A stretch of DNA of 64,000 nt, taken from the NCBI GenBank assembly GCA_017416855.1, contig JAFQAZ010000002.1:1-64000 (forward strand), in the 5' to 3' direction. Position numbers and translations under genes: made by a program. The number at the start of each line of letters is the position of its first letter. Position 1 is the stretch's first letter. Under the pieces are notes generated by a model. It was given only the letters and a program-made list of their open reading frames with translations, ran no database searches and was not told the origin of the DNA. The stretch comes from Clostridia bacterium (GTDB lineage Bacteria; Bacillota; Clostridia; UBA1381; UBA9506). Below are positions 1-64,000 of the stretch, one piece after another.

Positions 1-528
1 CGTACCATACACTTCAAACTCCAGCATACTCATTTTTGTTGCTGATTTATTCTCCATTTTTACATGCTTTGCAACCACTGGGGTGGACAAAGTATAGGTA
101 CGTTTTCTGGTTGTACTGCTACTTGTCGATAATGAATCCACTTTTTCCTTTGTTAAGGTAGCAGCAAGAGGCTGCCAGTTTATACCATCGACAGAATAGG
201 ATAATTCAAAATTACTATCACTATTAGAATAAAATTCGTAAATAACAACGCTGGAGACCAAAGCTAAATCTGCAAATGTAGACTGGAACCAGGCATAATT
301 GGTGTCGCTTAATGTGCCTGCATTAGCCATCCAGTTAGGCGTTCTAGCGATGGTACCATCAATTGCATTGATGGGTTTAGAACTGGTATATGTTTTGCAG
401 CTGGTCGCCGTACCATTATTGACAGCAGCTGCTAAATTTATTTCTGTCGGCGTTGCTGAAACATCAAAAAAGGCAGTATATGAACATAACAAAGTAAAAA
501 TTAAACACATAGATAAAACTTTTTTCAT
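1..528 (-). CDS. Secreted F5/8 type C (discoidin)-like protein, N-terminal part
   Basis: Only the first 176 codons lie in the window; the gene continues past base 1. The start is the ATG at 528, preceded by a perfect AGGAGG about 7 bases upstream. The product opens with a Sec signal peptide (MKKVLSMCLIFTLL...) that probably ends near the DVSA segment. A region resembling an F5/8 type C carbohydrate-binding domain follows: AINAIDG-like metal-site segment, 'WFQSTFADLALVSSVVIYEF' and a C-terminal 'LEFEVYG' strand. It lies 23 bases after the permease gene, so it is probably the last visible gene of the transporter operon. Such domains usually target extracellular glycosidases or lyases to their glycan, so the unseen part may be catalytic (inference). 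Confidence 0.75.
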   Translation of the reverse strand, partial: MKKVLSMCLIFTLLCSYTAFFDVSATPTEINLAAAVNNGTATSCKTYTSSKPINAIDGTIARTPNWMANAGTLSDTNYAWFQSTFADLALVSSVVIYEFYSNSDSNFELSYSVDGINWQPLAATLTKEKVDSLSTSSSTTRKRTYTLSTPVVAKHVKMENKSATKMSMLEFEVYGT

Positions 529-551
529 TGCTTTTTACCTCCTTTTTTTGT

Positions 552-1439
552 TTAACCTTTAACAGCACCGACCATAATTCCCTTTGTAAAATACTTTTGC
601 AAGAAAGGATAGAGCACTAAAATAGGCACAGTTGCAATAATAATGGTTGCATATTTAATAATGCTACTCAATGCCATCTGCTCCGCAGTCTGAGAAGCAA
701 TCAACATATCTTCCTGATCATTTAAAATCAAAATTTCCCGTAAATACAGTTGCAGGGGATAAAGTTTTGCATCACGCAGATAGATAGCTGCTTGGAACCA
801 AGTATTCCAGTGATGTACTGCATAATATAGCACAAGTACCGCAATGGTAGGCGAAGTTAACGGAATCATAATTTTAACTAAGATCCCCAATGGTTTCATA
901 CCATCTACTTTAGCAGCTTCCTCAAGGGATATAGGTACGCCCTGAAAGGCCGTTCTCATAATGATTAAATTAAAGGTAGAAATGGCAGTAGGCAAAATAA
1001 CAGCCCAACGAGTATCCATAATTCCCAAAGAACGAACTACCAAATAGGTAGGAATCAGACCACCGCCAAAATACATACTAAATAAAACCATTATCATAAT
1101 GAATTTGTTAAAATAAAGGTTTTTTCTGGATAATACATAACCAAAGGATACCGTCAAAGCCATATTGATAACTGTACCCACTACAACATAATAAATTGTA
1201 TTAAAATAGCCAGTGTAAATCTCCGGTTTTTCCAAAACACGTTTGTAGGCTTCTAAGGAAAAACCAACAGGGCCAGTCATAATACCGGTGTGCTTCATGT
1301 ATTCAACCGGATCGGAAAAAGAAGCGAATACAACATGCAAAACAGGATAGAGTGTTACCAACGATAGGCCTGCAAGCAAAAGAATATTAAAAACATTAAA
1401 TAATTTTTCTGGAAGTGAGCGTTTAATTTTATTATTCAT
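552..1439 (-). CDS. lplC: Carbohydrate ABC transporter permease, LplC/YtcP type
   Basis: A 295-residue integral membrane permease of the CUT1 sugar family (LplC/YtcP type). Six hydrophobic segments are visible, and the cytoplasmic EAA loop that contacts the ATPase is present (EEAAKVDGMKPLG, residues about 172-184). I chose the ATG at 1439 rather than the one at 1445: the AAGGAG is one base from the upstream ATG and seven from this one. It starts 11 bases after the partner permease stops. In this family the transporter imports di- to oligosaccharides derived from complex polysaccharides. No ATPase gene is adjacent, which is normal for systems served by a shared MsmK-type ATPase. The substrate cannot be read from sequence; the neighbouring uronate genes suggest a uronate-containing oligosaccharide. 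Confidence 0.93.
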   Translation of the reverse strand: MNNKIKRSLPEKLFNVFNILLLAGLSLVTLYPVLHVVFASFSDPVEYMKHTGIMTGPVGFSLEAYKRVLEKPEIYTGYFNTIYYVVVGTVINMALTVSFGYVLSRKNLYFNKFIMIMVLFSMYFGGGLIPTYLVVRSLGIMDTRWAVILPTAISTFNLIIMRTAFQGVPISLEEAAKVDGMKPLGILVKIMIPLTSPTIAVLVLYYAVHHWNTWFQAAIYLRDAKLYPLQLYLREILILNDQEDMLIASQTAEQMALSSIIKYATIIIATVPILVLYPFLQKYFTKGIMVGAVKG

Positions 1440-1450
1440 CTGCATTCTCC

Positions 1451-2419
1451 TTAATATAAGCTACTACCGCTGACTTTACGACTTACATGGTTAGCTGAAA
1501 ATACTAAAACACAGTTAATAACCGAATTGAAAAGTCCAACTGCTGCTGAATAGCTGGGGTTGTTGTCGATCAAACCTTTTCTGTAAACGTGAGACGAAAT
1601 AACGTCAGCTGTTTCATAGATAACCGGGTTATATAACAGAATAATCTTGTCTGCGCCTAAGGTCATCATTTTACCAACCTGCAAAATAAACATAGTAACA
1701 ATGGTAGGTGCAATACCCGGTAAAGTAATATGCCAGAGTTGACGCATTTTTTTTGCACCATCAATAGAAGCAGCTTCGTAAAGTTCCATATCAATACCGG
1801 TAATAGCAGCCAGATAAATAATACTACTCCAACCAATACCCTGCCAAATATCTGATGATACATAAATGGTTCTGAAAAACTCTTCCTGAAGTAGCAGATT
1901 TACATAATTATTGCCGGTAAGCATATTAACAAACTGTGTAATAAAACCATTAGGCGATACAAAGTCTACAATCATACCGCAGATAACCACAGAGGAAATA
2001 AAGTGCGGCAGGTAAGTAATGGTTTGCACTACTCGCTTATAGGTTTGATTTCTCAACTCGTTTAATAAAATTGCCAGAAGAATCGGCAACGGGAATACAT
2101 ACAATAGCTCATAGAAGTTAATAAGAAGTGTATTCCTGATAACGCGCCAAGCAAAAATACCTCCAAAAAAGTCACGAAAGTTTACCAGCCCTACCCAAGG
2201 ACTACCCATAATTCCGAACTTTTGAGAGTACTCTTTAAAAGCAATGGTAACACCATACATCGGGAAATAATGAAAAACGATATAGTAGATAATTCCCGGG
2301 ATGGCCAAGGCATAGATGGATTTATTAACTCGCAAATCCTTTCCAACCATAGAAAACCATGCCCCAAGGCGGCTTTTGCCACCTTGGGGACCGGGAGTAC
2401 TTTGAATAATTTTTTTCAC
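1451..2419 (-). CDS. lplB: Polysaccharide ABC transporter permease, LplB type
   Basis: A 322-residue permease of the LplB family, partner of the next gene. The EAA loop is visible as YEAASIDGAKKM (residues about 212-223), and the N-terminal cytosolic segment is about 30 residues long as usual for LplB. The start is a GTG at 2419, with an AGGGGG ribosome site about nine bases upstream; no ATG in frame is better placed. It follows the binding lipoprotein gene by 21 bases, giving the standard order lipoprotein, LplB, LplC. Confident as to family; substrate unknown. Confidence 0.93.
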   Translation of the reverse strand: MKKIIQSTPGPQGGKSRLGAWFSMVGKDLRVNKSIYALAIPGIIYYIVFHYFPMYGVTIAFKEYSQKFGIMGSPWVGLVNFRDFFGGIFAWRVIRNTLLINFYELLYVFPLPILLAILLNELRNQTYKRVVQTITYLPHFISSVVICGMIVDFVSPNGFITQFVNMLTGNNYVNLLLQEEFFRTIYVSSDIWQGIGWSSIIYLAAITGIDMELYEAASIDGAKKMRQLWHITLPGIAPTIVTMFILQVGKMMTLGADKIILLYNPVIYETADVISSHVYRKGLIDNNPSYSAAVGLFNSVINCVLVFSANHVSRKVSGSSLY

Positions 2420-2440
2420 GAATGTAACCCCCTACTTGAT

Positions 2441-4072
2441 TTATTTCACTGATATTCTATCTGCAGCTTTTTGTTTGATTTCGATAATTTTCTCTAAACC
2501 TAAAGACTTACATTCTTCCACAATTTCATCTAATCTATCTAAAGGTTCAACACCGATGTAGAGTTTATCAAACATAGCATTTAAGTGGTCTGATAAATCA
2601 CTGTATTTTGCAATCTCTTTATCCTCTTCCAAAGTGGTCGGAACAGCAGGCATTAAAAGATCCATATCAGAAGTCATAGTATATTCTACAGACTGATCTT
2701 TAATCTCTTTAAATTCAGCAGAGAGATTATGTTCCAGACCAACCATAGCTTCATATTGATGCAAGCCGGTGAAACCTACATTTGTCATATACTTACAAAC
2801 AGCTTCATAGGGAACCTTACCATCAGGATTGTTTAAGATATAGTCAGTAAACTGATAGCTACCATCAGGCTGCACCGTATAGGACTCACCTTCAATACCC
2901 CAATACATTAAGTCAGAAGCCTGCTTGCTGTATAAGAAATCAAAATAACGGATGGCTTCAATAGGATGTGCACAGTTGGTGGTGACAACGCTACCATAAG
3001 GTGCAATTAAGGATTTCATACGATTGTTCGGATAATACTGTTTACCGTTTTTATCCATAGGAATAGGTGCTGCAACTAATTCAATATCTTCTCTTGCTAA
3101 AAGGTATTTAGGCAGAGAGTTATTATTGTCTATGTAGAATGCACCCAAGTTATCATTTAAGTACAGAGCATCTATTTCGTCGCCTGTAGCAGAGATACAG
3201 TTGTTATAAAGCAGACCTTCATTATACCAACGATTCATAGTGGTGATATATTCTTTGAACTCCGGACGAAGAAGGCTGTGTGTTACCTTGCCATTTTCCG
3301 GCGAATAATGATAACCAAAGAGAGGCAGACCAAAGCCGCTGGCAAACGCCTCACGATACATATTACCACTCTTAATAGTAGCAAACGGAACTTCATCCTT
3401 TGTGTCGCCGTTACCGTTCATATCGTTGTCACGGAAAGCGGTTAACACCTGTTCCCATTCAGCAATATTGGTTGGAACAGAAAGACCCAGCTTATCCAGC
3501 CAGTCTTTGCGAATAAAATAACTATTATAAGCTAAGAATTTAGCATTACTGTAAACCATAGGGAAAGCATAAACAGAATCACTCTTAGCTGCTAAGCCTT
3601 CACGATAAATAGGGTTGCTATCCAGCAACGCGTTAAAGTTAGGTGTAATTTTCTCCATATACGGAGCTAAATCCAAAGCAACACCATCAGCAACCAGTTT
3701 TTTACCCTGATTGGTTTCCCAATAGTGATAAATCACATCAGGGAAGTCGCCTGAGGAGAGCATAATGTTAAGCTGCTCTGCTGCATTACCTGTGGGATGG
3801 AAAAAGTCAACATTCACACCGGTAATTTTAGCAATTTCTTTAAATGCCTGAAATTCGTTAAAACTCTTTACATACCCCTGAGAACGGTTCGACGTCCAAA
3901 TTTGAATGGTAACATCTTCTTCCGTAATCGGCATTGTGTTTTCCGTCATAACCTCTAAATTGTCCGCACCAGTTTGTGAAACATTCGCCTTTTCTTTTCC
4001 GCCTCCACAACCGGTTGCCAGCATTGATACGACAAGGACACTTGCCAAAAGTCCACATAATTTTTTTCGCAT
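2441..4072 (-). CDS. Extracellular sugar-binding lipoprotein of ABC transporter
   Basis: A 543-residue solute-binding lipoprotein of the LipO/YtcQ type that pairs with LplB/LplC. The N terminus is a lipoprotein signal with lipobox LATGC (Cys22), followed by a Gly-rich linker. An upstream in-frame start at 4147 would add 25 residues before the signal; I rejected it because ATG 4072 has AAGGAG about ten bases upstream and directly starts the signal peptide. The protein is long for the general family (about 400-450) but usual for LplABC-type binding proteins (about 500-560). It captures an oligosaccharide outside the cell and passes it to the permeases. It is the first gene of its operon, with a promoter 25-40 bases upstream. 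Confidence 0.92.
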   Translation of the reverse strand: MRKKLCGLLASVLVVSMLATGCGGGKEKANVSQTGADNLEVMTENTMPITEEDVTIQIWTSNRSQGYVKSFNEFQAFKEIAKITGVNVDFFHPTGNAAEQLNIMLSSGDFPDVIYHYWETNQGKKLVADGVALDLAPYMEKITPNFNALLDSNPIYREGLAAKSDSVYAFPMVYSNAKFLAYNSYFIRKDWLDKLGLSVPTNIAEWEQVLTAFRDNDMNGNGDTKDEVPFATIKSGNMYREAFASGFGLPLFGYHYSPENGKVTHSLLRPEFKEYITTMNRWYNEGLLYNNCISATGDEIDALYLNDNLGAFYIDNNNSLPKYLLAREDIELVAAPIPMDKNGKQYYPNNRMKSLIAPYGSVVTTNCAHPIEAIRYFDFLYSKQASDLMYWGIEGESYTVQPDGSYQFTDYILNNPDGKVPYEAVCKYMTNVGFTGLHQYEAMVGLEHNLSAEFKEIKDQSVEYTMTSDMDLLMPAVPTTLEEDKEIAKYSDLSDHLNAMFDKLYIGVEPLDRLDEIVEECKSLGLEKIIEIKQKAADRISVK

Positions 4073-4102
4073 AGCTTTACGCTCCTTTCTTTGTATGCCA
4101 TA

Positions 4103-4111
4103 ATTATAACA
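4103..4111 (-). promoter_or_regulatory. Extended -10 promoter of transporter operon
   Basis: Read on the minus strand this is TGTTATAAT, a consensus -10 with the extended TG. No good -35 is found 16-18 bases upstream, which is acceptable for an extended -10 promoter or for one that needs an activator. The expected transcription start is about 24 bases before the lipoprotein ATG. Confidence 0.6.
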
Positions 4112-4121
4112 TTGACCCCGC

Positions 4122-4151
4122 GTGATTGCTATACTCTGTTTCCACAATCAC
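4122..4151. promoter_or_regulatory. Inverted repeat, candidate operator
   Basis: GTGATTG and CAATCAC form a perfect 7-base inverted repeat separated by 16 bases. It occupies the place where the -35 region of the transporter promoter would lie, so it may be a regulator site. The regulator is not known; the AraC-type genes nearby are candidates. Confidence 0.4.
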
Positions 4152-4502
4152 ATTCTCATTTTGTTAAAATTCATGCAATGTAGGGGGCAAATCCATTCAT
4201 TGAAAAATTAAACTTATGTCGGGGTTGAAAACTTAGTTTATTGTCGCAATTTAGTTGTTGCATGTTTTATTGATTTTGTCTCTTTTTCCCTTTTGAACAC
4301 AAAAAAGCACTATGAAAAAAACACATTTTTTTCATTTCCCCAAAAACATCTGCTTTAACTAAAATTTTGACGACATTTTTTATATTTATATTATACTATA
4401 ACTAAATAATTGTTCCAATTCTCTATTTCTAAAATTTAATTCTCACTTTACAAAAAAACCTGCCGGAACCAGTCATTCAATTGGGATCGCTCGGTTTTTT
4501 TC
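4152..4502. other. AT-rich divergent intergenic region
   Basis: There is no convincing gene here. It separates the transporter operon from the membrane-bound AraC gene. A weak plus-strand promoter-like pair (TTGACG at 4367, TATACT at 4392, long 19-base spacer) is followed by a segment that begins with a run of A plus CC near 4455 and ends with GG plus a run of T near 4494-4501. This could be the terminator of a short leader RNA, but the stem is imperfect. Confidence 0.3.
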
Positions 4503-4531
4503 TTGACATCACTTTTCTTTTTTGTTAGAAT
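4503..4531 (+). promoter_or_regulatory. Sigma-A promoter of membrane AraC regulator
   Basis: TTGACA (4503-4508), a 17-base spacer and TAGAAT (4526-4531) preceded by an extended TG (4523-4524). This is a near-consensus housekeeping promoter, with a transcription start expected near 4538, about 55 bases before the ATG at 4593. The TTG of the -35 box itself opens a longer reading frame, which is why a start at 4503 is rejected. Confidence 0.8.
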
Positions 4532-4592
4532 GGTCATTGAATTGTATTATGGAATATGCAAATTTAGAGTTTTAAAGACAAGGTGGTATTAC

Positions 4593-6845
4593 ATGTTTAG
4601 AGACAAAAAAAGTAGCATTAAAACATCTTGGTTTCTTTCCTACTTTATCATTATATCGTTGCTCCTGTTTTCTTTGCTGGGAATCGTATTTATGCTGAAT
4701 ACCTCCATTAAAAGTGAAACGATTAAAAATAACGAACACATTTTTACCATAATTACTTCTGATGTTTCCCAGGTAAAAGAAAATATGGATAATATGGCAA
4801 TTCAGCTCAGTACCGACCGGGATTTTTCTTCTTTATTCAACGAACTGACACTGAACCCGGAAACCATCTTTGGTATCCGAAAAGCCTTTGATTATGTAGA
4901 CAATATGCAAATCACCCATCCCTATGCCAAAAATGTTTGCTTATATAACGTCAAATCAGATACTTTCTTATTAGATGGCGGTATTTTTCCCGGTACTTAT
5001 TTGTATCAAGAATATCAGATTGACGGAATTGACTATATTTCCTATCAGGATTGGAAGCAGAACTTTATAAAAAAATACTTTCACGAGCTTTATGCTACCA
5101 CTAACGGCGAAATCGTTCATTTAACAGCCTTAGTTGATATGCAGGGTCTTGTAGAAAGCATCCTCATTCTCACTATGGAAGATTTAACTTTTGCGTATAA
5201 TCCCCTAATTGAAGGAAACGATATAAATAATGTAATTATTTTGAATCACCTGGGACAACCTGTGTTTGCAGAAAAGGAAAATGCCGTCAGGGAAGGCTTT
5301 GTAAACCAAAGCATTGCTCTGGAAAAGAGTACCAAAAACTACCAATTTGATAATGAAACCGTCCGCGTGCATATTTCTTCCCCTTATGCCAACATTCAAT
5401 GCGTATACGCCGTTGCGGAAAACGATCTTTTCAAAATAAGCCGACAACTGATTGCTATTATTTCTGTGGGCCTTTTTGCCATCATCGTTGTAGTGATCTG
5501 GGTGATCTTTTTCTATTCAAAACGACACTATAAGCCTATCCAGAACCTGTTGACTACATTAAGTAATTATCAAGACAACAATCAGCTTCAAAGCAACGAA
5601 TTCGCTGTGATTGAGGCTTGTCTGGATAATCTAATCAAAAGTGAGCGGGATGGCAGAGGCTTCCGGGAGGATTACCAGAAAAAAATGTTTCAAGAGGATT
5701 TTTCCACTTACCTGACCTCTAACAGATATCATAGAAGTCTTTCCAGTCTTTTGGATTTCTACGATATTCACTTCAATCATAAATTCTATTTTGTAGGAAC
5801 CATTTTCATCAGTAATATCAACGAAGAAATCTGGTCGGACGAAAGCGAAAGCATTGAATTTTCCGATGAACGGCTGATGCATTTTGCCTTAACTAACATC
5901 TATAGCGAATCATTAGGGGATGATTTTCCCTTTCTGGCAATTAAAACAGGAACCGATAAATTCTGTCTGCTTATAGGCTGCGATATGGAAAAAACAGACG
6001 AAATGACTGTCATTGCAGAAAAGCGCTTGAACGAAGCCTGCTTGGCAGCCAATGATTACGCCGGCATTGACACCTTTATTTATGTAAGTGAGTCTTTTGA
6101 CGAATTAGAAGAAACGCATAATATGTATCAGCGTCTACAGCAGGTGAATCCTGCTGTTCTGCCGGAGAAGATCAAAAGTCAACGGGTAGTGTTCTATCAT
6201 GACTTAATTGATAAGAAAGACTTTGTCTCCAACTTTGCCTTTGAAGAACTTTTATCAAATGTCTTTAATGCAAAGGATATAGCCGATGCTAAAAGCATAC
6301 TGGTTCAGGCCTTGGAGTCTTACCAGACAATTGTCTCCCCTTTACAATTTTCCTTGTTTAAAAACGCCTTATTAAACAAATTGGCAACCGACACCCGCCT
6401 TCCTAATCCCGCACAGATTTCCGAAAGGCTCTACACCTTAATAAATCAGGTACCACAGGCGACAAATGTTGAACAACTGGCAAATATTATGTTGGATATA
6501 ATTGATGACATTTTCCAATATAAGAAGCCGCAGAATGTAATTGACCAGATAAAGGAATACATCGATAATAATTATAGTGATACCAGTTTAAATATCAATA
6601 TGCTGGGCGAAATTTTCTCACTGACACCCTCTTATCTGTCACACTTGTTTAAGGCAGAAAGCGGACAAATGTTAAAAGAATATATCGCTATTATCCGGTT
6701 GAGCCATGCAAAAAGTTTATTAAGCACTGATATGAAACTTGAAGAGATCGCAAAAAATTGCGGTTTTATTGATGCAAAGCTATTTATTCGCACCTTCAAA
6801 AAATACTATAATACTACACCCGGTCAATATCGTAAAGATATGTAA
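4593..6845 (+). CDS. Membrane-bound AraC family regulator (YesS-like)
   Basis: A 750-residue transcription regulator with an extracellular sensor. Order: short cytosolic N terminus, membrane segment 1 (residues about 13-35), an extracytoplasmic region of about 250 residues resembling a double-Cache sensor, membrane segment 2 (about 286-308), a cytosolic linker, and two C-terminal helix-turn-helix motifs of the AraC type (about 650-748, ending with the family signature around 'GFIDAKLFIRTFKKYY' and 'TPGQYR'). The start is ATG 4593 with AAGGTGG seven bases upstream. The layout matches B. subtilis YesS (761 residues), which controls a rhamnogalacturonan locus. It is divergent from the lipoprotein-permease operon, so it likely activates that operon when an oligosaccharide is sensed outside (inference). 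Confidence 0.9.
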   Translation: MFRDKKSSIKTSWFLSYFIIISLLLFSLLGIVFMLNTSIKSETIKNNEHIFTIITSDVSQVKENMDNMAIQLSTDRDFSSLFNELTLNPETIFGIRKAFDYVDNMQITHPYAKNVCLYNVKSDTFLLDGGIFPGTYLYQEYQIDGIDYISYQDWKQNFIKKYFHELYATTNGEIVHLTALVDMQGLVESILILTMEDLTFAYNPLIEGNDINNVIILNHLGQPVFAEKENAVREGFVNQSIALEKSTKNYQFDNETVRVHISSPYANIQCVYAVAENDLFKISRQLIAIISVGLFAIIVVVIWVIFFYSKRHYKPIQNLLTTLSNYQDNNQLQSNEFAVIEACLDNLIKSERDGRGFREDYQKKMFQEDFSTYLTSNRYHRSLSSLLDFYDIHFNHKFYFVGTIFISNINEEIWSDESESIEFSDERLMHFALTNIYSESLGDDFPFLAIKTGTDKFCLLIGCDMEKTDEMTVIAEKRLNEACLAANDYAGIDTFIYVSESFDELEETHNMYQRLQQVNPAVLPEKIKSQRVVFYHDLIDKKDFVSNFAFEELLSNVFNAKDIADAKSILVQALESYQTIVSPLQFSLFKNALLNKLATDTRLPNPAQISERLYTLINQVPQATNVEQLANIMLDIIDDIFQYKKPQNVIDQIKEYIDNNYSDTSLNINMLGEIFSLTPSYLSHLFKAESGQMLKEYIAIIRLSHAKSLLSTDMKLEEIAKNCGFIDAKLFIRTFKKYYNTTPGQYRKDM

Positions 6846-6890
6846 TCACTACGCATCTACGAGAACAAACAGTTAACAAAAAAAATATGC

Positions 6891-6932
6891 AAAAAAGAGT
6901 CTGCAAAACGTTAATTTCGCAGACTCTTTTTT
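6891..6932. terminator. Bidirectional intrinsic terminator
   Basis: A perfect 14-base stem (AAAAAAGAGTCTGC with GCAGACTCTTTTTT) and a 14-base loop lie between two convergent genes that stop at 6845 and 6947. The arms carry A and T runs, so the hairpin can stop transcription from both sides. Confidence 0.9.
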
Positions 6933-6946
6933 AACACTTTGACACA

Positions 6947-7750
6947 TTAATACTGGTTAACAGTGCTTTTCCGGTACGTCCCTGGCGTGATACCTACAGC
7001 CTTTTTAAAAAGCACTTTAAAATGAGAATCAGAGGAAAATCCACAACGAGCCGCAATTTCCTCCAAGGTATTATCCCCTAATGTCAATTGTTCACGTGCC
7101 CGGCCAATGCGGATATCCGTCAGCCATTGATGGGGCGTGCGACCAGTATCGTGCCGAAACAGACGCAAAGTATGAATTTCCGAATAGCCGGAAATTCTGC
7201 TTAAGGTCTTCAAGGTGATGGGTTCTCCATAGTGCTCTTCCATATAGGCAATGCAATGCCGAACCGCATCACAATATTGTTTTTCCAAACAAAACAACTC
7301 AAAGATTGAAGCCAAAAGTTCCATCAAAATGGCCCCCTGCCTGATTTTTCCGGTCATTTCGTTAGTCTTGATACACCGTATCACCTCTTCAAAGTTCTTC
7401 CGTAATTCTCCTGTAGTGGAAAAATAGGTTGGAATCCTGTCTAACACCTGATTTTTATAAATCGTGTCACTCTCCCCGAAATCAAAAGTTACAGTATAGC
7501 AGTGATAAGCCGGTGTACTGCATAAAAAAACGCCAGGAGGCACAAAACGAATATCTCCAAATTGTACCTTATGCCGTTTCTCTCCAATAATAATTTCTCC
7601 GTCTCCCCCTAAATAAAAGCCCAACTCATACAAATGTGAAATTCGTCCGGTATTTTCTTTTTTATTTTCTAAAAGAGAAAATGAACGAGCCGAAAAAATC
7701 CGAGGAAACATCGCTTCTATGGGCAACTCTACCTGTTTTATGTTCTCCAC
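6947..7750 (-). CDS. AraC family regulator with N-terminal cupin-like domain
   Basis: A 267-residue soluble regulator. Residues about 1-150 form a sugar-sensing AraC-type cupin (the segment 'LGGDGEIIIGEKRHKVQFGD' is typical), and residues about 165-262 carry two helix-turn-helix motifs ('ISGYSEIHTLRLFRHDTG' and 'AARCGFSSDSHFKVLFKK'). The only in-frame upstream start is GTG 7750; its AGAGG lies only two to three bases away, which is unusually close, and the start is therefore uncertain. The gene is divergent from the uronate operon with overlapping promoters, so it is the likely local regulator of uronate catabolism (inference from position). Confidence 0.88.
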   Translation of the reverse strand: MENIKQVELPIEAMFPRIFSARSFSLLENKKENTGRISHLYELGFYLGGDGEIIIGEKRHKVQFGDIRFVPPGVFLCSTPAYHCYTVTFDFGESDTIYKNQVLDRIPTYFSTTGELRKNFEEVIRCIKTNEMTGKIRQGAILMELLASIFELFCLEKQYCDAVRHCIAYMEEHYGEPITLKTLSRISGYSEIHTLRLFRHDTGRTPHQWLTDIRIGRAREQLTLGDNTLEEIAARCGFSSDSHFKVLFKKAVGITPGTYRKSTVNQY

Positions 7751-7795
7751 CGCCTCTAATGTTAAAAAATCGAACTTTTATGAATAAAAACCGCA

Positions 7796-7838
7796 TTTAC
7801 TATGTCCATATTATAACATATAATATAGTTAAATACAA
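7796..7838. promoter_or_regulatory. Overlapping divergent promoters
   Basis: Plus strand: TTTACT (7796-7801), 17 bases, TATAAT (7819-7824), facing the uronate operon. Minus strand: TTGTAT (7833-7838), 17 bases, TATAAT (7810-7815) preceded by an extended TG, facing the AraC gene. The two promoters overlap, so a regulator bound here could control both directions. Confidence 0.6.
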
Positions 7839-7898
7839 GGATTAAATAAAAAATAGTAAAACTTTATTTCGGTATTAATTTTTAGAACGGAGATAGTT

Positions 7899-9248
7899 AT
7901 GAATAAGAATTTTTTGCTGAAAAATCCTCTGGCACAGAAGCTTTATCACAAAGTTTTAAAAGAGCTTCCCATTATCGATTATCACAACCATCTGAACTAC
8001 CAGGATATCGCCACAGACCGGCAATTTGCAAACATCACGCAACTTTGGGTAGCCTCCGATCCCTATAAGCATCGCTTAATGCGGATTTTAGGGGTTAGCG
8101 AAGAGAAAATTACTGGCAATAGCAGTGATTTCGAAAAATTTAAGGCCTGGTATGAGGTTTTGCCCCGGCTTGCGGGGAACCCTCTGCTGGATTGGTCGCA
8201 GATGGAACTTTCCTATGTATTTGATTATGAACTTTTCCCTTTCACCAATGTTGAAAAGGCGTGGAAGGATTTGAATAAAAAACTGGAAACTATGCCTCTT
8301 AGTCAGATTTTGGGCAAATTCAATTTAGCCTATATTGCACCTTGTATTTCCTGCACAGATGACCTTTCTCCGTTTCAAGATAACCCGGTTATGGCTCCAT
8401 CTCTACGTGGAGATGATATGTTGTTACCCACCCATGAATTATTAGATCGGCTCTGCACACAAACCGGACAGGCTATTCTCTCTTTAGCTGACTATCTTTC
8501 CGCCATTGATAAGCGTCTCGCTGAATTTTTGGCTGTCGGCTGTCGCTTTGCTGACCACGCCTTAGATGACGGCTTTGATTTTCGTGCAGATGACGGAAAA
8601 AACGACATCAGGTTTACAGCGCTTGTAGAAGGCACTGTATTGGAACAAGCAGATGCACTGGCTCTTTCCTCCTATCTGTTAACGCAGCTTGGCGGCCTTT
8701 ATGCAAAACACCGGATTGCTCTCCAGCTTCATATCGGAGCCCAGCGTTTCACCAGCTCAAGACTCCGTTCTTTGGCCGGTCCTGCCGGCGGTTTTGCCGG
8801 AATCGGTCAAACGGTTTGCGTTCGGGCACTCACGCAGTTGTTAGACAGTATTGAAAAAACGCCTTCAGGCCTTCCCCATACTTTACTTTTCGCCTCTAAT
8901 CCATCTGATAATGCGGTAATGGCTACTCTTTCCGGTTCCTATGCAAAGGATGCTTGTGAAGCCCTGGTTAGTCAAGGCCCTGCCTGGTGGTGGTGCGACC
9001 ATTACGAGGGAATGGCCACAATGCTTGATAATTTTGCCACTCACAGTGTACTCTCCAGCTTCATAGGGATGACCACCGATTCCCGCAGTCCCCTTTCTCT
9101 GATACGACACGATTATTTTCGTCGTATTCTCTGTCAGTGGGTGGCACAAATGGTAGACTTAGACAGAATGCCCCGTGATTTTTCCCTGCTATCAGACACC
9201 GTCTACAGAATGTGCTATGGCAATGCAAAGAGAATTTTAGAGGATTAG
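7899..9248 (+). CDS. uxaC: Uronate isomerase
   Basis: A 449-residue enzyme of the amidohydrolase-fold uronate isomerase family (usual length about 465). It converts D-glucuronate to D-fructuronate, or D-galacturonate to D-tagaturonate, in the cytosol. The metal-binding motif IDYHNHL (His29 and His31) is at the expected N-terminal place; E. coli UxaC has a similar DYHCHL. The 'WWWCDHYEGM' segment near residue 365 is also typical of the family. The start is ATG 7899 with GGAG eight bases upstream. It is the first gene of a six-gene plus-strand operon. Downstream genes supply the next two steps, and the reductase and dehydratase types fit the glucuronate branch. Confidence 0.92.
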   Translation: MNKNFLLKNPLAQKLYHKVLKELPIIDYHNHLNYQDIATDRQFANITQLWVASDPYKHRLMRILGVSEEKITGNSSDFEKFKAWYEVLPRLAGNPLLDWSQMELSYVFDYELFPFTNVEKAWKDLNKKLETMPLSQILGKFNLAYIAPCISCTDDLSPFQDNPVMAPSLRGDDMLLPTHELLDRLCTQTGQAILSLADYLSAIDKRLAEFLAVGCRFADHALDDGFDFRADDGKNDIRFTALVEGTVLEQADALALSSYLLTQLGGLYAKHRIALQLHIGAQRFTSSRLRSLAGPAGGFAGIGQTVCVRALTQLLDSIEKTPSGLPHTLLFASNPSDNAVMATLSGSYAKDACEALVSQGPAWWWCDHYEGMATMLDNFATHSVLSSFIGMTTDSRSPLSLIRHDYFRRILCQWVAQMVDLDRMPRDFSLLSDTVYRMCYGNAKRILED

Positions 9249-9341
9249 TCCTCAATTTCATTATATATGTTTTCCTTCCACCGCCCACACAGAGAAGGAA
9301 GCACCTTATTATTTTCATTGGGCAGAAAGGCAGTGAATCCT

Positions 9342-10256
9342 ATGCATTTTAACGACAGAAACGAAATCATTGAATTAACCCCACTTTGGAAAGGTGAACG
9401 ATTCCCCGACGGCAGACCAAAGGTGCCCGATAAGCATCTGGATGCCCTAAAGAAAATGACCCTGGAAGAGGTTTGGAAACCCATTTTTGTATTGGGTTAC
9501 GAAAACCAATTCGTCGGTGGCGGCATGGCACCCCTCCATGCGCTCCACGACGATGGCCGCAAACTAATTGGTCGGGCTGTTACCTGTAGCTACTGCCCCA
9601 CCAGACCGGACTTGCATGAAGTTATGTTCAACAGAGGTGCGGCTGAAGGTCGTTCCGGTAACTACAACCAATGGGTAGTCGATACACTGGTAGAACGTGA
9701 TGTTATTGTAGTGGATATGTACGATAAAATCTACAAAGGCACCTTCTTAGGCGGCAACCTGACAACTGCTATTAAAACCCGCACTAAAACCGGTGGTGCT
9801 GTCGTGTGGGGCGGTATTCGCGATGTTGAACAAATGAAAACCGTACCGGATGTACAGGTATATTACCGGGGTATAGACCCCACTCCCATCCGTGAGTTTG
9901 TTATGAAGAGCTTTAACTCTGTAACCAATTTCGGTGGCGCTGTTTGTCTGCCCGGCGATGTTGTCTTCGGTGCCGGCGGCGGTGTACTCTTTATCCCCAG
10001 CCATTTGGTAGGTGATGTGGTGGAAGGCGCAGCCAAAACCCATGTAAAAGACGATTTTGGCTTTGAAATGATTTCACAGAACAGATTCACAACTGCCCAG
10101 ATTGACAGAAACACCTGGACCGTAGAAATGCTGGATATGCTTATGGATTGGATTCAGACAGACCCCCGCGGTGAGCAATATCGCGATTTGGATTGGTCTA
10201 AAGAATATGATGCCGCTATCAATGGCGATCCAAACGATACCCAAACAGCGCTGTAA
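9342..10256 (+). CDS. RraA-like family protein (possible aldolase)
   Basis: A protein of about 304 residues with the RraA/HMG-aldolase fold. The family signature is seen as a Gly-rich loop (FLGGNLTTAIKTR) followed by VVWGGIRD, where the Arg-Asp pair is the substrate and metal site in relatives that act as 4-hydroxy-4-methyl-2-oxoglutarate aldolases or oxaloacetate decarboxylases. Bacterial RraA itself is only about 160 residues, so this is the long family version. I prefer ATG 9342 to an ATG at 9267: the latter has no ribosome site and the former has AAAGG about 12 bases before it. It sits between the uronate isomerase and the mannonate oxidoreductase. A retro-aldol role on a keto-deoxy acid would suit this place, but this is inference. 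Confidence 0.8.
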   Translation: MHFNDRNEIIELTPLWKGERFPDGRPKVPDKHLDALKKMTLEEVWKPIFVLGYENQFVGGGMAPLHALHDDGRKLIGRAVTCSYCPTRPDLHEVMFNRGAAEGRSGNYNQWVVDTLVERDVIVVDMYDKIYKGTFLGGNLTTAIKTRTKTGGAVVWGGIRDVEQMKTVPDVQVYYRGIDPTPIREFVMKSFNSVTNFGGAVCLPGDVVFGAGGGVLFIPSHLVGDVVEGAAKTHVKDDFGFEMISQNRFTTAQIDRNTWTVEMLDMLMDWIQTDPRGEQYRDLDWSKEYDAAINGDPNDTQTAL

Positions 10257-10289
10257 CTAAAATAAAAACATAGAATTGGAGAGATAAGA

Positions 10290-11138
10290 ATGAGTACATA
10301 TTTAAATGATAAAGTGGCTGTTATTACCGGTGCCGGCGGCACCATCTGTTCACAGGTAGCCATCGATTTGGCAAGTCACGGTGTAAAAGTGTGTCTGGTA
10401 GGCAGAACCGAAGAAAAGCTTCAAAAAATAGCTGAAACGATCAAGGCCGCAGGAGGCACTTGTATGGTATATGTCTGTAACGTTTTAGATGAAGCTGGTC
10501 TGGAAACCATGGCTGACAAGGTCTATGAAACATGGGGAGCCTGTCACTTTTTAATCAATGGTGCAGGCGGTAATAATAACAAAGCAATGCCCAGCATTAT
10601 CCAATTCGATCCTCAAGAACTTTCCGACGACAAACCGGAGGATTTACGCGGTTTTTATGATATTGATATGGATTGCTTTGAAGATGTTATTAAACTGAAC
10701 ACAATGGGTACCGTGCTGCCCATTCGTGTTTTTGCAAAAAGAATGGCCAAAGACGGTGGTGGCAGTATTATTAACTTTGCTTCTATGAATAGCTATTGCC
10801 CATTAACACGATGCTTTGCTTATGCTATGAGCAAGGCCGCTGTTGTAAATTTAACCCAATCCTTTGCTGCCTATTTTGCACCGGCTAACATCCGCATTAA
10901 CGCCATTGCCCCCGGCTTTATCGCCAACGAGCGAAGCAAAACCTATTTAGGCACACCGGAAACCGGTCTCACCGCCAGAGGGGAAAGCGTGATTGCCCAT
11001 ACCCCCACCAGACGTTTTGGCCAAGCCGGTGATATTTGCGGTTCTGTTCGTTTTCTACTGGATGAAGAGGCCTCTGCTTTTGTGACCGGTGTAACCATTC
11101 CGGTAGATGGCGGTTTCTTGACATTAAGCGGTATCTAA
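10290..11138 (+). CDS. uxuB: D-mannonate oxidoreductase (fructuronate reductase), SDR type
   Basis: A 282-residue short-chain dehydrogenase/reductase. The nucleotide-binding motif is VITGAGGTIC (residues 11-20), the NNAG-type motif is NGAGGNN, and the catalytic Tyr and Lys are in YAMSK (about 177-181). It resembles B. subtilis YjmF (UxuB), which reduces D-fructuronate to D-mannonate; E. coli UxuB belongs to a different long-chain family. The start ATG 10290 has GGAGA eight bases upstream. Placement between the isomerase and the dehydratase gene makes the mannonate assignment strong, although gluconate-type SDRs are close relatives. Confidence 0.88.
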   Translation: MSTYLNDKVAVITGAGGTICSQVAIDLASHGVKVCLVGRTEEKLQKIAETIKAAGGTCMVYVCNVLDEAGLETMADKVYETWGACHFLINGAGGNNNKAMPSIIQFDPQELSDDKPEDLRGFYDIDMDCFEDVIKLNTMGTVLPIRVFAKRMAKDGGGSIINFASMNSYCPLTRCFAYAMSKAAVVNLTQSFAAYFAPANIRINAIAPGFIANERSKTYLGTPETGLTARGESVIAHTPTRRFGQAGDICGSVRFLLDEEASAFVTGVTIPVDGGFLTLSGI

Positions 11139-11151
11139 AAGGAGGAACAAT

Positions 11152-12093
11152 ATGCTTTTAACTGATTATTTTCGTTATCCTAAAGATGCCGTCTGGGATA
11201 TTGCCAAACAAAGCGGTGTTTCACACGGTGTCATCCGATTGCCGGAAACCGCTGATTTTGACTTGACGAACCCGGCACACTGGCAAACCGTTTATGATGA
11301 TTTTATGAATTACGGTATTAAACCTGTTATCATTGAACCCATGCCCAACGAGCTCCACGACCATATTAAGGCAGGAGACGAAAAGCGGGATGAATGTATT
11401 GAAAAAGCCATAAAAATGCTGCCTATTATGGATAAGCTGGATATTCGCGGTATTTGCTTTAACTTTATGGCTCACATTGGTTGGCTCCGCACTGCAAACA
11501 ACATTAAAGAGCGTGGTGGTGCCATGGTGACCGGCTTTAATATAAAGGATTTCGTTCCCACAGATGCTACCATTACCGCCCGGGAGCTTTGGGATAATTA
11601 TACCTATTTCATCAAAGCCATTCTCCCCCATGCCGAAAAACACGGCATTAAGCTGGCTCTCCATCCTGACGATCCGCCGCGGGATTTAGGCGGTGTAGCC
11701 CGTATTATGACCAGCGCAGACAACATTGACAGAGCTGTAAATCAAATTGTGAAAAGTGACTATTTAGGCATCACCATGTGCCAGGCCACCTATCACATTA
11801 TGGGCGAAAATCTTTCACAGGTAATTGACCGGTTTAAAGATAAAATCTTCTTCATTCATTTTCGGAATACTACAGGAACCATTGATAACTATCGGGAAAC
11901 CTTCCACGATAACGGCGAAATTGATATGGCTGCTATTATGCAGCTTTATCACCAAAAGGGCATTGATGTGCCGGTACGGGTTGACCATGTCCCCACTATG
12001 TTAGGTGAGGATATGCACCATCAGGGTTACGATGCCATCGGTCGGTATTTTGCTATTGGTTATTTAAAAGGTATTTTAGATTCGTTAAAATAA
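11152..12093 (+). CDS. uxuA: Mannonate dehydratase
   Basis: A 313-residue TIM-barrel enzyme of the xylose-isomerase-like fold that dehydrates D-mannonate to 2-keto-3-deoxygluconate. The family hallmark HPDDPP is at residues about 170-175, followed by a metal-binding region. It is shorter than B. subtilis (about 360) or E. coli (394) UxuA, chiefly through shorter loops. The start ATG 11152 has a perfect AAGGAGG seven bases before it, and only 13 bases separate it from the preceding gene, so the two are co-transcribed. The product is the branch point to KDG kinase, for which no gene is seen in the window. Confidence 0.9.
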   Translation: MLLTDYFRYPKDAVWDIAKQSGVSHGVIRLPETADFDLTNPAHWQTVYDDFMNYGIKPVIIEPMPNELHDHIKAGDEKRDECIEKAIKMLPIMDKLDIRGICFNFMAHIGWLRTANNIKERGGAMVTGFNIKDFVPTDATITARELWDNYTYFIKAILPHAEKHGIKLALHPDDPPRDLGGVARIMTSADNIDRAVNQIVKSDYLGITMCQATYHIMGENLSQVIDRFKDKIFFIHFRNTTGTIDNYRETFHDNGEIDMAAIMQLYHQKGIDVPVRVDHVPTMLGEDMHHQGYDAIGRYFAIGYLKGILDSLK

Positions 12094-12110
12094 GAAAGGA
12101 GCACTTTTTC

Positions 12111-13607
12111 ATGATTAAGGTATTTTGTGATAAAAAAGAAAAGGATTTAAAAAATTTTTGGAGCCACATTGTTTTCCATCCAACAGATGCCATTGAAGAC
12201 GACTGGGGGCAGGCCTTTCTGGATAAAATGGCTACTGATAAAGCTGTAAAAACCATTCGTATTTATTCCATTTTCGAAGAAATGGTTACTTTAGACGAAA
12301 ACGGAAAAATGCAGTTTGATTTCACCAAGAACGATTTTCGAATTGATTCTCTGTTAGAAAAGGGTTTTGATATTTTCATTGCCTATGCTTTTATTCCTGT
12401 CTGGCTGGCTGCAGACCAGAGTTCGGAGCTTTGCTCCGAGCGTTATAAGGGAAACATTTTAGTACGCTCTAAGCCCTATGATTACAGCATTTGGGAAGAA
12501 ATCTGTCGGGTTTATACCCAGCATTTAGTAGACCGCTACGGAGAAGAACAGGTGAGCAAATGGCGGCTCCATTGCTATAATGAGCCGGATTGGTATCATT
12601 TCTTTGATAAACCTGCACCGGATAACTATACACGCGCTATGGAATATTGTAAGCTCTACGATGCATTTGCCCGCGGCGTTATCTCTGTTAGCGAAAAACT
12701 CTGTATAGGCGGTCCGGCTCTGGCTGAATCTCCCAAAAACTTTGAATTTTTTGAATTGTTCTTAAATCATATTAAAGAAGCCGGCACCCGTCTTGATTTT
12801 ATCAGTTTCCACTCCTATGGCACGTTCCCGGAGTTAATCGAAGATAAAACCAAACCCATTGATTCCCGTGGTGCTATGTTCTGCACTATGACTGTAGCCC
12901 GTATTGCAGAAATGTGCGGTTTTGGCCATCTGCCCCTGGTTTGTGACGAATGGGGTGCTATTACCGAAGGTTATTTAGACAAAGAACGCATTCCTGAAAT
13001 GGTGTTCCGTGAAAACGAGCTCTATGCTGCTTATTATGTGCGAATGCTGACGATGTTTGACGAATTAAAGCTCCCCTATGAGCAAATGATGATTTGCCTT
13101 TCCGGCCAACATGGTCTTCGCGGCGACTTTATGGGTAACCGAAACTTCTTTACAAAAAGCTTTTATCCAAAGCCCATATACAATGCCTATGTGCTGGCAG
13201 CAAAATTAGGCGAAGAAAAACTGCACTTTTATGCTGATTTGGAAAATGAGCATGTGTCTGTAATGCCAACAAAGCATAAAGATGGTCACTACTCTGTTTT
13301 ATTGTGTTATGCCGATGATGGTTTTGCCTTAGATTTACCTACCCATAACTTTGAGATAAATCTATCTGGGCTTAAGGGCAAATACCAGGTTACTCAATAT
13401 GTGATTGATAAAGACACCGCTAATGCCTATAGCAAATTTGTAGAATTAGGTGAGCCGCAAAATGCCACAGAAGAACAAAAGAAAGCCATTCGGGAGGCCG
13501 GCACCTTAAAACCGGAAAGCTTAGGCACCGTCTCAAAGGAAAATCCCTGTGTTGCACTGACTATGCAAAACAATGCTGTTGTACTGCTGGAAATTGAGCC
13601 TGCCTAA
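12111..13607 (+). CDS. GH39-like glycoside hydrolase
   Basis: A 498-residue clan-A type TIM-barrel glycosidase with no signal peptide, so it acts in the cytosol. The fold matches family GH39 (beta-xylosidase and alpha-L-iduronidase): the acid/base Glu is in CYNEPDWY (about residue 158), a 'FISFHSYG' strand follows, and the nucleophile Glu is in VCDEWGA (about residue 280). The last 100 residues look like the beta-sandwich that accompanies GH39 barrels. Start ATG 12111 with AAGGAG ten bases upstream. Because its neighbours break down uronic acids, it may release a uronate (iduronate- or glucuronate-type) from an imported oligosaccharide. Xylosidase activity remains possible. Confidence 0.78.
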   Translation: MIKVFCDKKEKDLKNFWSHIVFHPTDAIEDDWGQAFLDKMATDKAVKTIRIYSIFEEMVTLDENGKMQFDFTKNDFRIDSLLEKGFDIFIAYAFIPVWLAADQSSELCSERYKGNILVRSKPYDYSIWEEICRVYTQHLVDRYGEEQVSKWRLHCYNEPDWYHFFDKPAPDNYTRAMEYCKLYDAFARGVISVSEKLCIGGPALAESPKNFEFFELFLNHIKEAGTRLDFISFHSYGTFPELIEDKTKPIDSRGAMFCTMTVARIAEMCGFGHLPLVCDEWGAITEGYLDKERIPEMVFRENELYAAYYVRMLTMFDELKLPYEQMMICLSGQHGLRGDFMGNRNFFTKSFYPKPIYNAYVLAAKLGEEKLHFYADLENEHVSVMPTKHKDGHYSVLLCYADDGFALDLPTHNFEINLSGLKGKYQVTQYVIDKDTANAYSKFVELGEPQNATEEQKKAIREAGTLKPESLGTVSKENPCVALTMQNNAVVLLEIEPA

Positions 13608-13636
13608 TACAAGCGCATAAGAAACGAGGTGTCTAA

Positions 13637-16327
13637 ATGACCGATTTTGTTTCTCTTTTTGGAGAATTGATTGATAAAAGCTGGCTCACAGAACATATTA
13701 TAAAGCTTTATAATTTAGAGCGAAAACAGACCTTTCCCGCCTATCAAGCAGCTGCCAGCTATGTGCACGAACTAATGAAAAAGGAAGGTTTTGAAAGCGA
13801 GTTGATTAACTTTCCTGCAGACGGCAAAACCGTTTATCAGGATAAATGTTCCCCCATCGGCTGGGATGTGAGTTCTATGAGCCTTACGCTGCTTTCCAAG
13901 GTACCAGGAATTACAGACCCGGTAATTGCAGATTTTGAAAAAGAACCTTTATCCGTGGTGAAGCACTCTGTTTCCACACCGCCTGAAGGGCTTGTTGTCC
14001 CGATTATCACAGAGACTCAGATGCTCTCTGGAGAAGATGTAACCGGAGCTATGATTTTACTGGAACAAAGCACCCCTCCCCGCAAGGATGTTATACGGAT
14101 GCTTTTGGATCTGGGCGCTATCGGTTGGGTGTCAGACTTTTTAGAAGACCCCCACACCACACCCGATTCAGTAAGTTGGGCCAACGGCAGCACAGAATAT
14201 AACAACTGGCATGTTCAGGCAGAGGATCGTGAATTTATTGCCTTTCAGATTTCACCACGCGTGGGCTATTCCCTGCGAAAAGCCTGTCAGCATGGTGTGG
14301 TTCGTGCTAAAATTTTCTCTAATGGTCATCGGTATGTGACAAACATTCCCGTAATTACAGCCTGTTTGCCAGGTGAAAGCACAAAAGAGCTTTGGCTTGT
14401 AAGCCATATGTATGAACCCTTAATTGATGACAATGCCAATGGGGTTATTGGCTCCATCGCCATTTTAAAGGCCTTAAAAACCTTATCGGAAACAGGTAAA
14501 ATCAGGCTGAAATACAGTGTTCGTGTAGTATTCGGCGCAGAGATGTATGGCACCGCTGCTTATGCAGAATATCGTGGCGGTGATTTATCTGACATTACCA
14601 TTGGCGCCATTAATACAGATGGCGTCACCTCTTCTTTAGACAAATCAAAAAACAAGTCCTATGCCTTAAAGGAGGCTGCCGATCAACCCGGTTTTGCAGG
14701 CAACCTGATTTTGCATTATGTTACCCAGGAATTCCTCAAAAAATTTCCAGAATTTTCTATCATAAATTTTGATAATTATTATGGAGACGATTGCTTTATC
14801 TCTGATGCTTCTGTTGGCTGTCCTTGTGTTTGGATTGAATACTTTCTCAAAGGTGGCTATCACCATAATTCATGGCTCGATGCCTCTGTATATGATGCTG
14901 ATGCCACTGTAAAGCATCTTATCTTCATCAGCTTATGGGTGCGTGCTATGGTAGCTATGGATGAGATAGAAGTGAAAAATCTACTGCCCTTTGCTGTTGA
15001 TTCTGCAAAAAAAGCGCTAGATATTGCCGCAACGCAAACCGTACGCCAAGGAACAAAAGAAGAGGCGCGAATGGATTTTCTTTTGAAGCGCGAAATCGCC
15101 AAAATCAGAGGACTTTCACTTTTTGGTAACATCCAGGATATTGAATCTGCTCTTCAAGGCCTTTCAGCCCCTGAATCCGCTGTTTTGCAAGAGAAAACAG
15201 AGCAGAACTTTTATGAATATACAGAAAACTTCGTATTTTCGCGTATTACCCGTGGTTTTCCTCACGATTTAGCACGGGTTCCCTTTGATAAGCGCAAAGT
15301 ATTACCCGGTGGAATTCTCTATAATAAAATTGCAGATATTATCTCACGGATGGACGGAAAAAAATCCTTTAAGACTCTGATTGATGAAGTAGAATGGGAT
15401 ACAGGTCTGATTTTCAGCGATGACACTATCAAAAGCTATTTACGTGTATGCATACTGTTGGCAAACAACGGCTATTTTGCTGTAACGGTACAAAACCCCA
15501 TTAGGGAAGACCAGATTATAAAGGCGCTTGTTGATTTGGGGGTAAAAAAAGGGGAAACCTTATTAGTACACTCTTCTCTTTCCGGCTTAGGGTATCTTCC
15601 CGGTGGTGCCGAAACACTGCTCCGTGCTCTGCGAAAGACTGTTGGAAAAGCCGGAACCCTATTGGCTCCTGCTTTCACCAAGCCCTATGTGTCTTTTAAA
15701 GGAAAACTCAATAAAAGCTATCAATACAGACCGTATGACAGGCAAAAAAACGGCAAACTGCGGGATAAGAGTATTTATACCGGCGCCCTGCCCAACCGGA
15801 TGCTGAAGGAACCGGATGCCTGCCGTTCCGGCCATATATCTCATGAGTGGGTGGCCGTTGGCAAGGAGGCTGAGGCCTGTACCCAGGGCCATGGTTTTAC
15901 CAATGCTCCGGCCGATATAACCTCGCCTATGACAAAGGCTTTAGAAAACAAAGGTAGTGTTGTGTTCATTGGTTGTGGTTTGAATGCAAATACCTTCGTC
16001 CATTATTTAGAAACCTTAGCTGATGTTCCGTGTCTCCAGGAAGCCGTCGTCTCTTATATCGACGAAGAAGGCACCTTAAAGTGGGATTGTATTAAGAAGC
16101 ATTTGCCCGGTCATAGAAATTTTTATCGGGGAGCTGACAACCATTTCTATGAAGAAGCTCTCCGCCGTGGCTTACACATTCATCAAGAAACTTTAGGGAT
16201 AGCAACTCTATACCGGATTGAACTGGCAGAACTCTACTCCATTGGCATGGAAATTCTGAAAGAAGACCCCAATGCTACTCTGTGTAGTAGCCCCGGTTGT
16301 CCCTTCTGCAGTCAGTTCAGAAAGTAA
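13637..16327 (+). CDS. M28-like metallopeptidase fused to AAC(3)-like acetyltransferase
   Basis: An 896-residue two-enzyme fusion. Residues about 1-460 resemble M28 zinc aminopeptidases with an inserted PA-like segment (60-210). The metal ligands are visible: His257 (SHMYEP), bridging Asp265 (IDDNANG), Glu302 (GAEMYG), Asp327 (INTDGV) and His409/410 (YHHNSW). Residues about 555-615 look like a winged-helix linker. Residues about 625-896 match the aminoglycoside N3-acetyltransferase family (VHSSLSGLG, TGALPNRM, RSGHISHEWVAVG, SPMTKALENKG); the usual HP of the RSxHPxxS motif is HI here. The C terminus has CPFC. No signal peptide, so cytosolic. Start ATG 13637 with GAGGTG. Last gene of the uronate operon. 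The substrate is unknown; an amide- or amino-bearing glycan fragment is possible. Confidence 0.8.
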   Translation: MTDFVSLFGELIDKSWLTEHIIKLYNLERKQTFPAYQAAASYVHELMKKEGFESELINFPADGKTVYQDKCSPIGWDVSSMSLTLLSKVPGITDPVIADFEKEPLSVVKHSVSTPPEGLVVPIITETQMLSGEDVTGAMILLEQSTPPRKDVIRMLLDLGAIGWVSDFLEDPHTTPDSVSWANGSTEYNNWHVQAEDREFIAFQISPRVGYSLRKACQHGVVRAKIFSNGHRYVTNIPVITACLPGESTKELWLVSHMYEPLIDDNANGVIGSIAILKALKTLSETGKIRLKYSVRVVFGAEMYGTAAYAEYRGGDLSDITIGAINTDGVTSSLDKSKNKSYALKEAADQPGFAGNLILHYVTQEFLKKFPEFSIINFDNYYGDDCFISDASVGCPCVWIEYFLKGGYHHNSWLDASVYDADATVKHLIFISLWVRAMVAMDEIEVKNLLPFAVDSAKKALDIAATQTVRQGTKEEARMDFLLKREIAKIRGLSLFGNIQDIESALQGLSAPESAVLQEKTEQNFYEYTENFVFSRITRGFPHDLARVPFDKRKVLPGGILYNKIADIISRMDGKKSFKTLIDEVEWDTGLIFSDDTIKSYLRVCILLANNGYFAVTVQNPIREDQIIKALVDLGVKKGETLLVHSSLSGLGYLPGGAETLLRALRKTVGKAGTLLAPAFTKPYVSFKGKLNKSYQYRPYDRQKNGKLRDKSIYTGALPNRMLKEPDACRSGHISHEWVAVGKEAEACTQGHGFTNAPADITSPMTKALENKGSVVFIGCGLNANTFVHYLETLADVPCLQEAVVSYIDEEGTLKWDCIKKHLPGHRNFYRGADNHFYEEALRRGLHIHQETLGIATLYRIELAELYSIGMEILKEDPNATLCSSPGCPFCSQFRK

Positions 16328-16372
16328 TGAGAAATCCATAACAAGTTGCATTAGTTAGATGTAAAATCAATA

Positions 16373-16425
16373 AAAAAAGCATCAACTTTAGCAGAATAAA
16401 AAAACTGCTATGGTTGATGCTTTTA
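16373..16425 (+). terminator. Intrinsic terminator of uronate operon
   Basis: AAAAGCATCAAC and GTTGATGCTTTT pair, with an inner AGCAG/CTGCT stem and a loop of A residues; a TTTTATATTTT tail follows. It lies 45 bases after the last stop codon. The A-rich left arm also lets it serve the convergent minus-strand gene. Confidence 0.88.
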
Positions 16426-16501
16426 TATTTTCTTAAAAATCAGGACAACCTGTTCAGCTACATACTTTTTAATGATTTTCAAAAGCAAATAACAAACATC
16501 A

Positions 16502-17122
16502 TTAAAACTCACTTTCGTAGGTTTTCTTATTCGGCTCCCAATAAATTTCTCTGATTTTAACATCTTTAACCTGCAATTTGGTACAATAGGGAGAAAATCC
16601 CACATAGCCACCTTTAATAGGATTGGGGTCTACCAATTCGCAAATCATCTGATCATCCACCACCATAAAGTTATGACCATCAATAGCCCCGCAAATCATA
16701 TGAATTTCCGTACCGGGTTCATAGTGATACAGAGAGGTGGTTGCATAAAGGTTAGAATAATAATTTCTTTCAATACCGCTTTTACCTTCGTACCAACCGT
16801 TTAAACCACAAATATATGCTTCTCCTAAACGATCTCTGTTTTCATCCCAATGAGCGCAATATAGAGCATTTAAATCACGAGTAGCCGGCAAGGCTGTTTT
16901 CATCGTAAAAGAAAGCATAACATTACCTGCGTATTGTTCTTTACTAAATAAAATACCGCCTCTGTTCCGTCTTTCGGCACCAACGAGCCACTCTCCGTCA
17001 TATTCCCACTCGCCATCCATAACGGTCCAATAATTTTGCCAGTCTTCCCCAGGGTCATATTGTAAAAGCATAGGAGACTTGTCCACAATAATCTTTTTAC
17101 CAATCAACAAAATCTCGTTCAT
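16502..17122 (-). CDS. Jelly-roll protein, DUF1961/YesU-like
   Basis: A 206-residue soluble protein with no signal peptide. Beta-strand-rich sequence and the segments 'WTVMDGEWEYDGEW', 'DLNALYCAHW', 'KGGYVGFSPYC' and 'VKDVKIREI' suggest a concanavalin-like jelly roll. It recalls DUF1961, the family of B. subtilis YesU from the rhamnogalacturonan locus, where the function is not established. The start ATG 17122 has a weak AGGA upstream. It stands alone between two terminator-like hairpins. It could bind or process a sugar inside the cell. Family assignment is from pattern only, and no catalytic residues can be named. Confidence 0.6.
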   Translation of the reverse strand: MNEILLIGKKIIVDKSPMLLQYDPGEDWQNYWTVMDGEWEYDGEWLVGAERRNRGGILFSKEQYAGNVMLSFTMKTALPATRDLNALYCAHWDENRDRLGEAYICGLNGWYEGKSGIERNYYSNLYATTSLYHYEPGTEIHMICGAIDGHNFMVVDDQMICELVDPNPIKGGYVGFSPYCTKLQVKDVKIREIYWEPNKKTYESEF

Positions 17123-17219
17123 AGTTACATCCTATATATCTTCTGAATATTGTTAACAAATTAAATATAATGCCTGATGACACTTTACTCTGCAAATTTA
17201 AATTATATAATAAAACAAA

Positions 17220-17239
17220 CGAAAACAGGGACGTTTTCG
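17220..17239 (-). terminator. Short terminator-like hairpin
   Basis: CGAAAAC and GTTTTCG enclose a six-base loop. On the minus strand it lies about 40 bases after the stop of the Gfo/Idh/MocA gene and is followed by TTTGTTTTATTATAT, so it may act as that gene's terminator, though the stem is short. Confidence 0.5.
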
Positions 17240-17277
17240 ATATCTTTATATATTTTGTGCCAAATTATACCGCAAAA

Positions 17278-18258
17278 TCAATCATCAAAAGAATATCTCA
17301 AATTGGTTTGTTCCCTAATGTAATCCATTTGTTTTAGAATTCTTATACTTTCAGACATCGGCATAATATCACTTTGCAATTTACCGGAACGAATACAGTG
17401 ACACGCCTCAATTATTTCCTCTTCAAAACCATCCCCTATGCTCGGTTTTGAAATATGTCTTTCCTCATTATCAGCATTAACAATCAATTCCTGTGCACCA
17501 TAAAACTGTGGTAAAACAATATAGCCCTTTGTGCCATATATAAAACCCGTTTCCGGCTTATTTACATTTATCGCTGAAGAAACAGAAGCAATGGTGCCAT
17601 TTGGATATTTCATCAAAACATTTGTCTGGTAATCTACACCATCAACAATATCAGAAATAGCGATAATGCTTTCGGGATTATCACCCAGAAAGATTGTCGC
17701 AAAATTAAGTCCATAAATCCCCACATCCAATAGTGAACCGCCGGCCATATCGTTTCTAAAAAGCTTAGCATCTTCATCTGGGGTGATAAAGTAGCAAAAA
17801 TCCGCTTTAACACCTCTTATTTCTCCAATTTCACCACTGTTTGCAATTTCAAGAGCCTCTTTGATGGCAGGCAAAAATCTTGTCCACATTGCCTCCATTA
17901 AAAAAACTCCGTTTTCTTTTGCACATTTTGCAAGTTCAATCGCTTGCTTGACATTAACACATACCGGTTTTTCACACAAAACGTGCTTTTTAGCATTAAG
18001 GAAAATTTCAGCACACAGCTTGTGAAACGGATGCGGTGTCGCAATATAAACTGCATCAACAAGTTCCGACTTTGACATTTCTTCATAGCTTGTAAATACA
18101 TTTTTTATATCATATTTATCAGCAAACGTCCTGCCCTTTCCCTCAGATTGTGAAGCAACCGCTGTCAATTCTGCCCCTTTAACATTTTTTACTGCCTTGG
18201 CAAATTTATTGGCTATATTACCGGCACCGACAATTCCCCATTTAATTACTTTTTCCAT
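17278..18258 (-). CDS. Gfo/Idh/MocA family oxidoreductase
   Basis: A 326-residue NAD(P)-dependent sugar or polyol dehydrogenase. The N-terminal Rossmann motif is GIVGAGNIANKFA, and the catalytic Lys motif is LCEKPVC (about residue 95). The C-terminal alpha/beta domain carries the substrate site ('GGSLLDVGIYGLN' with the usual Asp and nearby Tyr). It resembles the dimeric dihydrodiol dehydrogenase-like subgroup. The start ATG 18258 has AGGAG eight bases upstream. It is a single transcription unit, with a terminator-like hairpin after it. The substrate is unknown; these enzymes oxidise or reduce one ring carbon of sugars. Confidence 0.9.
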   Translation of the reverse strand: MEKVIKWGIVGAGNIANKFAKAVKNVKGAELTAVASQSEGKGRTFADKYDIKNVFTSYEEMSKSELVDAVYIATPHPFHKLCAEIFLNAKKHVLCEKPVCVNVKQAIELAKCAKENGVFLMEAMWTRFLPAIKEALEIANSGEIGEIRGVKADFCYFITPDEDAKLFRNDMAGGSLLDVGIYGLNFATIFLGDNPESIIAISDIVDGVDYQTNVLMKYPNGTIASVSSAINVNKPETGFIYGTKGYIVLPQFYGAQELIVNADNEERHISKPSIGDGFEEEIIEACHCIRSGKLQSDIMPMSESIRILKQMDYIREQTNLRYSFDD

Positions 18259-18400
18259 TAAAATCTCCTCTAATTTTTAATCTTTATATCAGTATTTGTA
18301 GAATCATTGGCAATTTATGAAAATTGCATTTTGAGAAATATTTTTTATGATATACTCTCCTCAAAAAAGAGAGAAAACATATGAACAACCAATACACAAG

Positions 18401-18417
18401 GAGACAGTTCCTGTCTC
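18401..18417. repeat. Short palindrome
   Basis: GAGACAG TTC CTGTCTC forms a perfect 7-base hairpin with a 3-base loop between the dehydrogenase and cupin genes. It resembles the REP-like GGGACAGTTCC palindromes scattered in Firmicutes genomes, but only this one was noticed, and no transposase is near. The rest of 18259-18446 shows an extended -10 (TGATATACT, near 18350) facing plus and nothing else clear. Confidence 0.35.
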
Positions 18418-18446
18418 ACATCTACATTCGCCAGATTAATACGAAA

Positions 18447-18791
18447 TTAATCAAGAAGAATTAATGCAATAAAGCTTAGCATCTCTTCGCCCGTATTTTT
18501 TATACCATGTCCCTGACCGGAAGGCGTAAACGTAACCATACCGGGCAACGCCTGAATTTCAGTGCCGTTATCATTGTATACGCCTTGTCCTGAAATGATA
18601 TAGTAGCTTTCACTTTCGCCGGTATGTATATGGTACTCCACTTCTTCACCCGGCTTTAATTCTGCCAAGGCAAAGGTGCGAAGTTTTTTATTTTTCTCCG
18701 GAAAATCTGCCAGATTAGACAGATATAGTTTTACTTCTCCTAATGCATTGCATTCCGTGTTAATGTTCAGTTGTTCTTTAATCTTAATCAT
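18447..18791 (-). CDS. Small cupin-domain protein
   Basis: A 114-residue single-domain cupin. Cupin motif 1 is G(X)5HXH(X)3-4E(X)6G, seen as PGEEVEYHIHTGESESYYI with the metal ligands His, His and Glu. Motif 2 holds the second His in GQGHGIKN. It is probably a metal-dependent sugar isomerase, epimerase or binding protein; activity cannot be told from sequence. The start ATG 18791 has AGGTGA seven bases upstream. It follows the Gfo/Idh/MocA gene by 10 bases and is co-transcribed with it, so both likely act on the same sugar. Confidence 0.88.
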   Translation of the reverse strand: MIKIKEQLNINTECNALGEVKLYLSNLADFPEKNKKLRTFALAELKPGEEVEYHIHTGESESYYIISGQGVYNDNGTEIQALPGMVTFTPSGQGHGIKNTGEEMLSFIALILLD

Positions 18792-18801
18792 ATATAATCA
18801 C

Positions 18802-19848
18802 CTATATTTTAATAAATTTTCTTTGAGCGCTGCTTGCATATGCCGCCTCAACAATTTTCTGAGAACGTATGGCATCTTCAGCACTAATAGCTACCTTGCT
18901 ATCATGTATGACGGACTCGCTAAAGGCTTCTATCTCCTTAGTATACATATTACCAAATTCAGCTTCTACACTGATGCTCTTAGCATCTTCTCGGTTTTGC
19001 ATAGCATCATAGCCTACACTGTCATCAGCATAAATGATTTCAATTTGGCCCCCTTCAACTTGTGAAAGAGTATTGTGCAAAACTGCACAGCCCTTGGTTC
19101 CGTAGATTTCTAATTTGCTTTTTGACGCAACATCCGGAACATTAAAATTCGAGTCTACATAACCAATTGCGCCATTTGAGAAACGCATCATCACGCTTCC
19201 TGCGTCCTCTATGTTATATTTAAATATCTGATTGCCAACGATTCCTGCTACTTCAACAACCTCTAAACCTGTAATGTAGCGCAACAAGTCAATGGAATGT
19301 ATGCTTAAATCCATCAGTGCTCCGCCACCTGAAAGGTGCTTTTCCTGGCGCCAATTACTTTTCATTTCAGGAAACCAACAAGTGAATTGTCCTCTGGCCG
19401 AAACGATTTCTCCAAGAGCACCCTGCTCAATGAGTTCGCGTAATTTTTGATGATAACAATGGAAGCGCATCATAAGGCCAACAGAAAGCTTAACACCTGC
19501 TTTGTGACAAAAATCTGCAATCTCTTCTGCTTCTCTGACGTCTAAACCCAACGGTTTTTCAAGCAGAATATGCTTTCCTGCCCGAGCAGCAGCCTTAACC
19601 TGCTGCAAATGGCAGAATACAGGAGAAGCGATGTAAACCGCCTGAATTTCATCCAGTGCAAGCAAATCTTCCACCTTATCAAAAGCATATTCTGTACTAT
19701 ATTTTTCTTTACAGCGCTCTGCGGCTTCGCGGTTAGTGTCCATCACGGCTAAGAGCTCTGCATTATCCGCTAACATCATACCTGGCAAGGTCCTGCGATC
19801 TGCAATTCCGCCACAGCCAATGACACCCCACTTGATTTTCTTTATCAT
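18802..19848 (-). CDS. Gfo/Idh/MocA family oxidoreductase
   Basis: A 348-residue sugar dehydrogenase. Rossmann motif GVIGCGGIADRR at the N terminus, catalytic Lys motif LLEKPLGLD (about residue 95) and the C-terminal substrate domain with 'GGALMDLSIHSIDLLRYI', where the His and Asp are conserved in the family. I give ATG 19848; a GTG at 19854 is closer to the AAAGG site (spacing 4 versus 10), so the first two residues are uncertain. It is the first gene of a two-gene operon with the cupin. Likely cytosolic oxidation or reduction of a glycan-derived sugar. Confidence 0.9.
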   Translation of the reverse strand: MIKKIKWGVIGCGGIADRRTLPGMMLADNAELLAVMDTNREAAERCKEKYSTEYAFDKVEDLLALDEIQAVYIASPVFCHLQQVKAAARAGKHILLEKPLGLDVREAEEIADFCHKAGVKLSVGLMMRFHCYHQKLRELIEQGALGEIVSARGQFTCWFPEMKSNWRQEKHLSGGGALMDLSIHSIDLLRYITGLEVVEVAGIVGNQIFKYNIEDAGSVMMRFSNGAIGYVDSNFNVPDVASKSKLEIYGTKGCAVLHNTLSQVEGGQIEIIYADDSVGYDAMQNREDAKSISVEAEFGNMYTKEIEAFSESVIHDSKVAISAEDAIRSQKIVEAAYASSAQRKFIKI

Positions 19849-19940
19849 AATCACACAGCCTTTCTATGATATTGTTAATATCTTCTATAGTCTAAAATAT
19901 AGTTTTAAAAATGGTGGTTGACATTAATTAAACACACTAT

Positions 19941-20438
19941 TTAATCGTATTTTTCTTTCCTGGTTCTTATTAAGAAAATAAGAATGGATATAAACGTAAA
20001 TAACTCTGCTCCGGTAATAAACCAGCCCACACTTATATTTTTTGCAAGCCATAAGGGTGAAGCACAAAGACGAACCCATCTGATCAGCCGGGGTTTATAT
20101 GTCCACTGTGCAAGAATGCCCGCAAGTTGTGCAACTGTCAAAAGAATGGATAAAATACCATTATACGTGAAGATGCCAACCAAAAGATAAACCAGCATAA
20201 TACCATACTTTATGTATTTATTATCCCCTTTTGTGGCAACTAAAATAATGGGTGAAAACATACCCAAAACCATAAGTGCCGCTGCCGTATATTCAAAAAA
20301 CATCAAATAATTTACGCAAAACAGCAAATTGGCCAAACACTGAATAACAAACATTTTCCGTGTATTCTTAATTTGAAACGATAAAACAAGTGCTACCGAC
20401 GCAATGGCGCTGCAGCTTTCTGCAATTATGTTATACAT
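19941..20438 (-). CDS. YgjV-like inner membrane protein
   Basis: A 165-residue membrane protein with five to six hydrophobic segments and a charged C-terminal tail. The pattern 'ASVALVLSFQIKNTRKMFVIQ' followed by 'LANLLFCVNYLMFF' and 'GILAQW' is characteristic of the YgjV family, proposed in enterobacteria to be an inner membrane protein of unknown function; in E. coli the gene lies near the altronate/uronate uptake genes. The start ATG 20438 has AAGGAAGGTG ten bases upstream. It follows the jelly-roll gene by 28 bases. Role unknown. Confidence 0.8.
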   Translation of the reverse strand: MYNIIAESCSAIASVALVLSFQIKNTRKMFVIQCLANLLFCVNYLMFFEYTAAALMVLGMFSPIILVATKGDNKYIKYGIMLVYLLVGIFTYNGILSILLTVAQLAGILAQWTYKPRLIRWVRLCASPLWLAKNISVGWFITGAELFTFISILIFLIRTRKEKYD

Positions 20439-20466
20439 GAAAACACCTTCCTGATTACATTATTAA

Positions 20467-21066
20467 TTATCCTCGGTTTACTTCATCGCAACCATCTTTA
20501 ATGGTTAAATCGTAAACCTTTGTTATGCCCTCGCAGACATTAAGACCAACATGAACTTCTTCCGGCAGTTCTTCAATTTTTAAAAGCATATCCTGCTCAC
20601 CAACAAAAATTCTGATATATTTTTCCAAAAACTGAACTGTTAATTTTTGTTTCACATTGGATTCAACAGGAAAATGCACTCTCATTCTTCTGTGCCAGGT
20701 TAAACCTTCTTCCGGTGTATTTTTGAAAAACCAAACCGTCACGCCCGTATGCCACAAAACAACTTCAACATAGTTACCGAATTTCAGCACGCCATCTTCA
20801 TTTTTTCTCAGTTCGTTTGCAAGCACCAAAACAGCACAGGCTTCTCCGCCGCAGATAGCAGAAGTCAGCTCAATTTGTGTATTAACCCCGTATTTTTCCA
20901 ATGTCATAAGACTCACATTATCGTGACCATACAGAAATTCAGGATTTTCTTTATTCCTGATGCAGTCCTCTTCCTGCACAAATTTATGGGTAGCATCAAA
21001 ACGCTCTGTATAAGCGTATTCAATTTTATCTTCCCAATTACCTTTGGTAAATTCAATATGTTTCAA
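20467..21066 (-). CDS. Soluble beta-rich protein of unknown function
   Basis: A 200-residue protein I do not recognise with certainty. It is beta-strand rich ('GNYVEVVLWHTGVTVWFF', 'KLTVQFLEKYIRIFVGEQD') and resembles lectin or jelly-roll domains. No signal peptide. I chose a TTG at 21066 because GGGGGAG lies six bases before it; the frame is open to an ATG at 21147 but no ribosome site precedes that. The upstream part of the frame comes from a degraded dehydrogenase N terminus (see the remnant at 21103-21205). Co-directional with the YgjV-like gene. Confidence 0.55.
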   Translation of the reverse strand: MKHIEFTKGNWEDKIEYAYTERFDATHKFVQEEDCIRNKENPEFLYGHDNVSLMTLEKYGVNTQIELTSAICGGEACAVLVLANELRKNEDGVLKFGNYVEVVLWHTGVTVWFFKNTPEEGLTWHRRMRVHFPVESNVKQKLTVQFLEKYIRIFVGEQDMLLKIEELPEEVHVGLNVCEGITKVYDLTIKDGCDEVNRG

Positions 21067-21102
21067 TTTTTCGCTCCCCCTTAATACGTTTTGATTGTAT
21101 CT

Positions 21103-21205
21103 ACCGTAATCTGAACAAATTGGATGTATCCACAACCAATGGGCCATACCAATGGGCCATACCTATATTGCCGTAGTCGATAACGCCCAGTTTAACCTTT
21201 TCCAC
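21103..21205 (-). pseudogene. Remnant of a Gfo/Idh/MocA gene N terminus
   Basis: Read from GTG 21205 the frame gives VEKVKLGVIDYGNIGMAHW, a typical first beta strand and Rossmann loop of Gfo/Idh/MocA enzymes, then runs to a stop at 21103. A perfect 13-base tandem duplication (21135-21147 and 21148-21160) shifts the frame. Without it the segment would be in frame with the following gene. There is no ribosome site, and the rest of the dehydrogenase is missing, so it is a dead fragment. Confidence 0.6.
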
Positions 21206-21408
21206 AGGTTCGAGTTCAGATAAAATTTATTATAATATAATTTTACTACTCAATCGTTTTAGTGGTCAACTCTCTATTTCCTTAATAAGATTCTCATTTT
21301 ACCAAGAAAAGCTGCATTGATGCCTTTTTCCTTAATTTTACCAGTCTTCTTGGTGTTGACTCTATTTGGGAAGGTTTCCTGATGAATTACTATCTATCTT
21401 TTTAAATT
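21206..21408. other. Intergenic region without recognisable gene
   Basis: About 200 bases of AT-rich sequence upstream of the dehydrogenase remnant. I see nothing more than a possible TATAAT-like box near 21231. It ends at the terminator hairpin. Confidence 0.3.
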
Positions 21409-21443
21409 TAAAAGCACCGACTCCTTTTAGGTCGGTGCTTTTA
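21409..21443. terminator. Intrinsic terminator
   Basis: TAAAAGCACCGAC and GTCGGTGCTTTTA form a perfect 13-base stem with a nine-base loop. On the minus strand it lies about 110 bases after hicB; A and T tracts on both sides allow it to work either way. Confidence 0.85.
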
Positions 21444-21550
21444 CTTCTCTCCATGCGTTGGGTGCAAAGTCTAGGAATCTACGGCAAGTAAATACTAACG
21501 CAGCACTTATATCGAAGAGTCTGTTTGTTGTTTATGCTAAATTCAATATA

Positions 21551-21949
21551 TTAATTGTTTACATTTAAATATTCTTTAAGAGCATTCTGTAATATGTTCG
21601 AAAAATTTACATTATTTTGTTCAGCTAAATTGTTAAGCCAAGATGGAATCGTTAATGTCTTCTTAACTGCTTTATCACTTGTATTTTTCAAGTATTCTAC
21701 TAAATTAAATTCAATAAGCACTAAAAACTCGTCTTTTTCTAAGGTAATATCATTGGGTGCACTGGCTTCCGGAAAAACAAAATTGTTTTCTTCGTTTTGT
21801 GCGTATAGTCCAATTGCAAATGTAGACATTTTATATGCCTCTTCAATAGTATCTCCCTGAGTATAACAACCCGGAAGATCAGGAAAACTAACAGAAAACC
21901 CAACATCTTCTTTGGTAAATATTGCAGGATAATAATAAATTTTATTCAT
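21551..21949 (-). CDS. hicB: HicB-like antitoxin
   Basis: A 132-residue antitoxin of the HicAB toxin-antitoxin family. The N-terminal partial RNase H-like fold shows YYYPAIFTKEDVGFSVSFPD and LPGCYTQGDTIEEAY, the HicB signature. The C terminus (KTLTIPSWLNNLAEQNN...) is a ribbon-helix-helix DNA-binding domain, used for autoregulation. The start is ATG 21949; AGGAG directly touches the ATG at 21958, so that one is unlikely. A HicA gene lies 344 bases upstream on the same strand but carries a stop codon, so this antitoxin may be an orphan. Confidence 0.9.
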   Translation of the reverse strand: MNKIYYYPAIFTKEDVGFSVSFPDLPGCYTQGDTIEEAYKMSTFAIGLYAQNEENNFVFPEASAPNDITLEKDEFLVLIEFNLVEYLKNTSDKAVKKTLTIPSWLNNLAEQNNVNFSNILQNALKEYLNVNN

Positions 21950-22293
21950 TTTTTGCATCTCCTATCTTATTTCTATTATTGCATTATTAGTCTAAATGTA
22001 AAGCAATTTAACATAACTCTAAAAACTTACATAACAAATAAATATATATTTAATCTGTTTTAGGTTATGCGATTTACAAATAAATTATCACAAACCGCAC
22101 CTAAAACAATTTGTTCTCTAAATCATACTTGCAGTCTCTATCTATTACAATTCATTACTCAAATTAATTTTATTCTTAAACTCATTCTAGATTCAAACAA
22201 CTTAATCGTGATTCAACATTTTTATTCCTTACTCATTTCTTTAATTCGCTCTTTAATCTATTCTAAATTCAATTTAAATTAAATAATCACATT
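21950..22293. other. AT-rich spacer between hicA remnant and hicB
   Basis: About 340 bases that normally would be absent in a hicAB operon. It holds a distant inverted repeat (TTTTAGGT near 22062 and ACCTAAAA near 22100, with GCG/CGC inside). Between 22130 and 22285 there are many AT-rich ATTC/TTAAT segments of low complexity. No gene is apparent. Confidence 0.35.
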
Positions 22294-22488
22294 CTAACTA
22301 TTTTTTAATCCCGCTTGCTTTAATATTGCTTTCTCTATTCCCTTTTTTAACTCCTCACTGTGTACCGGCACAATAACTGTCGTATTTGTTTCCGCTCTAA
22401 ACATCTTTTTGTGAGATACATTGTGTGACACTTCTATAAATCCGTTATCCTGCAACAGTTTGATCATCTCTCATGCTTTCATCGGCAT
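22294..22488 (-). pseudogene. hicA: hicA toxin with premature TGA
   Basis: The frame from ATG 22488 reads MPMKA, a TGA, then EMIKLLQDNGFIEVSHNVS and on to a C terminus TVIVPVHSEELKKGIEKAIL with stop at 22294. This is the full 60-odd-residue HicA mRNA interferase. The catalytic His lies in the SHKKM segment. The sixth codon (22471-22473) is TGA where relatives have Arg or Lys; CGA to TGA is a single transition. AAAGGA precedes the ATG. The ATG at codon 8 could give a truncated product but has no ribosome site. Toxin is probably inactive. Confidence 0.82.
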
Positions 22489-22642
22489 TGCAAACACATC
22501 CTTTCTTTAAATATTTCAAAACATCTTGCATTATTTTATGACACATTAATATCTTAACACGTATTAACACGTATGTCAATATTTTTTAGAAATTTTAAAA
22601 TTAACACTTTTTCCAATTTTAAAAATAATATTTTTAACAAAC

Positions 22643-23064
22643 AAAAAAACGAAGTCATTTCCTAAAAACAATATTTTTTCAATTTTGGGAAATAGAAAAT
22701 TGTTCACTCTCATTTCCATAGTAGTAATCAAAATACATGGACTTTTCACTCCTTCTTTCTTTTTTATAATAAAAAAGAACATTACCGAACAATTTGTTGC
22801 AGTAATGTTCATTAAATATTCACTTCATTTTTTGATAAAACAGTTGCATCACAACAATTTTTTTGATAATATATTTACAATATTGAAATTTAGATTTGCT
22901 AATTCCTTGCTAATTAAAATGCAAAAAACAGCATAAAAACAAACAATATTGTATAACACCAGATAATAATCGGTTTGTTTAAGAACACCGTAGTTATGCG
23001 GATTTTACGGAATTTACGAACACGGAGTAACACTGTGAAATATGCAATACAGTTAACTCCTAAG
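22643..23064. repeat. Element-end segment, copy A (repA remnant with flanks)
   Basis: This is related to copy B at 43768-44405 in the same orientation. Shared parts are a GGGAAATAGAAAAT hairpin region, the first codons of repA, a GAACATTAC/GTAATGTTC hairpin (22778-22811), two TTTTTTGATAA repeats, a doubled TTGCTAATT, ACAGCATAAAAACAAACAATATTG and GTAGTTATGCGGATT. It ends at CTCCTAAG (23057-23064), followed by TGGGAAC and CGCCA, a deleted trace of a tRNA-Arg 3' half. Copy A lacks about 210 bases of repA that copy B keeps. Confidence 0.75.
22679..22738 (-). pseudogene. repA N-terminal stub
   Basis: ATG 22738 begins MYFDYYYGNESEQF, identical in character to the start of copy B repA, then passes at a deletion junction into an unrelated tail and stops after 19 residues. 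An AAGGAG lies upstream. It is the remains of a RepA_N-type replication initiator. Confidence 0.65.
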
Positions 23065-23129
23065 TGGGAACTGTTCCGCCACCAAACAAACATTATTTAA
23101 GCAAAAAACTGAATACTATTAGCAAATAT

Positions 23130-23205
23130 GCCCCCATAGTTAAGTGGATATAACATGCCCCTCCTAAGGGCAAATCGCGTGTTCGACTCACGCCGGGGGG
23201 TGCCA
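23130..23205 (+). tRNA. tRNA-Arg (anticodon CCU)
   Basis: A cloverleaf can be drawn. The D arm is GTTA/TAAC, the anticodon arm is TGCCC CTCCTAA GGGCA, and the T arm is GCGTG TTCGACT CACGC. The anticodon is CCT, for Arg AGG codons. The acceptor is imperfect: GCCCCCA pairs with only five G residues, with misfits at both ends and possibly one extra base before GCCA. A terminator hairpin follows at once, which suggests real transcription. It may be a slightly degenerate or hybrid tRNA at an integration site. Confidence 0.62.
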
Positions 23206-23210
23206 CCAAT

Positions 23211-23246
23211 ACCGCATTATTACTGACTTTTCAGTGATTATGCGGT
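23211..23246 (+). terminator. Terminator after tRNA-Arg
   Basis: ACCGCATTATTACTG and CAGTGATTATGCGGT pair with one internal mismatch and a six-base loop; GTTTTTATTT follows. It starts six bases after the tRNA 3' end. Confidence 0.8.
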
Positions 23247-23396
23247 GTTTTTATTTGAAGCCTACTTTTTTGAAATATCATGTAAATAGCGAAGAACTTC
23301 CTTGCTAATAGGAAACGAACTATTTTTTTAAATTTGCTAATGAGTTCGTTTCTTTTTAATAACTAAATTAGTTCGTTTTAGCACAATCCCACTTCC

Positions 23397-23543
23397 TTAT
23401 AACTTAGCATTCTCCCCGCAATGCGAGCAAACTTCTGTTTCCCTTTCCAGACAGTCCGGACAATATAGTTCTCCGTTATATTCTCTCCGCATAGCTTTAT
23501 CCAGAATGCATCCGCATTCAACACAATTTTTTTCTTTACTCAT
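23397..23543 (-). CDS. 48-residue zinc-ribbon-like microprotein
   Basis: A small gene too short for ordinary ORF lists. ATG 23543 has TAAGGAGGAG directly upstream, a very strong ribosome site. The product has Cys pairs CVEC (7,10), CPDC (28,31) and CSHC (39,42), plus Cys12, so it can bind one or two zinc ions. The upstream frame stops in the same TAAGGAGG, which suggests translational coupling. Its place beside the tRNA-Arg attachment region points to a mobile-element gene. I do not recognise a function. Confidence 0.7.
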   Translation of the reverse strand: MSKEKNCVECGCILDKAMRREYNGELYCPDCLERETEVCSHCGENAKL

Positions 23544-23554
23544 TTTTCTCCTCC

Positions 23555-23617
23555 TTAATACTCTTCCGCTAACAACATAGTGGAATATTCTCCGTCATCA
23601 ATAACATAAATTTTCCC
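23555..23617 (-). pseudogene. C-terminal remnant of a small protein
   Basis: Just upstream of the zinc-ribbon gene a frame reads GKIYVIDDGEYSTMLLAEEY and stops in TAAGGAGG. The sequence is protein-like, and the stop overlaps the next ribosome site as in an operon. Upstream the frame is interrupted by a hairpin and a stop within 40 bases, with no start codon, so only the last 20 residues of some element gene appear to survive. The family is unknown. Confidence 0.4.
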
Positions 23618-23623
23618 AATAAT

Positions 23624-23652
23624 AAATATCCCCCGTATAACGGGGGATATTT
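23624..23652 (+). terminator. Terminator-like hairpin
   Basis: AAATATCCCCCG and CGGGGGATATTT form a perfect 12-base stem with a five-base loop; ATTTTTTC follows in the plus direction. No plus-strand gene is directly before it apart from the tRNA 400 bases away, so it may be left over from an element. Confidence 0.65.
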
Positions 23653-23729
23653 ATTTTTTCATCAACTAATTATAACATATTTAATTGAATTTTAAACACT
23701 CGAAAACAACTGAAATACTCTATATAATA

Positions 23730-24944
23730 TTATTTGACCATTTTTTCGGCATATCTTTTAATAATTGCAGATGTTTCGGCTCTAGTTGCCTTTCCCGAAG
23801 GATCCAGCATGCTATTATCCTTACCGCTTATAAGCCCAGATGATACTGCCCATTCAAAAGCAGTTGTTGCCCAGGATGAAATCTTTTCACTATCCGCAAA
23901 GGAAGACAGATCACTCTTAGCTGTCAGGTCCATTTTTTTATACTTTGAGTAATTATAGAATATAACTGTTATCTGCTCTCTTGTTACAGGCTCATCAGGA
24001 GCAAATCTGTTATCTCCCACACCATTTACAATGCCTGTTGAAGCCGCCCAATCAACACTTTTCGTGTACCATTCGGTTCGTGGAACATCCGAAAAACCAT
24101 ATGTCATAGAAGAAGGCGATCCTTCAAAACGATATAGAATTGTAACAAGCATTCCTCTTGTCAAAGAAGATCCCGGATCAAATTCATTAAATCCGACTCC
24201 ACTCATAAGCTCATTGTCATAAACATACTTAACACTCTCATAGAACCAGTCCTTTTCTTTCACATCAAAAAAAGGATTTTTCCAAGGCTTAGCTTCCTCT
24301 GCTTTATTTTCTATTGTATTTTCTTTCTCTAGTTCAACTTTTTCTCCCACAGAGTTTCCATCTGACGGAGTATTATTTTTATCCTGAGAAATAGAAATAT
24401 CAGTTTCTTTATCAGTTTCATCAGGTTTTGTTTCAGGTTTTTGGACGTCTTCTACAGGCTTTTCGCCCGGAACAACTATTTTTAAAGCGTCAACATTTAA
24501 TTTTGTCTCAAATTCCTGAGATGCATTTGCCACAATGGTAGTTGTAGGTGTAAAAACATATTCTGTGCCGGCTTCAGCATCCTCTGGTACTCCAAAGGTA
24601 ATTTTTGCCACAAGCTGAGTTTGGGTTTCTATAATATTTCCAACCCCCAACAAACTTTTTCCGTTAACTGCCACATTTTCCCATCCTGTGTTGTTTTTAA
24701 TGATATCCGTCCTTTTAAGTTTAGGAAAGTTTTCGGATAAATCAAACTCAACCTGTATCCCTTGTATGTCAAACCCTGCATTTATAGTAACATCAATTAC
24801 TACAACAGCATCTTCTCCTGGATTGGCAACAGATGTTCCGCTTATGTTTATAGTTGCCGGAACACTATCTGCAAATACAATTAATGGACACATCAAAGAT
24901 AGAACTGTTATTACACAAAGAATTTTTACAAGTGCTTTTTTCAT
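23730..24944 (-). CDS. Cohesin-like/SLH cell-surface anchoring protein
   Basis: A 404-residue exported protein. Signal peptide (MKKALVKILCVITVLS..., cut near VFADS), a cohesin-like beta-sandwich (about 28-165) with the typical PGEDAVVVIDV strand and a 'GIQVEFDLSE' strand, an acidic Pro/Glu/Lys/Thr linker (about 166-225), then three SLH modules (about 225-404: 'FFDVKEKDWFYESVKYVYDN', 'FSDVPRTEWYTKSVDWAAST', 'FADSEKISSWATTAFEWAVS'). SLH modules hold proteins on the secondary cell wall polymer. ATG 24944 has AAGGAG. Third gene of the surface operon, after a perfect hairpin. It probably anchors the dockerin-bearing partner encoded upstream; the cohesin call is from pattern and fold logic, not alignment. 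Confidence 0.8.
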   Translation of the reverse strand: MKKALVKILCVITVLSLMCPLIVFADSVPATINISGTSVANPGEDAVVVIDVTINAGFDIQGIQVEFDLSENFPKLKRTDIIKNNTGWENVAVNGKSLLGVGNIIETQTQLVAKITFGVPEDAEAGTEYVFTPTTTIVANASQEFETKLNVDALKIVVPGEKPVEDVQKPETKPDETDKETDISISQDKNNTPSDGNSVGEKVELEKENTIENKAEEAKPWKNPFFDVKEKDWFYESVKYVYDNELMSGVGFNEFDPGSSLTRGMLVTILYRFEGSPSSMTYGFSDVPRTEWYTKSVDWAASTGIVNGVGDNRFAPDEPVTREQITVIFYNYSKYKKMDLTAKSDLSSFADSEKISSWATTAFEWAVSSGLISGKDNSMLDPSGKATRAETSAIIKRYAEKMVK

Positions 24945-24978
24945 CTTTTTTCTCCTTGCAGTTTTTACTTAATAAACA

Positions 24979-25014
24979 TTTGAGTTTTCTTGCAAAAATG
25001 CAAGAAAACTCAAA
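24979..25014. repeat. Perfect 16-base hairpin inside surface operon
   Basis: TTTGAGTTTTCTTGCA and TGCAAGAAAACTCAAA pair perfectly around AAAA, between the two cohesin-SLH genes. On the minus strand no T run follows, so a full terminator is unlikely; it may slow transcription, mark an RNA processing site or protect the upstream mRNA. Confidence 0.7.
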
Positions 25015-25023
25015 TAACCCATA

Positions 25024-28000
25024 TTATTTTATTTCAAAAAATCTTTGGAGTGTGGCTGCAACCTCTGCTCTTGTAGCATTAGCACGCGGTATAAATTCAT
25101 TTTCAGGAGTTCCTGTCATAATATTTACACTTCTTAAGAATGCTACTGCATCACCAGCCCATGAAGATATCATATCTTTATCAGCATACTCTGCTTCTGT
25201 TGCCACAGTTATATCTAACCCCTTAAACTTTGCATAACGATAAATGATTGCAGCAATTTGTTCGCGGGTTATATTATTATCAGGCATAAACTCTGTTTCA
25301 GAAACACCTGACACAATGCCATTTTCAAGCGCCCAGATAACTGCATCTGAATAGTATTCGCCCTCTGCCACATCGGAAAACACCTTCTTAGGCTCGATTT
25401 CAGGCTGTTCTTCCGCTCTATATAGAACTGTTACCAGCATCGCTCTTGTAAGAGGACTATTTGGTGCAAAGTCTGTTTCCGATACTCCGTTAAAAAGACC
25501 TTTCTCAACAACATATTTTACAGCATCATAATACCATTCAGAATTTTTCACATCCGCAAAAGTGATAACAATTTCCTCATTACCCTCAGGCTTTTCAGGC
25601 TCAGCTGACTTTTCTTCCCATTTTGCATAAAGGGTAATTGGTTTTGTTATGGCCATGTCAGCATCAAACAATGTTTTAAGTTCCTTATCTGTGCACCAGC
25701 CAACAAAGGTATAACCATCTTTTACAGGAATAGGAAGAACATTTATCTTTTGGTCTTTACGGATACTTATCGGTTTAACTTCTTTTCCTCCATTGACAAC
25801 AAAACTAACAGTGTATTTTGTTATGCTACCGCCACCGCCGCTTGATATAACTACCTTATTGAATTTAGCGACAAGATTTAAATCTTCGGTAACTGTAAAT
25901 GTATAGCTATTACTTGGTGAAACAAGTGTACCACCATTATACCAACCTGCAAATTCATAACCACTGTCTGCTGTTGCAACAACTGTAACAGATGTATTTT
26001 TAACATACACACCCGCTCCGCTTACGTTGCCGTTACCCTGTGTGGTTATGTCTATCTGATATGTTTCGTGTGCCGGCACAGTTGCAGTTATAGTCGCAGT
26101 ATCTGCACCATCTGTTCCGTCTACGCTTGTTACTGTAAACACAAGGTCTACTGTTAAATCTGTGTCACCTGTGTAAATAACACCCTGTAAGTCTATAATA
26201 GTCTCATCAGATGAAGATTTTAAAGTAACCGTAAAGCCTTCCGGCACAGTTGGAAGAACAAGGGTTGTTGCGTTTCTATCTATAACAACATTTGTTATTT
26301 GTGCCGCAAGGTCAGCAGCAGTAATTGTTGCTTTGATTGACGCCGTTGTTGTGAAGGTATCTGAATCCAAAACATAGTTTCCTGATTCTTCTCCTATCAC
26401 ATCAAGACCGATTATATTTACTGTTATTCCATCTCCAACTTCAGAAGAAGCAAACTCCGCTGATGCCTGACTTAAATCAAGCATAACGATGTCACCGCTT
26501 AACACTCCGCTTAAAACAGCACTTGTTTCATTAATAACCGCTTCGTTTGTTCCATCATATGCTTTATCAAAAACATTAAGAGTTACTATCGAAAGTGTTT
26601 TTTTGTTAACAGTAAGTGTATAATCAGTACCATAAATAATGTTATAGTTATCTGCCTCAGCACCACTCAGGATTATATCATATAGTCCTGCATCAGGAGA
26701 AGCATCAAAGCCAGTTGCAACTGCCTCTGAAACAAGAATATCCTTTGTCTCGCCGCCTACAAAGCCGCTGTAATTAACAGGAACTGTAAACTCATCACCA
26801 TAGGTAATCTCTACATTTTCAGAAGTAATATTAAGGTCAGCCTTTAAAATTTCAAAGTCTTTTGTTACTGTTCCAACATAATTTCTCTTAGCTGTAACAG
26901 TTGCGCTTCCGCCCTCTGCGACTGTGATATTTGTGCCATAGGTAATATCATAGTCATCAGTTGTTATAGTAGCATCGTCAGCCACCTCAACCGCAGGGGT
27001 TATCTGCGCTGCAGTATATGTGTGAGAAGCTATATTTCCTACCATAGCCTCAGTTAATGTTTTTGGCGTTATAACAACATCAAGAGAACCTGTGCAGTTG
27101 CTGTAATTCTCCGCAGTTGCCTTGTAGTAAACAACATAATTTCCGGCATTTGTATATTCAGGCATCTCAGATAAATCATACACACCCTCTGAAAGACCAT
27201 ACATAACCTGTGCATAATCACAATTTGTTATGGTTACAGAAGCACCGTGTGCTTGACCATCATAAACACCTTCATAATCCTGCTCTGTTGCGCGAAGAAC
27301 AGCGTTTGCAATCTCAAAGTCCTTTGTTATGCTTCCGCTATAATTTCCTTTACCTTCAACAGTAACACTACCGCCCTCTGCAACGGAGATATTTGGGCCA
27401 TAGGTTACTGTATAGTCATTTTCGGTAATTTCGCAAGGGAGAGTGTCTCTTATGACAACTTCCGGTTTAATCTGCTCACCTGTAAACTCCTGAGCAGTAA
27501 TATTTTCAAGCATTTCAGGTGTTAAATCTTTTGGAGAAATATTAACCGTAAGTTCGCCTGTAACCTCATTATAGTTATTATCTGTTATCTTGTAATAAAC
27601 AGTATAGTTTCCTTTATTTTTATATTCAGGTGCAACCGAAAGGTCATATGTTCCTAAAGTGGTACCATACATAACCTGAGCTGTTGCCGGCTGGGTTACA
27701 TTTACACTTACTGTGTGATTAACACCGTCATAAGTTCCATCGTATCCTGAAGCTGAAACTACCATATCAATAGGTGTTATAGAAAAATTCTTTGTTGCGC
27801 TTCCGGTATAGTTTCCGTCACTTTTACCTGTAATTGTTACGCTACCACCTGTTAAAACGTTTATGTTTTCGCCATAGCTTACTGTATAATCATTTTCGGT
27901 GATTATACTTGGGCTTCCGTCCGCAACTGAAAATTCAGGAATAATCTGACTGCCCGTATATGAATAAGGAGCTATGTCTGCAATCATATTTGCAGTTATC

Positions 28001-30168
28001 TGTTTCTGGTTTATAATAACCTTAACACTTCCGGTATTATCAATATAGTTTTCAGCCGTTGCTTTATAATAAATTGTATAAGTTCCTACATCCTTATATT
28101 CAGGCATAGAATCAAGATTATAAACTCCTTCTTCTACGCCATATTTTACAACTGCAGCAGAAGGCTTTGTTACGCTTACTGATGCAGTATGCATCGCTCC
28201 ATCATAAACTTCTTCATAATCAGAAGTTGAAACGGTCATTGGGATAGGAGTTATATTAAAATGCTTTTCTACATTTCCAATATAATTTCCCTCACCTTCG
28301 ATTGTTACGCTTCCGCCTGATAAGACATTTATGTTTTCGCCATAGCTTACTGTGTAATCATTTTCTGTGATTATACTTGGGTTTCCGTCAGTTACCGTCA
28401 CAGCCGGCTCAATTTTTTCTCCGGTGTATGGCATATCAGGAATATCTGCAACCATGGAAGGTTCTAACGTCTTAGGAGTTATTTCTACCTGCATACTTCC
28501 TGTCTTTGTTATATAATTCGGATTTTCTATCTTATAATATACAGTGTTTGAGCTTACATTTTTAAACTTTGGATTTTCTGTTTCAGAATAATTTCCCTCA
28601 ACAGTTCCGTAACTAATCTCAGGAGTTCCTATAATCGAAACATTAAGTGTTGCACTATGCTCCTGTCCATCATACACATCATTGTAATCTGTTGAAGTTA
28701 CATCCATTTCGATCGGATTGATTGTAAATGTCTTCTGAGCTGTGCCTTTATAGTTACCGTCACTTTTATCTGTAATTATCACGCTGCCGCCTGCTAAGAC
28801 GTTTATGTTTTCACCATAGCTTACTGTATAATCCTCAGGTTTAATTATGCTTGGACTTTCGTCAGTTACTGTAACAGACGGTGTTATCTGACTGCCTGTA
28901 AAATCATAAGAATATATATCTAGAATCATATCGTCAGTTAACTGTTTCTGTTTTACAATAACCTTAACACTTCCGATGTAATCTTCATAGTTTTCAGCAG
29001 TTGCCTTATAATAAATCGTGTAGGTTCCTGCATCTTTATAACAAGGCATAGAATCAAGATTATAAACCCCTTCTTCTACGCCATATTTTACAACTGCAGC
29101 AGAAGGCTTTGTTACGGTTACTGACGCGGTATGCATCGCTCCGTCATAAACATCTTCATAATCTTCTTCAATCACAATCATAGTATCAGGTAAAATGTCA
29201 AAGTTGACAGTTGCACTACCTGTGTAGTTTCCATCATTTTTACCGGTAACAGTTATGCTACCGCCTGATAAGACATTTATATTTTCGCCATAGCTTACTG
29301 TGTAATCCTCGGGGTTAATTATGCTTGGGCTTCCGTCAGTTACTGTAACAGACGGTGTAATCTGACTACCCGTGTATTTCTGCGGCGAAACAGGGTCTAT
29401 CATACTGCTTTCAATATTCTTCTGAGCAATTTTTACCTTGCCCTGTCCGTATGTATTGCTGTTTCCTTCTTTGCTAACAACGTAGTAAACAGTATACTCC
29501 CCTGCATTTGCAAACTTTGGAATTTTATCTCCATATGTGCTTCCGTCCGCAGAAAATTGGATAGAAGCGCCCTCAGGAATATTAACAGAAATGGTATGTT
29601 CGTCACCGTCATACACACCCTGATATTCTTCCACAGAAATTCCCTCCACAGGAGGAAGGTCGACAACCTCAACACTAGCAAATGAGTTTGTTATACTATA
29701 TTCACTTGCAGAGAGATTATTTCCATCTGAATCACCAACTATAACTTCTCCAAAGCTTATGGTATAAACTGTGCCAAAATCAGCATTTTCAGGTATTTTA
29801 AAAGATATCTGTCCTAAAATCTGACCTCCGTCCGGCACACTGCTTCCTACAACCATAAAGCAGTTTTGATCCATTATAGCCATATATGGGTCACTGGAGG
29901 AAACCTGCGGTCTTATGGTGTCTGTTGTAATTTTACCCTCAATAATTTCAGGAAATCCAGCTGAGTATTCCAAATAGGCGCTTAATCCGCCAACCGCATT
30001 AGCAGCAACATCTAAAGATATAGCTACTAAAACTTCCTGACCTCTTAATGCTGTTGCAGGCGCTGTCATATTAAGCACCGCCTTGGGTGCTGTCTGAGCA
30101 GCACCCACAGGCGTTAAAAGATTAAATAGCATTGCTAATATTAAAATAAGATTTAGTATTTTTTTCAT
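25024..30168 (-). CDS. Cohesin-like/tandem-repeat/SLH giant surface protein
   Basis: A 1,714-residue surface protein. Signal peptide (1-23); cohesin-like domain (about 27-170); six tandem two-domain repeats of about 165 residues (about 178-1165), each with a YDGxxH unit ('VYDGAMHTASV') and a TGxxIxP unit ('FTGSQITPSVTV'); MBG/YDG-like domains (about 1165-1330); an Ig-like part; two repeats of the InlB-B/Flg_new class ('GYEFAGWYNGG', 'GYTFVGWCTDK'); three C-terminal SLH modules (about 1535-1714). The ATG overlaps the preceding stop by one base (TAATG), so the two are translationally coupled. The repeats likely form a stalk. Role inferred: cell-wall anchor for a dockerin protein. Confidence 0.85.
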   Translation of the reverse strand: MKKILNLILILAMLFNLLTPVGAAQTAPKAVLNMTAPATALRGQEVLVAISLDVAANAVGGLSAYLEYSAGFPEIIEGKITTDTIRPQVSSSDPYMAIMDQNCFMVVGSSVPDGGQILGQISFKIPENADFGTVYTISFGEVIVGDSDGNNLSASEYSITNSFASVEVVDLPPVEGISVEEYQGVYDGDEHTISVNIPEGASIQFSADGSTYGDKIPKFANAGEYTVYYVVSKEGNSNTYGQGKVKIAQKNIESSMIDPVSPQKYTGSQITPSVTVTDGSPSIINPEDYTVSYGENINVLSGGSITVTGKNDGNYTGSATVNFDILPDTMIVIEEDYEDVYDGAMHTASVTVTKPSAAVVKYGVEEGVYNLDSMPCYKDAGTYTIYYKATAENYEDYIGSVKVIVKQKQLTDDMILDIYSYDFTGSQITPSVTVTDESPSIIKPEDYTVSYGENINVLAGGSVIITDKSDGNYKGTAQKTFTINPIEMDVTSTDYNDVYDGQEHSATLNVSIIGTPEISYGTVEGNYSETENPKFKNVSSNTVYYKIENPNYITKTGSMQVEITPKTLEPSMVADIPDMPYTGEKIEPAVTVTDGNPSIITENDYTVSYGENINVLSGGSVTIEGEGNYIGNVEKHFNITPIPMTVSTSDYEEVYDGAMHTASVSVTKPSAAVVKYGVEEGVYNLDSMPEYKDVGTYTIYYKATAENYIDNTGSVKVIINQKQITANMIADIAPYSYTGSQIIPEFSVADGSPSIITENDYTVSYGENINVLTGGSVTITGKSDGNYTGSATKNFSITPIDMVVSASGYDGTYDGVNHTVSVNVTQPATAQVMYGTTLGTYDLSVAPEYKNKGNYTVYYKITDNNYNEVTGELTVNISPKDLTPEMLENITAQEFTGEQIKPEVVIRDTLPCEITENDYTVTYGPNISVAEGGSVTVEGKGNYSGSITKDFEIANAVLRATEQDYEGVYDGQAHGASVTITNCDYAQVMYGLSEGVYDLSEMPEYTNAGNYVVYYKATAENYSNCTGSLDVVITPKTLTEAMVGNIASHTYTAAQITPAVEVADDATITTDDYDITYGTNITVAEGGSATVTAKRNYVGTVTKDFEILKADLNITSENVEITYGDEFTVPVNYSGFVGGETKDILVSEAVATGFDASPDAGLYDIILSGAEADNYNIIYGTDYTLTVNKKTLSIVTLNVFDKAYDGTNEAVINETSAVLSGVLSGDIVMLDLSQASAEFASSEVGDGITVNIIGLDVIGEESGNYVLDSDTFTTTASIKATITAADLAAQITNVVIDRNATTLVLPTVPEGFTVTLKSSSDETIIDLQGVIYTGDTDLTVDLVFTVTSVDGTDGADTATITATVPAHETYQIDITTQGNGNVSGAGVYVKNTSVTVVATADSGYEFAGWYNGGTLVSPSNSYTFTVTEDLNLVAKFNKVVISSGGGGSITKYTVSFVVNGGKEVKPISIRKDQKINVLPIPVKDGYTFVGWCTDKELKTLFDADMAITKPITLYAKWEEKSAEPEKPEGNEEIVITFADVKNSEWYYDAVKYVVEKGLFNGVSETDFAPNSPLTRAMLVTVLYRAEEQPEIEPKKVFSDVAEGEYYSDAVIWALENGIVSGVSETEFMPDNNITREQIAAIIYRYAKFKGLDITVATEAEYADKDMISSWAGDAVAFLRSVNIMTGTPENEFIPRANATRAEVAATLQRFFEIK
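28129..29115. repeat. Near-identical internal DNA repeats
   Basis: A stretch at 28129-28175 (beginning CCTTCTTCTACGCCATATTT) recurs exactly at about 29069-29115, 940 bases away, and neighbouring parts are also nearly the same. They encode the same segment of two of the six 165-residue repeats. Slippage or recombination between them could change repeat number by two units. Confidence 0.75.
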
Positions 30169-33100
30169 TATCGTAATACCTCACCATTCTTAATAGCATT
30201 AAACATGAGTATAAGGTCGAGAATGTTTATTCTCGTATCGCTATTTACATACGCAGCTTCTGCATATTCTCCGTCAAGTGACTTTGTTTCTTCATCTGCT
30301 ACATGGTTGAATACCTTAATCATATCCAGAATGTTGAAATTACCATCTCCTGTTGTGTCACCCTTTACTACAACTGTAAGTTCGGAGCTTATTGCTTCAT
30401 CCTGATTTTTGATTATAAGCTTACTTCCTGTTCCAAGCTTGCTTCCTGCTGATACTGCTGTTCCATTAGCCAGTACAACCTCAACATTTGTGTTGTCAAA
30501 GTGTGAGGTAATCTGCTCTGCAGTCATTCCTGCAACAACCTGTTTTAAATAGCTTCCGTCTCCGGTTTGTTTTTCAGTAATATCAAGCTTGCTTTCTGGA
30601 GTAAGAATAAATTCCATATAATCAATACTCTCATCAATTACAAGATACTGAATATGTCCGCATTCCTTACATACTCTATGTTTAATACCAAGTTCTTCAC
30701 CGTTTGCGTCAATTTCTACTATGTATTCACCATAAATATGATTTTCGCAAGCACTCTCATGTTTATCAACTGACATAATTGAGTGACAAATATCACATAG
30801 TGAAATCATATATCCGTCTACATCGGTATCAGGTGAAATAATTGTAACAGCATCTGCCGACTCACAAGTGTGAGCATCTACAACTGTAAAGTTATATTCC
30901 TTAATTTCGTCACCCATCTGGATGTAAAGTGTTCCGTTTCCTGTTTCCAATGCTTTAACAGAAATATATCCGGGGCCAACAAACTTAAGAACACCATCTT
31001 CGATTACTGCATTTTCGTTTGTACTAGTAATTTCAAGTGCCGGACTTGCTATTGATGCCCAAGCCTTAAATTCTACATCACCCATATTGTCTGATGCGGC
31101 AAACTTATTTGAAGTGCCATTTACAAATACTACATCTTCTGAATCTTCATAAGCTGCATTTCCGTCACTTAAAATGTTCATAATCCACGGAGAATCTATA
31201 TGTCCCATTGCAGTTTCAATAACACTGTTTAAATAACTATCCAGTCTTGAAATGCTTGAGAATCTTTCCTCCGGAGTTAATCTGTGAATTGTGTACGGAA
31301 TACTTGTTGTTGAGCCTTCAAGAGTTGATACGAGCACATCCTCAAGATAATACTTAATCGGAATTGACTCAATCGCTCTTCTTAAAAGTTCAAATAACAT
31401 TTCTTCGCTTACTGCATTTTCCACAACAATATTTTCACTGTTTACAATTGCAGTAATTGTGTTTACATATTTAGTAATTCTGTTTGCACGATAGGTTGCA
31501 AAAACATCGTTCTTTTCACAGATTTCGCTCAAAACTTTATAAACGCCTGTTGTTTTTAGCTTGTTGAATAAATTTACTGATTTCTGGCTTTCTGCCACTT
31601 TAACAAGCTCTGCAAAGGCATTAACTGCATTAAGCAGGTTTCCTGCAACCTCAGCATCTGTGCCCTCGTATGCTTTTTTAGTAATAATATTTGAAATACT
31701 GTCCACCATATCTCTTAGAGCAATATATGAATCATTAACTTTCTTTGCTCCTGTGATATATGCTTCGTAAGCAACAAGAAGATTGTCGATATTTCCTACA
31801 TATTTCTTAATTTCGTCAAGTCCTGCTCTTATAAGTGAAGTTCTGAACTCTATATCCGCCTGAACTTCAATTGAAATCTTGTCCCCAGGCTTAAATTCAG
31901 ATGCACCGATACTTGCGATATCATCCTCTGTGAAATATGTTTCGCTTACAAATGCTCCATTTGAGTAATGAGTTACCTTACCCTCTTTAAAGTATTTGAT
32001 TGTGTTGCTTACATTATAAAGTGTTCGGTCTGATACGTTGGTAAGCTCAATTTTGATTGGATATCTGTCTCCATAGAAGGTCATATCAGGAACATATATA
32101 TCCATATGCATTGCATTACCTGCATATACCTTGATTGGCTCTTCCAACGTGTACTTCTGGTCAATAATATCTCCAAGGGGCGAAAGAACTGCATTTAAGT
32201 TTGCGCCTATATTGTATTCGCCTGCAACATCGCCTCTTACATACCAGTGAACTGAACGGCTTTCGCTATGTCCAATATCGTCAACCTTTTGAATAAGAGT
32301 CTGCTGTTCTTCTTTCATTTCTGCAAGAGAAAGTCCATCAGGAAGAACAAGCTCTGCAGTACATTCTGTAACAGTATCTGTGTTTGAATTGTTCATAATA
32401 AGCATTTCAACATCAAACATTTCTTTCAGCCACTGCACTTCACCATATACCATCAAATAGAAGGTTTCAGATACAGGATATACATAAACTGTTCCGGTTG
32501 AAAGATGTACAGGAATCCTTACGTTTCCTACACAGCTGTGATTATCGTTAAAGTATGTAACAATATCTGCTTTTTCTCTTCCGCCGAAGGTAAGTGTTAC
32601 ATTATACTTAACAACATGATTATTTCCTGGAGCAGTTACATCAATGCCTGCGTTTATAATCTCATCATATGTCATAACCTTCGATGAAAGCTTAGCTTCA
32701 ACTAAAGGCTTTGTGCTTATGCCTATTACTGGAACATTCTGTTCTCCTGAAACAACGTTAATCTTCACTGTTCTTGTGAGATAGCCTGACTTATAAACCG
32801 AAACATTCACAACGCCTATTGGAAGCGCCTGCGCAATCTTTCCTTCTTCGTCAGTATAGAATGTGTTTTCACCATCGTTATCAGTTGAAATAAATAACTG
32901 TGCATTGTTTATAGGCTCAAGAGTTATTGCATCAACAATCTCAAAGTGAACAAGTCCGTAGTTCGGATCATTAAGTTCTACTTCAATCTTTTCTATTTCT
33001 TCTGTTTCTGTTTCATAACATACAGAACACTCTCTTGTCATTAAGCCCTCTGAAAGAACATCTGCTTCTTCAATAATTTCCCATTCGCCAAAGGTGTGTC

Positions 33101-36100
33101 CTTCTGCTTTTGTTATATTCTTTTCAACGCGTCCACATCTTGAACAGGTGCGTGTTTCAAGTCCGTCTGTTGTACAGGTAACCTCAGAAACCTTATTCCA
33201 TTCAGAGAACTTGTGCTCACTGCAGATTTTTCCGCCTGCTGATGAAAGGGTAAGATTTCCGTTTTCATCCATTTCCCAAATCATGCCAAAATCAAAGCCC
33301 ACAAAGCTGTCTGCTGATTTCATTTCTTCATCAGTAAGACCTGTGCCAAGGAATATTGCATCTTCATTTTCGTATTGTGCCTCTACAGTGAATGTATCCT
33401 GGTTATAATAACAATTATTAGCTGTAATCTCTGTCTCGTCTGTTTCGTCATAAACAGCTACAAACGGAGTTGCATAATTAACTGTCGAGCCATCAGAAAT
33501 ATCAAATGAAGTATTACTGAAGCATGCATCAAATGATGTTTCGCCATAATATTCAACATTTGCAAAGCCTGCAATATCTTCAGCATAGCCAGGGGTTATT
33601 GTACCTTTATAATAACTGTTGCTGATTTTTGTGTTTGAAACTGCTTCAGAAAAACCTGCCATATAACCTGATGATGTTATATCAACATTTACAGAAGAGC
33701 TATCAACATAACAATCTAAAAGTCCATCTACAAAACCTGAAACTGAGCTGTTTGAATCAGTCTGGACATCTATGCTTCCCTTTACATGAACATTTCTGAT
33801 ATCACAACCTCTTGCAGTTGTAGCAAGAGGAGCTATAACTACATTGTAAATTGAATAATTCGTGCTGATTTCAGTTTCAAGATTCATATTTCTTAGCACT
33901 GCGTTTTCAACATCAATAAAGAAACCTACATTATTATAAGAGCCAATATCAAATGTAATATTCTTTATGCTGTGACCATTACCGTCAAACACACCGCTAA
34001 ACGGAGCACCGGATACTCCCACAGGTTCCCAAGCAGATGTGAGTTCAATATCATTTTCAAGAACATATACGCCGTCAAGGTCATCAGCTATTGCACGAAG
34101 CTCTGCTTCTGTTGAGATTTTCTTTATACTTTTCCTTGCGAAAAGAGCTGTAACAGATGTGTCGTAATAAACAGAGTCAAGTGTCTTATCCCAGCCTGTG
34201 AATACATAGCCAATACCATCATCACCGGCAGGCTTATAGGGAACTGCTCCGCTATATTCACTTTTGTTACCGCCGCGCACTTTATCGGTATATAAAAGTG
34301 TACCATCATAGTTATAATAGTTAACATTTACATAATAAATGCGTGTAAACTGAGCTGTTACAACCATATCCTGATAAACATATGTAAGAGATTTGTTCCA
34401 GCCGGTAAATTCATATTCGTAATTTTCATCTTCTCTTACAGGTGTTTCTCCGTCATATACAGCCGTACCGCCTGCAGGAACTGATACAGTTGAAAGAACG
34501 GTTCCGTCATAGTTTTTAAAGGTTACTGTGTAATTTTCCTTAACAGGTGCAACTCCAACAACCTCAAAACCATATGCTGTGCTACTACCGTCAGATGTAA
34601 GTCTGATACTGAAGGAATTTCCGGGAACAACTACGCTTTGAGCACCAATCGTTCCGGTATAGCTTGCTATCTGCTCGCCATATTGATCATATACATATAT
34701 ACGATCATAATAGTTTTCCGTCTCTGTTTTTTCCGAGAAGGTTACGCGCAGTGCGTCTACTGTTTCATCTTCAGTATATTTATAAGTATATGTTAGGTCT
34801 GTATAATTTGAATACGGATGGTCTGATTCAAGATATATAATAACCTCTTCAAACTGCGCTATGAATTCCGTATCCTCTGTTATACCAATAAGCTCCTTAT
34901 CCCATCCGATGAAACGGTATTTTTTTATACCGTCTGCCGGTTTTTCAGGAGTAAGCCCATTATAAACAGCGTCTTGTTTGTCAAGAACTACCGATGTTTC
35001 AAGAACTGTGCCATCATAATTTTTGAAAGTTACATTATGTGTTACAACCGGCCTTACTTCTGTGATTGCAAAACCGAATTTTTGAGCACTGCCATCAGAT
35101 GTAAGTCTGATAGAGAAGGAATCTCCGGGAACTGTAATTACCGACCCTGATAGCATAGTTCCTGTATACTGCGTCTCATTTCCGTTTTCGTCTATGATAT
35201 ATATATAGTCATAACTTCTTTCAACCTCAGTGTTATCAGAGAAGGTTATCATAAGGCTATCTGCTTCACCATCATAGGTATAGGTATAAACCTTATTCAT
35301 GCTTCTCTGATACGGGTGTTCTGACTGCAACACATATTCGGGATAAATTACATCGCTTGCTTTTGGAAGCACTAAAGGAATACTATTTTCTTCCGCTATC
35401 ACAAAAGCTCGTGAATTGTCGCTGTCACCATAGAATTTATCTCCACTTCCAAGATATACCCTCCACGGAATGTAATAATCACTTTCACTGTTAGCGGTAG
35501 ACGTATAAGCTATTGTAACAGCTTTTCCTTTGTAAGTTTCAGGGAATACCACCCACTCATTTTCTTTGCCGGAATAGCAGCTAACGCCTAAAGTCTTCGT
35601 GAACTCTCCTTCAATTTCCTCAATCATCAACTCACCATAATGGTCTCCTGATGCTGGACCGCCACTAAGCGGGAAATTCACAACCACACCCTTTGGAATG
35701 GTAATTTCGATATCCTCTATGTCTTCGCGTACCATAAAGTTTAAATCGCTGTCCCAGTCATAGTATACTGTTCCGTCTTCAGAATACATAGCATAATCTA
35801 AATATACGTTTACAGGGGTCTCTCCGCTATATGAACCGTCACCATCAAAGTAGTTGGAATTATAGCTATCCTTTGGTGTACCGAACATAAATTCAGCTTC
35901 ACTTGTTTCGCTGTCAAACCATAAGTTTGCATAGCTATCGTCATAGTTTAGGCTGTAATACAGATTTTCTTCAAGTTCTGTGCCCTCTGGAAGCTTAACT
36001 GTACCTGAAAGGGTGAAACCTGTTTCCACTGCAACATCTACATCCTCTGCATCTGTACCATTGTTCAACGCATGCCAATCCTCTGTCCAGTATGTATAAC

Positions 36101-39100
36101 CTTTAACAAGGTTGTTCATCGGTCCGTCGCCAAGGATTTTGATACCAACCTTACAATTTCCTGCAAAGTCATACGGAAGATATGCTTTATAATTCATATC
36201 TTCGTCAACAAAAGCAGTAACGCCTCTTTCACCATAATCGCTTTGTCTCCTGAATATGACATTCACTCTGTCAAGCTCTTCAAGATATTTGTAATCTTCA
36301 TCTACAACAATCTTACCTGAAACCTCTGAAAGCTTAGGAATTACAAAGTTTATATCTGTGCTGTCAGCAGCAACCAAGGTTGCTTCTGACTGATTAACAG
36401 TACCACCTGTCGTTGTGTAATATAGTGTACCGGAGAAAACATTTGAATCTCCTGAATAAAGATTTACATATACTCTATAGTCTCCATAATAATCAGGAAG
36501 AATTATTTTATAATCATAATCCTTAACCGAATTAATATTGATATACTCACTTACAGTATTACCATAGCTTGTATTATATGCATATACATACAATGTATAG
36601 CTGCCTCTTGGCAACTCGCATCCCTCTTCAAAGCTGATTGTTCCCTGAATTGTTTTTGCAAGCTGCGATTGTGTGCCAAGAGTTATACTTATTGGATTAT
36701 TAATCTGGTGTGCTTCTGCTCCAGCGAGTGTCTTTGAATAAGAACCATCAGGATTTACCCAAACATTACCTGATGTATACACATCACCGCTATAAACATA
36801 GTAGGATACATAAAATTTCTCATCAGCAAGTTCTTTTGGTACTACAATATTAGTACTGTAGTTTTTTGTATCCTCAGGCATTGAAAACCATTCATTGGTG
36901 TAGAAACAATCCTCTTCCTCTTCACCCTGATACTCAAGCCTTACCTCACCGTTTATAAAACTATATGAGCTGCTCGGTCTATTTATATTAACTGTAACAG
37001 GAATACCTGTGGTAAGTGCAAAGTCTTTTGTTATGTCACTAGTTAAACTTATAGCTTCGGCATTTTCTTCATTACTTACCAAAGAGCCGTCAGCTGCTAC
37101 AAAAAATTCACCTGTGCATATATTGGTGTCAGGACCTGCTCCCTGAACAGTTGAGTTCGCATAAATACTAACGGTAATCGGCTCTTCATGCTCACCGTCT
37201 TTACGAACAGCAATTATATAGTCTCCGCTCCTGGTTTCGTTATTCAAATAAACGTTTCCATTGCTATCACCGTAGCGAACATTTACATTTACACTGGTTG
37301 TATCAGATATTACTGCATCCTGAGGTAGTGAAACCGTACCTGAAATGGCGTATCCGGTTTCATATTCAATTTCAATACCGGTTACATCTGTTCCCGGAAT
37401 GATATTTACAGAAATAAAGCCTTCTTCATCCTGGTAATAATAATGTCCTTCTAAAATGTTTGAACCTACGCTCCACGGTTTATATGCAGAAACATTATAT
37501 TCTCCGCCGATAAAGTATGGTAAATATGCTTCGAAATTATTATCCTTATCTAAAAATCCTGTTTCGCCCCATGAACGACCTGTTGATGTAATGGTCTCAA
37601 AATTAAGGTCAATATATTCTACTTTATCTGTTGACTTAAAATCTTGGGGGAATATAACCTTACCTGTAACCTTAGTAGCCTTCGGAACTGTAAACTCCGG
37701 AATATCAAGGTCTTCGTCAAGCTCTACCATTGCCGGTGTATAACCTGTGTAAATAAAGCCACCTGTCTCGTAATCATAAATATATTCTGCAAGGCTGATA
37801 TTTGTTTTTACAGGAGTCCAGTTGTCAGCATCGCTGCCGGCTGCTGTTCCGTTTTGATCATTTTCCCAGATGCCAAGTCCAATTCCCGCCCACTTCCAAT
37901 GAACAGGAACATACACTGAATAATCAAAGCCATCTGATATTGAAATTTCTTCAATCTCTTTATGAATTCTCTCGCCGTATTCACTTTCAATATAAATTCT
38001 TGCACATAGCTCTCCGTCTGCAAAAGCATCCTCTGTGAAGCTTACACTTCCTGAAACAGTTTTGTTTAAGGGGAAGTATAAATTACAAACACTGTCCGCT
38101 TCTACATATGAAGCCTCAGAATAGTCAAGAGTCATATTATTGTCAGAAACATAATATGCATTAACATCTGTTCCTATACAGGTTGTATTCTCTAAGGAAT
38201 AAACATATACACCAACTATATATTCATCGTCTTCTGCATCAAGGATTATTGTAAACTCGTTTTCCTCTCCCGGGGTTGATGTTTCGTAATAACATTGATA
38301 GCGTCCGCTTTCGCACTCTGCAAAAATATAGTATTCAACATTTTCCCCGTCATACACCATATCCTCGGGAAGAGTTATTGTACCACTGATAGTTTTTGCT
38401 TTTTCAAGCTGAATGTCTATAATCATATCCTCAGACGCAACAAAAGAACATTCCTCTTGATATCTTGAAAGGGGAACTTCGTCATCCATTATGTAAACAG
38501 ATACATTATAAAGTCCTGAATTCTTTGGATACTTAATAGAATATTTTGTTTCTTTCTGTCCCGCAAGGATACTTACGTATTGATATTCGTAGGTGTCTCC
38601 TTCTAAACACACTTCAAAAGAAATATCCTTATCAAAGGTCACATCTTCAGGAAGAGACACAGTACCTGAAACATTGACCGTTTCCTCAAACGCTATATCG
38701 TATGCCTTTCCAACATTTGTATCGTATGTACTATTAAATGGTTCGTATGTGATAAGATGAGCATACATATTTGTTCCGGTCAAATAAGCTGGCATCACAA
38801 GTTCATATTCTAAAGACCTCTCATCCGGCATAATAACATATTCTTCCGATACACTATTTGAGTCGACCGAAACCACCGCACCGTTTGATGGAGCCGGAAG
38901 AGGCAGGGTTATTGTACCCTCCTGAATATAAAACTTTCCTGCAGATACATCAATATCCATACTCTCTTGAAAAACATATATCTCGCCATCATATACTATA
39001 GTTTCCTCGTTAAAGCTTCCGTCTTGCTCTTTAGCAAAGAACATTTCAAATTGCTGACCAACATATCTTTCAGGAACGTTTATAGCAAAGTTTTCACAAG

Positions 39101-41102
39101 GAAGCTCTACAAGGTCATAGAATATTCCATCACCAAAATCCGCTCCCACATATGCATATCCGGTTAATGCTATTCCATTATCATAAACAATGTTTCCCTC
39201 TAACACAATTGCTTCAGGCTCATTTATAACAATGTTGTAATCTCCATATACATCTGTGGCATCATCCCTGTCTGATACGGTGCCATAGGTTTCAGAATAA
39301 TAGATATATGCAAGGTCTGTGTCATACATCACTATGTCTGAGTTCTCAGGAACTTCCTTATATGCAACATATAAACTTGCATCATCTAAAGACGATCTTA
39401 TGCCTAGTTCTGCTGTAACATATGTGTCTCCTTCGGATGCATATACATAGCTACGGTCATATTCTTCCATATACCATCCGTCATCACAGAACAATGCAAT
39501 CACATAAGTCTTATCAACATCAAGAGCTTCTTCAAAATTAACAGTAACGCTGTATTCATCATAACTGTCATCCGAATCATCATCTTCATCTTCTTCAGGC
39601 AACGGAACTGTTATATCAAGATTATCTATACCCTCTTCAACAAGTATAAAACTTGAACTTCTGCCTTTATTCCCTGAACTTAAACTTCCGGAATAATAAC
39701 TTCCGCTAAAGAAGAAATCACTTTCAAAATAAAGCTCATAGGTACCAAAAGAAAGACCTATTTCGTAATCTACACTTGTTGCACCGCTTGGAACATCAAT
39801 CAACGCATAATATGAATTTCCGTACATAGGCCATGCATCTACATATATATAACCGGCTTCGGTGGGGATGCAATTTGAAAGGTCTATTGTACCGCTTATA
39901 TAACTTTCTGCCACTGGAACTTCCATATCTATATTGCTTTTGTCGCTTAACAAAGTCACAACATCTGCAACATATTTATTAAGAGTAAGACCATCCTCGG
40001 TGTAATAATACCTCAAGTTCGAAATTGACTTATTTCCCGAAAGAAAATGAACTCCGAATATATAGTTATCTGCAGGGAGAGAAACTGAGAAGGAAACGTC
40101 CTTCTGGCCCGCAGCCAAAGTTATAGTTCTATTCCAACAAGCATAATCACTTTTAATAACTCTGCCATTTTCAACAACAGGTGCCTTATAGGCAAATATA
40201 TTCATTATATCTCCTGCGCTGATAATTGCATTTGAAGGAAGAGTTACACTACCTAATACTGTATAGGACTCATCAGGAAATGTGATAGATTCATCTTCCT
40301 CTTCGTCAGTTTCGCCACCAGTAACATTTTCGGAAGAAGCCCCGCCAGGAACTACAGCTGTTGCGCCACCCGAAATTACTGTTTCTCCAACATCTTCTGC
40401 TACAGCACTTCCGCTTGTTGACGCAGTCACATCCTCAGCAGAGGCAATTGATGATCTCATACTGAACATAACAGGTACTTCGCCTGTCTCATCTTCATTA
40501 GAAATTATTTCTTCAAAAGACTCTTCACTTTCTTCGGAAGGCTGTTCATCTTCTTCTATATCATCAGAAACATCGTCTGTTAACTCTTCAGATATTTCGT
40601 CAGTTTCTTCAACATAAACATCCTCTGTATCTTCATAATATTCAGCATCTGTCTCTGTATTCGAAAAATCTTCTGCAAACCAATCATACTCACCAGGATA
40701 GAAACCTGTGTTCTCTAGTAGTTTTTTAATTTTTGCAAATTCTCTTTTGACGGTTTTAGAACGATTTTTCTGTTCCTTTGAAACAGAACTCTCCTTTTCC
40801 AAGGCTGAATTATTCAAAACCGGTGTAGTTTCAAGAATTTCCTCCTCATAATTATAAATGCTTGAAACATTTTCTGAAACCACTAAGTTTTCTCTGTCGT
40901 TTACTGAAAGCATTTCTTGTGTCTCCGCTTGAGCAGATTTAACTTCACTTGCGTTATCAGAATCTAATTCTACGTTATTTTCTTCATTGAAGTTTTGAAT
41001 CTGGTCAATGAGCGGTTCAGAAAATGTCTGTACTGATGCATTGATTGGCAGTGATGTCATAATAAATACAAGCGCCAAAACAATACTCATACATCTCTTC
41101 AC
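30168..41102 (-). CDS. Giant secreted dockerin-bearing repeat protein (3,644 residues)
   Basis: One of the largest genes likely in this genome, 10.9 kb. Signal peptide (about 1-28), acidic Ser/Glu-rich stretch (30-270), about fifteen ~110-residue beta-repeats that begin like VSGTVSLPED (270-1915), two CUB-like domains (about 1920-2020 and 2090-2187, 'SFSIRLTSDGS'), three InlB-B-like repeats (2019-2324), a beta-helix-like GLUG/M26-type region (2324-2624), Cys-rich segments (CSRCG), a regulatory-like beta domain (2717-2787), helical domains (2787-3334), an Ig-like domain, an X-like module and a C-terminal dockerin (3577-3644). Dockerin loop 1 is canonical (GDTTGDGNFNILD); loop 2 (YVNSDTRINILD) has Tyr instead of the first Asp. 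No LPXTG or SLH of its own. GTG 41102 start with GGGGG upstream. It likely docks on the cohesin-SLH proteins encoded downstream. Confidence 0.85.
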   Translation of the reverse strand: MKRCMSIVLALVFIMTSLPINASVQTFSEPLIDQIQNFNEENNVELDSDNASEVKSAQAETQEMLSVNDRENLVVSENVSSIYNYEEEILETTPVLNNSALEKESSVSKEQKNRSKTVKREFAKIKKLLENTGFYPGEYDWFAEDFSNTETDAEYYEDTEDVYVEETDEISEELTDDVSDDIEEDEQPSEESEESFEEIISNEDETGEVPVMFSMRSSIASAEDVTASTSGSAVAEDVGETVISGGATAVVPGGASSENVTGGETDEEEDESITFPDESYTVLGSVTLPSNAIISAGDIMNIFAYKAPVVENGRVIKSDYACWNRTITLAAGQKDVSFSVSLPADNYIFGVHFLSGNKSISNLRYYYTEDGLTLNKYVADVVTLLSDKSNIDMEVPVAESYISGTIDLSNCIPTEAGYIYVDAWPMYGNSYYALIDVPSGATSVDYEIGLSFGTYELYFESDFFFSGSYYSGSLSSGNKGRSSSFILVEEGIDNLDITVPLPEEDEDDDSDDSYDEYSVTVNFEEALDVDKTYVIALFCDDGWYMEEYDRSYVYASEGDTYVTAELGIRSSLDDASLYVAYKEVPENSDIVMYDTDLAYIYYSETYGTVSDRDDATDVYGDYNIVINEPEAIVLEGNIVYDNGIALTGYAYVGADFGDGIFYDLVELPCENFAINVPERYVGQQFEMFFAKEQDGSFNEETIVYDGEIYVFQESMDIDVSAGKFYIQEGTITLPLPAPSNGAVVSVDSNSVSEEYVIMPDERSLEYELVMPAYLTGTNMYAHLITYEPFNSTYDTNVGKAYDIAFEETVNVSGTVSLPEDVTFDKDISFEVCLEGDTYEYQYVSILAGQKETKYSIKYPKNSGLYNVSVYIMDDEVPLSRYQEECSFVASEDMIIDIQLEKAKTISGTITLPEDMVYDGENVEYYIFAECESGRYQCYYETSTPGEENEFTIILDAEDDEYIVGVYVYSLENTTCIGTDVNAYYVSDNNMTLDYSEASYVEADSVCNLYFPLNKTVSGSVSFTEDAFADGELCARIYIESEYGERIHKEIEEISISDGFDYSVYVPVHWKWAGIGLGIWENDQNGTAAGSDADNWTPVKTNISLAEYIYDYETGGFIYTGYTPAMVELDEDLDIPEFTVPKATKVTGKVIFPQDFKSTDKVEYIDLNFETITSTGRSWGETGFLDKDNNFEAYLPYFIGGEYNVSAYKPWSVGSNILEGHYYYQDEEGFISVNIIPGTDVTGIEIEYETGYAISGTVSLPQDAVISDTTSVNVNVRYGDSNGNVYLNNETRSGDYIIAVRKDGEHEEPITVSIYANSTVQGAGPDTNICTGEFFVAADGSLVSNEENAEAISLTSDITKDFALTTGIPVTVNINRPSSSYSFINGEVRLEYQGEEEEDCFYTNEWFSMPEDTKNYSTNIVVPKELADEKFYVSYYVYSGDVYTSGNVWVNPDGSYSKTLAGAEAHQINNPISITLGTQSQLAKTIQGTISFEEGCELPRGSYTLYVYAYNTSYGNTVSEYININSVKDYDYKIILPDYYGDYRVYVNLYSGDSNVFSGTLYYTTTGGTVNQSEATLVAADSTDINFVIPKLSEVSGKIVVDEDYKYLEELDRVNVIFRRQSDYGERGVTAFVDEDMNYKAYLPYDFAGNCKVGIKILGDGPMNNLVKGYTYWTEDWHALNNGTDAEDVDVAVETGFTLSGTVKLPEGTELEENLYYSLNYDDSYANLWFDSETSEAEFMFGTPKDSYNSNYFDGDGSYSGETPVNVYLDYAMYSEDGTVYYDWDSDLNFMVREDIEDIEITIPKGVVVNFPLSGGPASGDHYGELMIEEIEGEFTKTLGVSCYSGKENEWVVFPETYKGKAVTIAYTSTANSESDYYIPWRVYLGSGDKFYGDSDNSRAFVIAEENSIPLVLPKASDVIYPEYVLQSEHPYQRSMNKVYTYTYDGEADSLMITFSDNTEVERSYDYIYIIDENGNETQYTGTMLSGSVITVPGDSFSIRLTSDGSAQKFGFAITEVRPVVTHNVTFKNYDGTVLETSVVLDKQDAVYNGLTPEKPADGIKKYRFIGWDKELIGITEDTEFIAQFEEVIIYLESDHPYSNYTDLTYTYKYTEDETVDALRVTFSEKTETENYYDRIYVYDQYGEQIASYTGTIGAQSVVVPGNSFSIRLTSDGSSTAYGFEVVGVAPVKENYTVTFKNYDGTVLSTVSVPAGGTAVYDGETPVREDENYEYEFTGWNKSLTYVYQDMVVTAQFTRIYYVNVNYYNYDGTLLYTDKVRGGNKSEYSGAVPYKPAGDDGIGYVFTGWDKTLDSVYYDTSVTALFARKSIKKISTEAELRAIADDLDGVYVLENDIELTSAWEPVGVSGAPFSGVFDGNGHSIKNITFDIGSYNNVGFFIDVENAVLRNMNLETEISTNYSIYNVVIAPLATTARGCDIRNVHVKGSIDVQTDSNSSVSGFVDGLLDCYVDSSSVNVDITSSGYMAGFSEAVSNTKISNSYYKGTITPGYAEDIAGFANVEYYGETSFDACFSNTSFDISDGSTVNYATPFVAVYDETDETEITANNCYYNQDTFTVEAQYENEDAIFLGTGLTDEEMKSADSFVGFDFGMIWEMDENGNLTLSSAGGKICSEHKFSEWNKVSEVTCTTDGLETRTCSRCGRVEKNITKAEGHTFGEWEIIEEADVLSEGLMTRECSVCYETETEEIEKIEVELNDPNYGLVHFEIVDAITLEPINNAQLFISTDNDGENTFYTDEEGKIAQALPIGVVNVSVYKSGYLTRTVKINVVSGEQNVPVIGISTKPLVEAKLSSKVMTYDEIINAGIDVTAPGNNHVVKYNVTLTFGGREKADIVTYFNDNHSCVGNVRIPVHLSTGTVYVYPVSETFYLMVYGEVQWLKEMFDVEMLIMNNSNTDTVTECTAELVLPDGLSLAEMKEEQQTLIQKVDDIGHSESRSVHWYVRGDVAGEYNIGANLNAVLSPLGDIIDQKYTLEEPIKVYAGNAMHMDIYVPDMTFYGDRYPIKIELTNVSDRTLYNVSNTIKYFKEGKVTHYSNGAFVSETYFTEDDIASIGASEFKPGDKISIEVQADIEFRTSLIRAGLDEIKKYVGNIDNLLVAYEAYITGAKKVNDSYIALRDMVDSISNIITKKAYEGTDAEVAGNLLNAVNAFAELVKVAESQKSVNLFNKLKTTGVYKVLSEICEKNDVFATYRANRITKYVNTITAIVNSENIVVENAVSEEMLFELLRRAIESIPIKYYLEDVLVSTLEGSTTSIPYTIHRLTPEERFSSISRLDSYLNSVIETAMGHIDSPWIMNILSDGNAAYEDSEDVVFVNGTSNKFAASDNMGDVEFKAWASIASPALEITSTNENAVIEDGVLKFVGPGYISVKALETGNGTLYIQMGDEIKEYNFTVVDAHTCESADAVTIISPDTDVDGYMISLCDICHSIMSVDKHESACENHIYGEYIVEIDANGEELGIKHRVCKECGHIQYLVIDESIDYMEFILTPESKLDITEKQTGDGSYLKQVVAGMTAEQITSHFDNTNVEVVLANGTAVSAGSKLGTGSKLIIKNQDEAISSELTVVVKGDTTGDGNFNILDMIKVFNHVADEETKSLDGEYAEAAYVNSDTRINILDLILMFNAIKNGEVLR

Positions 41103-41192
41103 AAATATACCCCCTCTTTAATAATTTATGGTACAAAATAATTTTTATATAAACATCTTTTAATGATGTATTAAAAAAATAGATACTTATTT

Positions 41193-41221
41193 ATCATAAC
41201 ATTTTATAGTATTTTTGTCAA
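41193..41221 (-). promoter_or_regulatory. Strong promoter of surface-protein operon
   Basis: Read on the minus strand: TTGACA (41216-41221), 17-base spacer, TATGAT (41193-41198) with an extended TG before it. The start of transcription would be near 41186, giving a leader of about 84 bases before the GTG. Confidence 0.85.
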
Positions 41222-41445
41222 CGAATTACAATGAAAATATTGTATGTAAAAGGTTATATAAAAAGACGAAGCACAATCAATAATTTAAAATTCAAAAATA
41301 TATTGGTAATAAAAACTCAAAGAAATTTCATTTATCATCATGTCACACTCTCCCGTATGAAAAGAATCGAGTGTATTTTACATCCAGAAGCGAAGCAATT
41401 CATGCAGGATATTCCAGTTACGGAAATTGCCATCCCTAACATACA

Positions 41446-41475
41446 AAAAGCATAGCTATCACTAGCTATGCTTTT
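41446..41475. terminator. Intrinsic terminator
   Basis: AAAAGCATAGCTA and TAGCTATGCTTTT pair perfectly around a four-base loop, 11 bases after the stop of the GT51 gene; on the minus strand TTTTTGT follows. The 220 bases between it and the surface promoter hold no gene I can support. Confidence 0.88.
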
Positions 41476-41485
41476 ACGATTCCAT

Positions 41486-42181
41486 TTACTCTTTTTCAAA
41501 TATCCTTATACTCTCATTCTCTGTTATGTATCCGGCCTCTACCATACAATCGATAACTTTTTTCTGTCTCTCCTCTGCCAGGTCTGGTCTGACATCAAGG
41601 GAATAGACCGAAGGTGCATTTGGGATTCCCACAAGCAGTGTACATTCATAGTCCGTCATATCCTTTGGTTCTTTGCCAAAATAACCTTTTGATGCATCAT
41701 AAATTGAATAATACCCACTGCCGTAATAAATTCCATTGACATAGAACTCAAGCACTTCTTGTTTTTCATACTCTCGTTCCAGTTTTAAGGCCATAAAGAC
41801 TTCTGCAATTTTTCTTTGGAGAGTGTTGTCTTGAGGGAAATACAGATTCTTTGCAAGTTGTTGCGATATTGTACTGCCACCTTCTAGTAATTGTTTTGCC
41901 TTGATATCATTATAAATTGCACGTGACGTCCCTATGATGTCAAAGCCATTATGCTGGTAAAAGCGTCTATCTTCGACTGCAACAAGCGCTTTAAAATATA
42001 TTTCCGGTATATCTTCATACACCATATAGTTTTCTTCTGCTTTCAACTCTTCTATTGCAACACCAAGCGGTTTTGTTTCAAGCGCATCCCGGTATTTGTC
42101 ATATCCAAGCTTTACCTGATATGCGCTGACTACAATTAATATAATTATAAACAATAGCAGAATTTTTTTAACTGCTTTCAT
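41486..42181 (-). CDS. GT51 peptidoglycan transglycosylase, monofunctional
   Basis: A 231-residue membrane-anchored transglycosylase that polymerises lipid II glycan strands. One N-terminal membrane segment (about 5-25), then the GT51 domain: EDRRFYQHNG (motif 1, catalytic Glu about residue 65) and GGSTISQQLAKN (motif 2, about 98-109), with LEREYEKQEVLEFYVN as motif 3. It lacks the transpeptidase domain of class A penicillin-binding proteins, so it resembles monofunctional MtgA-type enzymes. ATG 42181 has AAGGAG about 12 bases upstream, a little far. Single gene ended by a good terminator. Its place after giant surface genes may be chance. Confidence 0.92.
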   Translation of the reverse strand: MKAVKKILLLFIIILIVVSAYQVKLGYDKYRDALETKPLGVAIEELKAEENYMVYEDIPEIYFKALVAVEDRRFYQHNGFDIIGTSRAIYNDIKAKQLLEGGSTISQQLAKNLYFPQDNTLQRKIAEVFMALKLEREYEKQEVLEFYVNGIYYGSGYYSIYDASKGYFGKEPKDMTDYECTLLVGIPNAPSVYSLDVRPDLAEERQKKVIDCMVEAGYITENESIRIFEKE

Positions 42182-42281
42182 CTTCGATGGCTATCTCCTT
42201 TTATTTTCTTCTCTCGATAATTTGCTATCGACTTCAGCAAGAAACATACTATCAATGAATTTATCACCTATTTAAAATTAA

Positions 42282-43415
42282 TTACGTATCTTTTCTCAAA
42301 ATCCTAAGATAGTCTTCATAAGCAAATACACGGTTACGATTTGCATTATTAATCTGGACAAGTATTCCGCATTCTTCAAGTCGTTTTACACTCGTGGAAA
42401 CAGTACTGAATGCAAGTGATAATCCTTCCGATGTTTTTTTGATATCTATAATAGGATTTTTTTCAAGGTAATCGAAAACCTCTTTTGCGGTTTTTGAAGC
42501 TCTGCCCATTTTTTCAATAATTGCAATATTCTTATCGTGCAATTCAGACAATTGGTTAATTGATAGGGTTGCATCTTCTGAGGATTCTTTGATTGCCCGA
42601 AGAAAGAATTTTATCCATTGTTCGTAATTATTCTTATTCCTCACTTCACTCATACGGTCATAGTATTCAATTCTATTGTTTTTAAGGTAGTATGAAATAT
42701 AAAGTGCAGGTGTATTTAATCTCTTTTTCTCCATCAAAAACAGAGTGATTAACAATCTTCCCACACGACCATTTCCATCCAAAAACGGATGTATTGTTTC
42801 AAACTGATAGTGAATTAAGGCTGCCTGAATCAACAAATCCAATTTATCATCTGAATTTATATATTTTTCTAAATCGGACATTGCCTGTTTCATATCTTCT
42901 GGGTTGGGAGGGATGTAACGTGCATTTTTTAATGTACTACCTGCAGCACCAATCCAGTTTTGAGAATATCTAAATTCTCCAGGATTTCTTTCCTGACCTC
43001 GTACATCCCTCATCAAGACCTCGTGAGTTTCTTTTATAAGTCTGTTACATAGTGGCAAAGTCTTTAATCTTTCAAGAGCAAACTCAGTTGCCTTTATATA
43101 ATTGATTACATCAGCCACATTTTGATTGGAATTTTTTTCAATCAATGGATCTAATACATCTTCCAAAGTTGCCTGTGTTCCTTCGATCTGCGATGACAAC
43201 AATGCTTCCTTACGCACATACATAGAAACAAACAAATTCATATTTGGGATATAGCTTGACAAAGTATCTAATGTTGCTAATGCCTTTGTTGCATCAGTAA
43301 GCAAGGAAATCATTTCTGAATCCATATTTATTTCTATTGGTAGTGGTGTAGGCCGAAAAGACATATATTTAGCCTCACCACTTAAATTTGAAATATATTC
43401 TCCGGCTCTATTCAT
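42282..43415 (-). CDS. Fic domain protein with C-terminal winged helix
   Basis: A 377-residue Fic-family protein, usually an AMP transferase that modifies proteins. The active motif HPFLDGNGRVGR (about 207-218) is intact, with catalytic His and the phosphate-binding loop. The N-terminal inhibitory helix SSQIEGTQ (about 70-77) places it in the class II, self-inhibited type. Residues about 305-370 form a winged helix-turn-helix that could bind its own promoter. I chose ATG 43415, since AAGGTG is five bases before it, over GTG 43421. A perfect inverted repeat overlies its promoter, consistent with autoregulation. Target protein unknown. Confidence 0.92.
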   Translation of the reverse strand: MNRAGEYISNLSGEAKYMSFRPTPLPIEINMDSEMISLLTDATKALATLDTLSSYIPNMNLFVSMYVRKEALLSSQIEGTQATLEDVLDPLIEKNSNQNVADVINYIKATEFALERLKTLPLCNRLIKETHEVLMRDVRGQERNPGEFRYSQNWIGAAGSTLKNARYIPPNPEDMKQAMSDLEKYINSDDKLDLLIQAALIHYQFETIHPFLDGNGRVGRLLITLFLMEKKRLNTPALYISYYLKNNRIEYYDRMSEVRNKNNYEQWIKFFLRAIKESSEDATLSINQLSELHDKNIAIIEKMGRASKTAKEVFDYLEKNPIIDIKKTSEGLSLAFSTVSTSVKRLEECGILVQINNANRNRVFAYEDYLRILRKDT

Positions 43416-43448
43416 ATTCACACCTTCTTATCTCAAAATTTCAAATAT

Positions 43449-43490
43449 ATTTTAACACGATTATTTTGATTTGTCAAACTAAATCAAAAT
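43449..43490 (-). promoter_or_regulatory. fic promoter with overlapping operator
   Basis: On the minus strand TTGACA (43472-43477), 17 bases, TAAAAT (43449-43454) with an extended TG. A perfect inverted repeat ATTTTGATTT (43463-43472) and AAATCAAAAT (43481-43490) with an 8-base centre covers the -35 box, as expected for an autorepressor such as the winged helix of the Fic protein. Confidence 0.75.
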
Positions 43491-43562
43491 AAAATAGAAT
43501 GAACATTTAAAAATAGCTTTTAAAATCAAAATATACACAAATATTCATGTGTATATTATGAA

Positions 43563-43683
43563 CAACAAACATTACAATCAGCAAAATTGCAGAAAAAACA
43601 GGCTATAACAATGTTCAAACATTTAACAGACTTTTCAAAACTCAAACCGGCTTTTCTCTAAAGAATACCATGAAAATGTAAAT
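43563..43683 (+). pseudogene. AraC-type helix-turn-helix remnant
   Basis: One frame reads ISKIAEKTGYNNVQTFNRLF then KTQTGFSLK, the second helix-turn-helix of an AraC regulator. The family end KEYHENV appears only after a one-base shift. No start codon or N-terminal domain is left, so this is a decayed fragment. The region 43491-43562 before it shows only AT-rich sequence. Confidence 0.7.
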
Positions 43684-43767
43684 TAAAACTTGAATTCATG
43701 TGTATTACTAAAAAAACTATAATATAAAAAGAACTGCAGCATCACTCTACTATAACATTGTCGTCTT

Positions 43768-44405
43768 AAAAAAACGAAGTTACTTCCCAAAAACAATATT
43801 TTTTTAATTTTGGGAAATAGAAAATTAAAATATAGAATTTCAAAGCATATACCACCTCTATACTAATACTAGTTATAATTATAGTATGTATACACGATTT
43901 TCCTTATCGAACCATCTGTTTCTTATTGATAATCCCATACGATCAAGCATCAACCCGTACAAAACTTTTGCATCAATCGATACATCTTTGAACAGTTTAT
44001 CCTTGAACAGCATCTTCGGAATGCGATAAAAAACAAACTGTTCGCTTTCATTTCCATAGTAATAATCAAAATTCATGAACACATTTCACTCCTTTAATCT
44101 TTTTCATAATAAAAAAAGAACACTACTAATCATTTGATACAGTAATGTTCTTTAAATATTCACTTCAAATTTTTTGATAAAATAGTTGCATCACAAGAAC
44201 TTTTTTGATAAGATAATTGTGTTATTAGGATTGCAATTTGCTAATTCCTTGCTAATTGAAGCATAAAAACAGCATAAAAACAAACAATATTGCGTAACAC
44301 TAGATAATAATCGGTTCATTTAAAAATGCCGTAGTTATGCGGATTCCAAGACATTTTAGAATACTGTGTAGCACGCCCTAAAATGCGGCATAATTTTCTC
44401 CTAAG
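43768..44405. repeat. Element-end segment, copy B (repA remnant with flanks)
   Basis: Direct-orientation relative of copy A at 22643-23064. It keeps more of repA and has the same flanking parts: hairpin GAACACTAC/GTAATGTTC (about 44122-44154), two TTTTTTGATAA repeats, doubled TTGCTAATT and GTAGTTATGCGGATT. It ends at CTCCTAAG (44398-44405), which is the anticodon-loop start of an orphan tRNA-Arg half. The arrangement suggests the right end of an integrated element. Confidence 0.75.
43879..44082 (-). pseudogene. Truncated RepA_N-type replication initiator
   Basis: The 67-residue product reads FDYYYGNESEQFVFYRIPKM then LLYGLMLDRMGLSIRN-like sequence, the N-terminal winged-helix signature of RepA_N initiators from Firmicutes plasmids and integrative elements. 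Full proteins are usually 250-350 residues, so it is cut. A GTG at 44082 has AAGGAG six bases upstream; an ATG lies two codons later. After the stop at 43879 no other repA sequence is seen. Probably not functional. Confidence 0.78.
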
Positions 44406-44442
44406 CGGTAGGTCGGAGGTTCAAATCCTCTTGGGAACGCCA
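44398..44442 (+). other. Orphan 3' half of tRNA-Arg(CCU), attachment-site-like
   Basis: Starts in the anticodon loop (CTCCTAAG), has a correct T arm (GGAGG TTCAAAT CCTCT), a 3' acceptor strand TGGGAAC and GCCA. No matching 5' half (GTTCCCA, or ACCGC for the anticodon stem) lies before it; the preceding bases belong to the element end. This is what is left when an element integrates at the anticodon loop of a tRNA gene. Confidence 0.78.
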
Positions 44443-44444
44443 AA

Positions 44445-44478
44445 AAACCGTCAAAAACAATTACGTTTTTGACGGTTT
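44445..44478. terminator. Intrinsic terminator
   Basis: AAACCGTCAAAAAC and GTTTTTGACGGTTT pair perfectly around six bases. It follows the tRNA half on the plus strand and lies about 70 bases after the last gene of the minus-strand sugar operon, with T runs on both sides. Confidence 0.88.
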
Positions 44479-44550
44479 ATCTTTTTTATATTTTCGTTTA
44501 ATTTATCAACAATAACCCTTATTTTATTAACCTTGAACTACATATAAAAT

Positions 44551-45549
44551 TCAATTCTGATTTTGTTTTAAAATCCTATCTGCTTCAATGACGGTCTCAA
44601 AGCTTTTAAACACTTCATCAATAGTTGGGGTTGCCGGAATATCTTCTTCAATCATTTTAATTAAATGCTCAAGCTGTGCCCCGGTTGGCCGTCTTTTACA
44701 GTTTACATTAATGGTTTTATATTCTTTTTCAGGATAAGAGTAATATTCTATCAAATCCCCTTCTTCTTGGCAGCTTGGTCGATTGGTCCGTTCTGTGATG
44801 CGAATACGACCCAATGGGCCGATAAACTCCTTCAAGTTCTCTGCGGCTATCGTATTCCCCCAACCTGCCTCATAGTAAGCGATGCTGCCATCAGCCATTT
44901 TCAATGTTATCAGGCCATAATTATAGGTATCTTGCGGAACCTCATGATCTGTCCGCATAGCAATCCCGCTTACACCTGCCACATCGCTACCGGTAAACCA
45001 TCTGCAAACATCCACATAATGTACACCACAGTCAACAATAGGAGAAGCATTTTGCAAAAGCATACCATATTTTTCCCAGTCCATCACGTGATGATTTTGA
45101 TTCATGCGCATAATAATGGGATGTCCAACGGCTCCCTCCTGAATCATTTGTGCCACTTTTTTATATGTTTCATTAAACCGTAAAATATAGCCAATCTGAA
45201 CCTTGATGTCAGAGGATTGAACAATGCTTACAAACTCCTCTGCCTGCTTAAGATTTGTTGTAATTGGTTTTTCACATAACAAATGCTTATGATATTTCAC
45301 ACATTCTTTTAAAATTTTAAGATGACTTTCCGGATAGGTAGCACAAATAATAATATCCGTATTCTCATCCTGTAAATATCGTTCATAAGAAACATCAAAG
45401 CTCACAGCATGATATTTTCTGGCAAAAAGCTTTGCACGCTCTATATCTACATCCACCACACCATAAATGCACACATTTTCCATCATATAAATGTCATCTA
45501 AGTGCACAGAACCCATGTGTCCGCAACCAATTAAAACAACGTTATACAT
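44551..45549 (-). CDS. Gfo/Idh/MocA family oxidoreductase
   Basis: A 332-residue dinucleotide-dependent sugar dehydrogenase. Rossmann motif IGCGHMGSVHLDD (residues 7-19), catalytic Lys in LCEKPITTN (about 95), and the C-terminal substrate site 'IVDCGVHYVDVCRWF' with Asp and His of the family. Start ATG 45549 with GGAGTGAG upstream. Last gene of the large amino-sugar operon, 18 bases after the TIM-barrel gene. It likely works on the same sugar as that isomerase/lyase-like partner. The specific substrate is not deducible. Confidence 0.9.
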   Translation of the reverse strand: MYNVVLIGCGHMGSVHLDDIYMMENVCIYGVVDVDIERAKLFARKYHAVSFDVSYERYLQDENTDIIICATYPESHLKILKECVKYHKHLLCEKPITTNLKQAEEFVSIVQSSDIKVQIGYILRFNETYKKVAQMIQEGAVGHPIIMRMNQNHHVMDWEKYGMLLQNASPIVDCGVHYVDVCRWFTGSDVAGVSGIAMRTDHEVPQDTYNYGLITLKMADGSIAYYEAGWGNTIAAENLKEFIGPLGRIRITERTNRPSCQEEGDLIEYYSYPEKEYKTINVNCKRRPTGAQLEHLIKMIEEDIPATPTIDEVFKSFETVIEADRILKQNQN

Positions 45550-45567
45550 TGTAGCTCACTCCAAATT

Positions 45568-46401
45568 TTACCTGTAGTTTTCCATAATTTTATCCATTGC
45601 AAGAGATGTGGTATATAAAAGCATATCAGGATAATATGCATACAGAGGACCCATTTCAGAAGTGAGCCAGCTATCATAGCCTATGCTTTTTAACGCTTCC
45701 ATAACCGCAGGAAAATCTACATTACCCTCCATCAGATTTACAAAGCTATTAGAGGCTTTTTTAAAGTCTTTTAAGTGAATTTTCTTAATACGTTTACCTA
45801 AAATACGAATCCACTGATCCGGATAACCGGTTCTGAGAATATTACCTACATCAAAATAAGCACCTACATAGTCTGAACCAACTTTATCAATAAAATCGCG
45901 AAGTTCAATAGGAGATAAAAGCAATTTATTACCAACATTTTCAAGACCGATAGAGACCTTTTTTTCTTCAGCATAAACTGATAATTCCTTAATGCCCTCT
46001 AAGGCGCGTTCGTAAGCAACATCATAATCAACCAATTCACAATCAGGAATAAAATCCACTCCTACAGCACCGGGAACAACCAAAACCGTATCGCAACCCA
46101 GCCAGGATGCTACATCGATCTGCTTTTTTACAATTGCTTTAGCTTGTTCTCTTGTTTCTGGATTAGCAGAAGTCAACGAATGGTCCCAATGCAAGCTGGT
46201 TGCAACACTATATAACTCAATTCCATTTGCAGCTGCCTGCTTTTTAATTTCTTCCATTTCTTCTTTTGTTGATTCCATGGTAATTTCACCTGTGGCTTCA
46301 ACAGAAAGCTCTACCCCGTCATAACCGGCTTTTTTTGCCAGTTTAAAGGTTTCTTCCAATGATTGTTTCGGAAAAGACCAGATTGTAATACCTTTTTTCA
46401 T
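45568..46401 (-). CDS. Sugar phosphate isomerase/epimerase-like TIM barrel protein
   Basis: A 277-residue AP-endonuclease-2-fold barrel. Metal ligands of the family are in SIGLENVGN (Glu), YFDVGN (Asp), KIHLKDF (His) and TSEMGP (Glu). Relatives act as keto-sugar epimerases, inosose isomerases or beta-eliminating lyases on 3-keto-glycosides. Start ATG 46401 with AAAGGAG. It is flanked by a glycosidase-like gene and a Gfo/Idh/MocA gene, the usual partners of the keto-sugar enzymes. Confidence 0.88.
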   Translation of the reverse strand: MKKGITIWSFPKQSLEETFKLAKKAGYDGVELSVEATGEITMESTKEEMEEIKKQAAANGIELYSVATSLHWDHSLTSANPETREQAKAIVKKQIDVASWLGCDTVLVVPGAVGVDFIPDCELVDYDVAYERALEGIKELSVYAEEKKVSIGLENVGNKLLLSPIELRDFIDKVGSDYVGAYFDVGNILRTGYPDQWIRILGKRIKKIHLKDFKKASNSFVNLMEGNVDFPAVMEALKSIGYDSWLTSEMGPLYAYYPDMLLYTTSLAMDKIMENYR

Positions 46402-46419
46402 CGCAATTTCTCCTTTACA

Positions 46420-48522
46420 TTATAAATTATGTTTTATACCCTCTTTTAAGATTTTCAATTCATTCTCCAGCATATATTCTACCTGACGAATTTTCCACAG
46501 AATATGCGTTTCATCACCAAGATATTCCATAGATGGTTCCCATCCCAATCGGGAGTTCTTTTGAACCAAAGGAATAGCAGATTTTGCATTCTCAATTTCT
46601 TCTATAGCTATGGATTCCATAGTATTAATAAACCGCTCCATCTCCTTTGGTGACTCTGATGCATCCAGTTTTGCTTTGGCTACAACAAATTCTTTACTAT
46701 GAAGTGCTGTACGAACTGAACAACAGATATATTTTCCTAAGTCCAGAAGTTCCTCCAGAGCATCATTTTTACAATCGATAGCTTCTAAAATTGAAATTCC
46801 TTTTTGCAAATATTCATCCATTATTTGCAGTTGCTTAATTTCATAATGGATTCTTATTTGCGGAACACTTGTTTCACTATAATCCAGCCAAACAAAAGGA
46901 TCATATTTTGGTTCCACAATCCTCGCACCAAAATGCGCATACGATGCCGAGGGTGGTACCAATCGACGATTTAAGCAAATAGGATATGCCGGACCAATCC
47001 GAAATGCTCCATACTGATCTGCAGCAACAGCATGATAATACCTGATGCCTTCACTCCATAAATTGAGTGCTTCATCAACAACCTGAGCATTTTCTTCACC
47101 AAAATAACTGCTAAAAATTTCTAACAGAATACTTTCTGTTTTTTCGCTATCTTCTATAAAGTTCCATTTGGCAAATTCACTAATGAAAGAAGGATAAAAT
47201 CCATAGTGATGAGATTCCATCAAGCCGCATAATCCATATTGTTCTCGACAAGCAATCATCGAATCATACCGTTTTTTCCATTGCTTTGGAAATGGTTCAT
47301 AAGGAATCATACCAAAATCCCAGGTAAGTCCGGCTGTATTGGTCATCGCATATAGCCGCACTCCCCGTTCTTTGGCGGCTTTTGCTTCTGAAAGAAAATA
47401 TTTGCCGGGTAAGGCCTTTGACAAGGTATAATCAGAGGTTCTTTCTTTGATACCATCCTCTTCATATACTTCGTGCATTTCATAAGTAACCAACAAGGAA
47501 ATATCCTTTGGAAGTGAATGAATCAGTTTTACACGATTCTCTTCTGGTGCCCAGCCCCAGTTATAACTCCAAAAAACAATATCGGCCTTTTCATTATGTT
47601 TGTAAATTACTTTTTTAAGCAACTCAAGCCATGCGGGATAATCCTCGCATGGCCACCATCCTGGATGTATTTTTGTATTAGGAATCCCATCAAAAGAAGT
47701 TCCTTCAATGGTTCCGCTTGTATTTAAATCATGGCTGGGAAAAGCCACTGATTCCCCCACTAAAATAACGCCTTTTAATCCCGGACAAGACGCAAACAAA
47801 TTCCCGTATGTACTGTCGTAATATGCTTCAGCTCCGGCATCATCGGGATGCTTTTCGCTTTTTAAATAACTATAAGCGTATACATCGATACCGTATTTTG
47901 ATGCTCGGAAAATCAACTCATTAAAATCTAAAAAACCACAGGGGGTAAGGTTTGGTGCTTCTGTAAAAACCATAATCGCATCCATACCGGCGTGGGCGAT
48001 GTTCCGAAGATGACTATCCGGAAACTGATCCAGACCATAACCAGAATGAACCATTCTGGGCGAAAACATAGGTTTTCTTTCAACGGTTCTTCGCTTTATA
48101 TATGGGGCTTTACGTAAAGTCATCAAATCTTCAAGATAGTAAAAAGCCTGGGCAACACCTCGTTCATCAAAAGCCGATATTGTAATGTTTTCATCGAAGC
48201 TGAGTTTGAAACCCATATAACCGTTTCCAAGACCCAGTTTCTTATCTTTACCCACAATTTTAACATAAAGAATATGGTTCTGCTTGTCTAACGGTTTTTG
48301 TGTGAGTAAAACGGACACGCCCATAGAAATTAACAAATAATCCTGAAAATCCCTAGCAGCAGTTAAAGTAACTTCTCCCGAAGCTTTCGAAATGTCTACA
48401 ACGAACCCGTCTGTAATTTCAAATTCGTCTTTATCCGGTAATAAACTGGTATTTCTCAAATCTGCTTGATGAATCTGCAGCATTTTTTTCCTAAATGCAT
48501 AATTTTTTTCTATTTCTCTCAT
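46420..48522 (-). CDS. Divergent TIM-barrel glycosidase, GH20/GH67/GH84-superfamily-like
   Basis: A 700-residue cytosolic protein (no signal). Residues about 20-135 resemble the alpha/beta N-terminal domain found in hexosaminidases and alpha-glucuronidases ('FDERGVAQAFYYLEDLMTLR'). Residues about 145-470 look like a TIM barrel ('PRMVHSGYGLDQFPDSHLRN', 'GVILVGESVAFP', 'DIVFWSYNW'), and the rest is helical. The hallmark Asp-Glu pair of GH20 is not clear, so the family is left open. ATG 48522 has AGAGG eight bases upstream. It lies 10 bases after the NagA-ROK gene and likely releases an N-acetylamino sugar for it (inference). Confidence 0.6.
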   Translation of the reverse strand: MREIEKNYAFRKKMLQIHQADLRNTSLLPDKDEFEITDGFVVDISKASGEVTLTAARDFQDYLLISMGVSVLLTQKPLDKQNHILYVKIVGKDKKLGLGNGYMGFKLSFDENITISAFDERGVAQAFYYLEDLMTLRKAPYIKRRTVERKPMFSPRMVHSGYGLDQFPDSHLRNIAHAGMDAIMVFTEAPNLTPCGFLDFNELIFRASKYGIDVYAYSYLKSEKHPDDAGAEAYYDSTYGNLFASCPGLKGVILVGESVAFPSHDLNTSGTIEGTSFDGIPNTKIHPGWWPCEDYPAWLELLKKVIYKHNEKADIVFWSYNWGWAPEENRVKLIHSLPKDISLLVTYEMHEVYEEDGIKERTSDYTLSKALPGKYFLSEAKAAKERGVRLYAMTNTAGLTWDFGMIPYEPFPKQWKKRYDSMIACREQYGLCGLMESHHYGFYPSFISEFAKWNFIEDSEKTESILLEIFSSYFGEENAQVVDEALNLWSEGIRYYHAVAADQYGAFRIGPAYPICLNRRLVPPSASYAHFGARIVEPKYDPFVWLDYSETSVPQIRIHYEIKQLQIMDEYLQKGISILEAIDCKNDALEELLDLGKYICCSVRTALHSKEFVVAKAKLDASESPKEMERFINTMESIAIEEIENAKSAIPLVQKNSRLGWEPSMEYLGDETHILWKIRQVEYMLENELKILKEGIKHNL

Positions 48523-48532
48523 TATATCGCCT

Positions 48533-50599
48533 CTACTTAGCTTCGTTAATTGCCATTGCTGCTGCGCCGATCACGCCGGCATCATTTTTAAGGGGAGAAA
48601 TTAGCAATTCAACAGGAAGAGTAATTTTTTCCTTAATAGGCAGAAGCAAAGCATCATCCTCATTGGTAATCGCACCGCCAAGAACAACCGCTTCCGGCTG
48701 AAACACACGTACAAGACTGGTAATACCGGTTGCAATATATTCGAAATATGTTTCCAATACCTGGTTTGCTATCGGGCACCCGGCTTTTTGGGCGTCAAAG
48801 GCTGTCTGACCGGTAATGCCATGACTACTCATTTCTGCCAGAATACTTTCAGGATGTGTGTCTGCAGCAACCTTTGTCTGTTCAATCAGCGCCGTAATGG
48901 ATGCATATTTTTCTAAGCACCCCTGTTGGCCACAATTACATTGACGGCCATTTTTTTCAATAATAATATGCCCAAACTCACCGGCACCGCCTCGGCTACC
49001 ACCATATGGGGTTCCATTTGTGATAATACCACCACCAACGCCTGTCCCCAGCGTAAGCATAATTAAATCAGCGTAATTCTGTCCGTTTCCGGCATAGCGT
49101 TCACCAAAAACTGCACAAGTGGCATCATTTGCCAGATAGACCGGAAGCTTAGTTGCTTCTTCAACCATTGCAACCAAAGGTGTGTTGCTATACGGAAGAT
49201 TAGAAGAGCGAATACAAATACCTTTTTTATAATCTACTGTACCAGGCGTACCGATGCCAATTTTTTCAATGGGATACGTTTTGCGCAGATTCTGAATCAC
49301 CTCAATAATATCTTGAATCATTGCCTCTGCGCCATTATCTTTTATCGTTGGAATCTTCAGGGCTTCTATAATATTATAGTCACCGTCAATAACACCAAAC
49401 TTAATATTGGTACCGCCAATATCGACGCCTAAAATAATACTTTTGTCTTGTTTATTTGAGTCGTTAGCATCATAAACACAAACACCATCTATATATGTGC
49501 AAACAACATTATATTCATTATCTAAAACCACAATATCCGCAGCCTTACCGGGCGCAAGACTACCTGTCACATCATCCATTTTTAAGGATTTTGCAGGGTT
49601 TAAGGATGCCATTTTCGAAACCTCTTCAATGGGTATACCGCTTTTCAGTAAATTCCGAACACCATTCAGCATAGTCTTGGCACTTCCGGCTATTGTTCCG
49701 TCTGCCAATCTCACAACACCATCTTTAACATACCGAGTCAGGCCATCAACTGTAAATTCTGTCACATTCATACCTGCCGCATGACCGGAATCGCTGATAA
49801 TATTCACCTTATCAGCACCCTTTAATTTGTAAATCATTTGTACAATGGCAGGATGCAGATGAACATAATCACAAATCATTTCGCAGACAATGTCAGAATT
49901 TGTCAGTCCTGCTCCCAAAACCCCCGGCTCACGGTGGTTCAGACCCACCATTGCATTAAAGGTATGGGTCAGCTGCGTCGCCCCGGCCTCTATGCCGGCA
50001 AGAGTTTCATCATAATTGGCTACTGTATGTCCCAGAGATACAGTAATTCCCTGTCTAACGGCATATCGAATCAATTCCGAAGCACCTTCGTTCTCAGGTG
50101 CCACTGTCATAATTTTAAGCAAGCCTTTGCTTGTCTTTATCATTTCATTTAATTTTTCAATATCCGGAGCAATGATATTATCCCCATTCATAGCCCCCTT
50201 ACGGTTTTTGCTGATAAAAGGACCTTCCCCATGTATGCCCAGAATTTTTGTCCCTTTTTCAACACCATTCTCAGCAACCTCTGCTGCACACTTTAATTGT
50301 CTGAGCAAGTCCGGAAAAGCAGAGGCGGCAGTGGTGATCGCCAAACCTGTCACACCTTGTGTTGCCTCAAATTGACACATTGCTTCAAGATCAGGCTCCT
50401 GATCGCTAATGCGGGTTCCATAAGCACCATGAATATGGGTATCAATAAACCCGGGTAAAACATAACAACCACTTACATCACGAACATCGTCACCAACAAT
50501 GCCTGCTTTCATATCAGAAATTTTTCCGTCTTTAATTTCAATATCTAGTGATTTCAGATTAAAATCACCATTTACAACACGGCCACCTGACAGAATCAT
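48533..50599 (-). CDS. Fusion of N-acetylglucosamine-6-phosphate deacetylase and ROK sugar kinase
   Basis: A 688-residue bifunctional protein. Residues 1-383 match NagA: metal motif THIHG (about 52-55), Glu in HGEGPF, SLGHTVA, HTFNAM and the catalytic Asp in ISDSGHAAG. Residues about 388-688 match ROK kinases: nucleotide loop GVDIGGTNIKFG, catalytic Asp in LANDATCA, LGTGVGGG, GEFGHI and the zinc motif CNCGQQGCLEKY. Both catalytic sets look complete. It could phosphorylate GlcNAc or ManNAc at C6 and then remove the acetyl group, giving an amino sugar 6-phosphate. I chose ATG 50599, eight bases after AGGAGG. No nagB gene is in the window. Confidence 0.92.
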   Translation of the reverse strand: MILSGGRVVNGDFNLKSLDIEIKDGKISDMKAGIVGDDVRDVSGCYVLPGFIDTHIHGAYGTRISDQEPDLEAMCQFEATQGVTGLAITTAASAFPDLLRQLKCAAEVAENGVEKGTKILGIHGEGPFISKNRKGAMNGDNIIAPDIEKLNEMIKTSKGLLKIMTVAPENEGASELIRYAVRQGITVSLGHTVANYDETLAGIEAGATQLTHTFNAMVGLNHREPGVLGAGLTNSDIVCEMICDYVHLHPAIVQMIYKLKGADKVNIISDSGHAAGMNVTEFTVDGLTRYVKDGVVRLADGTIAGSAKTMLNGVRNLLKSGIPIEEVSKMASLNPAKSLKMDDVTGSLAPGKAADIVVLDNEYNVVCTYIDGVCVYDANDSNKQDKSIILGVDIGGTNIKFGVIDGDYNIIEALKIPTIKDNGAEAMIQDIIEVIQNLRKTYPIEKIGIGTPGTVDYKKGICIRSSNLPYSNTPLVAMVEEATKLPVYLANDATCAVFGERYAGNGQNYADLIMLTLGTGVGGGIITNGTPYGGSRGGAGEFGHIIIEKNGRQCNCGQQGCLEKYASITALIEQTKVAADTHPESILAEMSSHGITGQTAFDAQKAGCPIANQVLETYFEYIATGITSLVRVFQPEAVVLGGAITNEDDALLLPIKEKITLPVELLISPLKNDAGVIGAAAMAINEAK

Positions 50600-50617
50600 C
50601 ACTGCCACCTCCTTCTT

Positions 50618-51472
50618 TTAATTATTACTGATAATACCGTTTAAATAATTGACGGCTGTTTTAATATCTGCAGCCGGATCATCGCCTACTTCTCTTTCGA
50701 TGGTTAAAAAGCCTTTATAGCCAATATCTTCCAATGCTTTCATATAAGCCGGAAATGGAACACTTCCTGTACCCAGAGGCATTTCCTTGTACTGCTTCAC
50801 AAGTCCCTCGCGGGAAATGATGCCATAAATTTGTTCCGGATTGGTGTAACCAAACCGATTACCATCTTTAGCATGGGTATGCACAATATAATCTTTCAGG
50901 TTGTAAACAGCCTGAACCGGATCATCACCGGTAATCATAATCAGATTAGCAGGGTCAAAGTTAACTGCAACGCCTTTTGAACCCAAAGAATCTAAAAACT
51001 CCTTTAACACCATGGAAGTCTCCGGTCCTGTTTCAATAGCAAAATGAGAACCGATTGAATCAGCATATCTGGCTAATTCAACACAGGCTTCCTGCATAAT
51101 TTTATATCTGTCATGATTCTTATCTTCAGGCACAACGCCAATATGAGTGGTTACCACATTGGTTTCCAGTTCTTTGGCAAGATCCATAATCCGTTTGGAT
51201 TTTTCAATGAGTTCAGGATTGAGCTCTTTCTGCCAAAATCCCATGCCCAAATCACCACAAATAGCGGAGAAAACCAAACCATGAGATTTCACATAATCCA
51301 AAAGTTCTTTTCTTTTTTCACCTGTTAAGTTTTCAGGAGAATTTTCGCCGCTGGTGGAATACATTTGCAAACCCTTCGCGCCAATTTCAGCAGCTCTTTT
51401 AACTGCTTCTTTGGTTTCTAACTTAAAAGAATCCAGCATAGCGCCGATAGGAAACTGATACATTTTATACAA
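50618..51472 (-). CDS. Sugar phosphate isomerase/epimerase-like TIM barrel protein
   Basis: A 284-residue barrel of the AP-endonuclease-2 fold, a distant paralogue of the product of 45568-46401. Metal ligands: Glu in AIETGPE, Asp in NFDPANL, His in VHTHAKD and Glu in TIEREVG. These match keto-sugar isomerases, epimerases and lyases. ATG 51472 has GGAG upstream. It lies between the Gfo/Idh/MocA gene and the NagA-ROK gene, with 18-24-base gaps, so all are co-transcribed. Substrate unknown. Confidence 0.9.
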   Translation of the reverse strand: MYKMYQFPIGAMLDSFKLETKEAVKRAAEIGAKGLQMYSTSGENSPENLTGEKRKELLDYVKSHGLVFSAICGDLGMGFWQKELNPELIEKSKRIMDLAKELETNVVTTHIGVVPEDKNHDRYKIMQEACVELARYADSIGSHFAIETGPETSMVLKEFLDSLGSKGVAVNFDPANLIMITGDDPVQAVYNLKDYIVHTHAKDGNRFGYTNPEQIYGIISREGLVKQYKEMPLGTGSVPFPAYMKALEDIGYKGFLTIEREVGDDPAADIKTAVNYLNGIISNN

Positions 51473-51496
51473 CTCCGTCCTTATGTATTTTTAATT

Positions 51497-52501
51497 TTAC
51501 AGATATACCGGTTCACCAGTCTGAGCTGACTTGATTTCGGCAAGTGCTAAATCCAGTGTTTCCTTGGTGCTTTCAGGAACCAACACTTTAACCGGTCTGT
51601 CTTCTTTAATTGCACTAATGAGTTCTTTCATTTCTTCTAAATACTGATTTACTACTACAATTGGAACATTGTAGGTTTCGCCATCCAGGGGATGTACTTT
51701 AATTTCGCCGGCCTCTGTCATTTCCAGGGTTGCATTTTCAAAGATGGCGAAAAAGCCACGTCTAAATCCAAAACTATCTCCAAAACTCCAGTCACATGAT
51801 GCAGTTACCATAGTGCCATCTTTGTAATGATATCTTGTAGAAATAGATTCAAATGGTGTTCTTCTGTGGCCTGCAGCAGAAGAAACATATTCAGGCAAGC
51901 CAAATACCCAGTTAATTAAATCAACATCGTGAACGTGTAAGTCTAATGCAGCACAACCACTCTTTTCAAAATCTTCATACCAGTGGTCCCAACCCCAAAC
52001 CGGTACTAAGCTATACCGATGAAAGTCCGCGCGTACAAATTTACCCAACTCGCCACTATCATAAAATTGTTTTAATGTTTTGCAAGCGTTATTGAAACGC
52101 AGGCACTGACCAATCATCAATTTTTTGCCGAGTCGCTCAGATGTTTCAATCATTTTTATTGCCTCTTCAGAGGTACGAGCCATCGGCTTTTCTGAAAAAA
52201 CATGAGCACCAGCTTCCATAGCCATAATAGCATATTTTGCGTGCAGATATGTAGGCAAAGCAACAATAACTAAATCCGGTTTTTCTTTATTAAGCATTTC
52301 CTCAGCATCTGTATAGAAAGGAATGTGGCTTAAATCCACCTTCGTTTCCTGTACACCCTGATTGGTAGCAGCAACTTCCGTTAACTTATTCGGCTCAACA
52401 TCACATAAAGCAATCAGGTTCACTTCATCTTTTAACGACAAAAGATTGTTCAAATGCAATTTACCAAGACCACCTAAACCAATAACAGCACAATTTAACA
52501 T
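51497..52501 (-). CDS. Gfo/Idh/MocA family oxidoreductase
   Basis: A 334-residue sugar dehydrogenase. Rossmann motif VIGLGGLGKLHLNN, catalytic Lys in FSEKPMART (about 102) and substrate motif 'CAALDLHVHDVDLINWVFG', where Asp and His are conserved. The 'CDW' segment and the hydrophilic C terminus fit enzymes acting on free sugars or glycosides. ATG 52501 has AAAGGA upstream. It precedes the TIM-barrel gene by 24 bases, a pairing repeated at the end of the operon. Confidence 0.9.
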   Translation of the reverse strand: MLNCAVIGLGGLGKLHLNNLLSLKDEVNLIALCDVEPNKLTEVAATNQGVQETKVDLSHIPFYTDAEEMLNKEKPDLVIVALPTYLHAKYAIMAMEAGAHVFSEKPMARTSEEAIKMIETSERLGKKLMIGQCLRFNNACKTLKQFYDSGELGKFVRADFHRYSLVPVWGWDHWYEDFEKSGCAALDLHVHDVDLINWVFGLPEYVSSAAGHRRTPFESISTRYHYKDGTMVTASCDWSFGDSFGFRRGFFAIFENATLEMTEAGEIKVHPLDGETYNVPIVVVNQYLEEMKELISAIKEDRPVKVLVPESTKETLDLALAEIKSAQTGEPVYL

Positions 52502-52553
52502 AATAATCCTATCCTTTCAATAATTTATAATTAAAAATCCGTTACGTGGAAAC

Positions 52554-52580
52554 AATCCCCTGCCTACTAGGCAAGGGATT
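52554..52580. repeat. Intercistronic hairpin
   Basis: AATCCC-C-TGCCTA and TAGGCA-A-GGGATT form a 12-pair stem with one mismatch and a one-base (or slightly opened) loop, in the 90-base gap between two Gfo/Idh/MocA genes. A T run follows only in the plus direction, so in the operon it is more likely an RNA-stabilising or partial-stop hairpin than a strong terminator. Confidence 0.65.
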
Positions 52581-52590
52581 ATTTTTATTT

Positions 52591-53628
52591 TTAGAAATTG
52601 TAATCAACAGTAACTTTATTACCTGTTTTAAAGGATTCTACAATTGCCAGACAAACAGATGCAGTAGAAGCACCTTCAACACCATCTGTAGGAACAGGCT
52701 TACCTGCTAAGATACAATCAACAAAATCCTGAACCTCAGCGGTTGCATTATGATTTGCAAGTGTAATAGGAATTCTGATTTCAGCAGACTGCTGATGCAT
52801 ATCTTTAACGGTTTCATTTTCTGTAAATCTCTCTAAGAATAATGAAATATAAGGAGATGTGTTATCAAAAATAATAGTACCTTTTGTACCATACAGTGCT
52901 GAACGCATAGTATAAGCACGCTTACAGCCGTGAGAATTCATTACCTTACCGATAACGCCTGTGGGGAATTTCATAATCGCCAAGCTGCAATCGTGAATGG
53001 GCCAATCTTTCTGACAGAAGTTATTAGCATAAGCAAATACTTCTTCAGGGTTACCTGCCATCATTCTGATCAAGTCAACTGCATGACAACCACCACCAAT
53101 GATAGCTTCACGTTCCGGCTGTTTTCTCCATCCGTCCGTACCGAATTTACCGGTATAGTCATGAGCGTATTCTGATTCAACCATAAACAGTTCACCAATA
53201 ACACCTGCATCTAGCAGTTCTTTAGCTTTTACAAAGGCAGGGGTATAACGACCAATCTGACCAACCATCAGCTCTTTGCCTGTTTCTCTGGCAACCTTAA
53301 TCATTTCTTTACATTCATTAAGGTCTAATGCCATAGGTTTTTCACACAAAACGTGTTTACCGGCACGCATAGCGGCAATAGCAATTTCTGCATGTACCTG
53401 ATCAGGCAACGGTAAGGTTACTGCATCAATGTCTTCTCTTGCCAAAAGCTCATGATAGTCAGTATATGTAGTTTCAACACCAAACTGTTCTGCTTTGGCT
53501 GCCAGTCTTTCGCTATCCTTGTCGCAAATAGCAATCAGCTCTGCGTTCTTAGCTTTCTGGATACCATCTAAATGATAAAGGGAAAACGCTCCTGTACCAA
53601 TGACACCCATACGTAATTTTTTACTCAT
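52591..53628 (-). CDS. Gfo/Idh/MocA family oxidoreductase, inositol dehydrogenase-like
   Basis: A 345-residue dehydrogenase. Rossmann motif GVIGTGAFSLYHLDG, catalytic Lys in LCEKPMALD (about 97), 'QIGRYTPAF' after it and 'GGGCHAVDLIRMM' with the catalytic His and Asp. It is nearest in pattern to inositol 2-dehydrogenase or scyllo-inositol dehydrogenase-like proteins, but the substrate is uncertain. ATG 53628 has AGGAGG ten bases upstream. Second gene after the internal promoter, 29 bases behind the ceramidase-like gene. Confidence 0.9.
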   Translation of the reverse strand: MSKKLRMGVIGTGAFSLYHLDGIQKAKNAELIAICDKDSERLAAKAEQFGVETTYTDYHELLAREDIDAVTLPLPDQVHAEIAIAAMRAGKHVLCEKPMALDLNECKEMIKVARETGKELMVGQIGRYTPAFVKAKELLDAGVIGELFMVESEYAHDYTGKFGTDGWRKQPEREAIIGGGCHAVDLIRMMAGNPEEVFAYANNFCQKDWPIHDCSLAIMKFPTGVIGKVMNSHGCKRAYTMRSALYGTKGTIIFDNTSPYISLFLERFTENETVKDMHQQSAEIRIPITLANHNATAEVQDFVDCILAGKPVPTDGVEGASTASVCLAIVESFKTGNKVTVDYNF

Positions 53629-53657
53629 GATAAAAATCCTCCTATATCGTTTATTTA

Positions 53658-55016
53658 TTACTTACAAAGATCTTCTGCCAACTTAATAGCATGTTCAGCC
53701 ATTATATATCCGGCATCCGGTATTAGACTTGAAGACGAAATCTGTGCTTCATATAAATCTGTTCCAAATGCCTGCCTGGTGGGAATATAGTTCTCATTTC
53801 CACCATTTGCCATTTCCGACACCATGCTAAAGCCAAGAGGTGAATGCTCTTTCATATAGATACCAAATTCAGAATATACCTCTCCGCTAACTGCAAACAT
53901 CATACAATTACCCAATTTAAGTGCCTGTACAACCATAGGCAATTCCGGTGGTAATTCGTGAAAGTCCAAAATTGCTTCAGCTCTTCTACGTTTATATCCC
54001 TCACCATTGGGATCATGAACACTGCCTTCGGCACCTGTTCTCTCCGGATATTTTTTGATTAAATCTTTATATTCCTGAACTTCTTCCGGTGAAAGCTGTC
54101 TTCTCTCTATATAAATGATTTCTTTTTTACCGCCCACACCAGTAGGTGCTAACGGCTCTGCCTTTTCATATAAATTGCGAACTTCATCCGCCAGTCTTTG
54201 GCCAATACGAATATACGGTGGATCAGCAAAGAAATCATCAAAGGTTCGGCTGATATCAAAATGATTGATGTTGCCACAGCACCCATTGACAAATACCGTT
54301 ACAAAATTCTCACCATAGGTCTTTTTCAGTTCCTTCGCCATAACACCGGAATAGTCACTGCAATACATTGTACAGGGAGGCCAGGAAGAAACACAGTCAT
54401 GATGCAGTGCATAGTTAACCATCGCACCGATTGGATTACCTTGTTCATCACAGAAAAACAACACACCCAATTCCGGATCCAGTGTACCAAACGGCTCAAC
54501 CACATCCGGATTCTGCCAACCGGGATTCATCAATATGCGACCGTCTTTCATGACATAATTGCGGATAAATGAAATTCCATGAACATCTGTTTTAGCCATT
54601 TTAGCACTTGCCGGTTGTAAACGATGATATGCTAAAATTCCACAGTCTCCAACCAATCTGCTCAAAACATCATTATATGCTTCGTCAGGTGTATAAACGA
54701 GGGAATCTGCTCCCGACTTATCATGTATATCACCCAAGCCGCCACCAGTATGGGTATGCGTTGCATTAATCAAAACCCTGTCGGAAGGAATACCTGTATA
54801 TGCTGCAATTCTTTCTACCGCTACATCATGAACAATTTGTGGCATAAATTCAGCTTCAACGGAAACAACGATACCGCAAACACCATCCATTTCGACTGCA
54901 ACAGCCTTGACATACAGTTTCTCAATTACGCCTTCAGCCAACCGTGTACGAAAATAGCCTTTCATATTGCAACCCAAAGGCGGTGTAATTTCAGATTCAT
55001 AAAATCCGCATTTCAT
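53658..55016 (-). CDS. Neutral/alkaline ceramidase-like hydrolase, N-terminal type
   Basis: A 452-residue protein with the zinc-hydrolase domain of neutral ceramidases but without their C-terminal domain (full ceramidases are about 650-750). Zinc ligands are likely in NATHTHTGG (about 84-92) and NYALHHDCVSS (about 199-208). Where ceramidases carry the catalytic Ser (GDVSPN), this protein reads NGCCGNINHF (about 243-252), so Ser is missing. No signal peptide. I chose ATG 55016; a TTG at 55019 is possible. Such proteins recur in bacterial glycan loci with unknown activity, perhaps de-N-acylation of an amino sugar. Confidence 0.82.
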   Translation of the reverse strand: MKCGFYESEITPPLGCNMKGYFRTRLAEGVIEKLYVKAVAVEMDGVCGIVVSVEAEFMPQIVHDVAVERIAAYTGIPSDRVLINATHTHTGGGLGDIHDKSGADSLVYTPDEAYNDVLSRLVGDCGILAYHRLQPASAKMAKTDVHGISFIRNYVMKDGRILMNPGWQNPDVVEPFGTLDPELGVLFFCDEQGNPIGAMVNYALHHDCVSSWPPCTMYCSDYSGVMAKELKKTYGENFVTVFVNGCCGNINHFDISRTFDDFFADPPYIRIGQRLADEVRNLYEKAEPLAPTGVGGKKEIIYIERRQLSPEEVQEYKDLIKKYPERTGAEGSVHDPNGEGYKRRRAEAILDFHELPPELPMVVQALKLGNCMMFAVSGEVYSEFGIYMKEHSPLGFSMVSEMANGGNENYIPTRQAFGTDLYEAQISSSSLIPDAGYIMAEHAIKLAEDLCK

Positions 55017-55055
55017 CAACTCAAATCACCTCATATTGTTTGATTTTATAGGCTC

Positions 55056-55084
55056 ATTATAGCATGGCTATCTTTGAAATTAAA
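55056..55084 (-). promoter_or_regulatory. Internal extended -10 promoter of sugar operon
   Basis: On the minus strand TGCTATAAT (55056-55064), with a weak TTTAAT (55079-55084) 17 bases upstream. Transcripts would start near 55049, about 33 bases before the ceramidase-like gene, letting the eight downstream metabolic genes be expressed apart from the beta-helix gene. Confidence 0.6.
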
Positions 55085-55122
55085 CTACACAATTTATAAA
55101 AAATATCGTTATTTTATCTTTT

Positions 55123-58100
55123 TTACTTAGAAAGCGAATCAACAAATGCTTCAATTGCTATCACCAGTTCATCTCTTGTTTCAAGCACGGTTTTGCGGTT
55201 GAGATTCTTCGTGGTGTGTACAATTTGACCTGACTCATTTTTGGTCTGTTCCAGATAAGATAACCATTTTTGTTTGGCCTCCGAAATGGCATTTTCAAGC
55301 TCCTGTATTGCAGCATCTGAAGCAAACTCTTTGCCAGCCGCCAACACTTTATCTGCTTCTTCGATTTTGTTATTTAAATAATAATGAATCAGATTGACGT
55401 CAGAAAGAGATCCTATCGTATCCGTCAAACGTTCTACATGCCTATCGACTACATTCCCATATAACTCTTCAAATGAAAGAGTTCTTGTTATAGATGGAAT
55501 CCCGATAGTCAAGCCTATATATGCAGATTCTAATCCGGCATTTTCTTTAATCAATATTACCTGTTCTGAATCTTTGCCTTTAATAAAGAACATAGGTGCC
55601 TCAACGACATTATCACTTCCATCTTCTATACTGTATGTATAGCATGGTGTTGTCGTATAGTTATTCTTAACCGTCATTCCCTTTTGTGTAGTTGGGTTTC
55701 CTTCCCTGCCCAAAGCAAAGACCATATCTACATTTTCAAACACATTGTCTGTAACAGTAAAGTCTTCTGAACCGCTATCTGCATAAAATGCATAATATAA
55801 ATTCTTCTGACCCTTTATGTAGTTACCAATCACCTGTGTGTTTTGTTGTGTACCTAGTAAATATATTCCCCCTGCATCATACATTTTTTGAGCAAATCCA
55901 TCAACAATATTCTGTCTGATCACATTATTTTTAGCCGTTACAGAATCTGTTGTATTCAACCAACCCCAACCAGCACAAATACCGGAATAAGGCACATCTT
56001 TAATTACATTATGTGCAACATCAATCGCTTCTGTATAATAAAGCTGTATACCTGGTGCCCCCCAGTTCACATCACCAATTCTTGTAATGTAATTGTTAGC
56101 AATCCTTGAATTTCTGCACACTTCTTTCATTGGTGCTCCATCATCACGACTGATAACCTCAAGTTCTGCCAACGGGAAATATTTGTTTTTCGTAACATTA
56201 AAACGAATATACTGAAATTTGTCTGTTATCTCCACTTTGCCAACGAACCCGGCATCAAAATCAAAGCCCGGTGAGCCTTGTGTTGCCAGCAAAACTCCAC
56301 CATCTGCAAATAAAGGATCATTGGAACCCCATACCTGAAAATCCTGTCTATGAACTTCCTGCCCTCTATATGTTTCTGTTGCCTCATCTGTTGCGCCTAA
56401 ACGAGCTTTTACTCTGATTTCATTAATGGTATATGGCTTACCTAAATCGACCTGCCAATAATCCGAAATAAGATTGTTTGGATTTTCCCATATAGTTTTA
56501 CGATTTCCGTCATTTGCGTATGTTGCGTTTGTTCTAATTGCACCACAGGAAACAACTGGTTTATGTAACGCTACATTTCTTCCTGCTTCATAAGCCATAT
56601 CCATATAGGCATCTGTCGGCAAGCCTACTGTAATAGCAGAATCGCCCAAATCATAAAAACGGTTACCAGTAATGGTGATATTGTCCGCTCCGTCATATAG
56701 CCCCAGGCCTACTGATGATAGACCGGTAAATGTATTCCCTTCAAAAATAAGATTTTCGGCTCTATGCACACGAACATCAGCCCCCACTATAGTGCTATCT
56801 AACGGATATGAGGACGTTTGCTGTTCGAGAGGTGTAAGCGATTGTGCCTGGTCTCCCAGGTAACCTTCATCTATATCGCTGCGTGTTGTGTGAGCAAAGG
56901 TAATTCCTTCAAAAGAAATATTCTTTACTTTATCTTGTAAATTATTGCCCTTGACCTCCATCAGCGTTTCAAGCACTGGCACCTGCGCTGTTGTAACGAC
57001 CTCGTTTTCCTCTGCTTTATAATAAATATTAGTGCCGTCATAATAAAACTCATTGTCTTCGTCTAAAAGCTCATATGCATTTTCAATATAGAAGGAAATA
57101 TCACTAGTCAACGGCACATAACTTCCTGCATCTGTTGCAATTGAAAAGGCTTTTGAATCCATCTTAATGATGTAGGTGCCTTCTTCGCCAGGCAATATTT
57201 CATCTACATTACATAATGTATTTTTCCAGATTCTTGTATAATGAAGTTGAATTTTTTCAGCATTTTTGTAGAGATCAATATCTTCGGCAGAGACAACGTA
57301 ACCACTGATTGTCTCCGTGCCATTCACTAGCTCTGTATAAAAACCTTGGGGATAAATTCGATTTTGGCTTTTTGCACGTTGTGCTTTTTTACCATTAACG
57401 AAAAGTTCTCGTACATTTTCTAAATTCGCTGCTTCAGCACAAAAAATTCTCTTTTCCTTATCTACCAGACTCCAGTTATTGACAACTTTTGCACCGGATA
57501 AAATTGCTTCTTCATCACCATATGAACGATAATGAATTCTATAACCATTCGTACCGCTATCTTCTGTGCCAAACGACAATGCAGATGGTAAATAATATGT
57601 ACCTTCACGCAAATAAACAGACAAATCTGTCGTCATATCGTCGTTACGTTGACGTATCCTTTTCTGTGCTGCATCTACTGTTTTTAGCGGATCAACAAAA
57701 GTACCACTTCCCTCGTTATCCCCATCTACAGCCACATAGATATCATTTGTCGCATATAAGGATTCATCCTTTACAAGCGGCATCATTGCACAATCTGTCA
57801 TATCCCAGAGAAAAGAGCGGACTTTTTCTCCAACAGCAATCGAATCGATTTTCATGCCAACTGTTACCGGAACCGTTCGACCGGATATAATTTCTTCCTT
57901 TGTATGCTCAACATCTATTAAGCAGCCGTTACTGTCATAATAAGCTAAATATAGTCCAACATGTTTGTTTTCGCCCGTACGATTAGAAACTTCTGCTTTA
58001 GCACTTACAGAAGAAACGCCCATTAAATCCGGAAGCTTTTCTCCCGTTCCATCCTCTGACGCATAAAAGGATATTGCACTGTTTGATACGATTTCTGCAG

Positions 58101-58194
58101 CATATACTGTATTCTGTTCAGCAAACACCCCGCTACACGCCGACATACATAACACAACCGCCAAAAAAGTACTGATAACTTTCCGGTTTTTCAT
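55123..58194 (-). CDS. Secreted GH141-like beta-helix glycosidase with embedded F5/8 C domain
   Basis: A 1,023-residue extracellular protein. Signal peptide (1 to about 26), Ig-like domain (about 38-145), right-handed beta-helix with the GH141-type opening ('GDNEGSGTFVDPLKTVDAAQ', 'YLREGTYYLPSALSF', 'LFVNGKKAQRAK'), interrupted at about 531-690 by an F5/8 type C domain ('NVALHKPVVSCGA', 'DYWQVDLGKPYTINEIRV'), then more beta-helix (about 690-880) and a helical C terminus. GH141 includes an alpha-L-fucosidase and a xylanase. ATG 58194 with AAGGAT. It starts four bases after the histidine kinase gene, so sensor and enzyme are co-transcribed. The substrate is not certain. Confidence 0.8.
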   Translation of the reverse strand: MKNRKVISTFLAVVLCMSACSGVFAEQNTVYAAEIVSNSAISFYASEDGTGEKLPDLMGVSSVSAKAEVSNRTGENKHVGLYLAYYDSNGCLIDVEHTKEEIISGRTVPVTVGMKIDSIAVGEKVRSFLWDMTDCAMMPLVKDESLYATNDIYVAVDGDNEGSGTFVDPLKTVDAAQKRIRQRNDDMTTDLSVYLREGTYYLPSALSFGTEDSGTNGYRIHYRSYGDEEAILSGAKVVNNWSLVDKEKRIFCAEAANLENVRELFVNGKKAQRAKSQNRIYPQGFYTELVNGTETISGYVVSAEDIDLYKNAEKIQLHYTRIWKNTLCNVDEILPGEEGTYIIKMDSKAFSIATDAGSYVPLTSDISFYIENAYELLDEDNEFYYDGTNIYYKAEENEVVTTAQVPVLETLMEVKGNNLQDKVKNISFEGITFAHTTRSDIDEGYLGDQAQSLTPLEQQTSSYPLDSTIVGADVRVHRAENLIFEGNTFTGLSSVGLGLYDGADNITITGNRFYDLGDSAITVGLPTDAYMDMAYEAGRNVALHKPVVSCGAIRTNATYANDGNRKTIWENPNNLISDYWQVDLGKPYTINEIRVKARLGATDEATETYRGQEVHRQDFQVWGSNDPLFADGGVLLATQGSPGFDFDAGFVGKVEITDKFQYIRFNVTKNKYFPLAELEVISRDDGAPMKEVCRNSRIANNYITRIGDVNWGAPGIQLYYTEAIDVAHNVIKDVPYSGICAGWGWLNTTDSVTAKNNVIRQNIVDGFAQKMYDAGGIYLLGTQQNTQVIGNYIKGQKNLYYAFYADSGSEDFTVTDNVFENVDMVFALGREGNPTTQKGMTVKNNYTTTPCYTYSIEDGSDNVVEAPMFFIKGKDSEQVILIKENAGLESAYIGLTIGIPSITRTLSFEELYGNVVDRHVERLTDTIGSLSDVNLIHYYLNNKIEEADKVLAAGKEFASDAAIQELENAISEAKQKWLSYLEQTKNESGQIVHTTKNLNRKTVLETRDELVIAIEAFVDSLSK

Positions 58195-58198
58195 TTTG

Positions 58199-59866
58199 TC
58201 ACATCCTTAAAAATAATTCATCTTCCTCTAAACATTCAATACGAATAATAACCTCTGTTCCTCCTTCAGGAACACCAATAATCTCCAACCCATATTTTTC
58301 TCCATAATATGTTTTAATTCTGCTGATGGTGTTGAAAATGCCATAACCACGTTTAACGTTTTTTCCTTTTTCACCACTTATAACTGTTTCAATCTCTTCT
58401 TGAGACATGCTGCGACCATCATTAAAAATCTTGAAAATGATGTCCTTGTCCTGTCTTAAAATCTGTATTTGAATATAAACTTCTTCCTGATCATTAATTC
58501 CATGTAAGACAGCATTCTCAACAATCGGTTGCAACAATTGCTTAATCACAAAGCAATCCAGCAAGGCTTCGTCTGCTTTAAGTTCAAAAGTTATTTTTCT
58601 TTTATAAGACACTTCCACAATACGAAGATACTGCCTGATAAGTTCTATCTCCTCTTTCAGCGTAATAATATTAGAACCCCCGGATAGAACTGCACGATAA
58701 TATGACGATAACTCAGATACCAAGTTGCGCATTTCTTCTGTTCCGCTTTGATAAAAGCTCCAGTTTAATGCTGAAAGAGTATTATAAAGCAAATGAGGAT
58801 TAAAACTCATCTGCAAATATTCCATCTCTACCTTTCTTTTTTCTTGATTACTTTTCTCCAAATCTCTATATATGCGTTGAATTTCCAAAATTAAATCCTT
58901 AAATTTATTTTTAATGAATTGGATATCCTCTGCGCCATCATCATTTGAGGCAGCCAAAGAAAGCAACGACCTTTCATCACTTCTGAGCAAAGTAACAAAC
59001 TCCTGCATATCTTTCATTAAGATAGCAACAATGCATTTGTATAAAGCATATATGCCAAAAGCAATTAAAGCAAACACCAAAACGCTAAAACAGCAATAAT
59101 AAAAGTAACGCCTTAGAACACTGGACCAGCTTACGTTTAACATAATAGTATCTTTGCTGATTAAAACCTCTTCAAGTGTAAGCCCTTCCGAAACTGTTTC
59201 TGTATTCTGATATAAAATGCTTTCTTCAGGCGTTATATAAAGAATTTGCTCATTATTCTTTAAGTCCAATTCTCGCAAAGCATTTTCAATATGATAAAAC
59301 GGAACACTAATTTCCAAAAAACCTAGAATTTCATTGTATGAACTTATTTTTCTATAAAGAGAAATAGAATGACCACGATCAGTTGTTTGATAGCACCACA
59401 TAGCTTCATAAACATACATATTATTAATGGTGTCCCAAACGGGATTTTCCTTTAGCTGATATAGCTTAGATATATATTGTCCGGCAGGAAAGTTTTCATT
59501 GATAGGATATAATTTAATGTAATTGCTGGCATTACTTCCATACTCTGTATATGCCCCAAACAATTTATTTAAAAAAGCATAGTCTTCCATAATACCATGC
59601 ATAGAATCTTTAGGCCCTTCCCGCAGCAAGTCTATAACAAACTGATTCTGAGCAATATTGTTGCTTTTATCCAGCATGGAGTCAAAGTTATCGTTAATCA
59701 TGTCCGCCAAAACAGACATACGTATAGAGGCGTCTTCACGATAGGATTGAATTTCACGATTATATAAAACCAAATTAATGATAAGAAGAATCAACAACAA
59801 AAATGCAACTGTTGTAAAAAACAAAACGGACATAAATTTTTTTTGTAAACCGCTATTTCTTCTCAT
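58199..59866 (-). CDS. YesM-type sensor histidine kinase
   Basis: A 555-residue two-component kinase of the LytS/YesM class. Membrane segment 1 (about 13-36), extracellular sensor of about 215 residues, membrane segment 2 (about 255-278), HAMP-like linker and coiled coil, His kinase box FNPHLLYNTL (His about 355) and the ATP-binding N box QPIVENAVLHG (about 447-457) with GYGIFN as the G box. ATG 59866 is chosen, eight bases after AAGGAG; the ATG at 59872 is only two bases away. It is two bases after the response regulator stop, so the pair is coupled. Confidence 0.93.
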   Translation of the reverse strand: MRRNSGLQKKFMSVLFFTTVAFLLLILLIINLVLYNREIQSYREDASIRMSVLADMINDNFDSMLDKSNNIAQNQFVIDLLREGPKDSMHGIMEDYAFLNKLFGAYTEYGSNASNYIKLYPINENFPAGQYISKLYQLKENPVWDTINNMYVYEAMWCYQTTDRGHSISLYRKISSYNEILGFLEISVPFYHIENALRELDLKNNEQILYITPEESILYQNTETVSEGLTLEEVLISKDTIMLNVSWSSVLRRYFYYCCFSVLVFALIAFGIYALYKCIVAILMKDMQEFVTLLRSDERSLLSLAASNDDGAEDIQFIKNKFKDLILEIQRIYRDLEKSNQEKRKVEMEYLQMSFNPHLLYNTLSALNWSFYQSGTEEMRNLVSELSSYYRAVLSGGSNIITLKEEIELIRQYLRIVEVSYKRKITFELKADEALLDCFVIKQLLQPIVENAVLHGINDQEEVYIQIQILRQDKDIIFKIFNDGRSMSQEEIETVISGEKGKNVKRGYGIFNTISRIKTYYGEKYGLEIIGVPEGGTEVIIRIECLEEDELFLRM

Positions 59867-59868
59867 AA

Positions 59869-61473
59869 TCATTGCTCCTTAAGCATCCTATATTCTTTTG
59901 GCGTTTTGCCTGCATATTCCCGAAACAATGATGCAAAATATGTTTTACTTTTATATCCTAAATATTCAGCTATCTCATAGATTTTATAATCAGATTGTAT
60001 AAGCAATTCCTTTGCTTTATCCATCTTAACTTTCGTTAAATAATCAAAAATCGTACAACCGACATTCTTTTTAAATATTTTATTAGCATGCACTGCACTC
60101 ACATGCACTTGTTCTGAAATCTGATTAACATTCTCAATTTCCCTATACTGCTCAGCAATTATCGATTTGATTCTGCGTACTAAAACAGCATCCCGATCCC
60201 CGACACTTTTGCTGCAATACTCTACAATACTTTTCAAAATATTGTATATCCACTGCCTGATATCAAAAATACTATTAAAGTTAAGCAGTTTTTCCCAAAT
60301 TAATCCACCATCATTAAAAATTTCCTTCATATTCAAATTCATTTCAAATAAAAGAACTTGAATCACACTGATAAAGGTAAGGGTAAATTCTTTAATCACA
60401 CTCTCATTTACCGCATTTAAGTGGCCATAATATTTATCAACAATTGTTGTACATTTCGTTACATCTCTGGTTTCAAATAAATTTTTTAATTCTATTTTCA
60501 GCTCATCAACATCGCATTCTAAAAAAGCATTGGTATCTTTTATTCTTTCTGCCATAATGACAATGTTTGACCGTCTGTAAATATTCATATCTAAAGCATA
60601 TTCAGTTCTTGCATACAGCGCATGTATATCTTCGTATTTATCTGAAATGCCGCTAAAACAAATAGAAACATTTATTGAATTACTTTCAAATGTATCTTTA
60701 ACTGTATTTAAGTATTCAAAACAAAACTCTTCTGCTTCTGTCACATTGACACAAGTATCTAAATATAAAAGTACGACTACATCCCCGTTGTTAAGCAATA
60801 TAGGATATATCCGTGTTCCATCGGGCTGGATTTTGCGTAAATGTGACCTGATTTTACTGGCATTGAAATTAACCATTGCTCTATCCATAACTCCAGCCTT
60901 CTCGTGACTGTCACAAACACGGACAATCGCAAAAGCATAATAGCGAATTAATTCCATACCAAATTGAGAAAGTCGATTATAATCGGATTCTGATAATCCA
61001 AAGCGAATTGCATCACGAACGATCTGTTCCTGAACAAATGGCAGTTGCTCTGCCAACTGTAACTGTAATTTATGCAATTCCTCATTTCTTGTGTTTTCCA
61101 AAGAACTAACACTTAAAACCTTTTTAACCGCGCGCATTAACTCTTCTATATTGATTGGCTTTAAAATATACCCAAAAACATTTAATTGCAGAGATTCTCT
61201 GATAATACGGCTGTCATCAAAGCAACTAATGAAAATAAATTTCGTATCCGGTTTTTTTTCTAAAATTTTCTTCGCCATGGTAAGTCCATCCATTCCCGGC
61301 ATAGAAATATCTGCCAGAATCAGCAAAGGCTCTATTGCCAGAGCCTTTGCCAATCCTTCTTCACCATCTTTAGCCGAATGAATCTCACTGAAATTAAGAT
61401 GGGTCCATTCAGATAATCCCATCAAGCCTTCTCTGTCATAAAAATTATCATCCACAATTAAAAGCTTATTCAT
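59869..61473 (-). CDS. YesN-type response regulator with AraC DNA-binding domain
   Basis: A 534-residue response regulator. Receiver domain (1-120) with the acidic pocket LLIVDDN, phospho-acceptor Asp in ILADISMPG (about 55) and Lys in YILKPIN. The middle part is long and helical (about 130-430), as in YesN-type regulators. Two AraC helix-turn-helix motifs are at the C terminus ('YLGYKSKTYFASLFREYAG', 'TPKEYR'). GGAGG lies upstream of two ATGs (61476 and 61473); the second has the better spacing. Pairs with the kinase that follows. It probably activates the glycan genes of this operon (inference from gene order). Confidence 0.93.
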   Translation of the reverse strand: MNKLLIVDDNFYDREGLMGLSEWTHLNFSEIHSAKDGEEGLAKALAIEPLLILADISMPGMDGLTMAKKILEKKPDTKFIFISCFDDSRIIRESLQLNVFGYILKPINIEELMRAVKKVLSVSSLENTRNEELHKLQLQLAEQLPFVQEQIVRDAIRFGLSESDYNRLSQFGMELIRYYAFAIVRVCDSHEKAGVMDRAMVNFNASKIRSHLRKIQPDGTRIYPILLNNGDVVVLLYLDTCVNVTEAEEFCFEYLNTVKDTFESNSINVSICFSGISDKYEDIHALYARTEYALDMNIYRRSNIVIMAERIKDTNAFLECDVDELKIELKNLFETRDVTKCTTIVDKYYGHLNAVNESVIKEFTLTFISVIQVLLFEMNLNMKEIFNDGGLIWEKLLNFNSIFDIRQWIYNILKSIVEYCSKSVGDRDAVLVRRIKSIIAEQYREIENVNQISEQVHVSAVHANKIFKKNVGCTIFDYLTKVKMDKAKELLIQSDYKIYEIAEYLGYKSKTYFASLFREYAGKTPKEYRMLKEQ

Positions 61474-61490
61474 CATTCGGCCTCCTTGTT

Positions 61491-63005
61491 TTAATCAAGT
61501 AATGCAGCAATAATTTTTGCTGCTTCTGCGCGGGTAGTCGAATTTTTCGGTAGATAGCAATTGTTGTCAGCACCATTAATAACACCTGCTTGCTGCAGAG
61601 TCTGCACTGCCTCTTGTGCATAAGCAGAAATAGAATCACTATCATTAAAGTTATTGACCGTTTCAGTCACTGCAAGGGTTTTATCTGCGGCTTGCACAGC
61701 CCTAAGAATCATCGTCGCAAAATCTTCGCGGGTAATTGTGTCATTGGCACCTACCCTGTTATCATCATAACCATTAACGATTCTTTGACTAAGAGCAGTT
61801 GCAATATAAGGATACATCCATGACTCTTTTGGAACATCCTGGAAACCACATTCTGCAGAGAGTTCCACCTGACCGAACGCTAAAACAATCATTTTAATCG
61901 CTTCGCTGCGGGTTACAAAATCTGCCGGTGCAAAAATGTTATCCGCTTTACCATTAATAATTCCTTTTTGATAAAGCTTTAAAATGCTCTCTTCGGCCCA
62001 TGAATACTGTTCCAAGTCAGAAAACGTTTTATTCTGGGCAACCGGCTGATTACTTTCAGCTTTCCCTGCATCCTCAGGTATTTTAATCGCTGAGGATACG
62101 CTGCCAACAGAACTGTTTGAACCATAACTATTATTTGGATAAAGTGGTGTATTAATTGCTAGTGTAACGGCATCATTAAACGCTAAAGCAAAAGCAGAAC
62201 TACTTTGATAGTTTTTCCCAACCAAAGTTTTATAAACCTGATCTTTTTGCAAGCTGTTTAAAGCGTTAAAAGAACTCATATATGGTGTCAATTCTAAAAT
62301 TACAGAATAGTTTGTAACAACATCTTCTATAACACCCCAGGGGCCTGCCGTTACTCTGCTTAACTGCACCAATGCGTCAAATGTATTCTTGATTTCAGTT
62401 GCATTTGCATATGTCTTGTTGCATAAGCCATTAATAACCTGTGTTTTTCCTTCTGCAGATAATTGACCATATGCACTGTCGGCTCCAACAGATAATTGAT
62501 ATACATCATTATATTTTTCGATATTAGATAAAATTGTGCTGCCATCGGCAATCTGATTCATTGCAGTGACAGTTTCAGACACACTTGCGATATGGATCAT
62601 ATCGGTATAAGTTATGTTTTCGGATGACAAACGCAAAGTATAATCACCCGCAACTGCTCCTCCTGGCAAGGTAAAACTTACAAACGTAAAGCTTTTATCC
62701 CCTGAGAGTGTTGTTTCATCAACATGCACACCTACAGTAGCAAACGTTGCTGTGCCACTGATTAATTTTTGTAAATTCGTATCACCAACGCCTGTATCCG
62801 GTTTTAAAAGCATTAAACGAACCGGTTCACTTAAATTAATCGCAAACGGAGCTTCGCCGCTGATTGCTACCGTGCCATTGACGCGGTCATAATCAACAAC
62901 CACATTTTCAAAAGAAGGTGTCACAGGTATTGTTTCTGCAAAAGCACTTAAGGAAACCACACACAGAAGTACAGCTAAACATAAGGACAATAGTCGTTTT
63001 TTCAT
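61491..63005 (-). CDS. Secreted SLH-domain surface protein
   Basis: A 504-residue exported protein. Signal peptide (MKKRLLSLCLAVLLC..., cut near AFAET), N-terminal beta-sandwich domain (about 27-145) of the bacterial Ig or cohesin-related kind ('EAPFAINLSEPVRLML'), a helical middle (about 150-300), a short linker and three SLH modules (about 330-504: 'FSDLEQYSWAEESILKLYQK', 'FQDVPKESWMYPYIATALSQ', 'FNDSDSISAYAQEAVQTLQQ'). ATG 63005 has GGAGGGAG upstream. It is 14 bases before the response regulator gene, so it seems co-transcribed with the two-component system. Likely a cell-wall-bound glycan-binding protein; function unknown. Confidence 0.85.
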   Translation of the reverse strand: MKKRLLSLCLAVLLCVVSLSAFAETIPVTPSFENVVVDYDRVNGTVAISGEAPFAINLSEPVRLMLLKPDTGVGDTNLQKLISGTATFATVGVHVDETTLSGDKSFTFVSFTLPGGAVAGDYTLRLSSENITYTDMIHIASVSETVTAMNQIADGSTILSNIEKYNDVYQLSVGADSAYGQLSAEGKTQVINGLCNKTYANATEIKNTFDALVQLSRVTAGPWGVIEDVVTNYSVILELTPYMSSFNALNSLQKDQVYKTLVGKNYQSSSAFALAFNDAVTLAINTPLYPNNSYGSNSSVGSVSSAIKIPEDAGKAESNQPVAQNKTFSDLEQYSWAEESILKLYQKGIINGKADNIFAPADFVTRSEAIKMIVLAFGQVELSAECGFQDVPKESWMYPYIATALSQRIVNGYDDNRVGANDTITREDFATMILRAVQAADKTLAVTETVNNFNDSDSISAYAQEAVQTLQQAGVINGADNNCYLPKNSTTRAEAAKIIAALLD

Positions 63006-63024
63006 AATTTGCTGCTCCCTCCCC

Positions 63025-64000
63025 TTAGTCTAAAATAATACATTCACGGAAAAGACCAGAATCTGCTGTAACGATTACATGGGAGGCTTCTAATGTACCT
63101 ACTGTTGCTTCATCCAGTACATCTGTATCTTTTCCAAGCATAATCTTTTCGTTTTCGCTATCATATCGATAAATATTCTCAAGCGAGGATAGTCTGACGA
63201 CTAAATGAGGATAGCTTGTGCCCTCTTCGCCTGTTGTGCCACTGAAACTTACAATCATAATGCCATTTTTCTTTGCCGTAACAGTTCCGTAACCCATAAA
63301 TCCACCGCCGAGAATACCACGAACATTTCGTGCCGCCTGACACTCTGATGCTGCTGCTGATATAGAATACTCAGGTGCGTCATTGGGTTTTGTTGTCGGA
63401 AAGAATTTTATTTCATAATCAGAAATCTCACTGCCTTTAAACGCAAGTGACATAACAGTTCCCTGTGTAAAATCACTTGCAGAAAAAGAAGCATCTTCAT
63501 TAATGAAGTATTCAACTTCTTCCCCGCCATAAAGACCGGACACTTTATAAGAAACACCTTCATCATCATTAACTGCTTGTTTTAAATCATTTACAAGAAA
63601 GAGTTTTTCGGAATCGCCAGCATCAGAACTTGCACCACCTGTAAATACAAGCATTTTCGCTATTTTCTCGTCGCTAACATCATAAGCCATTACCTTATAG
63701 TAGCTTGACTTTTTCAGATCGGCAGATGTTAAAAGAGCATATCCCTTTTCAGAAGCCAGTTCATTTCCAGGAGGCAACTCAACCATTACGGTATCTTCAT
63801 CGTACGCAAAAGCTGAATCAAAGGTTTCTGCAACACTCAGATAATATCCAGCCATATCAGATGCAATGGGTGGCGTACCGATACCATTGACAGGATCATA
63901 ATTCAACACTAACGCACCATTCGTTGTCTCCATTGAAGTAACTAAACCAGAGGCATTAATGGTATAATAAATAGCTTGTCCGGCTGTACCGGCCATACCG
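63025..64000 (-). CDS. C-terminal part of a surface protein, unknown function
   Basis: At least 325 codons; the start lies beyond base 64000. The visible part is beta-rich, with an 'AGYYLSVAETFDSAF' start and stretches such as 'NEDASFSASDFTQGTVMSLA', plus 'IVSFSGTTGEEGTSYPHLVV'. I recognise no family. It ends 20 bases before the SLH protein gene, so it is in the same operon. Similar C-terminal regions occur behind SLH or beta-helix domains in Clostridia (inference only). Confidence 0.7.
   Translation of the reverse strand, partial: GMAGTAGQAIYYTINASGLVTSMETTNGALVLNYDPVNGIGTPPIASDMAGYYLSVAETFDSAFAYDEDTVMVELPPGNELASEKGYALLTSADLKKSSYYKVMAYDVSDEKIAKMLVFTGGASSDAGDSEKLFLVNDLKQAVNDDEGVSYKVSGLYGGEEVEYFINEDASFSASDFTQGTVMSLAFKGSEISDYEIKFFPTTKPNDAPEYSISAAASECQAARNVRGILGGGFMGYGTVTAKKNGIMIVSFSGTTGEEGTSYPHLVVRLSSLENIYRYDSENEKIMLGKDTDVLDEATVGTLEASHVIVTADSGLFRECIILD

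What the first reader, a model, noticed from the sequence alone, without database searches (positions are those of the whole stretch)
23730..41221. Cohesin-dockerin style surface assembly built on a giant non-enzymatic dockerin protein
One operon encodes a 3,644-residue protein ending in a dockerin and two downstream proteins with an N-terminal cohesin-like domain and three C-terminal SLH modules. In cellulosomes dockerins are on enzymes. Here the dockerin partner seems to be a repeat-rich adhesin, and the anchors are co-transcribed with it and, for the first, translationally coupled. This would be a dedicated surface display system. The dockerin call follows the EF-hand loop pattern. The cohesin call is weaker.
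Basis: partly seen in the sequence, partly recalled or inferred. Interest (0 to 1): 0.85.

Follow-up and report, generated by a model that had tools for sequence, protein, structure and literature searches.

The report
Dockerin-tethered giant surface protein operon
A gut bacterium appears to use the plug-and-socket parts of cellulose-digesting machines (dockerin and cohesin) to hang one giant, apparently non-enzymatic protein on its cell wall, with the plug protein and two wall-bound sockets encoded side by side as a conserved three-gene cassette.

Summary
Confirmed and strengthened. The window holds a self-contained three-gene unit: a 3,644-aa giant, a 1,714-aa protein and a 404-aa protein. 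The giant ends in a type I dockerin (Pfam, over cut-off) that is the only dockerin found in the 2.37-Mb genome. The 'weaker' cohesin call holds: both N-terminal domains are predicted with confidence (pLDDT 83 and 92) and match solved cohesins best (Foldseek E about 1e-7; Z 13.9 and 12.7). Both proteins end in three SLH modules. A goat-cecum relative keeps exactly these three genes at 45-55% identity, in the same order, with the same tight coupling and the same intergenic hairpin. The giant's conserved C-terminal module occurs in other Clostridia with a wall-binding module (SLH or choline-binding repeats) where this one has its dockerin, so the dockerin most likely serves as its anchor, through the SLH-cohesins. 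The same layout (dockerin passenger, long and short cohesin anchors) recurs in two more loci near this lineage. The parts are known (SLH-anchoring scaffoldins, non-enzymatic dockerin proteins); the dedicated cassette is a new variant. Corrections: the second EF-hand loop is degenerate, so calcium dependence is uncertain; 'adhesin' is inference; binding is untested.

The parts
41193..41221 (-). promoter-like site, TTGACA-17-TATGAT with extended -10 TG
   Evidence: 11 of 12 consensus; the relative L092 has 12 of 12 at the same place
30168..41102 (-). giant dockerin protein, 3,644 aa, 405 kDa, pI 4.1; no catalytic domain found
   Evidence: 45% identical over 3,436 columns to a 3,661-aa protein in L092
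30639..33281 (-). conserved module of the giant (residues 2608-3488), shared with many Clostridia
   Evidence: identity to L092 84% at residues 2801-3000 against 28-34% at the N-terminus
30171..30374 (-). C-terminal dockerin (residues 3577-3644); loop 1 near-canonical, loop 2 starts with Tyr
   Evidence: PF00404 26.6 bits over the 22.9 cut-off; alignment A7
25024..30168 (-). long SLH-cohesin anchor, 1,714 aa: signal peptide, cohesin, six repeats of about 157 aa, YDG, InlB-type repeats, 3 SLH
   Evidence: start overlaps the giant's stop
29659..30090 (-). cohesin of the long anchor (residues 27-170)
   Evidence: AF2 pLDDT 82.7; Foldseek top hits cohesins, E 5.7e-8; Z 13.9 to 4uyq
24977..25016 (-). 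18-bp intergenic hairpin between the two anchor genes
   Evidence: z -5.4; a hairpin of different sequence at the same place in L092, z -5.7, without a T-tract
23730..24944 (-). short SLH-cohesin anchor, 404 aa: signal peptide, cohesin, about 60-aa linker, 3 SLH
24450..24866 (-). cohesin of the short anchor
   Evidence: AF2 pLDDT 91.7; Foldseek E 1.4e-7 to 4ums; Z 12.7 to 4uyq
23621..23655 (.). 16-bp terminator-like hairpin after the operon

Best explanation
This is a dedicated two-component surface-display cassette. The 405-kDa passenger is secreted and held on the cell by its C-terminal dockerin, which plugs into the N-terminal cohesin of either of two co-expressed proteins; their SLH modules bind the secondary wall polymer. 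The long anchor (about 1,370 residues between cohesin and SLH) and the short anchor (about 60) would display the passenger at two heights. Shown: the genes, the dockerin by sequence, the cohesin folds by predicted structure, the SLH modules, a single bounded gene cluster, conservation of the whole cassette, and relatives with wall-binding modules in the dockerin's place. Inferred: the physical pairing, co-transcription, the two heights, and the passenger's job (most likely adhesion, as its N-terminal repeat half is the fastest-diverging part).
For: Sole dockerin of the genome directly upstream of two cohesin-SLH genes. Cohesin folds. Exactly three genes, same order and coupling, in L092 at 45-55% identity with different flanking genes. 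Terminal swap on one conserved module: dockerin here, in L092, L094, L102 and L109; SLH in L099, L108, L114; choline-binding repeats in L106. The cohesin pair of this operon groups together (93/88) and was duplicated before the two species split, both copies kept. Same layout in L178 and L063.
Against: No binding shown; no complex model could be run. Dockerin loop 2 has Tyr at position 1, and L092 also departs in loop 1, so calcium binding may be partial. Cohesin folds also occur in domains that bind no dockerin: the adhesin CLIPPER domain 9ifr ties with the best cohesins (Z 13.7 and 12.4). Two other cohesin-SLH proteins of the genome (C30, C17) could be alternative partners.
Confidence: 0.78

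Rival explanations
1. The giant's dockerin does not bind its operon neighbours; it binds the cohesin-SLH proteins on contigs C30 and C17, while the operon's two cohesins bind dockerins of other cells or have another ligand.
For: C30 and C17 also encode cohesin plus three SLH. Specificity cannot be read from sequence here.
Against: Only the two neighbours travel with the giant in L092, and the four operon cohesins group together apart from the C30 and C17 pair.
Confidence: 0.1
2. The N-terminal domains have a cohesin-like fold but act as adhesin or homophilic domains, and the dockerin-like end is degenerate; all three are independent wall proteins that are simply co-expressed.
For: Degenerate EF loop 2; sub-threshold Pfam scores; the CLIPPER adhesin domain has nearly the same fold.
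Against: Without dockerin pairing the giant has no recognised anchor (no SLH, no LPXTG), while relatives with the same module have one in that place.
Confidence: 0.08
3. A reduced cellulosome: the enzymes carry dockerins too divergent to be found.
For: A dockerin of the relative G009 was missed by Pfam and found by eye, so misses happen.
Against: A profile built from such divergent dockerins finds only the giant in this genome; no cohesin-rich scaffoldin. The genome is 97% complete.
Confidence: 0.04

Closest known systems
SLH-anchoring scaffoldins of Acetivibrio cellulosomes (OlpA type: cohesin plus SLH)
   Same: Cohesin joined to SLH on one secreted protein; holds a dockerin partner on the wall (definition in PMC11557425).
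   Different: Cohesins at the N-terminus in a divergent subfamily; one dedicated passenger in the same operon; no scaffoldin and no dockerin enzymes.
Non-enzymatic dockerin proteins of Ruminococcus flavefaciens (LRR-Doc and 'unknown'-Doc)
   Same: Dockerin on a protein without catalytic modules; the authors suggest a role in structuring the cell surface (PMC2930009).
   Different: There they sit among some 200 dockerins of a cellulosome; here it is the only dockerin and encoded with its own anchors.
Noncellulosomal cohesins and dockerins (Peer et al. 2009; ANME archaea, PMC9012536)
   Same: Cohesin-dockerin pairs outside cellulose degradation.
   Different: The passages read here do not describe an operon of one giant passenger with long and short SLH-cohesin anchors.
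Paenibacillus guangzhouensis cohesin-dockerin adaptors with five SLH-anchoring scaffoldins
   Same: Surface assembly distinct from cellulosomes, with SLH anchors (PMC11557425; genus name expanded from memory).
   Different: Many adaptors, often with glycoside hydrolases; here one non-enzymatic passenger.

Membership tests
Cohesin | nine-stranded beta-sandwich cohesin fold | tested here: met
   Both domains: top Foldseek hits are cohesins, E 5.7e-8 and 1.4e-7; Z 13.9 (2.7 A over 129) and 12.7 (2.6 A over 127) to 4uyq
Cohesin | Pfam PF00963 score over the curated cut-off | tested here: inconclusive
   Best family for both but 18.1 and 12.2 bits against 24.1; a detection limit rather than a defining feature. 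The L092 orthologues show no PF00963 match
Cohesin | binds a dockerin | not testable with these tools
   No complex modelling or assay available
Dockerin type I | PF00404 score over the curated cut-off | tested here: met
   26.6 bits in the genome search, 25.6 for the isolated stretch, against 22.9; 20.8 in the whole-protein scan
Dockerin type I | two calcium-binding F-hand loops | tested here: inconclusive
   Loop 1 DTTGDGNFNILD near-canonical; loop 2 YVNSDTRINILD lacks the first Asp, also Tyr in L092 and L094
SLH-anchoring scaffoldin | at least one cohesin paired with SLH modules | tested here: met
   Three SLH each plus cohesin folds
Cellulosome | multi-cohesin scaffoldin and dockerin-bearing carbohydrate-active enzymes | tested here: not met
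   One dockerin in the genome, on a protein with no catalytic domain hit; no multi-cohesin scaffoldin found

The most novel reading that the evidence does not exclude
A general, passenger-exchangeable display system in uncultured gut Clostridia: each cassette pairs one dockerin passenger (from about 200 to 3,644 aa) with a long and a short cohesin wall anchor, so that the passenger is shown at two defined heights above the wall, and cassettes coexist orthogonally in one cell through private cohesin-dockerin specificities.
Probability: 0.35. Interest if true: 0.72.

Novelty: new variant of a known kind. Interest (0 to 1): 0.58.

Why it matters
It gives a clean natural case of cohesin-dockerin pairing used for something other than enzyme assembly, in a genome with one dockerin, so partner specificity is unambiguous to test. 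It suggests how huge surface proteins without their own wall anchor are displayed in gut Clostridia, gives three cassettes for comparing private specificities, and offers compact, divergent pairs for engineered surface display.

Tried and rejected
Single-sequence and small-profile PDB searches were too weak: the first returned chance hits, and the cohesin profile reached cohesins only at E 0.35-0.96; the dockerin stretch returned mostly designed ankyrin and beta-trefoil proteins. A class-wide search with the two-domain profile found no further members in 391 genomes. Plasmids and viral contigs gave none, so there is no sign of mobility. The cellulosome reading was rejected on the genome-wide counts. 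The hairpin as a terminator was rejected because the T-rich tail is absent in the relative. Self-BLAST for repeats in the giant printed nothing, so repeats were placed by motif.

Full report
The observation. The three ORFs are present at the stated coordinates on the minus strand: a 3,644-aa giant (41102-30168), a 1,714-aa protein (30168-25024) and a 404-aa protein (24944-23730). All begin with signal-peptide-like stretches. They form one bounded unit: a terminator-like hairpin follows the upstream gene (41475-41446) and a near-consensus promoter lies at 41221-41193; a hairpin follows the third gene (23655-23621). The giant's TAA overlaps the ATG of the next gene. Between the second and third genes lies an 18-bp hairpin (25016-24977) with no promoter-like site next to it on that strand. 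Co-transcription is inferred from this layout.

The dockerin. Pfam Dockerin_1 matches giant residues 3580-3637 at 26.6 bits in the genome search and 25.6 as an isolated stretch, over the 22.9 cut-off; in the whole-protein scan it scores 20.8. It is the only match in the 2.37-Mb genome (97% complete). A profile made from five divergent dockerins, which also recovers one that Pfam misses in a sister species, again finds only this one. Loop 1 (DTTGDGNFNILD) is near-canonical. Loop 2 (YVNSDTRINILD) has Tyr where the first calcium ligand should be, as do the two closest dockerins.

The cohesins. By sequence they are borderline: PF00963 is the best family but below cut-off (18.1 and 12.2 bits). The two domains are homologous to each other (25% identity, E about 2e-7 without signal peptides). 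AlphaFold2 predicts both well (pLDDT 82.7 from two sequences; 91.7 from four). Foldseek's top eight PDB matches are cohesins for each (E 5.7e-8 and 1.4e-7); VIA-align gives Z 13.9 and 12.7 to the ScaC cohesin 4uyq. The adhesin CLIPPER domain 9ifr is tied with them, so fold alone does not prove dockerin binding. Both proteins end in three SLH modules.

Comparative evidence. A search for relatives of the giant's residues 2608-3488 in 84,980 genomes found a goat-cecum MAG (L092) with exactly the same three genes: 3,661, 1,708 and 413 aa, 45%, 54% and 48% identical. The flanking genes differ, so the three-gene cassette is the conserved unit. L092 also keeps a perfect promoter, a 1-nt gene junction, and a hairpin of unrelated sequence but equal form at the same place. 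That hairpin has no T-tract in L092, so termination is unlikely to be its conserved role; mRNA processing or protection is my guess.

Terminal swap. Other members of the 880-aa module family carry different modules at the C-terminus: three SLH (L099, L114), at least two SLH (L108), choline-binding repeats (L106), dockerins (L092, L094, L102, L109). Some relatives (L114, L117) share only part of the module. Where these relatives have a wall-binding module, this giant has a dockerin. This is the best evidence that the dockerin is its anchor, and it needs the SLH-cohesins to reach the wall.

A recurring layout. The goat relative (G467) has a second cassette: a 400-aa cohesin-SLH protein, a 238-aa dockerin protein and a 2,168-aa long-spacer protein with SLH repeats and a probable but undetected N-terminal cohesin; the ORFs start 6 and 12 nt after the previous one ends. 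Sister species G009 has a 1,426-aa cohesin-SLH protein, a 202-aa dockerin protein, and a 337-aa protein with cohesin and a Cu-amine-oxidase N-terminal domain, an anchor type listed for cellulosomes. More distantly, G070 and G015 pair non-enzymatic dockerin proteins with cohesin anchors. In a tree, the operon cohesins of this window group together (93/88) and were duplicated before the two species split; in G009 too, the two cohesins of one locus are closest to each other. Many other forks of that tree are weak.

The giant. It has no catalytic domain in Pfam or NCBIfam. It has ten or more repeats of roughly 90-130 aa, CUB-like domains, a GLUG-like region (by eye), the conserved module and the dockerin. 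Identity to L092 rises from about 30% at the N-terminus to 84% at residues 2801-3000: a variable outer half on a conserved base, as expected for an adhesin but not proof of one.

Verdict. The system works like the anchoring half of a cellulosome with the enzymes left out. SLH-anchoring scaffoldins, non-enzymatic dockerin proteins and noncellulosomal pairs are known, so it is a new variant. New, as far as the papers searched show, are the dedicated operon, the sole dockerin on a giant passenger, and the long-plus-short anchor pair.

Noticed in passing
G024:C4, G055:C18, G049:C12, G041:C3, G046:C56, G071:C208: ORFs of 13,449 to 29,380 aa in genomes of the same order, sharing a GLUG-like stretch with the giant: extremely large genes.
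   Followed up: no
L095, L096, L100, L113, protein C-termini: Shared tail with Cys motifs around a hydrophobic segment (CxCH..GF..LFG..CxCGxxHY/W) on relatives of the giant's conserved module; perhaps a sorting signal. No Pfam match for L100.
   Followed up: partly
L088:5536-9306 and L089:6884-8950 (contigs C30 and C17 of the window's genome): Two further cohesin plus SLH proteins, associated with beta-propeller-like sequence, with no dockerin in the genome other than the giant's.
   Followed up: partly
window 33281-30639 and relatives L092-L113: An 880-aa module of unknown function, up to 84% identical between species whose giants are 45% identical overall, found in many gut Clostridia with different N-termini and different anchors.
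   Followed up: partly
window 48533-50608, minus strand: By eye, an N-acetylglucosamine-6-phosphate deacetylase fused to a ROK-family kinase.
   Followed up: no
window 13637-16327, plus strand: By eye, an M28-like peptidase fused to an aminoglycoside 3-N-acetyltransferase-like domain.
   Followed up: no
L085:7235-13474, L088, L089, L090: A C-terminal domain with the motif MLWD/MVWDxLxxM recurs on secreted proteins of this genome and replaces the dockerin in the G026 relative of the giant; no Pfam match seen.
   Followed up: no
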